DNA of 64,000 bases from Psococerastis gibbosa. Taxonomy: Eukaryota; Arthropoda; Insecta; Psocodea; Psocidae. Below the pieces are notes generated by a model, which was not told the DNA's origin, made no database searches, and was given only the letters and a program-made list of their open reading frames with translations. Shown here piece by piece: positions 1-64,000 of the stretch. The stretch lies in NCBI GenBank assembly GCA_963971405.1, contig OZ020484.1:3410001-3474000 (forward strand), written 5' to 3'. The number at the start of each line of letters is the position of its first letter. The first letter of the stretch is position 1. The translations under genes and the position numbers were made by a program.

Positions 1-436
1 TTTTTTTAAATAGGGCTGAAATATTGGGGGTTTCCGCATTGTCAGAGCAATAACGTTTCTATATTAAGTTACAGGGAATTAATAAAATTGTGCACAAGGG
101 GGGGGGGGGGGGTCGGGGGTCTTCCCCGGGATAAATATATCAAACATAGGGCTGAAATATTGTTTTTTTTTTTACGCATTTTCAGAGCAACAAGGTGTCT
201 ATGTTACAGAGAATTAATAAAATTGTGCACAAGGGTCACCCCCGGGAGATTTTTTTGAAAAATAGGACTGAAATAGTGGGGTTTTACATATTTCGAGTGC
301 AGTTAACACTTGGATTTTAGTGTCAAAGAATATGACTGCCTTCCAGAGGTGGGGGGGGGGGGGGCGTCAATTGCCCGCAGTGCTGGCCGCTGCGTACCTC
401 TGCAAGCAGCTGCAATAGGTCGGCCAAGTCCAAAGG

Positions 437-748
437 ATGGACGAGAACAGGACCACCCGGAGGTTGGCGGAAGAAAGGCCTCAAGGAAGAAAACTCATCT
501 GCAGACCGAGGATAACCCTCAAGGAAAGGAGTGCACAACTCACCGGATTAAGAGGGAAAACAATGGCCGAGCTGAAGACGTCCGACCGGGGAGAGTTTAG
601 GAAATGGGTTCAGGTTCAGGGTGGGGAACACGATGTCCCGGTAAGGCGTAAATCGTGGGTTCGATTCCCGTCATTTCAGATTTTTGATGATACCCTTAAT
701 TGGGGCGCTCAAAATTGGTCTCCTAATAACGCAATCAGTACCGGCTAA
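437..748 (+). pseudogene. Repeat-derived open frame, probably LINE 3' end
   Basis: An open frame of about 100 codons preceded by a G run. It recurs at 57539-57850, and an inverted, diverged copy lies at about 16890-17090, so it belongs to a dispersed repeat and is not a host gene. Its arginine-rich start followed by a motif like MAELKTSDRGEFRKWV resembles the tail of RTE-type LINE reverse transcriptases; this is family-level inference. Near 668-682 there is a GGTTCGATTCC motif like a tRNA B box, but no matching A box or cloverleaf, so I do not call a tRNA. Confidence 0.35.
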
Positions 749-1438
749 GACCTAATGGGTCTTAGAGTAAGAGCACTTGACCATTCTCACTCAGTTCCAA
801 GCTATAAATTCGCCAAGGAATTAACAGTAGGGACTTTTGCTCAATTTATTTTCTTTTTGGTACTGGTATCTAGCTGCTAAATTACAATGCCCTCATTGGC
901 ACGAGGTGTACGTATGACTAAAACAATAATACCTATATACATATATCAAAGGTTACATTAAACACTACCAGACTGAATCTCAGCATTACCCGCCATTACG
1001 AAGCAAAATGGCTTGCATTGCCAGGCAACCTCCTCAATACTTCAATAAATTAAGCGAGAAACGCAGTCTCGAAGTTGTACGATTAAAATTGCTTTATTAT
1101 TTACAGTTACCAGTACCCAGAAGGCAACCCGGGACGAATAACAGTGATTGTCCATGCCAATAGTTCCCTGTCCAACGAAATATGACATCGCTGAAACTTT
1201 GTCCCTGCAGGTCTCAAGGTTAGTCCGCATTTTAGAATTACATACAGTAATCGTTATATAATAGTGCATGTACCTGTATAACAGAATTGCTGTTTTTCGT
1301 TTCTTGTTTCCGTCCTTGAGTAGAATTTATATAATATATAAAACATATGTATTTGATATATTATATATTATGATATATCCTATCCACCAGTTATCAGAAG
1401 CACCGTGACATTTAAGCCATAGCCTAGTCTGAAGGATA

Positions 1439-2020
1439 CATTGACGTAAAGTCAGAAAATTTCTTGGGGGGGGGGGGGCGGGGGGCTTTAGGACTCCAAG
1501 ACATTGAACGCCCGGAGAAAAAAAATCGATAAATGGGCCCAAATTCGTGAGGTTTTACGCATATTATACCCGGAAGAAACTAAAATGATAAATGGGCTGA
1601 AATTAGTGAGGTTTTATGGATATTCAACCCTGGAGTAAGGGGGGGGGGGTCTCCGCCGAAGAAAAAAATTAATTGATAGGGAGGTTTTTTGCATTTTGTA
1701 GGCAGTAGCCGACGAATAAACCTACCACTGAGGGGGGCCTGGGGGTCGCCCCCGAAGAAAATTTTTGAAAAAATAGGTCTATAATATTGTGGTTTGAAGC
1801 ATGTTGAGTAATATATTTTTGTGAAAGTTCTTGGTCAAGATGTTCATTATTTTTTTCATGTGAAATAAGCATACTAAGAATCGATTTCCCTTTCATTATT
1901 GTGAATACTTTGCCTTTCGCCTTCATAACGTCTTTGTCAGCAGAAATCGTGGTGGGGGGGGGCTACGGGTGCTTCTGGGGGGGGGGGGCTTAGCCCAGGA
2001 CCCCCCTATTTACACCAATG
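1439..2020. mobile_element. hAT-like non-autonomous element, family with CATTGGCGTA ends
   Basis: The stretch starts CATTGACGTAAA and ends TTTACACCAATG, matching the cleaner inverted termini of the related element at 45583-46222. The interior has long G runs and short stretches of the type 'gggtctccccgaagaaaa'. A second copy lies at 58375-58947. The flanking 8-mers do not match here, so no target duplication can be shown for this copy. Confidence 0.5.
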
Positions 2021-2167
2021 GAGGTTCTTCTCAGAGCTGTGGCGTAGCCAAGGGGTCTGAACCCCCCCTCCCCCCATGCGAAATTTAGGAAAACAGCAAA
2101 ATTTTCAGTCATTTATTTTAAAAAATTTCTCCGGGGAGACCATGGTCCCCCTGTTTCTTGACTTTGA

Positions 2168-2449
2168 CTACAGCTTCTGGAAAATTCTGGGGGGGGGGGA
2201 GGGGCGAAAAGTTCCGTGCCACCCCGTAGTGGGCGGCCGGGTGCCCCTGCTAGATGCGATCAGCCCAGGAGGACTTTTGGCCGCTCTGAAAATTTCCCTC
2301 CATCTTTGTCGATCCTCAGCAGCCACTGCCCAATCTGCTACCTCGACGCCAACTCGAAGGTCCTCATGGAACTGGTCCGCCCATCTTCGCCTAGGTCTTC
2401 CTCTTTCGAGGGGCATTGCTACGTGTGTAGTCCGGTATCCGGTGCACAT
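2168..2449 (-). pseudogene. LINE reverse transcriptase tail (fragment)
   Basis: The minus strand encodes an arginine/tryptophan-rich tail with the motif GRPRRRWADQF, then DRQRWR. This is the usual C-terminal end of RTE/Jockey-type non-LTR reverse transcriptases. Only the last ~75 residues are present, with no catalytic YxDD region, so it is a dead 5'-truncated copy. It lies inside the segmental duplication and recurs at 59095-59376. Confidence 0.6.
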
Positions 2450-3799
2450 GTCCTATCTATTGTAGCCTGTTTCTAATTTTGTTAATAAAGTTATCATCCG
2501 AAAAATCAAATTTTTTTCTGACAAACTATTTCAGTCCTATTATTTAAAAATCCTTCCTCGGGGGTGACCCCCGTGCCCCCTTCGGCCTGCTCATCCCTCG
2601 GGTGCCTAGACACTTATCCACTTGTCAATTTCCCCGTCATTTTTTATTAAAGAGTCTGCTACCATATTATAACTTAATTTATAATGGATAAGTTCCGTAT
2701 CTACATTTAAAGAAAACTTTCTAATCAAATTTGAAGTAAAATTGACCAGTAAAATACTCGCCTAAATATTGCAGCATAGCAGAACGGATACCTAGACCCG
2801 GTCAAAACTCTGTATTTACCTTATGCAGTGAAATTGCCTACTTATCTTGTGCAGCCCACACTAGCCGTCATTTATTGATAACGGTCTACAGTTGCAGGAT
2901 GATTATAATTCATTGCTTAATTTATTTCAGATTTGAAAATGGGACTCCTTCCCATTGGTTGCCGGGTCTGGTCTTCCCTGATCTTCCTGGAGTACCTAAC
3001 TGAATAAACTGAAGGCGGTAAGAATATTCTCTTTCTCTCCAGTGCAATAAAGTGTAAATTGTGGAATACCCGCCTTATGATAGTAATTAGTAATTATAAC
3101 TCTAACTCGGCCAACTGATATAATCCAGCCTCATATATAAAATATATATATGGAAATCTAGCCTGTGACTACCGGTACCTACTTTTCGTAAATAATTCCA
3201 ACACTTCATTAGATGATCACTCAGCAAGCACAAACCGTTCAATCTATCCTGGCTCGTTCGCTGGCGTAGCCAAGTTTTTGATCGGCGTTAGCATCAATAT
3301 AATCTTTTGGCAGTTGCTAACGAAACAGGTAGGGTGACTAAAATTTTCAGCATCTATTTATAGTTGGAAAGACAGTTGTCTGAGGCAATGCCCCGAAGAC
3401 ATCATTTTCTTGCCGCAGCCACTTTTGCCGCCAAAGTTGTAATTCCCCTCCCAACTTGATGAAAAATCGGGCAGCATGAGTGAGAAGTGTACGAAGACAC
3501 TTGATTGATTAGCCCATCATTTTCCACGTCTCTAAATTCCATCTAAATCCAACTAAATTTGACAACAGGAGTGCAAGATCAGAAGACATAGACATTCTTC
3601 TGAAACACGACCAGTTATTTCTAAAATCACTGCGTCGTACAGTGGAAAAAATGTTCAACCAGAGGTCAAATCACCGCAGGTTCAAGCCATAATTGTGGCT
3701 GTTTACGAAATTTAGTTTGACTCCTGAAATCTCAATCATGAGACAGTAAGATGTCATTTGCTACTTTCTACTATTTTAATATTAATGAATTTCCATTTT

Positions 3800-3961
3800 G
3801 CAGGTCGCAGTGGCGTTCTCACGGTAGTGATGTTGGGGAAGCTGTTGCTCGCCCGGTCGTTAGCAGTAGATTACAACTACACTGTACGTAATACATCCAT
3901 AGGCGTAGGCGCAATGTGCACCAGGCTCAGTGGCGCACTATCACCATGGTTTACATTGCTG
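3800..3961 (+). pseudogene. Duplicated SLC22 exon (copy in duplication A)
   Basis: Homologous to the genuine SLC22 exon at 17323-17513, including the donor junction (ctg|gtaag) and intron sequence beyond it. Compared with that exon, seven codons (the AELYPTV part) are missing and several changes are present. It lies upstream of the transporter's 5' exons although it copies a 3' exon, so it cannot act as an alternative exon of that gene. The sequence after it (to about 4440) also copies the SLC22 intron and lacks the transposon found at 17641-18930. Confidence 0.75.
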
Positions 3962-5141
3962 GTAAGATTGTTGTTATCGCTTATGTACAGATTGGTTCAG
4001 TAGAACTTCTATTAAACAAATCGCATTCAGACCAAATCACTTTTATTGGACATAGCTGCCCGTGATGTTCAGTTCTTTTAGTTCTCTTATTTTAAGAAAT
4101 ATATTACCAGCAATTAATAGCTTAATACTCATATAAATAATAAAGATTGCATGCAGATCATTTGAGAGCGGATTTGAGAGTTCCAATATCAGAACTTTAG
4201 ATTACCCAGTTGTAATGGGTACGGATAATGCGAATTCTACTGTAGCTTATTATAGGTACCTACCTAATAGGTGATAGGAACAGATTGCAATGTAATGTCA
4301 ATATTTGGTATCGGATATCAGCAGTCAAATTCGGAATTAGAAATGGATGCTGGAATTAGTTCAACCGTTCCGAACGTATTATATGCAGTATTAACATTGA
4401 CAGTTTTTTTTTTTACCCACTATACAACCTACCAAAGCTTCTTGACCACATGCTGTCTCTGGTCTCTGGATCCCCCCCCCCCACCCTGTAGCTACTGCCT
4501 TGCCCATGCTCCGGGGACTTAATTAAGGGTTGTTCATCCGTCAATATAGCCTATCCACAGAGGTAGTACCGCCCACCTGTACCTAGCTCAAAATGGAATG
4601 TAGAGCCGATAGTGCGGAGGCAGACGAACCTACTCTTCTATCAACTTATACACACGGACATGAAGTTACAATTTGCCGACTTTTTGCTTCACATATACAA
4701 AATAATAGTCGTTATTAATGTTTAGAAAATGCGGGGAGTCACTTGCCTCTTGATAGGTAGCTTCTGGGGGTAAAAAAATAAAAATAACTAAATTTTAATG
4801 AAAAATGACTCAAAACTAATTTTTCTGCGAAACATTTCTACCGATGATTTCTACCTTCAGGCATGTTTTAGGTGTTAAATTAAGTAACGGAACCGGACAG
4901 GTTGCTTTCGAAAAAAACTTTGGTTTTGTGGAAAAATGTTTTTTTTGAAAAAATTATAAAAAAAAGCCACGGTCAAATGCATTGCGTGCCCTGCCATTAT
5001 TATTGCGTGGAAATGTGTTCGTCTGACCGATCTAGAATTTGGCGATTATATTTAATCCTAACCTGGGATTAACAATTTCAACAAGACACAATGGAAAGTG
5101 TCATTCAAAAAGGTTTTGTTTACATTTTTAACCCCTTTCAG

Positions 5142-5203
5142 AGGAGGAGGCAGGTCGCATTAGCATTGTCACGGTAGTGATGTTGGAGAAGCTGTTGCTC
5201 GCC
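5142..5203 (+). pseudogene. Truncated SLC22 exon copy
   Basis: Matches the first ~62 bases of the SLC22 exon at 17323, behind an acceptor-like 'ctttcag' and upstream intron resembling 17155-17320. It then breaks off at 'ctcgcc' into the array sequence. It is the copy whose 5' flank is most like the real gene. Confidence 0.7.
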
Positions 5204-5328
5204 ATTACGGTCAAATGCACTGCGTGCCCTGCCATTATTACAATGTGGTAATGTGTTGGTATCACATATATAAAATTTGACAATTATATTTAATCCTAAC
5301 CTAGGATTAAAAATTACGTTTATTTCAG

Positions 5329-5504
5329 ATGACGAGGCAGGTCGCATTAGCGTTGTCACGGTAAAGATGTTGGAGAAGCTGTTGCTGTCGTTTGCAGTAG
5401 ATTACAACTACACTGCTGAGCTTTACCCCACTGTTGTACGAAATACAGCCATAGGCGTAGGCGGCAGGCTCAGTGGCGCACTATCACCATGGTTTACATT
5501 GCTG
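5329..5504 (+). pseudogene. SLC22 exon copy, open
   Basis: A full-length copy of the transporter exon with acceptor and donor kept and the frame open. It reads ...YNYTAELYPTVVRNTAIGVG... as in the real exon. Relative to 17323-17513 it lacks two residues in the LLLAGSFA stretch and the residues after IGVGA, changes shared by most array copies. Confidence 0.75.
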
Positions 5505-5689
5505 GTAAGTTTGTCGTTATCGCTAATGTACAGATTGGTTCAGTAGAACTACTATTCAGCAAATCGCAAATTGAGTAACGAAACCGGACAGGTTGCTATT
5601 GCAAAAAACTGTTTGGTTCTCTGGAGAATAGTTTTTTTTGAAACAATTATAGAAAAATAACGGTCTATTGCATTGTGTGCCCTGCCATT

Positions 5690-6390
5690 TTTATTTTTAT
5701 TTTTTTAAATTTTTATTAAATCACACAGCCGTAGCCCTTATGTGTATAAATATTACATAATGTAAAGCGAAAAAACAACAACAAAAATTCCTACTGTTTA
5801 TAGCTTATTGTAACTTCTTATCAAATAATTTAAATTTATAAAAAAAACCTACCTAACTACCAAAGAACAACGTAATATATAAATATATCCTAACTACCAT
5901 TCTTACAATAAAATTTGGTTACAAGTTCTTCTGAATAATTCCAAGCTTTGCATAAATGGATATAAGGTGTCATGATCATTTAGTAAATGAGTGAGCCTGT
6001 TTATTGGAGAATTTATGGCAACGTCAATCCTGTTTTGCGGCTGGTAAAATAAGTTAAAATTTCTTGTTGGAAACTGGGGTACAATAAAATGTAGTTTGCT
6101 CAAGAAAATTTTGATTGTCTTCTAGGCCATCTAATACTTTATAGATATATATGGCATCAGCAATTTTACGTCGTGTGCACAGACTATTCGCCTCATATTT
6201 TTCTAACAGAGTAGAATATGGTATATATGTGGGATCAATTTTATCAAACTTTCTCGTCAAATATTTTAAGAATTTTTTTGCACTTTTTTAATTTGTTTTA
6301 TTTTGGTTTGGTGGTAATTAAGGTTTCCACACCATACTACCATATTCAAGCTAGCTTCGAACAAATGAGTTGAATAATACCATCATTATT
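5690..6390 (-). mobile_element. 5'-truncated LINE inserted in the exon array
   Basis: The insertion splits an array unit. The sequence 'ccctgccat' is interrupted by a T/A-rich tract at its left end (the poly-A side on the minus strand), and the array resumes at about 6390 with 'attattactgtgtg'. The minus strand at 6260-5903 encodes the C-terminal end of a non-LTR reverse transcriptase in two overlapping frames, so it is frameshifted. A ~120-bp piece of the same LINE recurs at 62640-62769. Confidence 0.65.
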
Positions 6391-6479
6391 ACTGTGTGTT
6401 AATTTGTTGGTATCACATATATAAAATTTGACAATTATATTTAATCCTAACTTGGGATTAAAAATTTCGTTTATTTCAG

Positions 6480-6655
6480 ATGACGAGGCAGGTCGCATTA
6501 GCGTTGTCACGGTAAAGATGTTGGAGAAGCTGTTGCTGTCGTTTGCAGTAGATAACGACTACACTGCTGAGCTTTACCCCACTGTTGTATGAAATAGATC
6601 CATAGGCGTAGGCGCCAGGCTCATTGGCGCACTACCACCGTGGTTTACATTGCTG
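6480..6655 (+). pseudogene. SLC22 exon copy with stop
   Basis: Copy of the transporter exon with intact splice-like ends. The arginine codon in VVRN has become TGA at 6590-6592, so it is not translatable. Confidence 0.75.
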
Positions 6656-6931
6656 GTAAGTTTGTCGTTATCGCTTATGTACAGATTGGTTCAGTAGAAC
6701 TACTATTAAGCAAATTGCAAATGGAGTAACGTAACCGGACAGGTTGCTTTTGCAAAAACAATTTGGTTTTGTGGAAAATAAGTTTTTTTGAAACAATTAT
6801 AGAAAATTAACGTTCAAATGCATTGCGTGCCCTGCCATTATTACTGTGCGGTAATGTGTTGGTCTTACCTGTATAAAATTTGACAATTATATTTAATCCT
6901 AGCCTGGGATTAAAAATTTCGTTTATTTCAG

Positions 6932-7113
6932 ATGACAAGGCAGGTCGCATTAGCGTTGTCACGGTAAAGATGTTGGAGAAGCTGTTGCTCGCCGGGTCGT
7001 TTGCAGTAGATTACGACTACACTGGTGAGCTTTACCCCACTGTTGTACGAAATACAGCCATAGGCGTAGGCGCCAGGCTCATTGGCGCACTACCACCGTG
7101 GTTTACATTGCTG
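6932..7113 (+). pseudogene. SLC22 exon copy, open, least deleted
   Basis: An open exon copy that keeps LLLAGSFAVDY, which the other array copies have lost. It still lacks the residues after IGVGA relative to 17323-17513. Acceptor 'tatttcag' and donor 'gtaagt' are intact. Confidence 0.75.
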
Positions 7114-7664
7114 GTAAGTTTGTCGTTATCGCTTATGTACAGATTGGTTCAGTAGAACTACTATTAAGCAAATTGCAAATGGAGTAACGTAACCGGACAG
7201 GTTGCTTTTGCAAAAAGAATTTGATTTTGTGGAAAAAAGTTGGTTATCATTTGATATCTGGATCATTTATCAGAATGTCACAGTCAAATTTGAAATCAGA
7301 AACGGATCCTGTAATTGGTTAAGCTGTTCCGTATTATACACAATGTATACTTGACAGTTTTTTTTCTGTAAACTCGGACCGGTTCTTTTTTTTGCACCCG
7401 ACGGACGGCACCTCTTAATTATGCTCTGAAGCACTGCCCAGCAGGCATTCCTGAATGAGAGTTTTCAAGTGATTGTGGATCCCTCGTCCAAGGCCAAGCC
7501 ATTATTCTGAATTTATTGAGCAAAGCATGCAGCTTGAGAATCGGCGGGAGATTGAAACTGTTCGCATCAGGTGACGGTTTTGCAAATGGCGGCGCACAAC
7601 TTGCTGCGTCGCGGCAGTTTTGATCCGGCTGTGCAACTGTGTAGTTAGTGTAGTGTTGACCACT

Positions 7665-7707
7665 GTGGCGATCGACACGGAGCTGGAAAAACTTATGGGA
7701 TACCTGG
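7665..7707 (+). CDS. Candidate first coding exon of the SLC22-like transporter
   Basis: The frame running into a good donor (ctgg|gtaaga) reads AIDTELEKLMGYLG. This resembles the N-terminus of insect organic cation transporters, which begin with a short acidic stretch and then '...hLGefG'. The expected start position is GTG, not ATG, and the first in-frame ATG is eight codons later (7695). The ATG at 7586 is in another frame. The phase (1) is plausible for the next exon, but the exons for TM1 and the large extracellular loop were not found between here and 12025. Treat as a weak call. Confidence 0.3.
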
Positions 7708-8139
7708 GTAAGACCCGGCAAATAGGCTAAAAAAATACTTTTTACATTGTTTCTGCGGAAGTGACGATTTGGCCATCAGACGCCAGCAGTATAGCTATTG
7801 AGTTCTACTTAGGGGAGGTGGGATATTCAAGGGCCAAAAATATTTATACTTAATCCCGGGCCTTCCCGACCAGCTATTAAAAAAACGAGGCAAGGTGGAT
7901 GAATTTAAAGAAAAAAAATGCTGCTTGAGAATATCACCTCTAATATATAGAACTATATATATATATATATATTTTATTACGTAAAACTGCACTAAGTAAT
8001 AATTTTTTAACAATGAGTAACGTAACGTAACCTAATTCATTAACTACCGTAGGCCTATAATATATTGGCAATTTTTTGCATTTCATCTTTTTTATTGGTA
8101 TTTAATCTCCCTCCTTGGTCTCATTCTATATCCGCGCCT

Positions 8140-8300
8140 GAATTGAATTTGGCTCTGACCAATCAGGTGTAGGGAGATTCCTTGCAAACGCAGACCCCGC
8201 TTCACAAGGTGGTGGTTTTTTATCCCTTGTAAATGATACAGAGCACGTTTTTGGCACTATCCCCGGTGCCACTTTTCCTCTATGCTATGCATGTAATGTA
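8140..8300. repeat. Dispersed repeat (also at 42150-42260 and 43803-43877)
   Basis: Shares the string of motifs 'gatcaggtgtagggagattcc', 'cagacccc' and 'ttttcctctaygctatg-atgtaat' with two other places in the window. The copy at 42.2 kb is the empty-site version of the copy interrupted by the hAT element at 43878-44221. Confidence 0.5.
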
Positions 8301-8461
8301 AATATATCTAAGCCTTCATCTGAAAAGGAAAATTACTCTCTATTGACTCCATTCTTTTTCTGACCAAATATTCCAAGTTTCGAACCATAAACTATGAACA
8401 TTTGCATAAGTACCAACGGTATTGGCCTGTAATAACTTTGGTTGAAGAGATAACCTTCTCG

Positions 8462-8568
8462 TTATAACCGAAATTAGAGAATAGAGGGAAAACTGGGATT
8501 TGAACCCACGATCTACGCCGAACCGGGGCGTCGTCATAACTGATGGACCACTGCAATTTCGGTTATAA
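8462..8568 (-). repeat. tRNA-derived SINE-like sequence inside 14-bp inverted repeats
   Basis: The minus strand has a tRNA-like promoter core: an A-box-like stretch (GTGGTCCATCAGTTATGACG) and a B box GGTTCAAATCC inside a 5-bp T-arm. It is framed by perfect 14-bp inverted arms, TTATAACCGAAATT at 8462-8475 and its complement at 8555-8568. It does not fold into a standard tRNA, so it looks like a tRNA-derived SINE or a small hairpin element. Confidence 0.45.
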
Positions 8569-8784
8569 GGATATACCTATCCCCTTTGAATGGACGTCTT
8601 GAAATCCTGAAATCATTGTTTTGTCGTAAAAAGTGACATAATATCCATTATCATATAGGCATATGGGCTTTCAATCAAATTTCATTCAATCTTTCATAAC
8701 TCATTTCATTGCTGGCACCCATCCGCAATATTAAAATGAGACATGAATTTTTTTTCTTCCCAATTTAAACGTATTACAAGGAAA

Positions 8785-9290
8785 GCTTTGTGATGGTCCA
8801 AATTTTCGATTTCGAGATTTCAACGGATTTGCACGTTTTGAGGTCCCAGGAACCAAAAAAGTGGTTTTTTACGAAATGTCTGTCTGTCGCTCTGTCTGTC
8901 ACTGTCTGTCGCTCTGTCTGTCACTGTCTGTCGCTCAGTCTGTCACTCTGTCTGTTTATTTTTATTTTGGGCTTACTCAATTTGGGGGGGGGGGGGGTTT
9001 TATTCACAAAAAACTCCAAAAAAATTATTTCTCAAACTGCTCCAACGATTTCTTTTAAATTCATATACATTGTAGTCGTTATTAATGTTAACAAAATGCG
9101 GGGGTCGCTTGCCCCTTGATAGTTTGCTTTTGGGCGTTAAAAAAATAAAAATAACTAAATTTTTGTGAAAAAAAGACTAAAAAATATTTTTTTCTGCGAA
9201 ACCTTTACATCGATGATTTCTACCTTCGGGCATGTTTTAGGTGTTAAATTGAGTAATGAAACCGGACAGGTTCAAATTGATGCATTTTTG
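8785..9290 (+). mobile_element. Partial copy of the CAAGG-type hAT-like family
   Basis: Collinear with part of 17641-18930. It includes the 'tctgtctgtcgctctgtctg' microsatellite (expanded here), the G run, 'aaaatgcgggggtcgcttgccccttgatag' and 'aaccggacagg'. Both ends are missing. Short open frames through the TCTG repeat are low-complexity artefacts. Confidence 0.6.
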
Positions 9291-9657
9291 AGTTTTCATT
9301 TTATTTTCTCCCTTAGATGCAGACACATTAATTAAAATTCTTATCATATTTCAAAATTCTGCCTGTATATATTTATGTTTATTATTTCCTTCAATTATAA
9401 AACAATGTAACCATTCTCTTCTATTCCAATAATTTAATATAATGAATTTGTTTATTTTATTATTTATTTAAACAACGTCAAACACCTTACTTATGCGGCA
9501 TTAAAAATAAACCCCGGCATTATGTTAATGCCACATTGCAATAAAGGCTGCTGCTGTGAGTTTTAACAACTGCCTTGTTTCTGAATACCCTTTCCATAAT
9601 AAAAAGCTGGGATTCGACCTTTTGCTGGCTGGATTGTTTTTAATTCAGCTATACAGA

Positions 9658-10277
9658 GTGGCGTAGCAAGAGTTGTTTTTTTTGGGGGGGGGGGGGTGAC
9701 CAGTTTTCATGCAACATCAATAAGGTTAATAATTATAAAAGTTTGCCCGATTGCGATAGGTTTTGAAATGGGGTGGTGTTTCATTTGGTGCTCAAAAAAA
9801 TAGGCCTGAAATTCAGGAGTTTTACTCACTTTGATGCATATGAGTCTTGTAACGTATTCTAATAACGTTTAGGTTTTACAGCCGAAGAATAGTAGCCCTA
9901 CTGGAAGAAAGGGGGGCCCGGTGCTCTCCCCCGGGGAATTACTTTTACGCACTTTGAAAGCAGTTATGTTTATATTTTACATATGAAGAATATTACAATT
10001 TTATACAATATATAACTAATTATATATGACAATATTATAACAAGAGGGCCCGGAAACTACCCCGGTGAATTTTTTTTAAGAAGATAGGCCTGAAATATAG
10101 GTTGTCGGCAAAATATACTTTTGTAGACGGAAACTTTATTACCTACACTGGCAACAGGGGGACCGGGGAACCAGGCTATTTCTTAAACTAAATAGGTATC
10201 TGAGAATAGCAATTTTGCTCAATTTTGGGGGCGTCCAGATCCTGCTGACCCCCCCCCCCCCTCCTTGGCTACGCCAC
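9658..10277. mobile_element. hAT-like non-autonomous element with GTGGCGTAGC ends
   Basis: Inverted termini GTGGCGTAGCAAG (left) and TTGGCTACGCCAC (right) enclose G-rich blocks and two or three repeats of the 'aataggcctgaaatat' type. The flanking 8-mers (agctatac / gcctatat) are only similar, so the target duplication is unproven. The same terminal motif occurs singly at 2034 and 3262. Confidence 0.5.
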
Positions 10278-10737
10278 AGCCTATATAGGTGGCAGTATGC
10301 CAATCTTTGCACAGGATTTTCCAATCCGCCTTCCTATCATCATACAACAGTAAATCGCTGCATCTCGTGGTTTTCCTGTTTACCCTGAATGATAGTGATG
10401 CAAGTATTTGCGTACAGTCAACATTTTTTTTTAATACGTTACAGATAAACAAATAATCTAACATGTCGCTCCTCGATTTTTTTGATATGATATTAAAATT
10501 ATATTCTCATAGGATCACTTTGAAAATGACAATTTAAATAGCCTATGGGTAAATTCTACGTTGAGGGAAATAAAGTTATATCTTCGGAATAGGTTCTGTA
10601 GGTACCAATCCAAGCACTAATATTGTGTGAGTAAACATTGTGGAATCCATTCAATACAGGGCTGCAAAATGCATTGAATAGTAAATTGAATATTCGTAGG
10701 ATCGTGTATCTGAGATAGTATAAAAGATGCAGTATAA

Positions 10738-11222
10738 TTGATAAAATGCGGGGGGTCGCTTGCCCCTTGATAGTTTGCTTCTGGGGGTAAAAAAATAAAA
10801 ATAACTAAATTTTAATGATGAAAAATGACTAAATAATAGTTTTTCTGCTAAACCTTACTATCGATGATTTCTATTTTCAGGTATGTTTTAGGTGTTAAAT
10901 TGAGTAACGAAACTGGACAGGTTGCTTTCCCAGAAAAGTATTTGGTTTTGTACAAAAAATTTTTTTTTTTTAAAAATGATAGAAAATTCACGCTCAAATG
11001 CATTGCGTGCCCTGCCAGTATTGCTGTGTGGTAATGTGTTGGTCTGACCTATCTAGAATTTACCTCACCTCCAGTGACGTCTGGTGGACAACCCCCCCCC
11101 CCTCCCCCGACTTATCGGAAAATTAACCATAGGAAAATTATTTACCATGAAATTATTCATTTTCTCTATCTACTAATTTTGATAATTTGGAAAGCATGTT
11201 CGAGTAAACTCGGACCGGTTCT
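10738..11222 (+). mobile_element. Partial copy of the CAAGG-type hAT-like family
   Basis: Collinear with the second half of 17641-18930, from 'aaaatgcggggggtcgcttgccc' to 'aaactcggaccggttctt', including the C run near 11093. Confidence 0.6.
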
Positions 11223-11709
11223 TTCAACTTTTGATCACTTTTCTTCTATTGACACGTATGCGCCAAATTTTTGAAATTTGTTTGCATTTGTTTTTTTAAA
11301 TTTTGTATTTGTTTTCTTCGTACACCTTTTTAATATTTATTTTTAATAAAACCTAATAACGGTAGGAGATCCGAAGTAAGATCGACCTTCACCAATCTGT
11401 TTTATGGATGAAAACTGTTTTATTAACAATCTATTAAAATGATTGTACTTAACATGTTCCATGACGCCATTTTAGTTTGTTATTGTTTGCAGCGCATGAT
11501 TTTACTCTATGATCATTGATCAATGATGATTGAACAATGGCATAGAGTAAAATTGAAATGTCCGTAAATACCATATTTACTATTGAATATTGACGTATGT
11601 GGAATAAGCGCCTAAGTCGGTACCAATGTCTCAGCAGCTCACCATGCCCTGTACCATAAATGGGCATACTGAGCATTTGCCCGGGGTTTGCAAGCATGGG
11701 GGGGGGGGG

Positions 11710-11920
11710 CAGTGGCGGCGCTAGAAATTAAGGCGGGGGGGGGGGGGCCATGGGCCAATGAAAAGACGAAACATTTTCATTGGGAGGAGGTATACCGTTC
11801 AATAATTCTGCAATTTAACAACATTTATAAAATATATCAAAAGGGGGGGGGGCACGGAGGGGCCGGAGAAACTGTTTGGGGGGCCAGGCCCCCTCAAGCA
11901 CCCCCGTAGCGCCGCCACTG
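11710..11920. mobile_element. hAT-type MITE, 211 bp
   Basis: Perfect 14-bp terminal inverted repeats CAGTGGCGGCGCTA / TAGCGCCGCCACTG. The right flank is ATGGGGGG and the left flank is ATG plus an expanded G run, which fits an 8-bp target duplication whose G tract has since grown. Internal sequence matches both ends of the 1.6-kb element at 45484-47109, so this is a deletion derivative of the same family. It lies about 105 bp upstream of an SLC22 exon. Confidence 0.75.
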
Positions 11921-12024
11921 ATGGGGGGGGCGCCAGTCGAAATGAAAAACTACCCCTTACTACTATTATTTATTTTTGTTGACATGCTGACAGATGTATC
12001 CTAATAATTTTGTATTTGTTGTAG

Positions 12025-12128
12025 TGGAACATGGTTTGCGACAAGAGATGGATGGGAGCCCTGGCCCAGTCGGCGTACATGCTGGGGGTCTTCACTGGGG
12101 CGGTCACACTCGGTAGTTTAGCTGACAG
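12025..12128 (+). CDS. SLC22-like transporter, visible exon 1 (TM2)
   Basis: Follows acceptor 'ttgttgtag' and reads WNMVCDKRWMGALAQSAYML... to GSLAD with a split arginine codon (AG|G) at donor 'gttagt'. It encodes the segment entering TM2 and the first half of the MFS signature loop. An ATG occurs at 12031, but by family comparison it is an internal methionine. Confidence 0.85.
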
Positions 12129-12239
12129 GTTAGTGTCATGGCAGCGAGTGATTAGCGTACGTGCTAGGAGGGTACAATGCGTACAGCGCACAACAATGAG
12201 TAATAGCGACTAACACACATGCTTGGAGAGCACAAGATG

Positions 12240-12390
12240 AACCAAAAATGTAATGTCTTTGATGGCATAGCGGTAGCTTGTTCGTACTTTTGCGAGTCCC
12301 TACACACCATGCAATCGGAAACCTGTCGTAACTCAACACAGGTTTTACCTACAGAGGCGGTTGAAGAGTTATCAGTATACATTCAATGAA
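12240..12390 (+). repeat. SINE-like repeat (second copy at 47285-47440)
   Basis: Starts with an A-box-like stretch TGGCATAGCGGTAGC and shares about 150 bp of ordered motifs with 47285-47440, such as 'gcgatcgga', 'gtcgta-ctcaacacaggt', 'cctacagag-cg' and 'ttgtttgcatg'. A convincing B box is missing. Probably an old tRNA-derived SINE. Confidence 0.45.
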
Positions 12391-12571
12391 TTGTTTGTAT
12401 GTAGGGCCTATGCGAATAATATTTTTCAATAACAAATAAAAAATAAAAATAAAATAAAAATGCATTTTTTAATGTGATGCATTACTTTATGTATAAATAC
12501 ATCATATGCTTATTATGGCTTTCCTGTTGCCTGCCCATTCTAGACTATGCAATCGTCCCATCGCTCAATTC

Positions 12572-13360
12572 AGTGCTTTGGGATAAGGAAACCCGAGGCC
12601 ACTAAAAGTTAACCCGTAGGACAATTGTATACCATCTGCTGCTTACATTATCTATCTCGGTATACGAATTCATAATTAGAAAAGCATGTACAGCCGGTAT
12701 AGTTCAATATTCGCTGATTTTCATTAAAATTTGCATGTTAGCCTACCTGCTTAACTGGGTAGAAGACTGGTGACATTAATTCGATAGACTGCTGGCATTA
12801 ACAGCAAAAATTTTTCCTCAGAAGTTACGGCAGTAGGAATAAGTTTCCGTGACTCCTCTTAGGAGGACATGCTACGTAGAAAATGAGCACACCAAAATTT
12901 GCTGTTTTTATTGGCTTTTTATTTTTTTATTGAATTAACAAAGCAAGTCATTAAAGATTAGGCTCATGGAAGTTGTAGTTGTAGAAGACTACTTGCATCA
13001 TGTAATAGGAAATACTACATTTTTCGTACCTTAGTTCTTTCATAAATACCAGATCGGACTAAAATTCCCCGTATTCTGGGATTTTTGGAAGAACAACAAA
13101 ACCGAAAAGTGAGCCAAACATGTTGAATTAAATTTAATTACATGGAAATAATAAAATTTTGGGGTGCCAATTTTCTACGTGACATATGCTCTTCAGAAAA
13201 GAAGTCAAAAATGTCCAATATTATCAGGATTCAACACAATCAATTTAATTCCCATCAATGAGTTCTGTGCTTTGAAATAAGGAAAGCAGAGGCTATTAAA
13301 AATTTATCTCTGGAAAATTATTTTCCATACAACTACTCATATTACCAACCAATATCAGTA
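12572..13360. repeat. Direct repeats flanking an inverted-repeat element
   Basis: Segments 12572-12660 and 13263-13360 share 'gtgctttg-ataaggaaa-c-gaggc' and following sequence in direct orientation. Between them, 12868-12900 and 13153-13184 are imperfect inverted repeats around 'ctacgtagaaaat', which suggests an old foldback or MITE. All of it is intronic. Confidence 0.45.
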
Positions 13361-13988
13361 CGGTACCTACCTGTACAAATTGATATATGGCATGTAAATT
13401 TTCTTTATCTATGGTTTCTAGTATAATAGTAATATTAATTAATGATTCATATAATAAGTAATAGAGCAACAAGGCAGAAAGGGGGTAAGAAAGTGAATTA
13501 AAATTGATAGAAAGAATTAAAATAATTCAGCAAGTCTGAGAGCAGCAGGTAACCAGTGACCCCTTTTATTTGATGATATAAAAACAACCAAAGCCAGCAT
13601 AAACGAAGAGATAGTGCTGACATATCAAAGTAACAATTACGTGGCATCTGAGCTGTCGGGGACATGGGACATTAATTGTCAGGCCTCGAATTTTTAAGCA
13701 TTGCTATTTTAATGGAACTGCAAAGGATTTATCGGCCGGAGTCGAATGAGGCACCAGTATTATCCGGGTTGATGGATATGAAAGTGAACTTCCAAACGTT
13801 AATAATAATAATCACCTTTATTTTCATTATATAAATTTTCGTTTCGTCAACATCTGCAGTCAACATCTTCAGCGGCGCTGCGTTCTTCACTGGTTGGTAC
13901 CTCGGTGGTTCCGTCCACTTTCATATCCACCACGGCCCATCAGCCCGGATTCCACTGATTCTTCATTGTTTTTTTTGTTTTTTTCCAG

Positions 13989-14146
13989 GATTGGCAGGCT
14001 GAAGGTATTCTACATATCTGGTGTCCTACAGACAATCCTAGGCGTCGTAGTCGCGTTCATTCCAGAGTTTTATACATTTGTAGTTATACGGTACCTATAC
14101 GGCATTTTCGGCTCAGCGGGAACCTACAATTCAGGATTCGTCATGT
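13989..14146 (+). CDS. SLC22-like transporter, visible exon 2 (TM3-TM4)
   Basis: Acceptor 'ttttttccag', donor 't|gtaagt'. It completes the MFS loop (R-IGRLKVFY) and encodes hydrophobic segments around GVLQTILGVVVAFIPEF and the stretch RYLYGIFGSAGTYNSGFVM, typical of SLC22 TM3/TM4. Phase 2 in, phase 1 out. Confidence 0.88.
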
Positions 14147-14346
14147 GTAAGTACCTACCTAAAAACTTATCTATTTCTTGTAGCCTATATATTAATTTTA
14201 GTATTATATGTGGTATATAATTCTGGCATTAGGCTAAACTAACTTATGTTGAAGGGGCAACCTCCTCGCAATTAGACAATCTAGAAAATCCAACCAAGTA
14301 CAGATTTTTTCTAGATCCTCTGATTTCGTTTGCTGTATGGTAGACG

Positions 14347-14659
14347 AATGAAGAGGTACTTCAAAGGATAAATGATAAAAGATCCTTAATTACCTCCATT
14401 TCGGTGAGAAGAGCAAAATGGATGGGTCACCTGATCAGACAAGAAGGACTCTTAAGCACCATAATAGAAGGCACAATCGAAGGCACCAATGCAAGAGGGC
14501 GACCAAGGAAGGCGTACGCAGAAGACCTCAAGAAAGATATGAGATGCGGAACCTACTTTGAACTCAGGAGAATGGCTAAGGTCAGGGAGGAGTGTGGAAG
14601 GAGGTGGAAAGATTTGCTGCAAACCAATCGCTAGATTGCAACTACAGAAGAAGAAGAAG
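14347..14659 (+). mobile_element. 5'-truncated LINE with 10-bp target duplication
   Basis: Encodes the last ~75 residues of a non-LTR reverse transcriptase (RRAKWMGHLIRQEG..., then GRPRKAY) and ends in an (AAG)n tail. The flanking duplication ATGGTAGACG at 14337-14346 and 14660-14669 delimits the insertion exactly. It lies in an intron of the transporter gene. Confidence 0.85.
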
Positions 14660-15248
14660 ATGGTAGACGGGCAATAATTATGTGACAGGTACAGGTTTAG
14701 TCTAATTTGCGGGGATTGGTAGGACATAACGTAACTAGGTACTATGAAGCCGGCCCAGTCGTCATTTCAAGGCTTTGAACCGTTGATATCGTATCTTTTA
14801 ACGCATCTCTTAACAAGGACGAAGACGATGACGTTGACCATTCACGCGGACTTACAGCCGACCTGGGTTTCGGGTATATGACAAAACCCATTGCCAATAT
14901 TGACTTCTTAACTTCAATGGTGGGCATAATTTTCCGCTAATAGCTAATATATAGGTCTATAGACCTACAGAAAATAAATACAATTATGGACGTCAAGGTC
15001 GTCTCCAGCCCTGAGTTCCAACCCGACCTCATAATAATAATGCCCCCAGGGTACTTATCAGAGTATTATAAAGAGGAGGGAGGTTGCACTTTAGCAGTTT
15101 AGCATGCAAGTATTCACATTTTGAATTTCTTCAACAATTACATCACCACCCGTGGCTCCATTTTTTTTACTTGTCAAAACGGATGTCACAATCCGTTCAT
15201 CAGGCTGTAAATGTTTTATTGTTCAATTCACAAACTTGCTGTTTGCAG

Positions 15249-15414
15249 CTATGGAGCTGGTGGGTTCGTCGAAGCGCACCCCCTGTGGACTGTCCTTCCA
15301 AGCGATGTTCGCATTTGGAATGATGCTGGTAGGGATCTGGGGCTAGTTGGTTCACGACAGGTTCTACCTACAGATCATCTACGGCTGCCATGGTCTACTC
15401 CTCTTCGGCCACTG
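15249..15414 (+). CDS. SLC22-like transporter, visible exon 3, with in-frame TAG
   Basis: Acceptor 'gtttgcag', donor 'tg|gtatga'. It reads S-MELVGSSKRTPCGLSFQAMFAFGMM, then GIWG, then TAG at 15344-15346, then LVHDRFYLQIIYGCHGLLLFGHW. Family sequence continues on both sides in the same frame and the splice phase is kept, so the stop sits inside a real exon. A tryptophan codon (TGG) at this site is the simplest ancestral state. It could be a null allele, an assembly base error or a young pseudogene. Confidence 0.85.
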
Positions 15415-15733
15415 GTATGAATTAGTATAACAGCAGCTGTATTTGATTAGTCCAATAGGCTGGCAGAACAGGCAATACTAATGTCGAAAGGTGGGACAGT
15501 GGTAAATTGAACATAAATACTGTATCAGCTAACACGTTGTGGCACAGTTGATTTTCATGCAAACGTAAACCTTACGATTCACATGATCAAGTACTGCATT
15601 GGTGGTGGCATGTCACTTGGCAGAACATTGAAAATATCTTCCAAAGTATGTAATATAATTTTCACAGAAATGAGAAAATTCGAGACAAATGACGAAGTGT
15701 ACAACTTAATACATTTCTTGTCGTATATTGTAG

Positions 15734-15973
15734 GTGGCTAGTTGACGAAAGCCCACGCTGGTTGTGGGCCCACGGGCAACGCGACGAAGCTATCAGGATC
15801 GTCCGGAAAGGTATGGAGATCAACGGAGACGACACTGGAGTGCTGGACGATAGCTTCGGTGAGGTGAACCCGATGGCGCGGAAGAGTGAGGAGCCAGTGG
15901 AAGAGGCAGGAATATTGTTGCTCTTCAAGACACCCAATTTGCGGAAGAGGACCCTCAACATCTGTCTTAATTG
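15734..15973 (+). CDS. SLC22-like transporter, visible exon 4 (intracellular loop)
   Basis: Acceptor 'attgtag', donor 'ttg|gtacga'. Starts with WWLVDESPRWLWAHGQRDEA, the highly conserved cytoplasmic loop after TM6, followed by a charged variable region and LLFKTPNLRKRTLNICLNW leading into TM7. Phases 2 and 2. Confidence 0.9.
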
Positions 15974-16642
15974 GTACGAAACTTTATTTGATGTTTAGCT
16001 TAACTGACTTAGGGTTTTAACTCACATATGACCATTAAAAATGTAAGAACGTTTTGAAAATGAACGGACATGACGTCGGACTAATGGATAGTAAAGCCGA
16101 TTGCGCGGAGGCAATACGACTCTGCATAGGTCGGACTTAACTGGGTGACACCTTCTCTGAAGAGAATCTGACGTTTTACTATAGTGTTCGGGCTCCAGCC
16201 TGAAAATCAATAAAATCAAAATTCAGGGGAGCCTTTTTTATCGATGCTTTCTAAATTCAAGTAGGTTATGTTCCAAAACATATGTTTTTCAGTGACCGTC
16301 TTCAGGATCTACTCTTCTAAAACTTAGGCCCAGTATATACCAGTGTATACACACTGACTTGCAGTCGCAATTTGCAGACTTTTTTTTTTGCATTGAAGCC
16401 CAGCTTTTTCCATAGGGCTAGAAGAAGGTTCTTGTCAATTTCGGAAGCTGGCGTGTGCCGGCCACACGAAAGTGCACGGGTTTCCCATAGACACGCCAGA
16501 TATCATATACAGCAGGTAGAAATCTTCTGAATTAGACTCTGTGGTTTTGCACCGACCATTCAGCAACTGCGACCGTGTCTAAGTCTAAAATTGGCTATGT
16601 GCCAATTATTTTCATTTTGTTTTAAACTAATTGTTGGTCCAG

Positions 16643-16857
16643 GTTTGCCAACAGCTTATCATACTACGGACTTTCGTTAAACACCGGCACTCTTCCTGGT
16701 AATCCATTCCTCATGATCGTCATCAATGGATTCGTTGAGTTCCCTTCATACATTATCATTACAAATATATTGGACCGACTGGGCCGTCGAAGTGTTATTG
16801 CCATATTTATGCTGCTGGGAGGTATCACGTGTATAGTCTCTGCATGGATCCCTACAG
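16643..16857 (+). CDS. SLC22-like transporter, visible exon 5 (TM7-TM9)
   Basis: Acceptor 'ttggtccag', donor 'acag|gtgagc'. Reads FANSLSYYGLSLNTGTLPGNPFLM, then a helix and the second MFS-type loop TNILDRLGRRSVIA, then a further helix. The order and motifs are those of SLC22 TM7-TM9. Confidence 0.9.
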
Positions 16858-16889
16858 GTGAGCTCGACACGCACCAATGTCTTCTTCCT

Positions 16890-17090
16890 CTTCCTCCTTA
16901 GTGCTGCGTGCGCAGTGTGGGGGGTCGCCAGGTCCCCGGACCCATTTCTTGAACTCTCCCTTGAGCTCGGCCATTGTTATCCCCCATGCTCCGGTGAGTT
17001 GTTCAATCCCTTCCTCGAGGGTTGTCCTGGGTCGGCCGAAGAATCTTCTTCCTTACACAAGAACGTCACGAAAGTCACGAACACCTAATG
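16890..17090 (-). mobile_element. LINE-like repeat fragment in intron
   Basis: In inverted orientation this resembles the repeat-derived frame at 437-600 (shared pieces around 'gctcggccattgtt', 'ccggtgagttg' and 'ctcgagggttgtcc'). It starts only ~30 bp after the exon donor. No intact coding. Confidence 0.5.
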
Positions 17091-17322
17091 AGGATTTGAA
17101 GCCAATTGTGAGCACAACAGGATCAGTATCCAGCAAGTTTTCCTGTGGGACAATTTACTATGACGATTATACTTAATCCTAACCTGCGATTGAAAATTTA
17201 ACCAAGATAATTTTGTAATGGATAGTGCCGTTCAAAATGGTTTTGAATTTACATTTTTAACCCCAGGAATAAAATAACATCGTTGGCCCGCTTGTCACAG
17301 TTTTCGTTTATTTTGCTTTCAG

Positions 17323-17513
17323 AGGAGGAGGCAGGCCGCATTAGCGTAATCACAGTAGTGATGTTGGGGAAGCTATTGCTCGCCGGGTCGTTTGCAATTG
17401 ATTACAACTACACTGCTGAGCTTTACCCCACTGTTGTTCGTAATACAGCCATAGGCGTAGGCGCAATGTGCGCCAGGCTCAGTGGCGCACTCGCACCATG
17501 GTTTACATTGCTG
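17323..17513 (+). CDS. SLC22-like transporter, visible exon 6 (TM10-TM11)
   Basis: Acceptor 'tgctttcag', donor 'ctg|gtaagt'. Reads EEEAGRISVITVVMLGKLLLAGSFA..YNYTAELYPTVVRN and on to the start of TM11. This is the parental form of the exon copies at 3.8-7.1 kb and 60.7-62.6 kb. It alone retains every conserved residue, including GAMCARLSG. Phase 1 in, 0 out. Confidence 0.9.
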
Positions 17514-17640
17514 GTAAGTTTGTTGTTATCGCGCCAGCTTCCGCGCTAACAACTTTTTATGTACAGATAGGTACAGCAGAACTTCTATTATACTAATCGC
17601 TATCAGTCCAAAACACTTTAATTGGACACACCGCAGCTGC

Positions 17641-18930
17641 CAAGGGCAGATTTTAGGGGGAGGAGGGGGTCAGAGGGTCCGGACTCCCTCCAAAATAAAA
17701 AGAAGAACTTACACTAGATAAGGATGGGTCTACAGTGGGAATTAAAAATAATGTTTTTGCTTTCCAATTTATACGTAGTAGGTATAAGGAAAGCTTTGTG
17801 ACGGTCCAAGTTTTCGATTCCGAGATTTTAACGGAATTACACGTTTTGAAGTCCCAGGACCCCAAAAAAGTGGTTTTTACGCAATATCTGTCTGTCGCTC
17901 TGTCTGTTCATCAATTTCCGGGCAAACTACTCGGTCGATTATTATGAAATTCGGCATGTAGGGTCACAAAAATCATACCTCGGGACAATTTTTTTTTATT
18001 TTGGGCTAACTCAATTTGAGGGGGTATTATTCTCAAAAAGTTCCAAAAAAACGTCTAAACAAATTATTTCTCAAACGGCCCCAACGATTTCTTTTAAATT
18101 AACATATACTGTAGTAGTCATTAATGGTGACAAAATGCGGGGGATCGCTCGCCCCTTGATAGTTTGCTTCTGGGGGTAAAAAAATAAAAATAACTAAATT
18201 TTAATGATGAAAAATGACTAAAAAATAATTTTTCTGCGAAACCTATCTATCCATGATTTCTACCTTTGTCAGAGGATCGTCGCCTCTGCCCCTCTGGGAT
18301 CTATATTCCAGCCATACTTATGGACGGCCCGGCGGCGAAACTTGCCGAGTGCCTGTCTGGTCCAGGCCCAAAACTGCTGACGGTTTTCCGCGAAAGCGAG
18401 TGGCGTGAGACCAGACAGCCATTTAGGCACTCCGCAAGTTTCGCCGCCGGGCCGTCCATAAGTATGGCTAGAATATAGATCCCAGAGGGGCAGAGGCGAC
18501 GATCCTCTGACACCTTCAGGCATGTTTTAGGTGTTAAATTGAGTAACGAAACCGGACAGAGAGGTTTCTTGCCCAAAAAACTAATTTTGTTTTGTGCAAA
18601 AACATGTTTTTATGAAAAAATGATTGAAAATTTACACTCAAATGCATTGCGTACTCTGCTGTTACTGCTGTGCGGTAATGTGTTGGTCTGACCTATCTAG
18701 AGTACCTCACCGCCAGTGACGTTAGATGGACAACCCCCCCCCCCCCTGAGATATCGGAAATTTGAAGGAAAATTATTTGCCTAGAAATTACTCATTTTCT
18801 CTATCTACTAATTTTGATAAATTGGAAAGCATGTTCGAGTAAACTCGGACCGGTTTCTTAATGTTTTAATCCACTGAACCTGCCCACTGACCCCCCCCCC
18901 CCCTTAAAGTGTAGGCAAAATCCGCGCTTG
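17641..18930 (+). mobile_element. Full-length CAAGG-type hAT-like non-autonomous element
   Basis: Inverted termini CAAGGGCAGATTTT and AAAATCCGCGCTTG. Flanking 8-mers are GCAGCTGC (17633-17640) and GCAGCTAT (18931-18938), a slightly decayed target duplication. The paralogous intron copies near 4050 and 60930 lack it, which confirms an insertion. It encodes no transposase. Partial copies lie at 8785, 10738, 39240(-), 49800, 4700 and 61580, and a 163-bp derivative with the same termini lies at 55875-56037. Confidence 0.75.
18267..18512. mobile_element. Foldback MITE nested in the hAT-like element
   Basis: Almost fully palindromic: arms of about 80-100 bp beginning TGTCAGAGGATCG and ending CGATCCTCTGACA, with only a few mismatches. 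It interrupts 'gatttctacctt|caggcatgttttagg', whose uninterrupted form is present at 4855, 49965 and 61735. A short target duplication (A)CCTT flanks it. Confidence 0.8.
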
Positions 18931-19364
18931 GCAGCTATGATATTCAGTTTATTTTAGTTCTTTTATTTTAAGTAATATACTACTATAGTAGTATTACCAG
19001 TGTTGGTACCTTAATACTCTTATTGTATAATTAATAAAGATTGCATGCGGTGCCGAAAATAATCTCTTTTTCGTCAAAAATTATTAGTCATTACTTTTTA
19101 AGAGTTCCAATATTGCCCAGTTGTAATGGGTACGGATAGTTTTAATTCCAATGTAGCCTATTATAGGTACCTAATAGGCGATAGGAACAGATTGCAATGT
19201 AATGTTAATATTTGGTATCCGGATCATTTATCAGAATATCAGCAGTCAAATTTTGAATCAGAAATGGATACTGGAATCAGTTCAGCCGTTCCGTATTATA
19301 TATACAGTGTATACTTTGACAGTTTTTTTTTACCCACCCACTATACAACCTACCAAAGCTTGAG

Positions 19365-19515
19365 CTCACTAACCAGCTAGATCCACTATTTTGTTACTAG
19401 GTGGCGGCCGATTGAAACCTCATAATTAATATCTCAGTTAATAGGCTATTGGTCGCAGAGGGATGAATTAAAATCTTACTGAAAGCCCGTGTTATTATCT
19501 ACGATAAATGATTGA
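19365..19515. repeat. Dispersed repeat, inverted copy at 44395-44545
   Basis: Contains 'aaccagctagatccac', 'ggcggccgattgaaacct', 'tatctcagttaat' and 'attatctacgataa'. The same string occurs in inverse order and orientation at 44395-44545. Confidence 0.6.
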
Positions 19516-19559
19516 TGTGGTCGGGAAAAGAAAGTATTTTAAATGAATTTTATTGTTTC

Positions 19560-19665
19560 TATATTACTGAGACACCCTAGTGGAGTTAGGGCTATTAAGC
19601 CCTCTCTTACACTCAACTGGGCAGGCACGAGACCGCCTGCTTTATATGTCCTCCGAAGTATGGCC
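19560..19665 (-). repeat. SINE fragment (3' half)
   Basis: Shares 'cctagtggagttagggctatta-agccctctcttacactcaact' and 'cgaagtatggcc' with the more complete tRNA-derived SINE at 45285-45475. The tRNA-like half is missing. Another piece lies at 55370-55415. Confidence 0.6.
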
Positions 19666-19928
19666 ACAAACAACCTTTTTTTATTTTTATTTACGTAAAT
19701 AGGCTACATATGGGAGCATAGAGGAAAAGCGGGGCTTATGTTTTGCAATATCCTCACACCTGATCGGCAAGTTACGAAAGGAATTTTCTTTATTAATAAC
19801 TTATTTAAATCCTTACACAATACTTTATTCAGTCACTTTTTAACCAGTGTAAGGTACATGTACTTGCCCTAATTTTCGGGTACCACATTCCGATTCCCAA
19901 TATAATGCTGGTTTCGGTTCATTTGCAG

Positions 19929-20150
19929 GATTCTCTCAACAAAACACTTCCCATCATGATCTTTGCGACGATCGCACTGATTTCGGGTCTGCTCATACTG
20001 CTCCTTCCGGAGACGCTGGGCCAGCCGATGCTGCAGAGCGTCGAGGAAGGTGAGCGGTTCGGCGAGGGTGACACCACCTGTACCACCTGCTTCCGACGCA
20101 AGAACAAGGAAGACAGCAGCATCCTGCATCCCGGTTTCAGCCATCGCTGA
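19929..20150 (+). CDS. SLC22-like transporter, last exon (TM12 and C-tail)
   Basis: Acceptor 'catttgcag'. Reads DSLNKTLPIMIFATIALISGLLILLLPETLGQP, the final membrane segment and the PETLG motif that ends the SLC22 transport core, then a hydrophilic tail with a CTTCFRRKNK patch and stop TGA at 20148-20150. The length and position of the tail are normal for the family. Confidence 0.9.
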   Translation, partial: DSLNKTLPIMIFATIALISGLLILLLPETLGQPMLQSVEEGERFGEGDTTCTTCFRRKNKEDSSILHPGFSHR

Positions 20151-20698
20151 ATCGCGATCACACTGATTAGTGACCCCACTAGATTGTGGTATCGCTGGAA
20201 TGTGATATTACTGCACTGCCTTGTCACGGGGTGCAGGATGTCTTGTCTTGATAGTTCGATGATTAGTTGCTAGAATTTCTGCTGTGAGTTAACTTCAAAT
20301 TAGAAACATTAAGAAAACCACGTCCAGATTGTCTAGTTCTACATTTGATGTTATTATCTGGCAAGTCCGCTTTAGGAAAATTAACATAGCCTCAGGGCTA
20401 TATCGCTATAATAACTTATTTCTCGGCAGTTTACAGCCCACATTTGTATCTCTATTGGTGTATTTGTATCAGGTGTTTTAGCATTAGGTGTACCTTGTGA
20501 ATTTTTGAAACTTGTTTTTAATTTTTCGGTTAGTGGACATTTTTAATTTAACACACAACTTGAAAATTAGGTGAGGCAATGTCTCAATTGCCTCGAATAG
20601 TATGAATTGTACCGGTACCATGAAGAAATTTAAATTGTCCTTAATGTTTTGTTTACAATTTTCGTTTTACTGTAGGCCTACTTTTAGGTCTTTTCGTA

Positions 20699-20704
20699 AA
20701 TAAA
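20699..20704 (+). terminator. Candidate polyadenylation signal of the transporter gene
   Basis: AATAAA about 550 bp after the stop codon, with T/G-rich sequence following ('tgtgttaatatatgtc'). It would give a 3' UTR of ~560 nt. It is the best placed of the few candidates. Confidence 0.4.
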
Positions 20705-20892
20705 TGTGTTAATATATGTCAACCGATGTATTGTACTTTGCGCATTTTTCCTCGCATTTTGTGTTAAATGTCTCTTTTTCTGAGGTGTATTGAAACAGGG
20801 TGCCAACCTGCAGCTGTACATCTGTTGCTCTTCTGCTTGTTGCTCTGACGAACCTGTAGTTATCCTCCCTCTCTTGTAGTGTCTTGGCGCGG

Positions 20893-20995
20893 CCACGGCT
20901 ACCTATTGATGTACAGGGCAGCTACTCCGGAGGGCGTCTTACCGGGGAAATAACGTCCCATGCGGGCAGCTGCCCTGTACATTAAGGTAGCCACG
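20893..20995. repeat. Inverted repeat, ~30-bp arms
   Basis: 'ggctacctattgatgtacag' with 'ggcagct' at 20898-20925 is answered by 'agctgccctgtac' and 'aaggtagcc' at 20968-20993, leaving a ~40-bp centre. It could be a small MITE or the end of the Ty3 remnant; no target duplication is clear. Confidence 0.5.
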
Positions 20996-20998
20996 TCA

Positions 20999-21275
20999 AG
21001 GCACTATGTGATCAAGGATAGCTAACTATAGGTTCGTTAAAGCAACACTCAGCAGTGAGTGAGAGCAATACACCTATTAAGTTCAAGCAAGGCACTGTAG
21101 TGAGGAGGGGTAGCCAACTAGGGTGGTTAAAGCAACGCCCACTAGGTAGTGAGGGCTAGATACATGGTAGGTTCAAATAAGGCACTATAGGGAGCAGGTC
21201 AAGCAAGCTTGGTCTGTGAATGCAAGACGCAGAAGTGAGTATGGGCAAGACACCTGGTTGACACAAACAAAACAC
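20999..21275 (+). repeat. Diverged tandem repeat, three units of ~91 bp
   Basis: Units start GGCACTATGTG (20999/21000), GGCACTGTAGTG (21091) and GGCACTATAGGG (21181). They share 'ttaaagcaac-c-c-c', 'gtgag-g' and 'ggttcaa'/'gttcaag' blocks. It lies just upstream of the Ty3 integrase remnant. Confidence 0.55.
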
Positions 21276-21369
21276 TTCGGTGGGTTAGATTAGGTAAGGT
21301 GCCCATTCCATTGACCGGCTAGGGCTATTTCCAAAACGGTGACGTGGTAGCAGCAAAAAATTAAATCCC

Positions 21370-22530
21370 TTGCCAGAGGGCTTGTGTATTGGACCAACAT
21401 TGATCGGGACATCGAGCTTATGTGCAGAAATTGCAAGGTGTGCGGAAGTTTCAAAACAAAATGCCGCAGTTCTAATGTACATTATTGGGAATACCCTGCA
21501 CGACCGTGGGAACGCCTACACATGGATTTCGCATTTTTTGGTGGTAAAAGTTACCTATTGATTATTGACGCCCACTCCAAGGCCCGAAATATTCATAACT
21601 CCAGATCAGACTTCAAACACAGTTATATCTGTTCTAGAAACGTTATTTGCACGTTACGGACTCCCAGTAGTTTCGGACAATCAACCTAGCCTGGTCAGTC
21701 GTGAAATGCAAAACTTCTACAAGAAGTACGGCATACGTCACATCACAGGACCGCCGTTCTTCTCACAGCATAACGGCCGAGCTGAGCGCTTCGTTTCCTC
21801 AATGAAAAACGCGCTAAGGACACTTCAGGAGTCCAAAGGTCCAACGTCAGAAAAATTACAGAAGTTCCTTTTCACCTACAGGAGGGTGCCATCACATGTG
21901 ACCACAGGTCAAAGTCCTGCTGCACTCTTCATGAAAAAAAGAGAACTCCGATCAACATTAGATTTAGGACGACCCGACATTGTGAATGATCACAATATGA
22001 AAAGAAGAAGAGGGAAGGAACTCCTGAAGACATATAGGTTTTACGAGGGTCAACGTGTGACGGCACGTACCTATACAAATCCTTTACGAACGTTGGAATT
22101 TGGTTCTATATAGTGGCACAGGACGGAGATTTACAGTACACCGTTCTGATCAACGGAGAACTACATCGTCGCCATGCAGACCAGTTACGTCCCGCGGGAG
22201 AAGAGATAGAACAGACTATCCATATCCCAGTACCCTACATTCCGAGAAGCGAAAATCCTGTTGGTGAACATATATACAAAAGCCACCAAGCGAAAAGGAA
22301 CCCATTTCAGAGGCAAGCTCTACCTCTGAGCCTATTGCAGAGTTACCTTCAGAGACAAGAATTTCACTTCAACAAGACAACGCGAGCAGTACGACGGTTC
22401 AAGACATCCCAGCAGAGACGGGCAGAAACATTCCGCCGTCCTTAGCTGAGCGTCGTACAAGACGGGTGGTGAAAAAACCCCCCGAAACTCGACTTATAAT
22501 TGACATTATCTGGTGCGCGCATTGAACACT
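21370..22530 (+). pseudogene. Ty3/gypsy retrotransposon, integrase remnant
   Basis: Encodes the 3' end of a Pol polyprotein in three frames: VYWTNIDRDIELMCRNCKVC (zinc-binding start), HMDFAFFGGKSY (first catalytic Asp), VVSDNQPS (second Asp; DNGPS expected) and GRAERFVSSMKNAL (catalytic Glu). The C-terminal part reads QDGDLQYTVLINGELHRRHADQLR. Frame breaks occur near 21590, where about two bases of a 'KWPE' stretch are missing, and near 22110. No reverse transcriptase, protease or gag is upstream. A purine tract (cggagggagg) lies at 22631-22640, just before the gap. Confidence 0.85.
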
Positions 22531-22643
22531 GATTAAGTGTAATGCGCGAGTTTAAGTTGTGTCGGAGAAGACATAAAAATAGAACTTTTTCTTTCATACG
22601 TAAGGTCTTCCCTCAGCGACGTCAACAGTACGGAGGGAGGAAT

Positions 22644-22843
22644 NNNNNNNNNNNNNNNNNNNNNNNNNNNNNNNNNNNNNNNNNNNNNNNNNNNNNNNNN
22701 NNNNNNNNNNNNNNNNNNNNNNNNNNNNNNNNNNNNNNNNNNNNNNNNNNNNNNNNNNNNNNNNNNNNNNNNNNNNNNNNNNNNNNNNNNNNNNNNNNNN
22801 NNNNNNNNNNNNNNNNNNNNNNNNNNNNNNNNNNNNNNNNNNN
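22644..22843. other. Assembly gap (200 N)
   Basis: Exactly 200 unknown bases, a conventional scaffold gap. It hides the left boundary of the palindromic element and the junction with the Ty3 remnant. Confidence 0.99.
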
Positions 22844-22852
22844 CTATGAGTA

Positions 22853-22924
22853 GTATAGAAAGGGGGTTTCTGGCGCTTACCCCACCCCCCGTCGAGCTAC
22901 CCCATCTATCCCCCGCGGGTGGTC

Positions 22925-22960
<36 letters not shown>

Positions 22961-22995
22961 CCACCCCCCCGTCATGCTACCCCTCGTGGGTGGTC

Positions 22996-23044
<49 letters not shown>

Positions 23045-23196
23045 ATTTCTTTCTTCTTCTTCTTTCTTCTTCGTGGGTGGTCTTTGTACCCCGCCGTGCT
23101 TATCCCGTTGTCTATCTATCTCTGTACCAGGTGGGTGGTCTATGACGCACCCCCCCCCCCCCCCCCCTCCCCGTAGTACAGCGTACATCTAGAATG
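22853..23196. repeat. Outer subterminal repeat, left, first copy
   Basis: Begins 'agtagtatagaaaggggg' with 'ttctggcgctt', then blocks ending GTGGGTGGTCT separated by T runs and a (TTC)n tract, and a C run at ~23150. It repeats the block at 23755-24280 and mirrors 37882-38316. Open frames through the T and K runs here are artefacts. Confidence 0.75.
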
Positions 23197-23227
23197 TTCC
23201 AAATGTGTCGTTACAAAAGGCATCGCC
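23197..23227 (+). promoter_or_regulatory. Truncated third copy of the leader cassette
   Basis: Identical in its first part to the cassettes at 24280 and 25481 ('cgttacaaaaggcatcgcctt') but stops at GCCTT, where the helicase-like fragment begins in the opposite orientation. If it still starts transcription, the RNA would be antisense to that fragment. Confidence 0.5.
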
Positions 23228-23742
23228 TTTTACCCGGTAAGCTGTAAACAAGCTGTAGATTTTTGTTATTTGGAAGTAGCTTTTCTGTTGCTACTCTTAT
23301 ATCTTTTACAGCCTCCCTAGTGTGGGTCAGTATTAGATCCCGCCCTGGGCAGTGCTGCTGAATGATGTAATGCGATTTGCCTGATCCGGGGTAGCCCTCA
23401 ACGAAAGTCAGCTTAGGCATAGGACGTGCGAATATGTTCACTTTACCTATAGACTGCATCAGTTCAGCATTCAGCATTAGCTCTGTCTTACCTGTTACCA
23501 AGATATATTTTTCTGCAGTATTGAATTTTTGGGAGAGGGGACAAAAGGAAACATAACCATCATTTTAGAGCGTACCCCATCCTATATGATATTTGATATT
23601 TGACCGGGTTCATATGATCGGCATTCAGCAATATATTTCTACGTTCTATCATGCTGTTAATATAGAACTCTTGTTTATTTTTATGCAAAAGGTAGCCAGA
23701 GGGGTTAGGTTGCACATCGGGGGCATGCTGACTTGGAATCTG
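23228..23742 (-). pseudogene. Fragment resembling an alphavirus-like RNA-virus superfamily 1 helicase (endogenous viral element)
   Basis: The minus strand encodes about 170 residues in two frames. The 3' part has a Walker A loop of the type VEGYPGSGKS followed by RDLILTHTREAVKDIR, the spacing seen in superfamily 1 helicases of virga/nege-like plus-strand RNA viruses. The 5' part continues the same protein upstream of the helicase after a one-base frame break near 23562-23568. There is no start codon, no later helicase motif, and the last codons come from the adjoining leader cassette. It is absent from the right arm. Assignment to a viral replicase is by motif only; another P-loop NTPase is possible. 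Confidence 0.5.
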
Positions 23743-23754
23743 AAGAAAATCAAT

Positions 23755-24279
23755 AGTAGTATAGAAAGGGGGGTTCTGGGACTTATCCCACCCCCCGTCG
23801 AGCTATCCCATCTATCCCACCCCGTCGTGCTATCCCCCGCGGGTGGTCTATCTATTTTTGCGTGTTATCCCTCGTGGGTGGTCTGAGGTGCTGGGACTTA
23901 TCCCACCCCCCCGTCGAGCTATCCCATCTACCCCTCGTGGATGGTCTGAGGTTCTGGCGCTTATCCCCCCCCGTCGAGACCCGTGGGTGGTCTTTCTATG
24001 GCACTATGATTGTTTTTTTTTTTTTTTTTTTTGTATAATTACTAATTTGTGAGACACAGAGTTATATTTTGATTTTATTTTATTTTTTTTTTATTTTTTT
24101 AATGGTGTTAATTGAATTAAAACATTTCTTTCTTCTTCTTTCTTCTTCGTGGGTGGTCTTTGTACCCCGCCGTGCTTATCCCGTTGTCTATCTATCTCTG
24201 TACCAGGTGGGTGGTCTATGACGCACCCCCCCCCCCCCCCTCCCCGTACAGCGTACATCTAGAATGTTCCAAATGTGTC
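23755..24279. repeat. Outer subterminal repeat, left, second copy
   Basis: Repeats of 'ccgtcgagctatcccatcta' ending in GTGGGTGGTCT, then T runs, (TTC)n, and a C run before the leader cassette. This is the copy that corresponds to the end of the right arm at 37882-38316. Confidence 0.75.
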
Positions 24280-24384
24280 GTTACAAAAGGCATCGCCTTG
24301 GGTTGAGGAGCTTAGTTGAAGCCAAACCTTCATTCAAGACTCAAGTAATACCACTTTATAAGTAAAATTGTATAATCTTACAAC
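24280..24384 (+). promoter_or_regulatory. Leader/promoter cassette of the small gene, left arm
   Basis: About 105 bp upstream of the ATG that align with the 90 bp upstream of the PolB gene: TACAAAAGGCATCGCCTT, then GGGTTGAGGAGCTTAGTTGAA, 'aaccttcattc', 'taataccactt' and 'tgtataatc-tacaacATG'. It contains the 13-bp inverted repeat AAGGCATCGCCTT. Two different genes with the same leader suggests shared transcriptional control. Confidence 0.65.
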
Positions 24385-24690
24385 ATGACATCTCTATTCA
24401 ATAAAGTTAATGCCATCAACCAAGTAGCCGGGCCTACCATACCAATGCGAAAACTAGTGATTGGAGTTAAATACCTAATATTGAAAATAGTGCAAATCGA
24501 AAAAACAGAATATGGACCAGCTGTAAAAGTCATACTGCGAGGATTGGAAAAAGAAGTCGTGGAATGTTTTGTGCCTCAACAATATCTGCCAGCCTTTCAA
24601 CAAAGTGAAGTTACTCCAGGAGCTGAGATGTATCTTATCGTTTCAAGCCATCGGGGAAAAAATAGTGTCAACCTACAGATCATAGAATGA
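24385..24690 (+). CDS. Small protein, possible single-strand-DNA-binding (OB-like), left arm
   Basis: A 101-residue protein (start MTSLFNKVNAINQV, end NLQIIE). It is rich in alternating hydrophobic and polar residues of the beta-barrel kind: IGVKYLILKI, YGPAVKVILRG, VECFVPQQYLPAF, EMYLIVSSHRG. No signal peptide or membrane segment. Size, position next to a DNA polymerase and the shared leader suggest a replication accessory such as an OB-fold ssDNA-binding protein, but no diagnostic motif proves it. The right-arm copy at 37470-37775 is identical at protein level, which argues for an intact gene. The start codon is fixed by the shared leader, whose end is the ATG. Confidence 0.65.
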   Translation: MTSLFNKVNAINQVAGPTIPMRKLVIGVKYLILKIVQIEKTEYGPAVKVILRGLEKEVVECFVPQQYLPAFQQSEVTPGAEMYLIVSSHRGKNSVNLQIIE

Positions 24691-24963
24691 ATATTTCATG
24701 ATGTATTATTATTGTAAACTACAGAAATAATGTAAATATATGAATAATTTCTATATATATTTTTGTTCTTGTTTTATTAATTGCATAATTAGTTTTAAGC
24801 TTATAGTTAGATGATGATGAGTATTAAAAACTAATGGTTGAAAGAAACAAGCTATTGCTTCAGTCATAATCGAGTACTTGAACGGTGAAGGGTTATCTTA
24901 ATCATAGACTATGAAATGATGTAAATCAAATAATTAAACGAGTACATTAGCTAATTAATTTTA

Positions 24964-25356
24964 ATAAATCTATCCGAAGCATATGTTTATGGGAAGTATT
25001 GATTTGGTAAACAAATAACAGAGTGCAGGTTCAAACCTGTTGTGAATCACCAGGTGCATATAACTCTGTACAGTCGTCTAATGGTTCAAACAAACAAGCC
25101 ATTAATAAATCTACCCCTCGCTGACAGTCCATTGTAAGCTAAAGTGATTTTTGTTTTCGTAAATCTATCCAACACTTAGGTTGAAGGGAAGTATTGATTT
25201 GGCAAACAAATAACAGAGTGCAGGTTCAAACCTGTTGTGAATCACCAGGTGCATATAACTCTGTACAGCCGTCTAATGGTTCAAACAAACAAGCCATTAA
25301 TAAATCTACCCCTCGCTGACAGTCCATTGTAAGCTAAAGTGATTTTTGTTTTTGCA
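24964..25356. repeat. Two 196-bp tandem units with a tRNA-like hairpin, left arm
   Basis: Units at 24964-25159 and 25160-25356 are nearly identical from 'taaatctatcc' to 'gtgatttttgttt'. Each contains GCAGGTTCAAACCTGT, a hairpin carrying a B-box-like GGTTCAAACC, followed by AATCACCA, whose AATCA can pair with an upstream TGATT. That is a minimal T-arm plus acceptor ending in CCA, but the T loop is one base short and no anticodon arm is evident. Mirrored at 36808-37199. Confidence 0.6.
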
Positions 25357-25480
25357 TTAGTTGCAATCGATCGTTAGAAAATGAATGGTGTCTTAACAAC
25401 ATATTATCCGCTTCGTGATGGACAATCTATCCCTGTACCCTTACCATCTATCCTTAGTGGGTGGTCGTCGCTACAAAAGG

Positions 25481-25569
25481 CATCGCCTTGGGTTGAGGAG
25501 CTTAGTTGAAACCGAACCTTCATTCGCGTAATACCACTTCAGTGTAGTGAATTTGTGTAATCGTACAGC
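25481..25569 (+). promoter_or_regulatory. Leader/promoter cassette of PolB, left arm
   Basis: Starts TACAAAAGGCATCGCCTT and ends 'tgtgtaatcgtacagcATG'. It aligns with the cassette at 24280-24384 with a ~15-bp deletion in the middle. It is preceded by the subterminal motif GTGGGTGGTC, as at the outer ends. Confidence 0.65.
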
Positions 25570-28500
25570 ATGGAATCGAAGAAAAGGAAACTGAACGCGA
25601 GGGAATATGTGTGTAGAATATGTGCTGTGAGTTTCACACTAAATTGCAATTTAAAAAGACATGTCATAAACAAACATGGAGTTAGTATTATACCATGCAA
25701 AAAATGTAAAGCCACATTCACATGCAGAGAGGACCTATCTCATCATATATTGCAGCGGCATACATCAGCAAATCACGGGATGGAAATTGTACAAACTCGC
25801 CCAAAACTGACATCTGCTGGGAATGGAGAGGACTGCAAGGCATGCGGGGGCAAAATCAACAACTCCAGTCCACTTACAGTTCTGTGTAAAGAATGTTCAT
25901 CTATCTTTTCGTGTAAGTATGAGAATCCTGTATCTGTTAAAACCCTTGAGTGTAAATATATTTGTGAATTCTGTTCGGTCCCTTTTGCTCGGAAGTATAG
26001 TTTGAAAGTCCACATATTAAGCATACATATTATTAATTGTTTGAATTGCAAGAAATTGTTTATGAGGGAAGATTTTACTAATCATAAGAATAATTGCACA
26101 ATTATGAGCGGGGGAGCACTATCCAACGAGGAGAACTTTTTATGCAAAACATCTATAGCTCTAGATGGTGTAGTAAAACAATACAATTATAAAAACATAA
26201 CCATACATGATCCCGTTGTATATTTAAATAATATGGAAGGTGAGGTTGATTCTATTACAACTGAAAACATTAAACTTTTTAATGCAATTAAATGGTATGT
26301 AGCCTTACACATTAAATTTGAACGCGGACCCGACAATAATAAAAACTATACTGAAGCATGGTTTCATGCTAAAAACGAACAACTTTTCCTCACTGATGAC
26401 TCCACAATAAAATATCAACAAATGATTGAACAAATTTTAGTAAAAATAGATAAATTTCAAGCAATGGGAAGCGGGTGGGTGTTGAAATCTTTAAAACATT
26501 TTGTTATTTTTATTGCTGAATATAATCCATGCAGTGGTAGTAGTTACATCCCTTTACCCAAAAAAATCTATAACACTAAAGCAGTAATCAATATTAAAAA
26601 TGACGATCTCAAATGTTTTATATGGTCAATTTTAGCATACTTACATCCAGTAAGTCGGGATGCTCAGCGGGTTTATAATTATAAAAAGTATGAAAAAGAG
26701 TTAGATATGAAAGGTATAACTTACCCAGTATCTTTGCAAGTCATTTCAAAATTTGAAAAAAATAATAATATTGGAGTAAATGTGTTTGGTTATGATCACA
26801 GACTGTACCCATTATATTTATCACAAAGTCACCATTATAATAAGCAGGTGGATCTGCTTTACATAACGGAAGATGAAAATTCACATTATTGTCTTATTAA
26901 AAATTTCAACAAACTTAATTTCTCAATCACTAAACATAAGGAACAAAAGTTTTATTGTCGTTGGTGCATACACGCCTTTAGTAGTGCTGAACGCTTACAT
27001 GAACATAAGCCACTCTGCTCAAGACATGATCCTCAAAAAACCACATTTCCAATTCAGGAGAAAAGCACTATGAAATTTGATAAGGCACAATATATGATCC
27101 CTGTAGCATATAGAATATATGCCGATTTCGAGAGCATTCTCAGTCCCGTTGAAGGGACTATTTGTAACACTGAAAAATTATCTGCACATATACCATCAGG
27201 GTTTTGTTATGTTGTTGTAGATATCAATGGGAATAAGTTTAAAGAACCGGTAGTTTACAGGGGAGCTAATGCTGTTGATGTGTTTTTGAAATCGTTATTA
27301 AATGTTAAGGATGAAATTTTAAACATTTATAAAAATATTAAAGCAGTAATTATGACTGACGAGGATAGAGAAAATTTTAAAAACTCTGTCATTTGTAATG
27401 TTTGTCAAAAACCACTAGGAAATGATCGTGTAATAGACCACTGTCATATAACGGGGAAATATAGACAAGCATTACATAATGTTTGTAATATGAGCAATTT
27501 TCGAACTCCAAAACATATCCCCGTTTTTATGCATAACTTAAAACGTTATGATGGTCATCTTATCATGGAAGGGGTTGGGAAACTAAAAAATATGAAAATT
27601 ACTTGTATAGCTAAAACTATGGAGGAATATATAGCCTTTAGTATTGGAGAGTTACGCTTTTTAGACACTTATCAATTTATGGCCTCCTCTTTAGATTCAT
27701 TAGTCAAAAATCTTGTTGATGCGGATAAAAATAAATTTAAAATTATGAAAACATGTTTTGTGGGTGAAAAATTAGACTTGATGTTGAGGAAGGGTGTCTT
27801 CCCCTATGAATATATAACGCACGAATCAAAATTTAATGAGGAACACTTACCTCCAATTGATGCATTTTTTAGTCAATTAACTCAAGAGGGGATTTCACAA
27901 GAAAAATATGAACATGCTCAAAAGGTGTGGAATGCTTTTAGTATAAAGAATTTAGGAGAATACCAAGACTTGTATGTATTAACAGACACCCTTCTCCTTT
28001 GCGATGTTTTTGAAGCCTTTAGAGCCTTATGTTTTGAAAACGATAACCTCGAAATTTGTCACATGTACACAGCACCAGGGCTAGCTCTTCAGAGCTGTCT
28101 GAAAATGACAGGAGTAGAACTTGAGCTATTGAGCGAACCTGATATGTATTTGTTTTGTGAGGCTGGGATTCGCGGGGGTATAAGTATGATTTCAAAAAGA
28201 TTTGCGGAAAGCAACAATAAATACTTAAAAAAATTTGACTCAAATAAGCCATCCAAATTTATAGTATATTGGGATTGCACTAACTTATACGGACATGCGA
28301 TGCGTCAATTTTTACCTATTAGTGGGTTTCGCTGGATGGAGGAGGAAGAAATCAAAAACTTTAATGTAATGCTCGCACCTGATGAGGGCGATGATGGGTT
28401 CATATTACAGGTGGACATGGAATATCCACAAAAATTACATGATTTACATAATGAATACCCACTAGCAGCTGAACATTGTGTTGTAACATCAGACATGATT

Positions 28501-29550
28501 TCCCCCTATTGTAAGGAATTTCTCGCTGAAAATGATATATCTTTAACATCCAACTTCTCAAAGCTTATTCCCAACTTAAACGATAAACACAACTATATAA
28601 TACATTATCGAAATTTGAAGCAATGTTTAGAATTGGGATTAAAATTAAAATGTATACATAAAATTTTAGCTTTTAAGCAAAGCGCTTGGATGCGACCCTT
28701 TATCGATTTTAACACAGAAAAACGGAAATTAGCTTGTAATGATTTCGAGAAGGATTTTTATAAATTGAAAATTAATAGTATGTATGGGAAGACAATGGAG
28801 AATGTTAGAAATCACGCAAAATTAGAGTTAGTTAACACTGCCAAACGAGCTCGTAAACTTATCTCATCCCCTGCATTTAAAGATTTTAAGATTTTTTCAA
28901 ACGATTTAATAGCAGTCCGGTCAAAAAAAACTAATATTTTGCTAAACAAGCCAATATTTATTGGCCTAACCGTTCTCGAACTATCCAAGGTAGTTATGTA
29001 TGAATTTCATTATAACTTTGTAAAACAAATGTATGGTGATAAAGCTGCACTGATTTTAACAGATACAGATTCGCTCGTTTATGAGGTTGAGAGTGATGAT
29101 TTGTACACTGATTTAAAACCATATCCCCATTTATTTGATAACTCAGTATATCCTCCGAACCATCTCTTATACAATATTGAAAATAAAAAGAAAGTGGGAA
29201 CGTTCAAAGATGAAAATGCTCAATCTCACATTTTACAATGTGTTGCTTTACGCCCAAAATTGTATTCCCTTTTAGAGGAGGGAAAGGAGAAGAAAGTGGG
29301 CAAAGGTATAGTTCGTTCAACCCTTAAACATCATATTAACCATCAAGACTATTACAATACCTTATTTAAGCCTTGCATAGCAAAAGACTCACGTAAACCA
29401 ATGTTCCGTATTCAAAGTAGAGATCATAAGCTTTTTACAATTAAACAGCAAAAAGTCACTCTTAGTCCTTATGATGATAAACGGTATGTGTGTCGTAATG
29501 GAATTGATAGTTTAGCTCATGGTCATTATCGCATTATAGATATGTCTTAG
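25570..29550 (+). CDS. Family B DNA polymerase with N-terminal zinc fingers, left arm
   Basis: 1326 residues, uninterrupted and without introns. C2H2 fingers use C15/C18/H31/H36 and C43/C46/H59/H64; further fingers lie at about 130-155, 160-175 and 463-485. An endonuclease-VII-like zinc motif follows (C609xxC612, DHCH 623-626, TGKYR). The 3'-5' exonuclease has YADFES (D519, E521) and HNLKRYDG (655-662). Polymerase motifs are A, DCTNLYG (D902); B, KINSMYG (1067-1073); C, DTDS (1165-1168). This set matches the virus/transposon PolBs of Polintons, adintoviruses and bidnaviruses, which are thought to be protein-primed. All catalytic residues are present, so it should be active. It shares its leader with the 101-residue gene upstream. 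It differs from the right-arm copy at residues 643 (N/T) and 1275 (R/S). Confidence 0.92.
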   Translation: MESKKRKLNAREYVCRICAVSFTLNCNLKRHVINKHGVSIIPCKKCKATFTCREDLSHHILQRHTSANHGMEIVQTRPKLTSAGNGEDCKACGGKINNSSPLTVLCKECSSIFSCKYENPVSVKTLECKYICEFCSVPFARKYSLKVHILSIHIINCLNCKKLFMREDFTNHKNNCTIMSGGALSNEENFLCKTSIALDGVVKQYNYKNITIHDPVVYLNNMEGEVDSITTENIKLFNAIKWYVALHIKFERGPDNNKNYTEAWFHAKNEQLFLTDDSTIKYQQMIEQILVKIDKFQAMGSGWVLKSLKHFVIFIAEYNPCSGSSYIPLPKKIYNTKAVINIKNDDLKCFIWSILAYLHPVSRDAQRVYNYKKYEKELDMKGITYPVSLQVISKFEKNNNIGVNVFGYDHRLYPLYLSQSHHYNKQVDLLYITEDENSHYCLIKNFNKLNFSITKHKEQKFYCRWCIHAFSSAERLHEHKPLCSRHDPQKTTFPIQEKSTMKFDKAQYMIPVAYRIYADFESILSPVEGTICNTEKLSAHIPSGFCYVVVDINGNKFKEPVVYRGANAVDVFLKSLLNVKDEILNIYKNIKAVIMTDEDRENFKNSVICNVCQKPLGNDRVIDHCHITGKYRQALHNVCNMSNFRTPKHIPVFMHNLKRYDGHLIMEGVGKLKNMKITCIAKTMEEYIAFSIGELRFLDTYQFMASSLDSLVKNLVDADKNKFKIMKTCFVGEKLDLMLRKGVFPYEYITHESKFNEEHLPPIDAFFSQLTQEGISQEKYEHAQKVWNAFSIKNLGEYQDLYVLTDTLLLCDVFEAFRALCFENDNLEICHMYTAPGLALQSCLKMTGVELELLSEPDMYLFCEAGIRGGISMISKRFAESNNKYLKKFDSNKPSKFIVYWDCTNLYGHAMRQFLPISGFRWMEEEEIKNFNVMLAPDEGDDGFILQVDMEYPQKLHDLHNEYPLAAEHCVVTSDMISPYCKEFLAENDISLTSNFSKLIPNLNDKHNYIIHYRNLKQCLELGLKLKCIHKILAFKQSAWMRPFIDFNTEKRKLACNDFEKDFYKLKINSMYGKTMENVRNHAKLELVNTAKRARKLISSPAFKDFKIFSNDLIAVRSKKTNILLNKPIFIGLTVLELSKVVMYEFHYNFVKQMYGDKAALILTDTDSLVYEVESDDLYTDLKPYPHLFDNSVYPPNHLLYNIENKKKVGTFKDENAQSHILQCVALRPKLYSLLEEGKEKKVGKGIVRSTLKHHINHQDYYNTLFKPCIAKDSRKPMFRIQSRDHKLFTIKQQKVTLSPYDDKRYVCRNGIDSLAHGHYRIIDMS

Positions 29551-29787
29551 GTTTAAAAGTTTGTTTTAAGTGATTGTATGTAAAGACATTGATTTCTTTT
29601 AAAATATGTGTATTATAAAATTTGTATATCATAAAATGGTTTACATTCGTTTAGCTCATGGTCATTATTGTATTATAGATAAGTCTTAGGCTTAAAAGCT
29701 TGTTTTAAGTGATTGTATGAAAAGACATTGATTTCTTTTAAAATATGTGTATTATAAAATTTATATATCATAAAATGGTTTACATTC
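29511..29787 (+). repeat. Tandem duplication of the PolB 3' end and 3' UTR
   Basis: From 'tttagctcatggtcattat', codons near the PolB C-terminus, the next ~139 bp including the stop and 3' UTR are repeated once at 29650. The second copy has point changes and no coding role. It is present in mirror image at about 32372-32649, so it predates the inverted duplication. Confidence 0.8.
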
Positions 29788-29799
29788 ATTTACAATAGT

Positions 29800-30129
29800 T
29801 GATGTACAATACCAGTTAAAGGTACATATTCATATAAGCAGTCGCTGATGAGTAGACAGTCCCTTTATTTGCCATGCAGACAACCCTTTATATATTGGAG
29901 TGCATAAGGTCGGTGGCCATTTCAGTCCCCCTCGCATTAAGATTATGACACATCGCTATTAATTCAGGTACGCCGATATAATAAGTGCACTCAGCATCTT
30001 AAAAGAAATGTATTAATCCCACAATAGGTGTTCAATATACCCACCAGCCGTGTTTATAAAAATGAATTTTCAATAATCCCAACTAAGTCTCAGTTTCTCA
30101 CAATAGGTGTGCAATATACCAGGCAGTCG
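29800..30129. other. Unique spacer between PolB and the TTAGG-like array, left arm
   Basis: No gene recognised. It contains two similar stretches ('cacaataggtgt-caatata-c', 'agccgtgttt' / 'agtcgtgttt') at ~30020-30060 and ~30100-30140, and is mirrored at about 32030-32360. Confidence 0.5.
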
Positions 30130-32010
30130 TGTTTTCTATGTTAGATTTAGTTACATTGGGCTAGGACAGGTTAAGTTATAATATTAGGCTAGGTTAAATT
30201 TTTATATCAAGTTAGGATAGGTTACATTGGATTAGGATAGGCCAGATTAGGTTACATTGGGTTAGGTTAGCTGTTTACCTAGATTAAATTCATCATTTTT
30301 TTTTTAACAAAAATATTTTTATATCAAATAAATATGATGTTAAGTTAGGTTACATTGAATTAGGATAGGTTAGATTAGGTTACATTGGATTAGGATAGGC
30401 CAGATTACGTTACATTGGGTTAGGTTAGCTGTTTACCTAGATTAAATTCATCATTTTTTTAACAAAAATATTTTTATATCAAATAAATATGATGTTAAGT
30501 TAGGTTACATTGAATTAGGATAGGTTAGATTAGGTTACATTGGGTGCAATATACCAGGCAGTTGTGTTTTCTATGTTAGATTTAGTTACATTGGGCTAGG
30601 ACAGGTTAAGTTTTAATATTAGTCTAGGTTAAATTTTTATATCAAGTTAGGGTAGGTTACATTGGATTAGGATAGGCCAGATTAGGTTACATTGGGTTAG
30701 GTTAGCTGTTTACCTAGATTAAATTCATCATTTCTTTTTTTAAAAAAAATATTTTTTATATCAAATAAATATAATGTTAAGTTAGGTTACATTGAATTAG
30801 GATAGGTTAGATTAGGTTACATTGGATTAGGATAGGCCAGATTAGGTTACATTGGGTTAGGTTAGCTGTTTACCTAGATTAAATTCATCATTTTTTTAAC
30901 AAAAATATTTTTATATCAAATAAATATGATGTTAAGTTAGGTTACATTGAATTAGGATAGGTTAGATTAGGTTACATTGGATTAGGATAGGCCAGATTAG
31001 GTTACATTGGGTTAGGTTAGCTGTTTACCTAGATTACATTCATCATTTTTTTAACAAAAATATTTTTATATCAAATAAATATGACGTTAAGTTAGGTTAC
31101 ATTGAATTAGGATAGGTTACATTAGGTTACATTGGGTTAGGATAGGTTAAGTTAGCGGCTAACTTAACCTATCCTAACCCAATGTAACCTAATGTAACCT
31201 ATCCTAATTCAATGTAACCTAACTTAACGTCATATTTATTTGATATAAAAATATTTTTGTTAAAAAAATGATGAATGTAATCTAGGTAAACAGCTAACCT
31301 AACCCAATGTAACCTAATCTGGCCTATCCTAATCCAATGTAACCTAATCTAACCTATCCTAATTCAATGTAACCTAACTTAACATCATATTTATTTGATA
31401 TAAAAATATTTTTGTTAAAAAAATGATGAATTTAATCTAATCTAGGTAAACAGCTAACCTAACCCAATGTAACCTAATCTGGCCTATCCTAATCCAATGT
31501 AACCTACCCTAACTTGATATAAAAATTTAACCTAGACTAATATTAAAACTTAACCTGTCCTAGCCCAATGTAACTAAATCTAACATAGAAAACACAACTG
31601 CCTGGTATATTGCACCCAATGTAACCTAATCTAACCTATCCTAATTCAATGTAACCTAACTTAACATCATATTTATTTGATATAAAAATATTTTTGTTAA
31701 AAAAATGATGAATTTAATCTAGGTAAACAGCTAACCTAACCCAATGTAACGTAATCTGGCCTATCCTAATCCAATGTAACCTAATCTAACCTATCCTAAT
31801 TCAATGTAACCTAACTTAACATCATATTTATTTGATATAAAAATATTTTTGTTAAAAAAAAAAATGATGAATTTAATCTAGGTAAACAGCTAACCTAACC
31901 CAATGTAACCTAATCTGGCCTATCCTAATCCAATGTAACCTATCCTAACTTGATATAAAAATTTAACCTAGCCTAATATTATAACTTAACCTGTCCTAGC
32001 CCAATGTAAC
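30130..32010. repeat. TTAGG-like array forming the palindrome centre
   Basis: Higher-order units of ~135-180 bp made of 'ttaggttacattgg' and 'attaggataggycagattagg' blocks, 'ctgtttacctagatta' and 'aacaaaaatatttttatatc'. Orientation flips at GTTAGC-g-GCTAAC (31151-31163, centre 31157), so the left half reads TTAGG and the right half CCTAA. The units resemble degenerate arthropod telomere repeats, but the repeat is not a pure TTAGG array. The left half is about 150 bp longer. Confidence 0.85.
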
Positions 32011-32371
32011 TAAATCTAACATAGAAAACACGACTGCCTGGTATATTGCACACCTATTGTGAGAAACTGAGACTTAGTTGGGATTATTGAAAATTCATTT
32101 TTATAAACACGGCTGGTGGGTATATTGAACACCTATTGTGGGATTAATACATTTCTTTTAAGATGCTGAGTGCACTTATTATATCGGCGTACCTGAATTA
32201 ATAGCGATGTGTCATAATCTTAATGCGAGGGGGACTGAAATGGCCACCGACCTTATGCACTCCAATATATAAAGGGTTGTCTGCATGGCAAATAAAGGGA
32301 CTGTCTACTCATCAGCGACTGCTTATATGAATATGTACCTTTAACTGGTATTGTACATCAACTATTGTAAA

Positions 32372-32649
32372 TGAATGTAAACCATTTTATGATATATAAA
32401 TTTTATAATACACATATTTTAAAAGAAATCAATGTCTTTTCATACAATCACTTAAAACAAGCTTTTAAGCCTAAGACTTATCTATAATACAATAATGACC
32501 ATGAGCTAAACGAATGTAAACCATTTTATGATATACAAATTTTATAATACACATATTTTAAAAGAAATCAATGTCTTTACATACAATCACTTAAAACAAA
32601 CTTTTAAACCTAAGACATATCTATAATGCGATAATGACCATGAGCTAAA
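32372..32649 (-). repeat. Tandem duplication of the PolB 3' end, right arm
   Basis: Mirror image of 29511-29787, with the same ~139-bp period and the same substitutions in the outer copy. Confidence 0.75.
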
Positions 32650-35600
32650 CTATCAATTCCATTACGACACACATACCGTTTATCATCATAAGGACTAAGA
32701 GTGACTTTTTGCTGTTTAATTGTAAAAAGCTTATGATCTCTACTTTGAATACGGAACATTGGTTTACTTGAGTCTTTTGCTATGCAAGGCTTAAATAAGG
32801 TATTGTAATAGTCTTGATGGTTAATATGATGTTTAAGGGTTGAACGAACTATACCTTTGCCCACTTTCTTCTCCTTTCCCTCCTCTAAAAGGGAATACAA
32901 TTTTGGGCGTAAAGCAACACATTGTAAAATGTGAGATTGAGCATTTTCATCTTTGAACGTTCCCACTTTCTTTTTATTTTCAATATTGTATAAGAGATGG
33001 TTCGGAGGATATACTGAGTTATCAAATAAATGGGGATATGGTTTTAAATCAGTGTACAAATCATCACTCTCAACCTCATAAACGAGCGAATCTGTATCTG
33101 TTAAAATCAGTGCAGCTTTATCACCATACATTTGTTTTACAAAGTTATAATGAAATTCATACATAACTACCTTGGATAGTTCGAGAACGGTTAGGCCAAT
33201 AAATATTGGCTTGTTTAGCAAAATATTAGTTTTTTTTGACCGGACTGCTATTAAATCGTTTGAAAAAATCTTAAAATCTTTAAATGCAGGGGATGAGATA
33301 AGTTTACGAGCTCGTTTGGCAGTGTTAACTAACTCTAATTTTGCGTGATTTCTAACATTCTCCATTGTCTTCCCATACATACTATTAATTTTCAATTTAT
33401 AAAAATCCTTCTCGAAATCATTACAAGCTAATTTCCGTTTTTCTGTGTTAAAATCGATAAAGGGTCGCATCCAAGCGCTTTGCTTAAAAGCTAAAATTTT
33501 ATGTATACATTTTAATTTTAATCCCAATTCTAAACATTGCTTCAAATTTCGATAATGTATTATATAGTTGTGTTTATCGTTTAAGTTGGGAATAAGCTTT
33601 GAGAAGTTGGATGTTAAAGATATATCATTTTCAGCGAGAAATTCCTTACAATAGGGGGAAATCATGTCTGATGTTACAACACAATGTTCAGCTGCTAGTG
33701 GGTATTCATTATGTAAATCATGTAATTTTTGTGGATATTCCATGTCCACCTGTAATATGAACCCATCATCGCCCTCATCAGGTGCGAGCATTACATTAAA
33801 GTTTTTGATTTCTTCCTCCTCCATCCAGCGAAACCCACTAATAGGTAAAAATTGACGCATCGCATGTCCGTATAAGTTAGTGCAATCCCAATATACTATA
33901 AATTTGGATGGCTTATTTGAGTCAAATTTTTTTAAGTATTTATTGTTGCTTTCCGCAAATCTTTTTGAAATCATACTTATACCCCCGCGAATCCCAGCCT
34001 CACAAAACAAATACATATCAGGTTCGCTCAATAGCTCAAGTTCTACTCCTGTCATTTTCAGACAGCTCTGAAGAGCTAGCCCTGGTGCTGTGTACATGTG
34101 ACAAATTTCGAGGTTATCGTTTTCAAAACATAAGGCTCTAAAGGCTTCAAAAACATCGCAAAGGAGAAGGGTGTCTGTTAATACATACAAGTCTTGGTAT
34201 TCTCCTAAATTCTTTATACTAAAAGCATTCCACACCTTTTGAGCATGTTCATATTTTTCTTGTGAAATCCCCTCTTGAGTTAATTGACTAAAAAATGCAT
34301 CAATTGGAGGTAAGTGTTCCTCATTAAATTTTGATTCGTGCGTTATATATTCATAGGGGAAGACACCCTTCCTCAACATCAAGTCTAATTTTTCACCCAC
34401 AAAACATGTTTTCATAATTTTAAATTTATTTTTATCCGCATCAACAAGATTTTTGACTAATGAATCTAAAGAGGAGGCCATAAATTGATAAGTGTCTAAA
34501 AAGCGTAACTCTCCAATACTAAAGGCTATATATTCCTCCATAGTTTTAGCTATACAAGTAATTTTCATATTTTTTAGTTTCCCAACCCCTTCCATGATAA
34601 GATGACCATCATAACGTTTTAAGTTATGCATAAAAACGGGGATATGTTTTGGAGTTCGAAAAGTGCTCATATTACAAACATTATGTAATGCTTGTCTATA
34701 TTTCCCCGTTATATGACAGTGGTCTATTACACGATCATTTCCTAGTGGTTTTTGACAAACATTACAAATGACAGAGTTTTTAAAATTTTCTCTATCCTCG
34801 TCAGTCATAATTACTGCTTTAATATTTTTATAAATGTTTAAAATTTCATCCTTAACATTTAATAACGATTTCAAAAACACATCAACAGCATTAGCTCCCC
34901 TGTAAACTACCGGTTCTTTAAACTTATTCCCATTGATATCTACAACAACATAACAAAACCCTGATGGTATATGTGCAGATAATTTTTCAGTGTTACAAAT
35001 AGTCCCTTCAACGGGACTGAGAATGCTCTCGAAATCGGCATATATTCTATATGCTACAGGGATCATATATTGTGCCTTATCAAATTTCATAGTGCTTTTC
35101 TCCTGAATTGGAAATGTGGTTTTTTGAGGATCATGTCTTGAGCAGAGTGGCTTATGTTCATGTAAGCGTTCAGCACTACTAAAGGCGTGTATGCACCAAC
35201 GACAATAAAACTTTTGTTCCTTATGTTTAGTGATTGAGAAATTAAGTTTGTTGAAATTTTTAATAAGACAATAATGTGAATTTTCGTCTTCCGTTATGTA
35301 AAGCAGATCCACCTGCTTATTATAATGGTGACTTTGTGATAAATATAATGGGTACAGTCTGTGATCATAACCAAACACATTTACTCCAATATTATTATTT
35401 TTTTCAAATTTTGAAATGACTTGCAAAGATACTGGGTAAGTTATACCTTTCATATCTAACTCTTTTTCATACTTTTTATAATTATAAACCCGCTGAGCAT
35501 CCCGACTTACTGGATGTAAGTATGCTAAAATTGACCATATAAAACATTTGAGATCGTCATTTTTAATATTGATTACTGCTTTAGTGTTATAGATTTTTTT

Positions 35601-36590
35601 GGGTAAAGGGATGTAACTACTACCACTGCATGGATTATATTCAGCAATAAAAATAACAAAATGTTTTAAAGATTTCAACACCCACCCGCTTCCCATTGCT
35701 TGAAATTTATCTATTTTTACTAAAATTTGTTCAATCATTTGTTGATATTTTATTGTGGAGTCATCAGTGAGGAAAAGTTGTTCGTTTTTAGCATGAAACC
35801 ATGCTTCAGTATAGTTTTTATTATTGTCGGGTCCGCGTTCAAATTTAATGTGTAAGGCTACATACCATTTAATTGCATTAAAAAGTTTAATGTTTTCAGT
35901 TGTAATAGAATCAACCTCACCTTCCATATTATTTAAATATACAACGGGATCATGTATGGTTATGTTTTTATAATTGTATTGTTTTACTACACCATCTAGA
36001 GCTATAGATGTTTTGCATAAAAAGTTCTCCTCGTTGGATAGTGCTCCCCCGCTCATAATTGTGCAATTATTCTTATGATTAGTAAAATCTTCCCTCATAA
36101 ACAATTTCTTGCAATTCAAACAATTAATAATATGTATGCTTAATATGTGGACTTTCAAACTATACTTCCGAGCAAAAGGGACCGAACAGAATTCACAAAT
36201 ATATTTACACTCAAGGGTTTTAACAGATACAGGATTCTCATACTTACACGAAAAGATAGATGAACATTCTTTACACAGAACTGTAAGTGGACTGGAGTTG
36301 TTGATTTTGCCCCCGCATGCCTTGCAGTCCTCTCCATTCCCAGCAGATGTCAGTTTTGGGCGAGTTTGTACAATTTCCATCCCGTGATTTGCTGATGTAT
36401 GCCGCTGCAATATATGATGAGATAGGTCCTCTCTGCATGTGAATGTGGCTTTACATTTTTTGCATGGTATAATACTAACTCCATGTTTGTTTATGACATG
36501 TCTTTTTAAATTGCAATTTAGTGTGAAACTCACAGCACATATTCTACACACATATTCCCTCGCGTTCAGTTTCCTTTTCTTCGATTCCAT
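32610..36590 (-). CDS. Family B DNA polymerase with N-terminal zinc fingers, right arm
   Basis: Second intact 1326-residue copy, head-to-head with 25570-29550. All zinc-finger, exonuclease (D519/E521), endonuclease-VII-like and polymerase motifs (D902, KINSMYG, DTDS 1165-1168) are retained. Only T643 and S1275 differ from the left copy. Two independently intact copies with so few changes mean that the duplication is very recent, that the arms are kept alike by gene conversion or replication, or that one arm was copied by the assembler. The ATG is fixed by the same leader cassette as in the left arm. Confidence 0.92.
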   Translation of the reverse strand: MESKKRKLNAREYVCRICAVSFTLNCNLKRHVINKHGVSIIPCKKCKATFTCREDLSHHILQRHTSANHGMEIVQTRPKLTSAGNGEDCKACGGKINNSSPLTVLCKECSSIFSCKYENPVSVKTLECKYICEFCSVPFARKYSLKVHILSIHIINCLNCKKLFMREDFTNHKNNCTIMSGGALSNEENFLCKTSIALDGVVKQYNYKNITIHDPVVYLNNMEGEVDSITTENIKLFNAIKWYVALHIKFERGPDNNKNYTEAWFHAKNEQLFLTDDSTIKYQQMIEQILVKIDKFQAMGSGWVLKSLKHFVIFIAEYNPCSGSSYIPLPKKIYNTKAVINIKNDDLKCFIWSILAYLHPVSRDAQRVYNYKKYEKELDMKGITYPVSLQVISKFEKNNNIGVNVFGYDHRLYPLYLSQSHHYNKQVDLLYITEDENSHYCLIKNFNKLNFSITKHKEQKFYCRWCIHAFSSAERLHEHKPLCSRHDPQKTTFPIQEKSTMKFDKAQYMIPVAYRIYADFESILSPVEGTICNTEKLSAHIPSGFCYVVVDINGNKFKEPVVYRGANAVDVFLKSLLNVKDEILNIYKNIKAVIMTDEDRENFKNSVICNVCQKPLGNDRVIDHCHITGKYRQALHNVCNMSTFRTPKHIPVFMHNLKRYDGHLIMEGVGKLKNMKITCIAKTMEEYIAFSIGELRFLDTYQFMASSLDSLVKNLVDADKNKFKIMKTCFVGEKLDLMLRKGVFPYEYITHESKFNEEHLPPIDAFFSQLTQEGISQEKYEHAQKVWNAFSIKNLGEYQDLYVLTDTLLLCDVFEAFRALCFENDNLEICHMYTAPGLALQSCLKMTGVELELLSEPDMYLFCEAGIRGGISMISKRFAESNNKYLKKFDSNKPSKFIVYWDCTNLYGHAMRQFLPISGFRWMEEEEIKNFNVMLAPDEGDDGFILQVDMEYPQKLHDLHNEYPLAAEHCVVTSDMISPYCKEFLAENDISLTSNFSKLIPNLNDKHNYIIHYRNLKQCLELGLKLKCIHKILAFKQSAWMRPFIDFNTEKRKLACNDFEKDFYKLKINSMYGKTMENVRNHAKLELVNTAKRARKLISSPAFKDFKIFSNDLIAVRSKKTNILLNKPIFIGLTVLELSKVVMYEFHYNFVKQMYGDKAALILTDTDSLVYEVESDDLYTDLKPYPHLFDNSVYPPNHLLYNIENKKKVGTFKDENAQSHILQCVALRPKLYSLLEEGKEKKVGKGIVRSTLKHHINHQDYYNTLFKPCIAKDSSKPMFRIQSRDHKLFTIKQQKVTLSPYDDKRYVCRNGIDSLAHGHYRIIDMS

Positions 36591-36692
36591 GCTGTACGAT
36601 TACACAAATTCACTACACTGAAGTGGTATTACGCGAATGAAGGTTCGGTTTCAACTAAGCTCCTCAACCCAAGGCGATGCCTTTTGTAGCGA
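36591..36692 (-). promoter_or_regulatory. Leader/promoter cassette of PolB, right arm
   Basis: Mirror of 25481-25569 with the AAGGCATCGCCTT inverted repeat intact. The neighbouring GTGGGTGGTC motif is also kept. Confidence 0.65.
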
Positions 36693-36807
36693 CGACCACC
36701 CACGAAGGATAGATGGTAAGGGTACAGGGATAGATTGTCCATCACGAAGCGGATAATATGTTGTTAAGACACCATTCATTTTCTAACGATCGATTGCAAG
36801 TAATGCA

Positions 36808-37199
36808 AAAACAAAAATCACTTTAGCTTACAATGGACTGTTAGCGAGGGGTAGATTTATTAATGGCTTGTTTGTTTGAACCATTAGACGGCTGTACAGA
36901 GTTATATGCACCTGGTGATTCACAACAGGTTTGAACCTGCACTCTGTTATTTGTTTGCCAAATCAATACTTCCCTTCAACCTAAGTGTTGGATAGATTTA
37001 CGAAAACAAAAATCACTTTAGCTTACAATGGACTGTCAGCGAGGGGTAGATTTATTAATGGCTTGTTTGTTTGAACCATTAGACGACTGTACAGAGTTAT
37101 ATGCACCTGGTGATTCACAACAGGTTTGAACCTGCACTCTGTTATTTGTTTACCAAATCAATACTTCCCATAAACATATGCTTCGGATAGATTTATTAA
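36808..37199. repeat. Two 196-bp tandem units with a tRNA-like hairpin, right arm
   Basis: Mirror of 24964-25356, including both GGTTCAAACC hairpins and AATCACCA on the minus strand. Confidence 0.6.
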
Positions 37200-37469
37200 A
37201 ATTAATTAGCTAATGTACTCGTTTAATTATTTGATTTACATCATTTCATAGTCTATGATTAAGATAACCCTTCACCGTTCAAGTACTCGATTATGACTGA
37301 AGCAATAGCTTGTTTCTTTCAACCATTAGTTTTTAATACTCATCATCATCTAACTATAAGCTTAAAACTAATTATGCAATTAATAAAACAAGAACAAAAA
37401 TATATATAGAAATTATTCATATATTTACATTATTTCTGTAGTTTACAATAATAATACATCATGAAATAT

Positions 37470-37775
37470 TCATTCTATGATCTGTAGGTTGACACTATTT
37501 TTTCCCCGATGGCTTGAAACGATAAGATACATCTCAGCTCCTGGAGTAACTTCACTTTGTTGAAAGGCTGGCAGATATTGTTGAGGCACAAAACATTCCA
37601 CGACTTCTTTTTCCAATCCTCGCAGTATGACTTTTACAGCTGGTCCATATTCTGTTTTTTCGATTTGCACTATTTTCAATATTAGGTATTTAACTCCAAT
37701 CACTAGCTTTCGCATTGGTATGGTAGGCCCGGCTACTTGGTTGATAGCATTAACTTTATTGAATAGAGATGTCAT
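37470..37775 (-). CDS. Small protein, possible single-strand-DNA-binding (OB-like), right arm
   Basis: 101 residues, the same sequence as the product of 24385-24690. It lies upstream of and in the same direction as the right-arm PolB, separated by the tandem 196-bp units. As in the left arm, the function is inferred from size, predicted beta-rich character and context only. Perfect protein conservation between arms contrasts with a base change in its leader (next entry). Confidence 0.65.
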   Translation of the reverse strand: MTSLFNKVNAINQVAGPTIPMRKLVIGVKYLILKIVQIEKTEYGPAVKVILRGLEKEVVECFVPQQYLPAFQQSEVTPGAEMYLIVSSHRGKNSVNLQIIE

Positions 37776-37881
37776 GTTGTAAGATTATACAATTTTACGT
37801 ATAAAGTGGTATTACTTGAGTCTTGAATGAAGGTTTGGCTTCAACTAAGCTCCTCAACCCAAGGTGATGCCTTTTGTAACG
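37776..37881 (-). promoter_or_regulatory. Leader/promoter cassette of the small gene, right arm
   Basis: Mirror of 24280-24384. Here the 13-bp inverted repeat is broken by one change (AAGGCATCACCTT), and the flank 'gttctaaatgtgtcg' also differs slightly from the left arm. These are useful markers that the arms are not simple copies. Confidence 0.6.
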
Positions 37882-38316
37882 ACACATTTAGAACCTTCTA
37901 GATGTCTGGCTGTACGGGGAGGGGGGGGGGGGTGCGTCATAGACCACCCACCTGGTACAGAGATAGATAGACAACGGGATAAGCACGGCGGGGTACAAAG
38001 ACCACCCACGAAGAAGAAAGAAGAAGAAAGAAATGTTTTAATTCAATTAACACCATTAAAAAAAAAATAAAAAAAAAAATAAATAAATAAAAAATAAAAA
38101 ATAAAATAAAAAAAATAAAAAAATAAAAAAAAATAACTCTGTATCTCACAAATTAGTAATTATAAAAAAAAAACGATCATGGTGCCAGAACCTCAGACCA
38201 CCCACGAGGGGTAACACACAAAAATAGATAGACCACCCGCGGGGGATAGATGGGATAGCACGACGGGGGGTGGGATAAGCGCCAGAAACCCCCTTTCTAC
38301 TCTACTTGCAATATTA
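37882..38316. repeat. Outer subterminal repeat, right arm, and end of the element
   Basis: Mirror of 23755-24280: G run at 37919, (AAG)n at ~38010-38030, an A/T-rich slippage tract at 38057-38135, GTGGGTGGTCT blocks, and the terminus 'aaccccctttctactctac' at ~38288-38315. Beyond ~38316 the sequence belongs to another repeat. No integration-site duplication can be scored because the left junction lies in or near the gap. Confidence 0.7.
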
Positions 38317-38602
38317 TATATATATTATTATATTATATAATATAACCGTCGTAGTGATAACATTGCGATTTAGTCCGCATGTCCGCAATATATATATATT
38401 ATCTGCACCAAATCTAAATTCACCAATAAATTGAAGTTTGATGTGCCTACTCGATCACATTGGTAATATTCGAGTAGCACCATAACCTTTTTAAAATACA
38501 CTAGATACAATTGAGTTCTCTAGAAAACAATTTACACTAAATAAGATCACAGTTGCCATAGCCCCCCCCCCTCCCCCGGAAAAATCCTGGCTACGGCCTT
38601 GA
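38317..38602. repeat. Right flank: 3' part of a repeat also seen at 40943-41230
   Basis: Collinear with 40943-41230 ('tagtccgcat', 'aattcaccaataaattga-gtttgatgtgc', 'caccataac-t', 'gaaaacaattta', end 'cctggctacggccttg'). Only the 3' part is present, so the palindromic element interrupts or truncates an older repeat here. Confidence 0.6.
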
Positions 38603-38879
38603 GGTCCTAAATCATTCGAAGTCCAAAACTATCAAACGCTTTAAAGTTTTGTGAGTTTGTGATTCCGTGAAAGGGGAAGCCTATCCATAAAAAATATCAT
38701 TACAAAAAAAAAACTGATAATGTCTACTTGGTTTTCCCCCCGCCATCATTCCAAAACTCGACTTTACTTTACGCCTCTGGTAAGAGCTACACTAGAGGCA
38801 TAAACTAGCCTATAGATTAGGGGCATGCATAATAAAGTCTCGAAGAATATCAGCGGGGCCGTGGGCACCCATGGTGTTT

Positions 38880-39240
38880 ACGCCCAGACCCATCGATCTG
38901 CTGATTAGTGGACTTTCAGAGTTCCAGGCTTTTGTATAGAAATTCTTCGATGCTTGTATCACAGATATCACAGAGTCTCGCACTGCGGGGATTGGAGATT
39001 GGAATGTTTTTGAGCATTCGAGCTGTCGAAACCCAGGGAGGGGGCCGTAGGGTTTCGGCGCAGGGGAGTGTTTTGCAGGCTGTCAACTTGCTTGCATCCT
39101 GCGTGACCCATGGCGCCCCATACAGGGCGTCCATACATGATGACTGGGCGAAGGATGGTATGGTGTCCATTCCATGTTTATGTACTTGCACTAACAAGCA
39201 TGGGTGCAAAAATTGGGTGAGACCACCCAAAAATTAACAC
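38880..39240 (-). pseudogene. Jockey-type LINE reverse transcriptase, C-terminal fragment
   Basis: One minus-strand frame reads RPVIMYGRPVWGAMG, then QNTPLRRNPTAPSLGF, matching the thumb/C-terminal region of Jockey-clade reverse transcriptases (RP...YG.PVWG...LQN..LR...AP). Frameshifts and an in-frame stop show that it is dead. Confidence 0.6.
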
Positions 39241-39244
39241 CCTC

Positions 39245-39600
39245 CAGGGGCGCCCGTAACATTAATAACGACTACGATATATGTGAATTTTAAAGAAATC
39301 GTTGGAGACGTTTTTGAGAAATATTTTTTTAGACGTTTTTTTGGAGTTTTTTGAGAATAAACCCCCCCCCCCCCCCCAATTAAGTTAGCCCCATCCGAGG
39401 TATGATTTTTGTGAACCCACATGCCAAATTTCATCAAAATCGACCGAGTAGTTTGCCCGGAAATCAACGCACAGACGGACATTTCGTAAAAACCACTTTT
39501 TTGGGTTCCTGGTACCTCAAAACGTGTAAATCCGTTGAAATCTTGGAATCGAAAATTTGGACCATCACAAACCTTTCCTTATACTGCGTATAAATTGGAA
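39245..39600 (-). mobile_element. Inverted partial copy of the CAAGG-type hAT-like family
   Basis: Reverse complement of the 5' half of 17641-18930: C run at 39361, 'cgaccgagtagtttgcccgg', 'aaaaccactttttt' and 'aacgtgtaaatccgttgaaat'. Both ends are missing. Confidence 0.6.
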
Positions 39601-39763
39601 AGCAATAAAAGAAGCTGTTAAATAGGAATAAACCACATTTAAATTATATTTTAACGTTTGTCAGCAATTCTCCTTTGTTGGACTTGGTAGAATAAAGATC
39701 GTACATAACATGTAATGTGTTTATGTTTTATAACGTGACTTCTTTCTTATTATAAATCATGTG

Positions 39764-39833
39764 ACTCATTGTTAAAATTAACTTTGTGTAGTTTTACGAA
39801 TAAAACTACACAAAGTTAATTTTAACAATGAGT
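39764..39833. repeat. Perfect hairpin, 32-bp arms, 6-nt loop
   Basis: ACTCATTGTTAAAATTAACT... at 39764-39795 is exactly complementary to 39802-39833, with loop ACGAAT. A direct repeat 'ttataaatcatgtga' occurs at 39750-39764 and 39874-39888, as if a ~110-bp hairpin element had inserted and duplicated ~15 bp. Confidence 0.75.
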
Positions 39834-39889
39834 GACAGCAAGTTTTACAAAGTTACTAAGGAGACCATTATGTTTATAAATCATGTGAA

Positions 39890-40545
39890 ACTAATCTTTA
39901 AATGAGATTATGTTGTATGTAATTAAACAAACTGCAAGCTTCTAGGTTTATTTTTATGCCAGACCCGCTCCCGGACCCGGGCCTAGGCGCGAAATGCACC
40001 CCTGGAAACATTCCAGTTTCCTATGAGTATGAAGCACTCTAAAAAAAACTCTGATAGTAATGAAGACTGGAAATAATGGAATTAGTTAAATCGGAAATTA
40101 AATGAACTAAAAAAACTTTGAAAAAGCGCCAAAATTTGCATGTGACATGACTTTTTGGGTACAACTTGAATTTTTGGCTCTCTTTAGACTTTTCAAAGGT
40201 GAAATTTCAAGGAAACAAAGGAAAGATAGGCTTTCTCCACTTTAGAAGACAGAAGTACGCTTCAATCCTTGACCACTACAGTTTTCAAGGCATTCACTGT
40301 AGGATTTACCTATAGCAATGGTGCTCTCAATTTAGGTACCTACCATACTGTGCCATTTTATGGTTCGTATGATAATGTGCAATATATGGGCAGGTTACTA
40401 CTTTACTAGTAAGAAGGAGGGCAGGGGCACATTTCGGACGATTTTTGTGAACTTTGTTCTAAAAAACTACTCCAATGATTTTTAGGACCCGAAAAAACTG
40501 ATAAGAAATGAATTTGCAAAGATTAGAGAAGCAAAAATGAAAGAC
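39890..40545. other. Intergenic, no gene seen
   Basis: AT-rich sequence without a credible open frame. It includes 'cccggacccgggcctaggcgcgaaatgcacccc' around 39970-40005, typical of a decayed repeat. Confidence 0.4.
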
Positions 40546-40549
40546 AGAC

Positions 40550-41230
40550 ATAAAATGGCTTCAGCGATGGGAACCAGGCTCGATCCATGGCTGCAGCCCC
40601 CCCCCCCCTCCGAAATTAAAAATTGGGAATTAAATAAATTTAGTACGGTAACATATGATTATACGTCTTCCTCTTTAAATAAAATTATAAACTTTACTGT
40701 AGTTAAAATCGCAAAATCCCACTATGTTGGGCCAATTTTTTGGAGACGTTTCCTCCGGAGGAGACCCCCGGGCCCCCTGTTCGCAGTGATACGACTAGGA
40801 ATTCTTTTATAAGTGTTGTAAAGTCTATATATAACCTACCTACTTTACTGCTGTTAAAATGCGTAAAACCCCACTATTTTGATCTTATTTTTCAAATTTT
40901 TCCCCCGGGGGAGACCCCCCGGGCCCCCCTCTTTCATTTATATGCAAGCCATTATTATTTCCATACTATTAACACCGTTGTACCGATTACATTGAGGTAT
41001 AGTCCGCATTTCGGAAAAATATTATCTGCCGCGTGCCCGCACAACAGCTATAAATCCGCCAATAAATTGACGTTTGATGTGCTTATGCTATCATGTATAC
41101 GAGCTGGCAACACCATAACTTCTAAAAAATACATTACATACATTTAAGTGCCCGAGAAAACAATTTATACCAAATAGAATTACAGTCGCAACGGCCATCC
41201 CCGAAAAAAATCCTGGTTACGGCCTTGGCT
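40550..41230. mobile_element. G/C-tract repeat ending CCTGGTTACGGCCTTG
   Basis: Carries two blocks of the form 'ttttt-c-ccggrggagaccccc-gggccccc' and ends like 38587-38602. It belongs to the same broad class of hAT-like non-autonomous elements with terminal CGTAGCC-type motifs; its left end is not resolved. Confidence 0.4.
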
Positions 41231-43869
41231 CGAACTGATAGTCCTATGGCAGAGGCATTAAAATAAGAATATGTCTTCGAGGGCGCAAATTCTTCACCTT
41301 GCCACCAGCGAACAACAAGCCCAACAACAACCAACCCCATAAAGTACCTCGGCCCAGGCCTGCCGCCGCTCCTGCAACCACCCGCTTTTTAGCATTATAT
41401 TTATTTATGTTGCTTGATAGTCGATAGACCAGAAGACAGGGGGTCCCAACTCCCAATACTCCCATGAGAGCGTCTCACTTAAGTCTTATACCTGCATACC
41501 GGCCGTAGGGTCCATTTGTTATAGTAGGGTCGTAAACAACCTGCTCGACAATGGGCCAGATAGAAATGTTTGTTCAAAAATGAATGCTATTCCTTTGTTG
41601 CAGAAAATGCATTATCGCGTCGTAACCCACGCACATCATTTTTTTCCTCAAAGCCTTGGTGGTCCAGAAGTGTTTTCTGGAGTGGTGCTTATGGAAAGGG
41701 TCAGTTTGGAGTTTGGTCTTGGACAGTCAACTTGTTGAGTCTAAAATCAATCTCTACTAAACGCCGAAACTGTTCCTGTGTACTAAATAAACTGTGTATG
41801 TAACTATTTATAAACTGTGTAGAGTGTAGAGTAGAGTAGAGTGTGAAGAAAGAAAGAAGAAAGAAAGAAGAGAACTTGGACCGTAGACGGTAGAGGCCTG
41901 GACGACAAATTCTTATTCAAACTCTGTTAAGGTAAGTTTACAACTTTACTATTCGTATTTCGTACTGTGTGCACCCCCTCACCTACGCTATCAATTTGAA
42001 AACGGTGTAATAATATTGTAAAATTATTAATCGGATCGGGACTTGCTGTGGCTAAAATACGACTATGCTTATTTCTATTTCTGCGCCCACGTCTCAAGCC
42101 TACAGTTTATAACGTATAATGCAGTAAGCTATACTGAATTCAGCCAGACTTTAGATACCGCGCCTAAACAAAAATCCCTTTTGGTTCTCGCCGATCAGAT
42201 GTAGGAAGTTTCCGCAGACCCTGCTTTTCCTCTACGCTATGTATGTAATAAAAAATGATAAATACATCTTGGACTCTTTGGAGCCAAATGGACTATAGTT
42301 GTACATCTGTCGTTATACGGATCAACGTGCGCTTTTGGTAAAATGTTTGATTTGTTGCCTCTTGTATTGAGGGAGCAACAATGCTAAAAAATTTGGGAAC
42401 ATTTTGTAATATAGATGGGGAAGTGTGTAAGTCTACGTAAAGTAAATCTATATCAGTGAGGGGGAAGTGTGTACTGTGTAAGTCTACGTATAGTACATCT
42501 CAGTGATGCGGGATTGCGGTCTATTCTCTTCAGTAGCCAGTAGCCCAGCGTAGATAATTTTTTTAAGACATCAAATTATAGTATAATTAAACCCATTTGA
42601 ATTAGAAGATAATATGACAGAAATTAAAGGAAAATTAATTACGGGCGATCTGAGTTCGGGAAGTAGGTAGGGGTGGGTTTTTAAGGGTGAAATACGGTAC
42701 ATCTTCACTTCAGGCAAAACTACAAGTCCTATGGGAAAACGTCAAACATCAAAAAAGTAGGTAATACGAAGATGTACAACTTTATAGTGATTACGCTTTT
42801 TTCCCATAACGTCAAATTTTATGATCAAATGCGAAAAGCAACGGTTTTGGTTGTTTATTTTTAACATTAACAAAAAAACATTTTTCTACGTGAAAATTAG
42901 GGAAAACTTGATTTTATTTATGTTTTAAATACTCATTTTTTGACAATTTATTCCACTATAAATTATATGGAAAAAGCACCCAAATTTTCAATCGAAAAAT
43001 CTCAAGTCAATTCAATTTTTTTTAAAAAACTAGGTGAGCATTTTGTTTGTTGAAATCTGTACTTTCCGATGGTATAAAAAAACAATATGCACCACTGTGC
43101 AAAATTTTCAAAAAAAATGCAAAAAACGAAATCTAAAAATGAGGACTTATAATATTTGAAATATAGTCCGGTCAATTTAGTTAATTTTGGCCCTATGTGT
43201 GTCAATCAGCTCTAAAATAAAAATAGTAATATTTTCGTTATATAACACCAAAAAATAATTAAAATCGCATATTTTAGTACAATATTAAGTGCGAATTATT
43301 GTAATTTCGGATGACTAAATTGCCCGACTATATTTTAAATATAAAGGAGTCTGCCCACTACACCGTATCATACCATGACTGTAATAGGAACGTGTCAGGC
43401 AAAGAAATATTCTTTGTATAGAAAAGCATGACACTACGCCCACTAGACCGTTTAAAGACATCTTTTCTCGATTCAATTTTTGACGTGACAGACTGACAGC
43501 GTCTAATAAAGCTGATGATGAGCCGTGATGTTCATCCGTAAAGCGGGTCCATATCGCGATTTTTTATAATTTTTTTATAATTACTTTCTTACCTTTCTAC
43601 TGAATTGATAATTAATTAATTTTAATATGAAAAAACATTCTTTTTTCGTATAAATGTTGATACCTACTGTCACAAAAAAATAAACATGAATCCTGTGCAA
43701 AAATTATTGAAACAAGTTGATGATAAGTAATGTTCTAAAAAAAAGTTCTCATTAAAAAACTTATTTTGTCTTATTGGGAATATTATTTTTAAGTTATAGA
43801 AAAAAAATCCCTTTCGGCTCAGGCCGATCAGGAGTAGGGAGATTCCGCAGACCCTTCTTTTCCTTTCCT
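41231..43869. other. AT-rich intergenic stretch, no gene seen
   Basis: Contains an AGAAAG-type microsatellite at about 41818-41880, the empty-site copy of a dispersed repeat at 42150-42260, and short duplications such as 'gtgtaagtctacgta' at ~42427 and ~42477. No open frame resembles a known protein. Confidence 0.5.
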
Positions 43870-43877
43870 CTACGCTA

Positions 43878-44221
43878 CAAGCACGTAGCCAAGATTTTAT
43901 TATTGGGGGGGGGGGGGTCGGCGGGGCTGTCCCCCGTATAATTTTAAAAATTTAAATGCAAAAACACAGTTTTAGTGTTTTTAGAGGGAGAAAAAAAATT
44001 ACAGGTGAAACATTAAACTGAGCAATGCAAGGATAAAAAAGTGTGATCTCTTACAAACACAGAATATTGAATGTAGCAATTACTTTTATTTATAAATCAG
44101 CTCCATAATAATGCATACAAAAAACTCATTTCACTCACTTACAATAATCTCATTTTTTTTACATTTCGGGGTGGGGGGGGGGGCTTCAGCCCCCAAGGCC
44201 CCCTCCCTGGCTATGTGCCTG
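43878..44221. mobile_element. hAT-type MITE with perfect 8-bp target duplication
   Basis: Ends CAAGCACGTAGCCAAG and CCTGGCTATGTGCCTG are inverted repeats with a few mismatches. CTACGCTA flanks both sides (43870-43877, 44222-44229), and the uninterrupted site 'cctctacgctatgtatgtaat' exists at 42228-42250. 344 bp, G-rich interior, no coding. Confidence 0.9.
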
Positions 44222-44229
44222 CTACGCTA

Positions 44230-45270
44230 TATGTACTATGTTATAAAAAATAAAGAATACTTCATTATTTTCCCGACCACAACATCAACACACCAAACAC
44301 TCTTGTGTTCCAAACAATGACGACTACAAACGTTTACTTATTAAATTGTTTTCACTTTGACTGAATGCTATGGCAGATTTTTCGTAAAAAGTGGTGACTA
44401 CTATTATCGTAGATAATAATACGGACTTTAAGTCAGATCTTAATTTATTCCTCTGCGACCAATATTAACTGAGATATGAATTATACAAGGTTTCAATCGG
44501 CCGCCATCTTGTAACTAAATGGTGGATCTAGCTGGTTAACGAACTCGATCAAGACACTTGTGTGATCAATTTTTGTACCAAGTTTCACAAACATACATCT
44601 GATAATATTTACGGAAGTTAGCGTTTCCTAAAATCGATATACAAATGTATATATATACACATATACAGTATATACAGTATATATATATATAACATTTTCA
44701 ACGGAGGGTGGTTTTAGGCTCAGTGGGTCATGAAATGAAAAGTTGTGAAGAAACTTTCGACCATTGGTCGCCATCTCAATAGGTAGAAGAATCTCCCTAA
44801 AATTCTATTAACATTTCAACCTGCTTCTAATACATTTTTTAAACGATATTTTGGACGCGCCTGGGAATCAGGCAATGTCAAGGCCCCGACTGGCGACTAA
44901 ATCGTCTGACTTCTTTGTTTTTGTATTCCATAAACATTGTAGACTCCACTTGTTTGGACCTACCGTACATGCCTCCACGAGGTAATTTGCTTCGTTTTAC
45001 ACGGAATGGAAGAGTGTTTTTCCTAAATATTTTGTAAACACCATCGGGTACAGTTTCCAAATCTGGATGTTTTTGCTCTGTAGTGACAACGCGGGGGTAA
45101 GGGACAAAGCCCCCTTTAAATGCGTATAAAATGTGACTGATGTCCCTATTACCTATAATTGGTGTAGTACATAACAAAGCAAAAGTTTTTCCGATAATTC
45201 CTGGTACCGCTTGTGAGTGCCATTAATTAAGTTTGTAATCCCAAAATCTCATAATAAAATAAAAATAAAA
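44230..45270. other. Intergenic with an unassigned open frame
   Basis: Includes the inverted dispersed repeat at 44395-44545 and an alternating AT/TA tract at ~44645-44695. The minus strand at 45177-44878 is open for 99 codons (ends RRFSRQSGP); I do not recognise it and see no splice or repeat evidence. Confidence 0.4.
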
Positions 45271-45284
45271 AATGACTTATTGTT

Positions 45285-45475
45285 TCTATTACTAAGCCAA
45301 CCTAGCGGAGCTACGGCTATAAAGCCCTCTCTTACACTCAACTAGGAAGACCCGGGACCGCCTGCTTAACATGCTCTCCGAAGTATGGCCCAAAAATGTA
45401 GTCAGTGTAAGACTCGAACCAACAACCTTTCGAGTGAAATTCAAGGGTCTGTACCACTGCGCTGCATGTCTTGAC
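45285..45475 (-). repeat. tRNA-derived SINE
   Basis: The minus strand begins with a tRNA-like head: A box GCAGCGCAGTGGTACAG and B box GGTTCGAGTCT, with the usual spacing. A tail follows with 'cgaagtatggcc', 'ggcggtc' and 'gagtgtaagagagggcttta'. The tail recurs at 19560-19665 and 55370-55415. The hAT element at 45484 begins just beyond its head. Confidence 0.7.
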
Positions 45476-45483
45476 ATCTCATG

Positions 45484-47109
45484 CAGTGGCGGCGCTAGAA
45501 ATTTTAAGGTGGGGGTGCCAGGGGGGGCATGACTTCTATCTGGGGGGCCAATGAAAAAACAAATACTATTCATTGGGAGTAGCATTGGCGTAAATTCACT
45601 AAATTACTGGGGGGGGGGGGGCTTTAGAACCCCAAGACTTTGATTCATTACTCATTCACTGCTGAAGTCTGCCCACCAAATTTTATGACTTTATTAATAC
45701 TTAAATTTTATTTTTTTAAAGTGTATGAAAAACCATTGAATATATAACAAGAGAAAAAAAAAAGTGGTAAATGGGCCCAAATTAGTGAGGTTTTGCGAAA
45801 GTTATATTCTTATATTCTGGGGAGAGGGGGGTACCGTGGGCTCCCGGAGAAAAAAAATGAGAAAAAGGCCTTAATTAGTGAGGATTTACGGATTTTGCAA
45901 GAAGTACAGTTGAGATTTTGACGAAGAATAAACCTGCCGGTCAGGGGGGCCCAGGGGTCTCCCCCGGAGAAAAATTTCGAAAAAATAGGTCAGAAGTATT
46001 GGGGTTTTAAGCATTTTGAGTAATTTACTTTTGTGAAAGTAATTACTAATTATTTGTCGCCAATTTATGTTGATTCTTTTTCATGATGTCTTTTTTGTGA
46101 AATAGGCATGCCAAAAATTAATTTCCCATTCGATATTGTGGATACTATGCCATTCGCCCCCATAATCTCTTTTGTCACCAGAAATCCTGGGGGATGCTAC
46201 GGGTGCCCTATCTACGCCAATGGGGGGTAGGCACACTTTAATGGAAGTGAGTAACTTGTTGTCAAGAACTTGCACATGAACAAATACTCGTACAAGTATC
46301 CCCCCTTCATCAACACTAACAGTAACATAAGAACAGGAACATTCAGGACAATTATAAGACTATGGACCAGGGACGAACTCTACAAATTACAGTAATGAAT
46401 TAGGTATATTTAGGTATTGAGTGCTACCCTCGCACGCCACTGGCATGAGGGGGCACTTCAACTGTTTTGCTTAATGGGCACACGAGGCTGACCCATGGGC
46501 ACTTGATGACGGGTTCCCCACCCCCCATGTGTCCAACCTGTCAGGTATTACTTGATGTACAGCACCTGCTGCTTGTCTGTCCTACGTATGCTTGCTACCG
46601 CACCTTCCCTAATAAATCCTCTGAGCGGTATTCTTACTGATGCAGCTGCTTTACGCCTACACACGCTCCCGTTTCTGTCCTAGTCCACTATCTATAAAAT
46701 CTGTGAAAACCATTAATCCATTAAAAAAAAAATCGAACAAATAGAAAAGGGCAAACTGTTGTAGACGGTACCTGGGCAGCGCACTTATAGCAGTTTGCCG
46801 AAAAAAAACAATAGTGCACACTATACCAACCCCATTAAAAATTGCAGCATTGCAACACATAAACATACAACGCGTAGGCCCCAAAGGACGTTGCGTCATG
46901 ATTAACTTCAACTGTTTGTATTTGGATAAAATTGTTTTAGGAAAAATACACGTTATTTATTTATTTATTTTATACCAGTTGTGTCGAACTTTTTTGAATT
47001 AAAATAATTCTTCAATTTAACAATGTCAAATATCTCAAAAGTGGGGGGGGGGGCGGAGAACCTGTGGGGGGGGGCAGGCCCCCCGGGCACCCCCTTGGCG
47101 CCGCCACTG
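45484..47109. mobile_element. hAT-type non-autonomous element, 1.6 kb, with 8-bp target duplication
   Basis: Termini CAGTGGCGGCGCTAG and CTTGGCGCCGCCACTG; target duplication ATCTCATG at 45476-45483 and 47110-47117 is perfect. The ends match the 211-bp MITE at 11710-11920. The interior holds a second element (45583-46222) and unassigned sequence, including open frames of no recognised family (46657-46911 minus). No transposase is visible. Confidence 0.9.
45583..46222. mobile_element. hAT-like element nested inside 45484-47109
   Basis: Ends CATTGGCGTAAAT and ATCTACGCCAATG, with near-perfect 8-bp flanks GGGAGTAG (45575-45582) and GGGGGTAG (46223-46230). Same family as 1439-2020 and 58375-58947. 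Confidence 0.75.
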
Positions 47110-47284
47110 ATCTCATGGCGATTTGGTCTGATAACATGAGACCAATGGCTATTTTCCCGGACCATATATTAAATTATGTTTAGCTTAGCAATAGGATAAT
47201 CCAGGTATTGAATGTCAGTAAGTTAAGGTGTAGTCTGTTGTCTGTAGTTTCTTACAGAATATCACATAATGAAACCTACAATAC

Positions 47285-47440
47285 CTCGACTTCTATGGCC
47301 AGGTGGTAACGTGCTTGCACTTGTGCGAGTCTTAACACGCCATGCGATCGGAGACTGTCGTAGCTCAACACAGGTACTAACCTACAGAGACGACTGAAGA
47401 GGTCATTAGGATACATTCATTAAATTGTTTGCATGCGATG
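47285..47440 (+). repeat. SINE-like repeat (copy of 12240-12390)
   Basis: Head 'tggccaggtggtaacgtgcttgc' with an A-box-like stretch, then the same ordered motifs as the copy at 12240. Confidence 0.45.
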
Positions 47441-47805
47441 ATACAGTCATTTCCACAGCCTACAGTAGCCTACCACAGCATTATAAATTGGTGGAGATTG
47501 AGGATTAAATAAGTTAAAAAATATATGGGTTGAATTACCCCTCTACTCATGAGCCAGGTCTTCAATACCATTTACCATAGCCTATTCGGGAGAGGTATGT
47601 GACAAGTTTTCAGCTTGCCCCAAGTATCTACTCCAAATTTGGTGTCAGCTCTTGGAGCTATTGCCAAACCTCACAGAAGTGGCTCAGCTGCAGTTTTCCT
47701 ATCTTCTTCGCACTCTTTTCTTCTTTTTATTAGTCATCGAGCGTGTGGCCTAGACTGACGATACGAATGGATGTTTGGTATTAACGGAAGAATCCTAAAT
47801 TTCAG

Positions 47806-47988
47806 GTACCAGCTAGAGGGGAGAAGATGTTTTTGTTCCGAGGGACTCCCGAAGTCATGGTGGTAGACCCATCTCCCCTTAGGCAGGAACTACAGGGTTT
47901 GTACGAGCTTCGCCAGGCCTACGCGGAGCATGGTGAGATGGCGAACCTCGAGAACGACCACAACACCGCCGCCCAGTATTTCGCAATG
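47806..47988 (+). CDS. Smr-domain protein, upstream exon
   Basis: A 61-codon exon between acceptor 'aaatttcag' and donor 'gcaatg|gtatgt', phase 0 at both ends. It encodes a polar, helix-rich segment (RGTPEVMVVDPSPLRQEL, then LYELRQAYAEHGEMANLENDH). It joins in frame to 56062-56342 as ...QYFAM-VRQISEEIAHKK. Helical stretches of this kind, which often precede Smr domains (DUF1771-like), are expected here, but the match is loose. G+C-rich codon use contrasts with the AT-rich surroundings. Earlier exons must lie further 5', but none is recognised between 38 and 47 kb. Confidence 0.65.
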
Positions 47989-48960
47989 GTATGTCTTTCT
48001 TCTAATGTTATGGGAGCTTTGAACACAGGTGGCTATTCCACCGGCAGTTTTACTTCATATTTGATTTTGTCATTGACGTTTGTTTTGTTTTAAGTAGACT
48101 ATTATGTAGATACTTAACTTATCTATTATAAAATAAGCTATAATATGGTAGCAGGCTCTTCAATCACATTTGACGTCTGCTACCATATTATAACTCAATC
48201 CATTAAGAAAAGACCTATACAATTTAGTGGATGTCCTAGACGTTAAACAATTGTATATAAAAAACTCAATAATATTAGTACACAAATCAAAAACAGAATT
48301 TAACATCTGTACAACACTCACACAACACAGGATGGCTCCACACACATCCTTTCACATAACAAACTGTTCGAACCACAAGATCTCAATACCAATCTGAATA
48401 TATAGGCATATCATATTAAAATAAACTACCAATCCAAATAAAGTAATTAAAAAACTTAAATTGTTTCAAAAGAGCAGTTACACAATGGATAAAGACCGAA
48501 CTACCACCAACATAAAAGTATACCACCCTGTACACACTCCCCCCCCCCTCCCCCCTCTCCCCCAGTCAGATAGTACCAGTCGCACACAGGCCCTTGCCTT
48601 GCGATATGGACTGAAGAAAACGTTGTAACATGGCATTATTGTATTATTATTATATATTATTATATTCTTCGATAACATAATTTAAAATAGATAAGTTAAG
48701 TATCTACATAACAGTCTCCTTAAAACAAAACAGGCGTCAATGACAAAATCAAATATGAAGTAATGGAATACCCGCCTAAACTGCCGAGTCTAAATATAGT
48801 CCTGTCAGTTTTTCTTTATGAATTCTATCCATCAGCGCGCCTTGTATTTGTGCCCTGACTGTGACGAGTTCCAGATATCCACGTCCAGGTTTGTACGTTC
48901 GGGTGAACTTCTGCCGGCCTGGCCTCAAGGACGATTACTGGGGGGGGGGGGTAGCTGCCC
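47989..48960. other. Start of the 8-kb intron, no gene seen
   Basis: AT-rich, with an inverted repeat around 'gctataatatggtagcag' (48130-48155) and 'tctgctaccatattataact' (48175-48195), a C run at 48539 and a (TTA)n stretch at ~48640. The same 'gtctgctaccatattataactt' motif occurs at 2651-2675. Confidence 0.5.
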
Positions 48961-48964
48961 CCTG

Positions 48965-49790
48965 CTTCCAATCTCGATACAATTAGTATTGGTGGAGCGC
49001 CGTGAGTAAAAAAAGAATTGGTAACCCTGTAGTTCAAAATTGAGAGGGGGCAAAAATTTTCTATATACTATATTGAAAACACATTTTTGAAGTTTTTATA
49101 AATATGCATTGACTGAATTCCGAGGCATAACCATTTTTTTTACTCACGGCGCTCCACTAACACTCATTGTATCGAGATTGGAAGACGGGATCTTAACGTT
49201 TTGGTCTTCAAAACTAAGTAAGACAGAACTTTATAGTCCCACATTTCGAACGAGACCCACTAACACACCGTTACGACATAAACCGACCGAATGGTGCGCA
49301 TTACAAGACAGGGAGTTACGCTGCCACACCCTGTAGATAAAAATTGTGAGCGGGCAAAATTTTTTTTTTAACATTTCTCTATATACTATTAAAAACACAT
49401 TTTTGAAGTTTTTATTAATAATCATGGACTGTCCCTGAAATCCGAGGCTTTACCATTTTTTTGACTTACGGTGCTCCACTAATAAATGTATCGAGATTGC
49501 GAGACGTGATCTAAATGTTTTGATCTTCGGAACTATGTACTCCTAAGACAAAAGTGTATAGTCCCACCTCACGAACGAGACCATAAACACTACGACATCC
49601 ACCGACCGAATAGCGCGCATTACAAAAAGAGGAAGTTATGCGGCCACACCCTGTAGCTTAACATTGAGAGCGGTGAAATTTATTTAACTTTTTTCTATAT
49701 AGGGCCTACCACTAACAAAACATTTTTATAATTTTTATAAATATTCATGGACTGTCCCTGGATCCCGAGGTTTGGCCATTTTTTTGTCTA
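48965..49790. repeat. Tandem array (~320-bp period) beginning with an inverted unit
   Basis: 'ccgaggcataacc', 'ccgaggctttacc' and 'ccgaggtttggcc' recur near 49120, 49441 and 49766, each followed by T-run, 'cg-gctccactaa' and 'tgtatcgagattg', and later 'gccacaccctgtag'. The first piece (48967-49015) is an inverted copy of 49133-49183, so the array starts with a foldback. Confidence 0.7.
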
Positions 49791-49799
49791 ATTGCACTC

Positions 49800-50330
49800 C
49801 ACTAATTGTACTCGTTATTAATTTTAACAAAATGCGGGGGGTCGCTTTCACCTTGATAGTTTGGTTCTGGGGGTAAAAAAATAAAAATAACTCAATTTTC
49901 ATGAAAAAAAATTACTAAAAAATAATTTTTCTGCGGAACCTTTCTCTCCATGATTTCTACCTTCAGGTATGTTTTAGGTGTTCAATAGGGTACGGGAACA
50001 AAAACGGACAGGTTGCATCCCCAAAAAAATATTTGCTTCTGTGCAAAAAATTTTTTTTTGAGAAATTTTGGAAAATACCCGCTCCAATACATTACGTGCC
50101 ATGTGTCATTATAACTACTGTTACAATGTATTGGTCTGTTCGTTCCAGAATATGCGATTAAGTTTTGAGTGGTATTTAATATATTGAGGTTGACCCCCCC
50201 CCCCCCACCCTCTTCGAGGGGTCTGAAATTTAAACATAGGGAAATTATTTCCTATGAAATTGCACATGTCTATATCTACTAATTTATAAATTGGAAAGCA
50301 TGTTCGAGTAAACTCGGACCGGTTCTTAAT
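49800..50330 (+). mobile_element. Partial copy of the CAAGG-type hAT-like family
   Basis: Collinear with the second half of 17641-18930, from 'gttattaattttaacaaaatgcggggggtcgc' to 'aaactcggaccggttctta', with the uninterrupted 'ctaccttcaggtatgttttagg' site. Confidence 0.6.
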
Positions 50331-50779
50331 ATTACTATGATATTAACATTAACTTATATTTAATATTTCCTGAGCCTTTCAATTGGTTAAGTTCAGCGAT
50401 TTTCAAAATTAATTTTTTTTTGTCAAATGTCAAAAAAATTGTCAAATTAAGAAGATTCCTCCTATCCAGATAATAGTCAGATTACGAGACAGCATGTATA
50501 GGACAAAAGAATCATATATAATGTCGTAGTCTGACGAGCTCGAGTATTTCAAAATGGTGATTTTTCTGTTGTTGCAAATTCTAATAAATACGACCTTGCG
50601 CAGGCCCGTAGCCAAGGGCGGGGGAAGGACGAGGTGACCATACACCCCCCCCCCCCCCCCAAATTTTATCGGATGGTCATTGTATTTATAGCCTTACAGG
50701 TGAATTACTACGGATGTAGCATTGATAAAAAATATGCGTTCTTGCCCCCCCCCCCAAAAAAAAATCCTGAGTGCTGTAA

Positions 50780-52257
50780 CCTTACTTCAGTTTCAATTCA
50801 ATGGAAACCAAATCATGAGATAAAGTAAGGTATGATATATTGAGAATAGGTTTTTCTTATATGGGAACAGACAAACTCACGCCGCTTCCTCATACAAACG
50901 GACTACTTTCTTTAATTTCTCGTATCTTCTTGCTGAATACGATAAATTAATGAGTTGGCAATGCTTAACAAAATTCATCCTTTTCACTTTATAGGGTTGG
51001 TGAACCCGAAACATCGAATCTCTAATTGTGTTTGCTAATTCAGTTAATGAAATTGTCAATTTAAATGGACTTGCCTGTTCGGCCGAATTGGCCTGGGCCA
51101 CAGGGCTACTTTGCTTATTCGGACTAGTCAACACTTGACTGTCGTCATTCAAGTTAAAATTTGCATCAGTCATCACTGCTGACATGTAATGTAATTAGTA
51201 ATTATGGACCAACCAGAAACTGTTGATCCCAGGTAACTTTTTATTTGCTTTCTTATTGAATTGACATTCAATGAGTTACTAAATGAAAAATCAGAATCCC
51301 TTTCTTGGAGTTTTCTAGCTATTTCGAATAAATGTTCTCTCGTCGCTCTATTAATAAATCTCTCATTATTCATGTTGACAACTATCAACAAATAAATTAT
51401 ATTCATAAAATTTTGGGCTTACATGATGATGGATACACTACAGTAAGTGACACTAGTATTATTATTGAATTTACCTATGCAAAAAAATTATATATTTTAT
51501 TTAAATTTTTATTAATTAATAATTTAGAATTTCATTTATATATTAAAAAGATTATTAAGCTACTCCTAGCTAGTTATTGAAAAGAATTTTCTTTTTATAT
51601 TTATTTTGAAATGTAAGTAATTACGCATAAACTAAGCTTTAATAAACGTGGACCCAAAGAATATCCGCATTTAGCCTCGATAACACATACCCTCACCAGT
51701 AATGCCAGTTGGCGTAATTAGTATTGAAAATCAAAATGTTGTGTTCCCAGATGGTAAACCTCAAACATAATTAATCATCAACCGTTAAGCTGAAACTACT
51801 TAAAATATAAAATCCTGAATATGCTTTAACTATATGAGCATTCCCATTGGTGAATGAAAAGTGATCAAAGAATCCACCAGACAAACACAAGCACGAACAC
51901 GCACAAGTCAAGTATACACATGAAAAAAATTTTATATTTATTAAAAAAACCTTCTGAAAAACAACTATTTTCCAATGGGCTGAGGAATAGAGTCATGCGC
52001 TTATCTTCTCAAATTTAAGCAGGAAAGAACTATTTAAAATTATAAAATTTATGTTGAATGAAAAGTTTAAGTTCTAAAATAAGTTAAAGTCAAAATTTAA
52101 GTTATAAAAATTATTGTAGGCCCTACGTTGGATCGCCATTTTATGTGACCTTACTTCAGTTTCAATTCAATGGAAACCAAATCATGAGATAAAGTAAGGT
52201 ATGATATATTGAGGATAGGTTTTTTATTATATGAGAACAGACAAACTAACGCCGCTG
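50780..52257 (-). mobile_element. Small LTR-retrotransposon remnant
   Basis: Direct repeats of ~107 bp at 50780-50886 and 52147-52257 (start AGCGGCGTNAGTTTGTC, end GGTNACA on the minus strand) act like short LTRs. Just inside the right one, the minus strand has TGGCGATCCAACGTAGGG, like a tRNA primer-binding site. Between them, the minus strand carries two short frames (51406-51173 and 51185-50877) reading ATREHLFEIARKLQERD and KLTISLTELANTIRDS, plausible gag pieces. No pol is present. Confidence 0.45.
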
Positions 52258-54428
52258 GCTAGCTCTAATCAGGGGTGGTTACAAAATTTATAATGAATTT
52301 ACAATTGAATAAAAAAAATACTATGATTCACAATTATTATTCATATCTATTTAAGTATTAGTAAAAATAGTCAGCCTGCTAATAAAATGAAATGATAGAA
52401 TGCATTGCTGTTATAAAAAATATTTGCACATAATTAGGTAAAGTCATGTAGATCAGGTGTAGTACTCAAAGACAATTGTGGATCGTTACATTTTTAAATA
52501 AATTTGTAAAAACAGGAAAGTCAGTCAGTCACCCAGAGAATACATGAAAGACAAAACTCCTGATGGTTTAATATTAGAGTCTGAAACTTACTACACAAGA
52601 CTAGTCTACTATTAGCTTCTCTAAAGCACATGATAAGCATTATTATAATCTTTAATGGGCGCCACTACATTTTATATGCTCAACGGACAAGCAAGATTAA
52701 TTTAATGGTAAAAAATATAGAAAAGAACCATCATGTAAATTATTAAATTATATCAAATTACAATGTTGAAATGTCATTAATTATTAATTGCAAGTTTATA
52801 TAAAGAAATTAGAAGATTCTGAAGGGCGCCTATTTATTGTAATAATTTAAAACAGAACATAATTAGATAATCACTTACAGTTTGTGGAGGAGTTATCTTA
52901 CGTTATCCATCCCTGGAAAATGTATTAGTACATCTTAGTACATCTTGGCAGGCATTGACACGGAGTGGCCAACCGTCATAATCCTAACGGTCATGATTCA
53001 GGAACAATCGAGAAAAAACGCAATCACTTGTATACCAACTGGCACATAGAATTTAGAATCCGAAATTTGAAATCAGCACTCAAAGCCGCAACGAGAAATG
53101 AGTACTTATAGCCAGAACGTGAACTCAGTACTTAACCCGGAATGCGAAATCATTACTTTTCCCGCAACGCGAACCCTAAAAGAAAATCACATCTATTGAA
53201 AATACAGAAGTACAAAAGCTTAATATAGTATGTAACAGGCCCATGACTAGTACTAACATTACTCAAATAAATTGTGTAAGAAAATACCGACTTTCATCCT
53301 ATTATTATAATTATTACTATTATAAATGCAATAAAGTATTAAATTATTCTCTATTATTTTATTAACTTTGTTGGATCATTAAAAAATATATGAAGCGTTA
53401 TAATAGGAATCGGATGATGCATTTCTTCATTACCAAATGGCTATCCAAGTCCGTTTATCAAGAGGCTAGACAGGCAAAGACTTACCACAAAGTGGGAGTA
53501 TCACAGGTTACTCTAAACACAATTAATAAAGTCAGCTTTGTAAAATATTTAAAAACGTCAGGTGAAAGGATTCTCATCGAATGCCGTGCCAATAAACATC
53601 ACTTATTAAACTCATCAGCTTTCATATACGAGCATGCGCAATGGGGTAGAGTAATGCCAAACACAAGCCAGAAGCCAAGTACATACATGTTATTCCAACT
53701 ATATTTTCAATACACACAACTATCCTGAACTACTCGCACCGAAATAGTTATTAGATAGTTCATTGACGAAATATTCTTTTCTTATGCTTCCTCTGAATAC
53801 AAAAATAGAATATTACTATATTTGACCATGAAGAGACGGAGTACATTACCAGAAATGGACCACGTTACAGTGCAGGCTCATCCTTATCGTCAGATTATTG
53901 AATGCAAACTTCTTTTAGGTTCACTTAACATCCCCGTAGAAAATCTGACGCGCTCGATTAATTTTTATCACCTTCTAAGCTTTGAAACACAATAGGTCTC
54001 TATAATAGAGACCCTATGACGGGCGATTCAGTAAATCCCCATTTAGCATCGAACTACGAACAGTTTCTTCAAAAAATATTTTTTTCTGGAAAAGCAACCT
54101 GTTTGGTTTAGTTAGTTAGTTACCATCAATAAAAAGGTTACCGAGAAAAATATTTTTTTATTACTTTTCATGTAAATTGAGCTATGATGGGGCGGGTGGC
54201 CAGAGGGTTTGTTTGCATTATTAAGGAATCCCCCAAACTCGAATAATGGTCCAATGTTCGTTGCAATAAATAATGGCTGAAGATAAATTGGAACGTGAAA
54301 TAACAAAAATTCAGATTCAATCGAATATTCGATCGAATTTAAGACACACGCCTTAAATTGGATCCAATAATTTTGTAAACAAACGATCCATGGCAACCGA
54401 CGCCTACACGTAAACAAACGTTTCCAAA
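52258..54428. other. AT-rich intronic stretch, no gene seen
   Basis: Nothing recognisable except an isolated 112-codon open frame at 53390-53728 that shows no known motif, lies in AT-rich sequence and has no splice context. I do not call it a gene. Confidence 0.45.
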
Positions 54429-54695
54429 ATGGCGCCTAATGTGAAGTGGATAATGGAAATGACCAAATTATTATTTGAATTAATCCAGGAAGAGGAGCAT
54501 TTATACGATAAACTAAACCCAGTTTACACAAATAAATTTAAGCGACTCCCTTCGCAAGAGAAAATTAATAGGAAGATTAATGATGCATTTATTATATTAA
54601 TTTTTGTCTTCCGTTGTCGCCTTCTGTCTTATAGGAGCTTCGCCCGCTTAGCCACAATCGACAGAGTCGCTAACGGCGTGAAGAAGTTACAATAG
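54429..54695 (+). pseudogene. Possible MADF-like domain fragment
   Basis: After 'ccaaaATGGCGCC', a frame reads WIMEMTKLLFELIQEEEHLYDKLNPVYTN, the pattern of a MADF DNA-binding domain start (E.LI..E..LYD..HP.Y..). The later residues of the domain are lost in an unrelated tail. MADF proteins are often transposon-associated. The surrounding 'tcgaatattcgatcg' / 'tcgaataaatattcga' motifs (54330, 55060) may be ends of a carrier element. Confidence 0.4.
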
Positions 54696-54699
54696 AATA

Positions 54700-55866
54700 T
54701 TTATTTCATTTTTAACCGCAAGGTACAATACAATGTAGGACGTAGGTTCTAGACGTTGTTAATAATAAATATCCTAAAAAATAGTCGAAATTATAAATTC
54801 CTGCACGGAGTAGGGGCAACTCTCCGCATTAAATGCATTCATTCATATTTTCATCCATGGTTAAAAAGTTTGATTAGAAGATCTTTGACATTTTTTTCGT
54901 TCTTTAGACGTCAACAAAAGTTGATTTTGCCGGATTTGGCTTAGGCTATATTTCTTTCTCTTGCCACTTAATAAACGTGGCACAAGCCAAGAATTATTTG
55001 AGTGTGAAATACCTTCATTTTTCATAAAAATTGGGCCCAATATTTCTTCGGTCGAATATTTATTGGATCGAATAAATATTCGAGTGTGTAATTGGGGGGA
55101 ATAAAATATGTGAATTTAATAGAAATCGTTACAGCCGGTTTCCTGAAACCTATTTTGGATTACTGGGCCTCAAAAAATGTAAATCCGTTAAAATCTCGAA
55201 ATTGATAATATTTGAATATTTACATGAGAACTTTCCTCACACAAACGTACTCGTATAAATAGGAAAGCTAAAGAAAGAGCTTTGTGAAGAGTGTTCTTCC
55301 ACGAAATTGTCCAGTTATCAATAATAATAATAAATAATAACAAATGACATTATTATATAACCTAGCCACCCTAGCGGAGTTAGGGCCTCTCTCACACTTA
55401 ACTAGGGGTCAGCAACAAAAATATTATAAATTTGCCATGAAGTCGATAAAAAAAATTCCCTAAGACTAAAACACTCACTCACTCGTCATATGCGTGCACA
55501 CAAAATCCTAGCCCCTATAATATTTGAAATTAGATGCTCCTTGATTCGAACCCTGAACCCAGTTAGTGACGGCGAATCTTGAATATAACGGGGGATTGAG
55601 TTACACCGTAAAATTGAGGAAACCAAGAAGGATGAATGAAACATGCAAGTGTATTAAGGTGGGAATAGCTAAAAGATGATCACTTCTGGTGTTGTTTAGG
55701 TAATGCGACATTAGAATTTGAATGAGCTATGAATCGAAAAGGTGATTTTTAACTCGCTTTATTCTTTAATATAATAATACAATTGGAATAGTTTTTCATT
55801 TTTTTTTCTCGCTTGACTTAGACTTCTCAGCAGTAATACCAAAGAAACCTAATTCTTGAAGCCCCA
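54700..55866. other. Intronic repeats, no gene seen
   Basis: Holds an inverted scrap of the CAAGG-type hAT-like family at 55160-55290, a SINE tail at 55370-55415, and a B-box-like GGTTCGAATC on the minus strand at ~55547-55560. No open frame of interest. Confidence 0.4.
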
Positions 55867-55874
55867 GATTAATT

Positions 55875-56037
55875 CAAGGGTGGTCTGGACCCCCCCGCCC
55901 CCCCAAATTAAATGAACTTACTCTAGATAATATGGGTATACAGTGGGAATTAAAAATAATAATGTTTTTTTGTTATAATCCACTCAACCTGCCCGCTGAC
56001 CCCCCCCCCCCTAAATTGGAGGCAAAATCCGTCCTTG
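55875..56037. mobile_element. hAT-type MITE 25 bp upstream of the Smr exon
   Basis: Ends CAAGGGTGG and ATCCGTCCTTG, interior related to both ends of 17641-18930. A perfect 8-bp target duplication GATTAATT lies at 55867-55874 and 56038-56045. Its right edge lies 24 bp before the 3' splice site, where branch point and pyrimidine tract normally lie. Confidence 0.88.
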
Positions 56038-56061
56038 GATTAATTGAATTTACCATTGCAG

Positions 56062-56342
56062 GTCCGTCAAATTTCGGAGGAGATAGCCCACAAGAAGAGG
56101 ACGTTTGTTCCTGTGGAGTTCTCCTCCGGATCCAGGAGGATCTCCAAAGCAATCGACCTGCACTCCCTCAAGGTAGACGAGGCCGTCCGGGTAACTGACC
56201 TGTTCCTCGACCATCACATCTCCAACCTGCAGGCCGGCAGAGAGAAAGTCCTTGTGATCACTGGTCGAGGACTCCACAGTCCCGGCGGCCAGGCTCGAAT
56301 AAAGCCGGCCATCGAGCGGCGCCTGGGAGAGCGTCGATTGCG
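56062..56342 (+). CDS. Smr-domain protein, downstream exon
   Basis: Acceptor 'accattgcag', donor 'ttgcg|gtaagt', phase 0 in and 2 out. It encodes a linker and then the Smr domain core: AIDLHSLKVDEAV (the LDxHGxxVxEA motif) and VLVITGRGLHSPGGQARIKPAIERRL (the TGxGxHSxGG motif and following helix). Smr domains of eukaryotes (N4BP2-like, also in PPR proteins) bind or cleave nucleic acid. The last beta-strand, usually 'NpGvi.v', should be in the next exon, which is not visible before 64 kb. Confidence in the domain is high; the rest of the protein is unknown. Confidence 0.88.
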
Positions 56343-56516
56343 GTAAGTTTAATATTTTTTTAATATGTAATAACAGTTACTTACAATGTGAAAGATAGTA
56401 AGGTCGTTATATCCGAGAATCAAGACAAATCTGGGTTTGATGAGGGCTCCAACCCACGACCCTTCAACCTTTGATGACTGTATTATATACCATAAATTAC
56501 TGCAAATTAAATTGAT

Positions 56517-56900
56517 TTGTTGAACTGCTGGAGCAAGTGGAGGAGAAATATAATTATTTGGGCACACTAGTGAACCAGATAGGAAAGCTTCAGACTGGAG
56601 TCCAAAAGACAAAAGTTACAGCAGTCTACTTCTCTATTATTTCTCGATATGCTACACCTATTTGGCCAAGAGAGAAGTCGAACGATCGACAAAAGACCAG
56701 ACCAAGACCAAGAGTCCAAAAAGCCATCTCGGAGCCGATTCTCCTTTATGGGAGCGAAAGATGGACCTGAGTAAAATAAACTCGACTCAGATGAAGTATC
56801 TAAGACAAATAGTGGGACCAAATCCGAAATGAACACATCAGGCAAGACCACCAGCAAGTGGATTCTATAGAGAGAAGAATGGAGAACAAGCAGCTAAAGG
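56517..56900 (+). pseudogene. RTE/Jockey-type LINE fragment
   Basis: Frame VEEKYNYLGTLVNQIGKLQTGVQ, later ISEPILLYGSERWT, is the post-catalytic part of a non-LTR reverse transcriptase (F.YLG..i...G; ..LLYG.E.W). It then stops, although related sequence ('aagtatctaagacaaatagtgggacc') continues. Broken copy. Confidence 0.6.
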
Positions 56901-58374
56901 CGGTCCCAGACCTCATAAAAGGAGCCTCACTTGTCAGTACCTAGCGTAACGACAGGTTTTCATAAAAGTGTGTAAAATGGGGAAAGCCGTTGTCATGGAC
57001 GTACACAGCTTTACATTATTGACTTTAGTGTCCTTTGCGCATGAGCCAGAGGGCTCGGAGGATATGAAGGGGGGCCCGGGGGTCTCCCCCGTGTATTTTT
57101 TTTTTTTTTTTTTTAATAGGGCTGAAATATTGGGGGTTTCCGCATTGTCGGAGCAATAACGTTTCTATATTAAGTTACAGGGAATTAATAAAATTGTGCA
57201 CAAGGGGGGGGGGGGGGGGTCGGGGGTCTCCCCCGGGATAAATATATCAAACATAGGGCTGAAATATTGTTTTTTTTTACGCATTTTCAGAGCAACAAGG
57301 TGTCTATGTTACGGGGAATTAATAAAATTGTGCACAAGGGTCACCCCCGGGTGATTTTTTTTGAAAAATAGGACTGAAATAGTGGGGTTTTACATGTTTC
57401 GAGTGCAGTTAACACTTGGATTTTAGAGGCAAAGAATATAACTGCCTTCCAGAGGTGGGGGGGGGGCGTCAATTGCCCGCAGTGCTGGTCGCTGCGTACC
57501 TCTGCAAGCAGCTGCAATAGTTCGGCCAAGTCCAAAGGATGGACGAGAACAGGACCACCCGGAGGTTGGCGGAAGAAAGGCCTCAAGGAAGAAGACTCAT
57601 CTGCAGACCGAGGACAACCCTCAAGGAAAGGAGTGCACAACTCACCGGATTAAGAGGGAAAACAATGGCCGAGCTGAAGACGTCAGACCGGGGAGAGTTT
57701 AGGAAATGGGTTCAGGTTCAGGGTGGGGAACACGATGTCCGGGTAAGGCGTAAATCGGGGGTTCGATTCCCGTCATTTCAGATTTTTGATGATACCCTTA
57801 ATTGGGGCGCTCAAAATAGGTCTCCTAATAACGCAATCAGTACCGGCTAAGACCTAATGGGTCTTAGAGTAAAAGCACTTGACCATTCTCACTCAGTTCC
57901 AAGCTATAAATTCGCCAAGGAATTAACAGTAGGGACTTTTGCTCAATTTATTTTCTTTTTGGTACTGGTATCTAGCTGCTAAATTACAATGCCCTCATTG
58001 GCACGAGGTGTACGTATGACTAAAACAGTAATACCTATAGTCTCGAAGTTGTACGATTAAAATTGCTTTATTATTTACAGTTACCAGTACCCAGAAGGCA
58101 ACCCGGGACGAATAACAGTGATTGTCCATGCCAATAGTTCCCTGTCCAACGAAATATGACATCGCTGATACTTTGTCCCTGCAGGTCTCAAGGTTAGTCC
58201 GCATTTTAGAATTACATACAGTAATCGTTATATAATAGTGCATGTACCTATATAACAGAATTGCTGTTTTTCGTTTCTTGTTTCCGTCCTTGAATAGAAT
58301 TTGATAGATCCTATCCACCAGTTATCAGAAGCACCGTGACATTTAAGCCATAGTCTGAAGGATACATTGACGTA

Positions 58375-58947
58375 AAGTCAGAAAATTTCTGGGGGGGGGG
58401 GGGGCGGGGGGCTTTAGGACTCCAAGACATTGAACGCCCGGAGAAAAAAAATCGATAAATGGGCCCAAATTCGTGCGGTTTTACGCATATTATACCCGGA
58501 TGAAACTAAAATGATAATTAGGCTGAAATTAGTGAGGTTTTATGGATATTCAACCCTGGAGTAAGGGGGGGGTCTCCGCCGAAGAAAAAAAATTAATTGA
58601 TAGGGAGGTTTTATGCATTTTGTAGGCAGTAGCCGACGAATAAACCTACCACTGAGGGGGGCCTGGGGGTCGCCCCCGAAGAAAATTTTTGAAAAAATAG
58701 GTCTATAATATTGTGGTTTGAAGCATGTTGAGTAATATATTTTTTTGAAAGTTCTTGGTCAATATGTTCACTATTTTTTTCATGTGAAATAAGCATACTA
58801 AGAATCGATTTCCCTTTCATTATTGTGAATACTTTGCCTTTCGCCTTCATAACGTCTTTGTCAGCGGAAATCGTGGGGGGGGGGGGGGCTACGGGTGCTT
58901 CTGGGGGGGGGGGGGCTTAGCCCAGGACCCCCCTATTTACACCAATG
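58375..58947. mobile_element. hAT-like element, copy of 1439-2020
   Basis: Starts CATTGACGTAAA and ends TTTACACCAATG; carried along in the segmental duplication, so it is not an independent insertion. Confidence 0.5.
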
Positions 58948-59094
58948 GAGGCTCTTCTCAGAGCTGTGGCGTAGCCAAGGGGTCTGAACCCCCCCTCCCC
59001 CCATGCAAAATTTAGGAAAACAGCAAAATTTTCAGTCATTTATTTTAAAAATTTTCTCCGGGGAGACCATGGTCCCCCTGTTTCTTGACTTTGA

Positions 59095-59376
59095 CTACAG
59101 CTTCTGGAAAATTCTGGGGGGGGGGGAGGGGCGAAAAGTTCCGTGCCACCCCGTAGTGGGCGGCCGGGTGCCCCTGCTAGGCGCGATCAGCCCAGGAGGA
59201 CTTTTGGCCGCTCTTAAAATATCCCTCCATCTTTGTCGATCCTCAGCAACCACTGCCCAATCTGCTACCTCGACGCCAACTCGAAGGTCCTCCTGGAACT
59301 GGTCCGCCCGTCTTCGCCTAGGTCTTCCTCTTTCGAGGGGGATTGCTACGTGTGTAGTCCGGTATCCGGTGCTCAT
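59095..59376 (-). pseudogene. LINE reverse transcriptase tail, copy in duplication B
   Basis: Same GRPRRRRADQF / DRQRW tail as at 2168-2449, with a few substitutions. Confidence 0.6.
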
Positions 59377-60695
59377 GTCCTATCTATTGTAGCCTGTTTC
59401 TAATTTTGTTAATAAAGTTATCATCCGAAAATTCAAATTTTTTTCTGACAAACTATTTCAGTCCTATTATTTAAAAATCCTTCCTCGGGGGTGACCCCCG
59501 TGCCCCCTTCGGCCTGCTCAACCCTCGGGTGCCTAGACACTTATCCACTTGTCAATTTCCCCGTCATTTTTTATTAAAGAGTCTGCTACCATATTATATT
59601 TAAAAAAAAATAATTCTAATCAAATTTGATGTAAAACTGACCAGTAGAATACTCGCCTAAACATTGCAGCATAGCAGAACGGATACCTAGACCCGGTCAA
59701 AACTCTGTATTTCCCTTATGCAGTGAAATTGCCTACTTATCTTGTGCAGGCCACACTAGCCGTCATTTATTGATAATGGTCTACAGTTGCAGGATGATTC
59801 TAATTCATTGCTTAATTTATTTCAGATTTGAAAATGGGACTCCTTCCCATTGGTTGCCGGGTCTGGTCTTCCCTGATCTTCCTGGAGTACCTAACTGAAT
59901 AAACTGAAGGCGGTAAGAATATTCTCTTTCTCTCCAGTGCAATAAAGTGTAAATTGTGGAATACCCGCCTTATGATAGTAATTAGTAATTATAACTCCAA
60001 CTCGACCAACTGTTATAATCCAGCCTCATATATATATATAGGCTAATATATGGAAATCTAGCCTGTGACTACCGGTACCTTCTTTTCGAATATAATTCCA
60101 ACACTTCATTAGATGATCACTCAGCAAGCACAAACCGTTCAATCTATCCTGGCTCGTTCGCTGGCGTAGCCAAGTTTTTGATCGGCGTAAGCATCAATAT
60201 AATCTTTTGGCAGTTGCTAACGAAACAGGTAGGGTGACTAAAATTTTCAGCATCTATTTATAGTTGGAAAGACAGTTGGCTGAGGCAATGCCCCGAAGAC
60301 ATCATTTTCTTGCCGCAACCACTTTTGCCGCCAAAGTTGTAATTCCCCCTCCAAACTTGATTAAAAATCGGGCAGCATGGGTGAGAAGTGTACTAAGACA
60401 CTTGATTGATTAGCCCATCATTTTCCACGTCTCTAAATTCCATCATAACTAAATTTGACAACAGGAGTGCAAGATCAAAAGACTTAGACATTTTTCTGAA
60501 ACACGACCAGTTATTTCTAAAATCACTGCGTCGTACAGTGGAAAAAATGTTCAACCAGAGGTCAAATCACCGCAGGTTCAAGCCATAATTGTGGCTGTTG
60601 ACGAAATTTAGTTTGACTCCTGAAATCTCAATCATGAGACAGTAAGATGTCATTTGCTACTTTCTACTATTTTAATATTAATGAATTTCCATTTT

Positions 60696-60850
60696 GCAGG
60701 TCGCAGTGGCGTTCTCACAGTAGTGATGTTGGGGAAGCTGTTGCTCGCCCGGTCGTTAGCAGTTACAACTACACTGCTGAGCTTTACCCCACTGTTGTAC
60801 TTAATACAGCCATAGGCGTAGGCGCACTAGCACCATGGTTTACATTGCTG
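60696..60850 (+). pseudogene. Duplicated SLC22 exon (copy in duplication B)
   Basis: Retains TAELYPTVV, which copy A has lost, but lacks the ARLSG stretch (IGVGALAPW). Donor 'ctg|gtaagt' intact. The two paralogous copies have therefore decayed by different in-frame deletions. Confidence 0.7.
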
Positions 60851-61976
60851 GTAAGTTTGTTGTTATCGCTTATTGGTTCTGTAGAACTTCTATTAAACAA
60901 ATCGCTTTCAGACCAAATTACTTTTATTGGACATAGCTGCCCGTGATGTTCAGTTCTTTTTAGTTCTCTTATTTTAAGAAATCTATTACCAGTGTTAATA
61001 GCTTAATACTCATATAAATAATGAAGGTAGCATGCAGTTCATTTGAGAGTGGATTTGAGAGTTCCAATATCAGAACTTTAGATTGCCCAGTTGCAATGGG
61101 TACGGATAATGCGAATTCTACTGTAGCTTATTACAGGTACCTACCTAATAGGTGATAGGAACAGATTGCAATGTAATGTCAATATTTGGTATCGGATATC
61201 AGCAGTCAAATTCGGAATTAGAAATGGATGCTGGAATTAGTTCAACCGTTCCGAACGTATTATATGCAGTATTAACATTGACAGTTTTTTTTTACCCACT
61301 CTACAACCTACCAAAGCTTCTTGACCACATGCTGTCTCTGGTCTCTGGACCCCCCCCCCCTCCCCTCCCTGTAGCTACTGCCTTGCCCATGCTCTGGGGA
61401 CTTAATTAAGGGTTGTTCATCCGTCAATATAGCCTATCCACAGAGGTAGTACCGCCCACCTGTACCTAGCTCAAAATGGAATGTAGAGCCGATAGTGCGG
61501 AGGCAGACGAATCTACTCTTCTATCAACTTATACACACGGACATGAAGGTACAATTTGCCGACTTTTTGCTTCACATATACAATATATTAGTCGTTATTA
61601 ATGTTTAGAAAATGCGGAGAGTCACTTGCCCCTTGATAGTTTGTTTATGGGAGTTATAAAAAAAAAAAAAAAAAAAAACTAAATTTTAAAGGATTGACTC
61701 AACTAATTTTTCTGCGAAACATTTCTGCCGATGATTTCTACCTTCAGGCATGTTTTAGGTGTTAAATTACGTAACGGAACCAGACAGGTTGCTTTCGAAA
61801 AAAACTTTGGTTTTGGGGAAAAATGTTTTTTTTGAAAAAAATATAAAAAAGCCACGGTCAAATGCATTGCGTGCCCATCATTATTATTATGTGGTAATGT
61901 GTTGGTCTCACCTATATAAAAATTTGAAATTATATTTAATCCTAGCCTGGGATTAAAAATTTCGTTTTTATTTCAG

Positions 61977-62152
61977 ATGACGAGGCAGGTCGCATTAGCG
62001 TTGTCACGGTAAAGATGTTTCAGAAGCTGTTGCTGTCGTTTGCAGTAGATTACAACTACACTGCTGAGCTTTACCCCACTGTTGTACGAAATACAGACAT
62101 AGGCGTAGGCGCCAGGCTCATTGGCGCACTACCACCATGGTTTACATTGCTG
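61977..62152 (+). pseudogene. SLC22 exon copy
   Basis: Open through the exon, with the array-type short forms LLLSFAVDY and IGVGARLIG; TDIGVG replaces TAIGVG. Splice-like borders kept. Confidence 0.7.
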
Positions 62153-62424
62153 GTAAGTTTGTCGCTATCGCTTATGTACAGATTGCTTCAGTAGAACTAC
62201 TATTAAGCAAATCGCAAATTGAGTAACGAAACCGGACAGGTTGCTTTGGCAAAAAACTATTTGGTTTTGAGGAAGTTTTTTTGAAACAATTATAGAAAAT
62301 TAACGTTCAAATGCATTGCGTGCCCTGCCATTATTACTGTGTGGTAATGTGTTGGTCTCACCTATATATAATTTGACAATTATATTTAATCCTAACCTGG
62401 GATTAATAATTTCGTTTATTTCAG

Positions 62425-62600
62425 ATGACGAGGCAGGTCGCATTAGCGTTGTCACGGTAAAGATGTTGGAGAAGCTGTTGCTGTCGTTTGCAGTGGATTA
62501 CAACTACACTGCTGAGCTTTACCCCACTGTTGTACGAAATTCAGCCATAGGCGTAGGCGCCAGGCTCAGTGGCGCACTATCACCATGGTTTACATTGCTG
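62425..62600 (+). pseudogene. SLC22 exon copy, open
   Basis: Open, with ELYPTVVRNSAIGVGARLSG. Closest to the copy at 5329-5504. Its downstream intron is cut after ~39 bases by the Penelope-like insertion. Confidence 0.7.
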
Positions 62601-62865
62601 GTAAGTTTGTCGTTATCGCTTATGTACAGATTGGTTCAGTCCTGTTTTACGGCTGGTAAAATAAGTTAAAATTTCTTGTTGGAAACTGGGGTACAATAAA
62701 ATTTAGTTTGCTCAAGATATATATATATAGATATATATGGCCTCAGCTATTTTACGTCGTGTGCACAGTCATAGTGAGATTCTCCAAAGTGACTTCGTGG
62801 AACTTCATCATACTTATAATTGTAGAAAGAATGAGACGCAACTGATCCACAATAAAATATATTAA

Positions 62866-62903
62866 ACGTGACCGGTTTCGGTAAAATACCATCATCAGAC
62901 ATA
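62866..62903 (-). ncRNA. Candidate hammerhead ribozyme of the Penelope-like element
   Basis: The minus strand has CTGATGA, a short stem GGTA-TTT-TACC, then GAAACCGGTC, i.e. the conserved hammerhead core with a palindromic ACCGGT helix III and a cleavable GTC. Flanks ATGT and ACGT can pair as helix I. Minimal hammerheads of this type are known in Penelope-like elements, where they lie beside the ORF as here. Helix II has one unpaired U. Confidence 0.65.
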
Positions 62904-62961
62904 AACAAATAAATGAAACACGCCTTTATATACATACCAAGGAGGGGTGGGGGATACAATA

Positions 62962-63783
62962 TTAATTGGTAGGAGGTGGGCGGGGTTGGGAACATAACAT
63001 TAGGAGTGGGGAGCAATTTTGGAAAATTATCTCGTTGGTTAGATTTTCGTTATTGTGTAAAGCTTTATTTATTTCTATACTCTCTAACCTATCGAGAATT
63101 TTTCCCTTGTTAGAACAGTGCATCAGCTGGAAGTTGTCAAAATCGCAAGTATGGCCATTGTCGTGCAAGTGATTGGCGAACACCGAATTGCAATCGTTTT
63201 TACCGATTGCCCTTCGGTGCTCGTTCAACCTATCTCTGAAGTTGCGTCCACATTGACCAATGTAGCTAGCGTCACAATCCTTACAGCTGAGTTTATACAC
63301 ACCCGACATCCTAAACTTGTCAACTTTGTCCTTACAATTCATGAGCAGTTTACTTAGATTAGGAGGGCAAGTGTATGAAACCCTACTGTTAGTGATGCAC
63401 TGTTCTAACAATCTACCTATCTTAATACTAATATCTCCTATGTAGGGAATCTTCAAGTAGCGGTGTTCCTCCTTCGTCATATTTTGGCCCGCGTATACTT
63501 GTCGAGCGATGTACTTCAATCCATGTTTCCTGATAATCCTCGTCGCGAATTCCTGGGTATTACCGTTGTTAGTGGCGATCTCTAGAATAGTGTTCCTTTC
63601 CTGCCTGAAGTGTTCTGCTGACATGGGGACGTTATGAAGCCTGTGAGACATCGCATGGAACGCTGCTGCCTTATGAGCCGGGGGATGGTGTGACGTCGCT
63701 GGAATCACCGTGTCCGTATGTGTAGGTTTCCTGAAAATGTTAAAAAGGAGGGCAGTATCTGATCTAGTAATTGTGAGGTCTGG
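62962..63783 (-). pseudogene. Penelope-like element ORF, C-terminal part with GIY-YIG nuclease
   Basis: The minus frame is open from ~63783 without an ATG. It reads the end of the reverse transcriptase (ALLFNIFRKPTHTDTV, SHHPPAHKAAAFHAMSHR), a linker, then GVYKLSCKDCDASYIGQCGRNFRDRLNEH. The last is a GIY-YIG endonuclease with the Cys pair typical of Penelope-like elements, and LESIEI follows. The nuclease part keeps GVY, YIG, the Arg and a Glu. The RT catalytic region is absent, so the element is 5'-truncated. It ends in PRPPPTN-stop at 62962. Confidence 0.85.
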
Positions 63784-64000
63784 TGCTGGTAAGTTTGTCG
63801 TTATCGCTTATGTACAGATTGGTTCAGTAGAACTACTATTCAGCAAATCGCAAATTGAGTAACGAAACCGGACAGGTTGCTATGGCAAAAAACTGTTTTG
63901 GTTCTCCGGAAAATAAGTTTTTTTGAAACAATTATAGAAAATTAACGGTCGAATGCATTGCGTGCCCTACCATTATTAGTATGTGGTAATGTGTTGGTCT

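Follow-up and report, generated by a model that had tools for sequence, protein, structure and literature searches.

The window analyzed here is a 64,000-nucleotide stretch of the Psococerastis gibbosa genome (C1:3410001-3474000 in an assembly of 409 Mb and 68 contigs, denoted C1, C2, and so on). Comparison of the window with itself revealed two inverted arms of 6,066 nt (24255-30320 and 31840-37905) between which 12 substitutions and a single 1-nt indel were counted. Position 31157, the centre, is the 1-nt spacer of a 282-nt inverted repeat that is perfect, and the left arm has one ~155-bp tandem unit more than the right arm near this centre. A sequence-only reading of the locus had described inverted arms around 31157, each with an intact 101-codon and an intact 1326-codon open reading frame (ORF), and this description was confirmed, the arms being about 6.1 kb long and ~99.8% identical. 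The same reading placed the palindrome at 22844-38316. Alignment with other insertions puts its true termini at 23755 and 38302, with ends starting 5'-AGTAG, and 22844 proved to be the edge of a 200-N gap with no element end there. The features are as follows.

22644..22843: 200-N gap, directly left of the contig that carries the palindrome
22849..23229 (+): second, partial copy of the terminus/TIR, AGTAGTATAG..., at the contig tip, probably chimeric
23211..23564 (-): fragment of a broken, EVE-like sequence resembling SF1 viral helicases, with a direct TIR copy on each side
23755..25425 (+): left TIR, about 1.67 kb, with the 101-aa gene inside; the outer stretch, at least as far as 24690, belongs to the full-length-element type
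24385..24690 (+): 101-aa gene of the left arm, inside the TIR
24959..25348 (+): two 195-bp tandem repeats between the 101-aa gene and PolB
25467..25525 (+): 59-nt leader repeat ahead of PolB, 95% identical to 24277-24335 ahead of the 101-aa gene
25570..29550 (+): PolB of the left arm, 1326 aa
29790..29860 (-): remnant of the 3' end of a capsid (MCP) gene; homology to full-length elements ends at ~29860
29861..30108 (+): stretch from the breakpoint to the TTAGG-like array
30109..31156 (+): array of degenerate TTAGG 5-mers, organized in higher-order repeats of ~155 bp and 437 bp, its G-strand toward the centre
31157: palindrome centre, 1-nt spacer
31158..32051 (-): TTAGG-like array of the right arm, one ~155-bp unit shorter
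32610..36590 (-): PolB of the right arm, 1326 aa
37470..37775 (-): 101-aa gene of the right arm
36735..38302 (-): right TIR with the palindrome-type terminus AGTAGAGTAG and flank TGCAAT; inner end mirrored from the left TIR

As the sequence-only reading had also noted, no gene for an integrase, ATPase, protease, or capsid is present in the window palindrome, which contains PolB and the 101-aa ORFs only, plus the capsid 3' remnant. The 59-nt repeats ahead of PolB and of the 101-aa gene may represent a shared promoter or leader.

The two PolB ORFs of the window differ by two residues and one synonymous site, and the two 101-codon ORFs encode an identical protein. In PolB, the exonuclease and polymerase motif residues are conserved and are invariant in 22 aligned sequences. 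The protein has weak N-terminal matches to C2H2 fingers, an OTU-like domain at about residues 329 to 445, and an EndoVII-like zinc module. Foldseek alone returned no OTU entry among the 50 matches listed and no match at E 0.001; VIA-align gave five OTU entries among the matches listed. The window PolB did not match PF03175 at E values up to 1, and 3 of the 22 aligned members do match it. A sequence search of the PDB and a phage search yielded no match. Searches of viral contigs produced no confirmed relative of PolB, a broader alignment giving two, and none of the 101-aa protein. For the latter, a protein search found no relatives at E 0.01, and a search for homologues of it in the first 20 loci yielded no credible match. 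Its AlphaFold2 model (pLDDT 47) has, at low confidence, an OB-fold-like order of strands, and the label "SSB-like" is a putative one.

Full-length elements of about 15 kb are found elsewhere in the genome. They carry integrase, packaging ATPase, and capsid genes, and they have PolB, the 101-aa gene, and the termini in common with the palindrome. Their gene order is a TIR with the 101-aa gene, then integrase, ATPase, and capsid, then PolB, and a TIR with the 101-aa gene. The TIR extends ~1.67 kb inward and encloses the whole 101-aa gene, so that each full-length element holds two copies of it. In the element at C2:28.46M, read in separate pieces, Pfam searches identified a double-jelly-roll capsid protein (PF21738, E = 1.1e-90), an A32-type ATPase (4e-9), a PLA2-like domain (5.7e-14) of the type known from parvoviruses, and a weak adenovirus-protease match under the curated cut-off (Peptidase_C5, E 0.007). 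The left part of this element encodes an rve integrase (1.5e-10), whose C terminus appears chromodomain-like by eye, the profile match being to rve alone. ORFs with the same starts are present at C1:32.36M, and some of them also at C3:3.12M. The Polinton/Maverick gene set as described in PMC4028283, i.e., PolB, rve integrase, and packaging ATPase, is found in its entirety at C2:28.46M, and the N-terminal OTU-like domain described for adintovirus PolB in PMC11071296 is present as well. The notion of a minimal PolB family lacking Polinton relatives therefore has to be abandoned. The sequence-only reading had itself counted missing genes at other copies, alongside a placement of PolB inside Polintons, as evidence against it, and such copies exist: besides a weak protease match, they have genes for integrase, ATPase, and capsid, and they share with the palindrome its termini, its 101-aa gene, and an almost identical PolB. 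As for the two-gene monomers that the same reading proposed to look for, a "monomer" of this kind corresponds to that end of a full-length element where PolB lies.

The 35 best PolB copies among 1326 candidates were all 100% identical as scored, and 16 of them form eight convergent pairs, 1.9 to 3.2 kb apart. For the 101-aa gene, the best 40 of 370 candidates were scored; 30 of these make 15 plus/minus pairs outside the window, with 12.4 to 18.5 kb between partners. A capsid gene lies between the partners in 10 of the 15 pairs. None was found in the other five (C3:45.53M, C3:45.385M, C2:35.9M, C2:26.39M, and C1:0.157M), as judged from the best 102 of 877 capsid candidates. The palindrome centre is present in four of these five, and at C3:45.53M the PolB ends are inverted and separated by a gap. 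Among the same 102 capsid genes, 101 are free of internal stop codons (the copy at C2:50.4M carries a TAG), and they fall into two lineages, with 83 copies at 99 to 100% identity and 19 at 92%. The presence of more than 100 stop-free capsid genes in two lineages suggests recent amplification. The capsid protein has 1261 relatives; among the 120 listed, the named ones are from a beetle, a bee, an aphid, and an ant.

In the window copy, the left outer TIR shares just 70% identity with its right counterpart and matches another element. The segment 23755-24690 shows no substitution relative to the right end of the full-length element at C1:32.36M (932 of 932 aligned positions, with 21 gap columns), which is located 29 Mb from the window palindrome, and 506 bp of flank are shared with it at 99.8%. 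At all eight substitution sites in 24253-24453, the left arm has the full-length state and the right arm the palindrome state. The interval 22844-23754 consists of the partial second terminus copy and the helicase-like fragment, and the right junction of the palindrome is contiguous with other DNA. The flanks ATCAAT (left) and TGCAAT (right) do not match as a TSD. The match to a distant element, the 200-N gap, and the extra TIR copy indicate that assembly has probably created a chimera on the left side of this copy, in which the outer arm was joined to that of another element. Genuine recombination or gene conversion between the palindrome and the C1:32.36M element could also account for the substitution-free segment and the nearly identical flank, but the contig tip beside the 200-N gap, the additional broken TIR copy, and the mismatched TSD make such an event unlikely.

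The arm tracks the full-length element as far as position 29860, which falls some 70 nt into the capsid gene from its 3' end, and then diverges. This end point within the capsid gene identifies the palindrome as a derivative of the full-length element, and the capsid remnant in the arm argues that gene loss preceded the palindromic state. Differences over the 3' 1651 nt of PolB number 0 to 2 among 11 palindrome-type sequences and 5 to 8 between these and three full-length copies; this comparison omits the interrupted PolB of piece L073, and 2 of the 11 rows (L027 and L028) are without a demonstrated second arm. The arms of C3:45.53M are identical over this segment and are one site away from the commonest palindrome type, one step toward the full-length copies. 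A single site distinguishes the left arm from the right in the window, and likewise at C3:36.8M.

The sequence at 30109-31156 is made of phased TTAGG repeats, with 73 in-phase units in runs, compared with a maximum of 7 in 500 first-order Markov simulations. TTAGG is the telomere motif of the host, as 6 of 12 contig ends are nearly pure TTAGG/CCTAA arrays (1 of the 12 is all N). The G-rich strand of the array runs toward the centre, the right arm being its mirror image, and this orientation is that of two telomere-like ends joined head to head. The array is not a fresh telomere, since it is organized in 155-bp and 437-bp higher-order repeats. At at least 26 loci, identified from the best 40 of 398 candidates, the array halves are exactly 1 nt apart with the same centre, which was seen free of gaps in pieces L076, L077, L081, and L082.

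Four of the 26 loci (C15:2.53M, C21:3.87M, C21:3.88M, and C3:18.95M) belong to a subfamily that is older and decayed. It has this centre together with fragments of PolB and of the capsid gene, and was read in pieces L103-L106, L110, and L111. At C15:2.53M, the inverted symmetry extends over about 11 kb and the array is repeated near the outer ends, as in an inverted concatemer.

Polinton TSDs are 6 bp long. We found an exact 6-bp TSD in all nine full-length elements with both termini located and in 5 of 14 palindromes, those at C1:5.88M, C19:20.48M, C3:45.53M, C3:45.385M, and C3:46.1M. The duplicated sequences among these five are TTGTTT, ATTACA, CTCGTC, AAACAC, and TACAAT. The palindrome at C2:41.9M matched at 5 of 6 letters, and the flanks of the other eight, including the window copy, were mismatched. 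C12:39.46M and C2:35.9M, whose right termini were not located, and C1:41.0M, whose flank is N, were left out of the test. The probability that even 4 of 13 palindromes have exact TSDs by chance is about 2.5e-12. As these TSDs lie outside both arms, palindromes can integrate as units. The sequence-only reading of an integrated head-to-head dimer holds to this extent, and a protein-primed linear genome could generate such a molecule; its assignment to a minimal PolB family does not hold.

The left and right TIRs of individual elements also resemble each other. For 13 TSD-matched elements (nine full-length elements and four palindromes, C3:46.1M having been added after this test), the mean left-right likeness was 0.969, a value reached in none of 5000 permutations. 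The mean was 0.866 in 10 palindromes without an exact TSD, and the window copy scored 0.702, its partner ranking 42 of 45. Matched TIRs would be expected if one end were copied from the other before integration, by panhandle or protein-primed replication. Palindromes with an exact or near TSD are 14.1 to 15.4 kb long with gap letters counted, except C3:46.1M at about 17.4 kb; six of the nine full-length elements measure 14.2 to 15.3 kb and three 16.5 to 19.6 kb, the largest, at C3:49.3M, containing a Ty3-type insertion. The similar lengths imply that packaging of the palindromes would be permitted.

The main weakness of the palindrome reading is that none of the 14 was seen to be both gap-free and flanked by an exact TSD; C2:41.9M, with 5 of 6 letters, is N-free in the pieces seen. 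In all five exact-TSD palindromes, a 200-N gap interrupts or adjoins the centre; it was observed in four and deduced from match spacing at C3:46.1M. Palindromes read through without a gap mostly have mismatched TSDs, and C14:21.7M combines a centre gap with a TSD mismatch. We read this pattern as assemblers switching between insertions within the 7-kb near-identical arms; near-identical palindromes can thus mislead long-read assemblies, as probably happened at this window. A more radical possibility is that all palindromes are assembly artefacts, produced by contigs folding back or switching between near-identical copies. Of 10 palindrome-centre pieces, 6 contain N gaps, compared with none of 4 full-length middle pieces; this difference, the 8 of 14 palindromes with mismatched flanks, and the foreign left outer arm of the window copy all point in that direction. 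Nevertheless, fold-back or switching throughout is improbable and was rejected on the evidence of the exact TSDs outside both arms at five palindromes. Two further observations weigh against it: the diverged subfamily has the same centre and inverted arms in the gap-free pieces L104 and L105, and three full-length copies have no centre array in the interval that separates capsid from PolB.

Fold-back inversions are described as an outcome of host repair (PMC10622511, PMC7467729), and palindromes might accordingly have arisen after integration, locus by locus, by host inverted duplication. The same centre and the same captured sequence at many loci, together with TSDs outside both arms, point instead to a single origin followed by integration, and we rejected a per-locus inversion as highly improbable. 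We likewise discarded, as scarcely credible, the idea of a minimal replicon made of PolB and the 101-aa gene whose linear genome dimerizes head to head: these are the only two long genes in the window arms and palindromes are widespread, but the missing genes, capsid and ATPase included, reside in full-length elements that match the palindromes in their ends, in the 101-aa gene, and almost exactly in PolB, and the arm ends in a capsid-gene remnant.

The palindrome derives from the full-length element, one centre is common to many loci, and TSDs surround whole palindromes at five of them. In our view, the palindrome is likely to be a defective, snap-back form derived from a Polinton/adintovirus-like element, one that is abundant in this TTAGG-telomere genome and recent, as the near-identity of its copies indicates. 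Under this scenario, a full-length element would have broken within the 3' end of its capsid gene, and the PolB-side fragment would have been joined to degenerate TTAGG repeats by capture of TTAGG-like DNA. Head-to-head duplication of the joined fragment would then yield a linear molecule that carries PolB twice and ends on either side in the same viral terminus. The centre may have been created by end joining, by telomere fusion, or by the copying of a hairpin. Judging from its gene content, this DNA could be replicated from both identical termini by the element's own PolB, with integrase presumably supplied in trans by full-length elements.

A bolder proposal, which we put forward tentatively and think somewhat less likely than its opposite, is that the palindrome is a satellite of an insect Polinton that lives in this form. 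It would have two copies of the polymerase and terminus genes, no capsid or integrase gene, a TTAGG centre, and a near-parental length, would replicate as an inverted dimer, would be mobilized and perhaps packaged in trans, and would already have diverged into two forms with one and the same centre, the young one intact and the older one decayed. If true, this would provide genomic evidence that Polintons make, replicate, and integrate snap-back genomes like protein-primed viruses, and that a snap-back form can turn into a mobile family. With more than 100 stop-free capsid genes and matched TIR pairs, the status of Polintons as live viruses or transposons becomes testable.

The genomes of adenovirus incomplete particles are inverted duplications of one genome end. 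By analogy, the palindrome resembles these snap-back genomes in that the end of a presumably protein-primed linear genome is doubled head to head, with identical termini and near genome length. It differs from them by its presence at many chromosomal sites, some with TSDs, and by its intact polymerase genes. The full-length parents resemble Polintons/Mavericks and insect adintoviruses in their OTU-like PolB, rve integrase, A32-like ATPase, and double-jelly-roll capsid, as well as in their long TIRs, 6-bp TSD, and length of about 15 kb, whereas the palindrome is devoid of integrase, ATPase, protease, and capsid genes and has two PolB copies and a TTAGG-like centre. A search of the literature at the level of titles found none on palindromic Polintons. 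Bidnaviruses and Vesanto virus, as portrayed in PMC4061559 and PMC8363768, have PolB with inverted terminal repeats and short PolB segments, and the same sources place a small gene next to the TIR in bidnaviruses and Polintons. The link of PolB to inverted terminal repeats and the small gene by the TIR are thus likenesses to the palindrome as far as those accounts go. Unlike segments, the palindrome consists of inverted halves of one Polinton-like genome, and in contrast to bidnaviruses, the general scans made gave no sign of NS1 or of parvovirus capsid genes.

The sequence around the palindrome contains several other fragments. The helicase-like fragment at 23211-23564 (-), adjoined by 23560-23802 (-), resembles SF1 helicases of RNA viruses (Viral_helicase1, E 0.0094), with weak PDB matches that include SARS-CoV-2 nsp13 and a "replicase large subunit"; this EVE-like flank recurs beside the full-length element at C1:32.37M. 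An integrase-domain fragment at 21562-22113 (+) appears Ty3-like by eye, and a GIY-YIG ORF at 62962-63807 (-) Penelope-like by the same means. An MFS-type exon was detected at 13750-14220 (E 0.0012), and a possible second transporter exon, seen by eye and without a Pfam match, is located at 62304-62669 (+). The palindrome may therefore lie inside an intron of a transporter gene.
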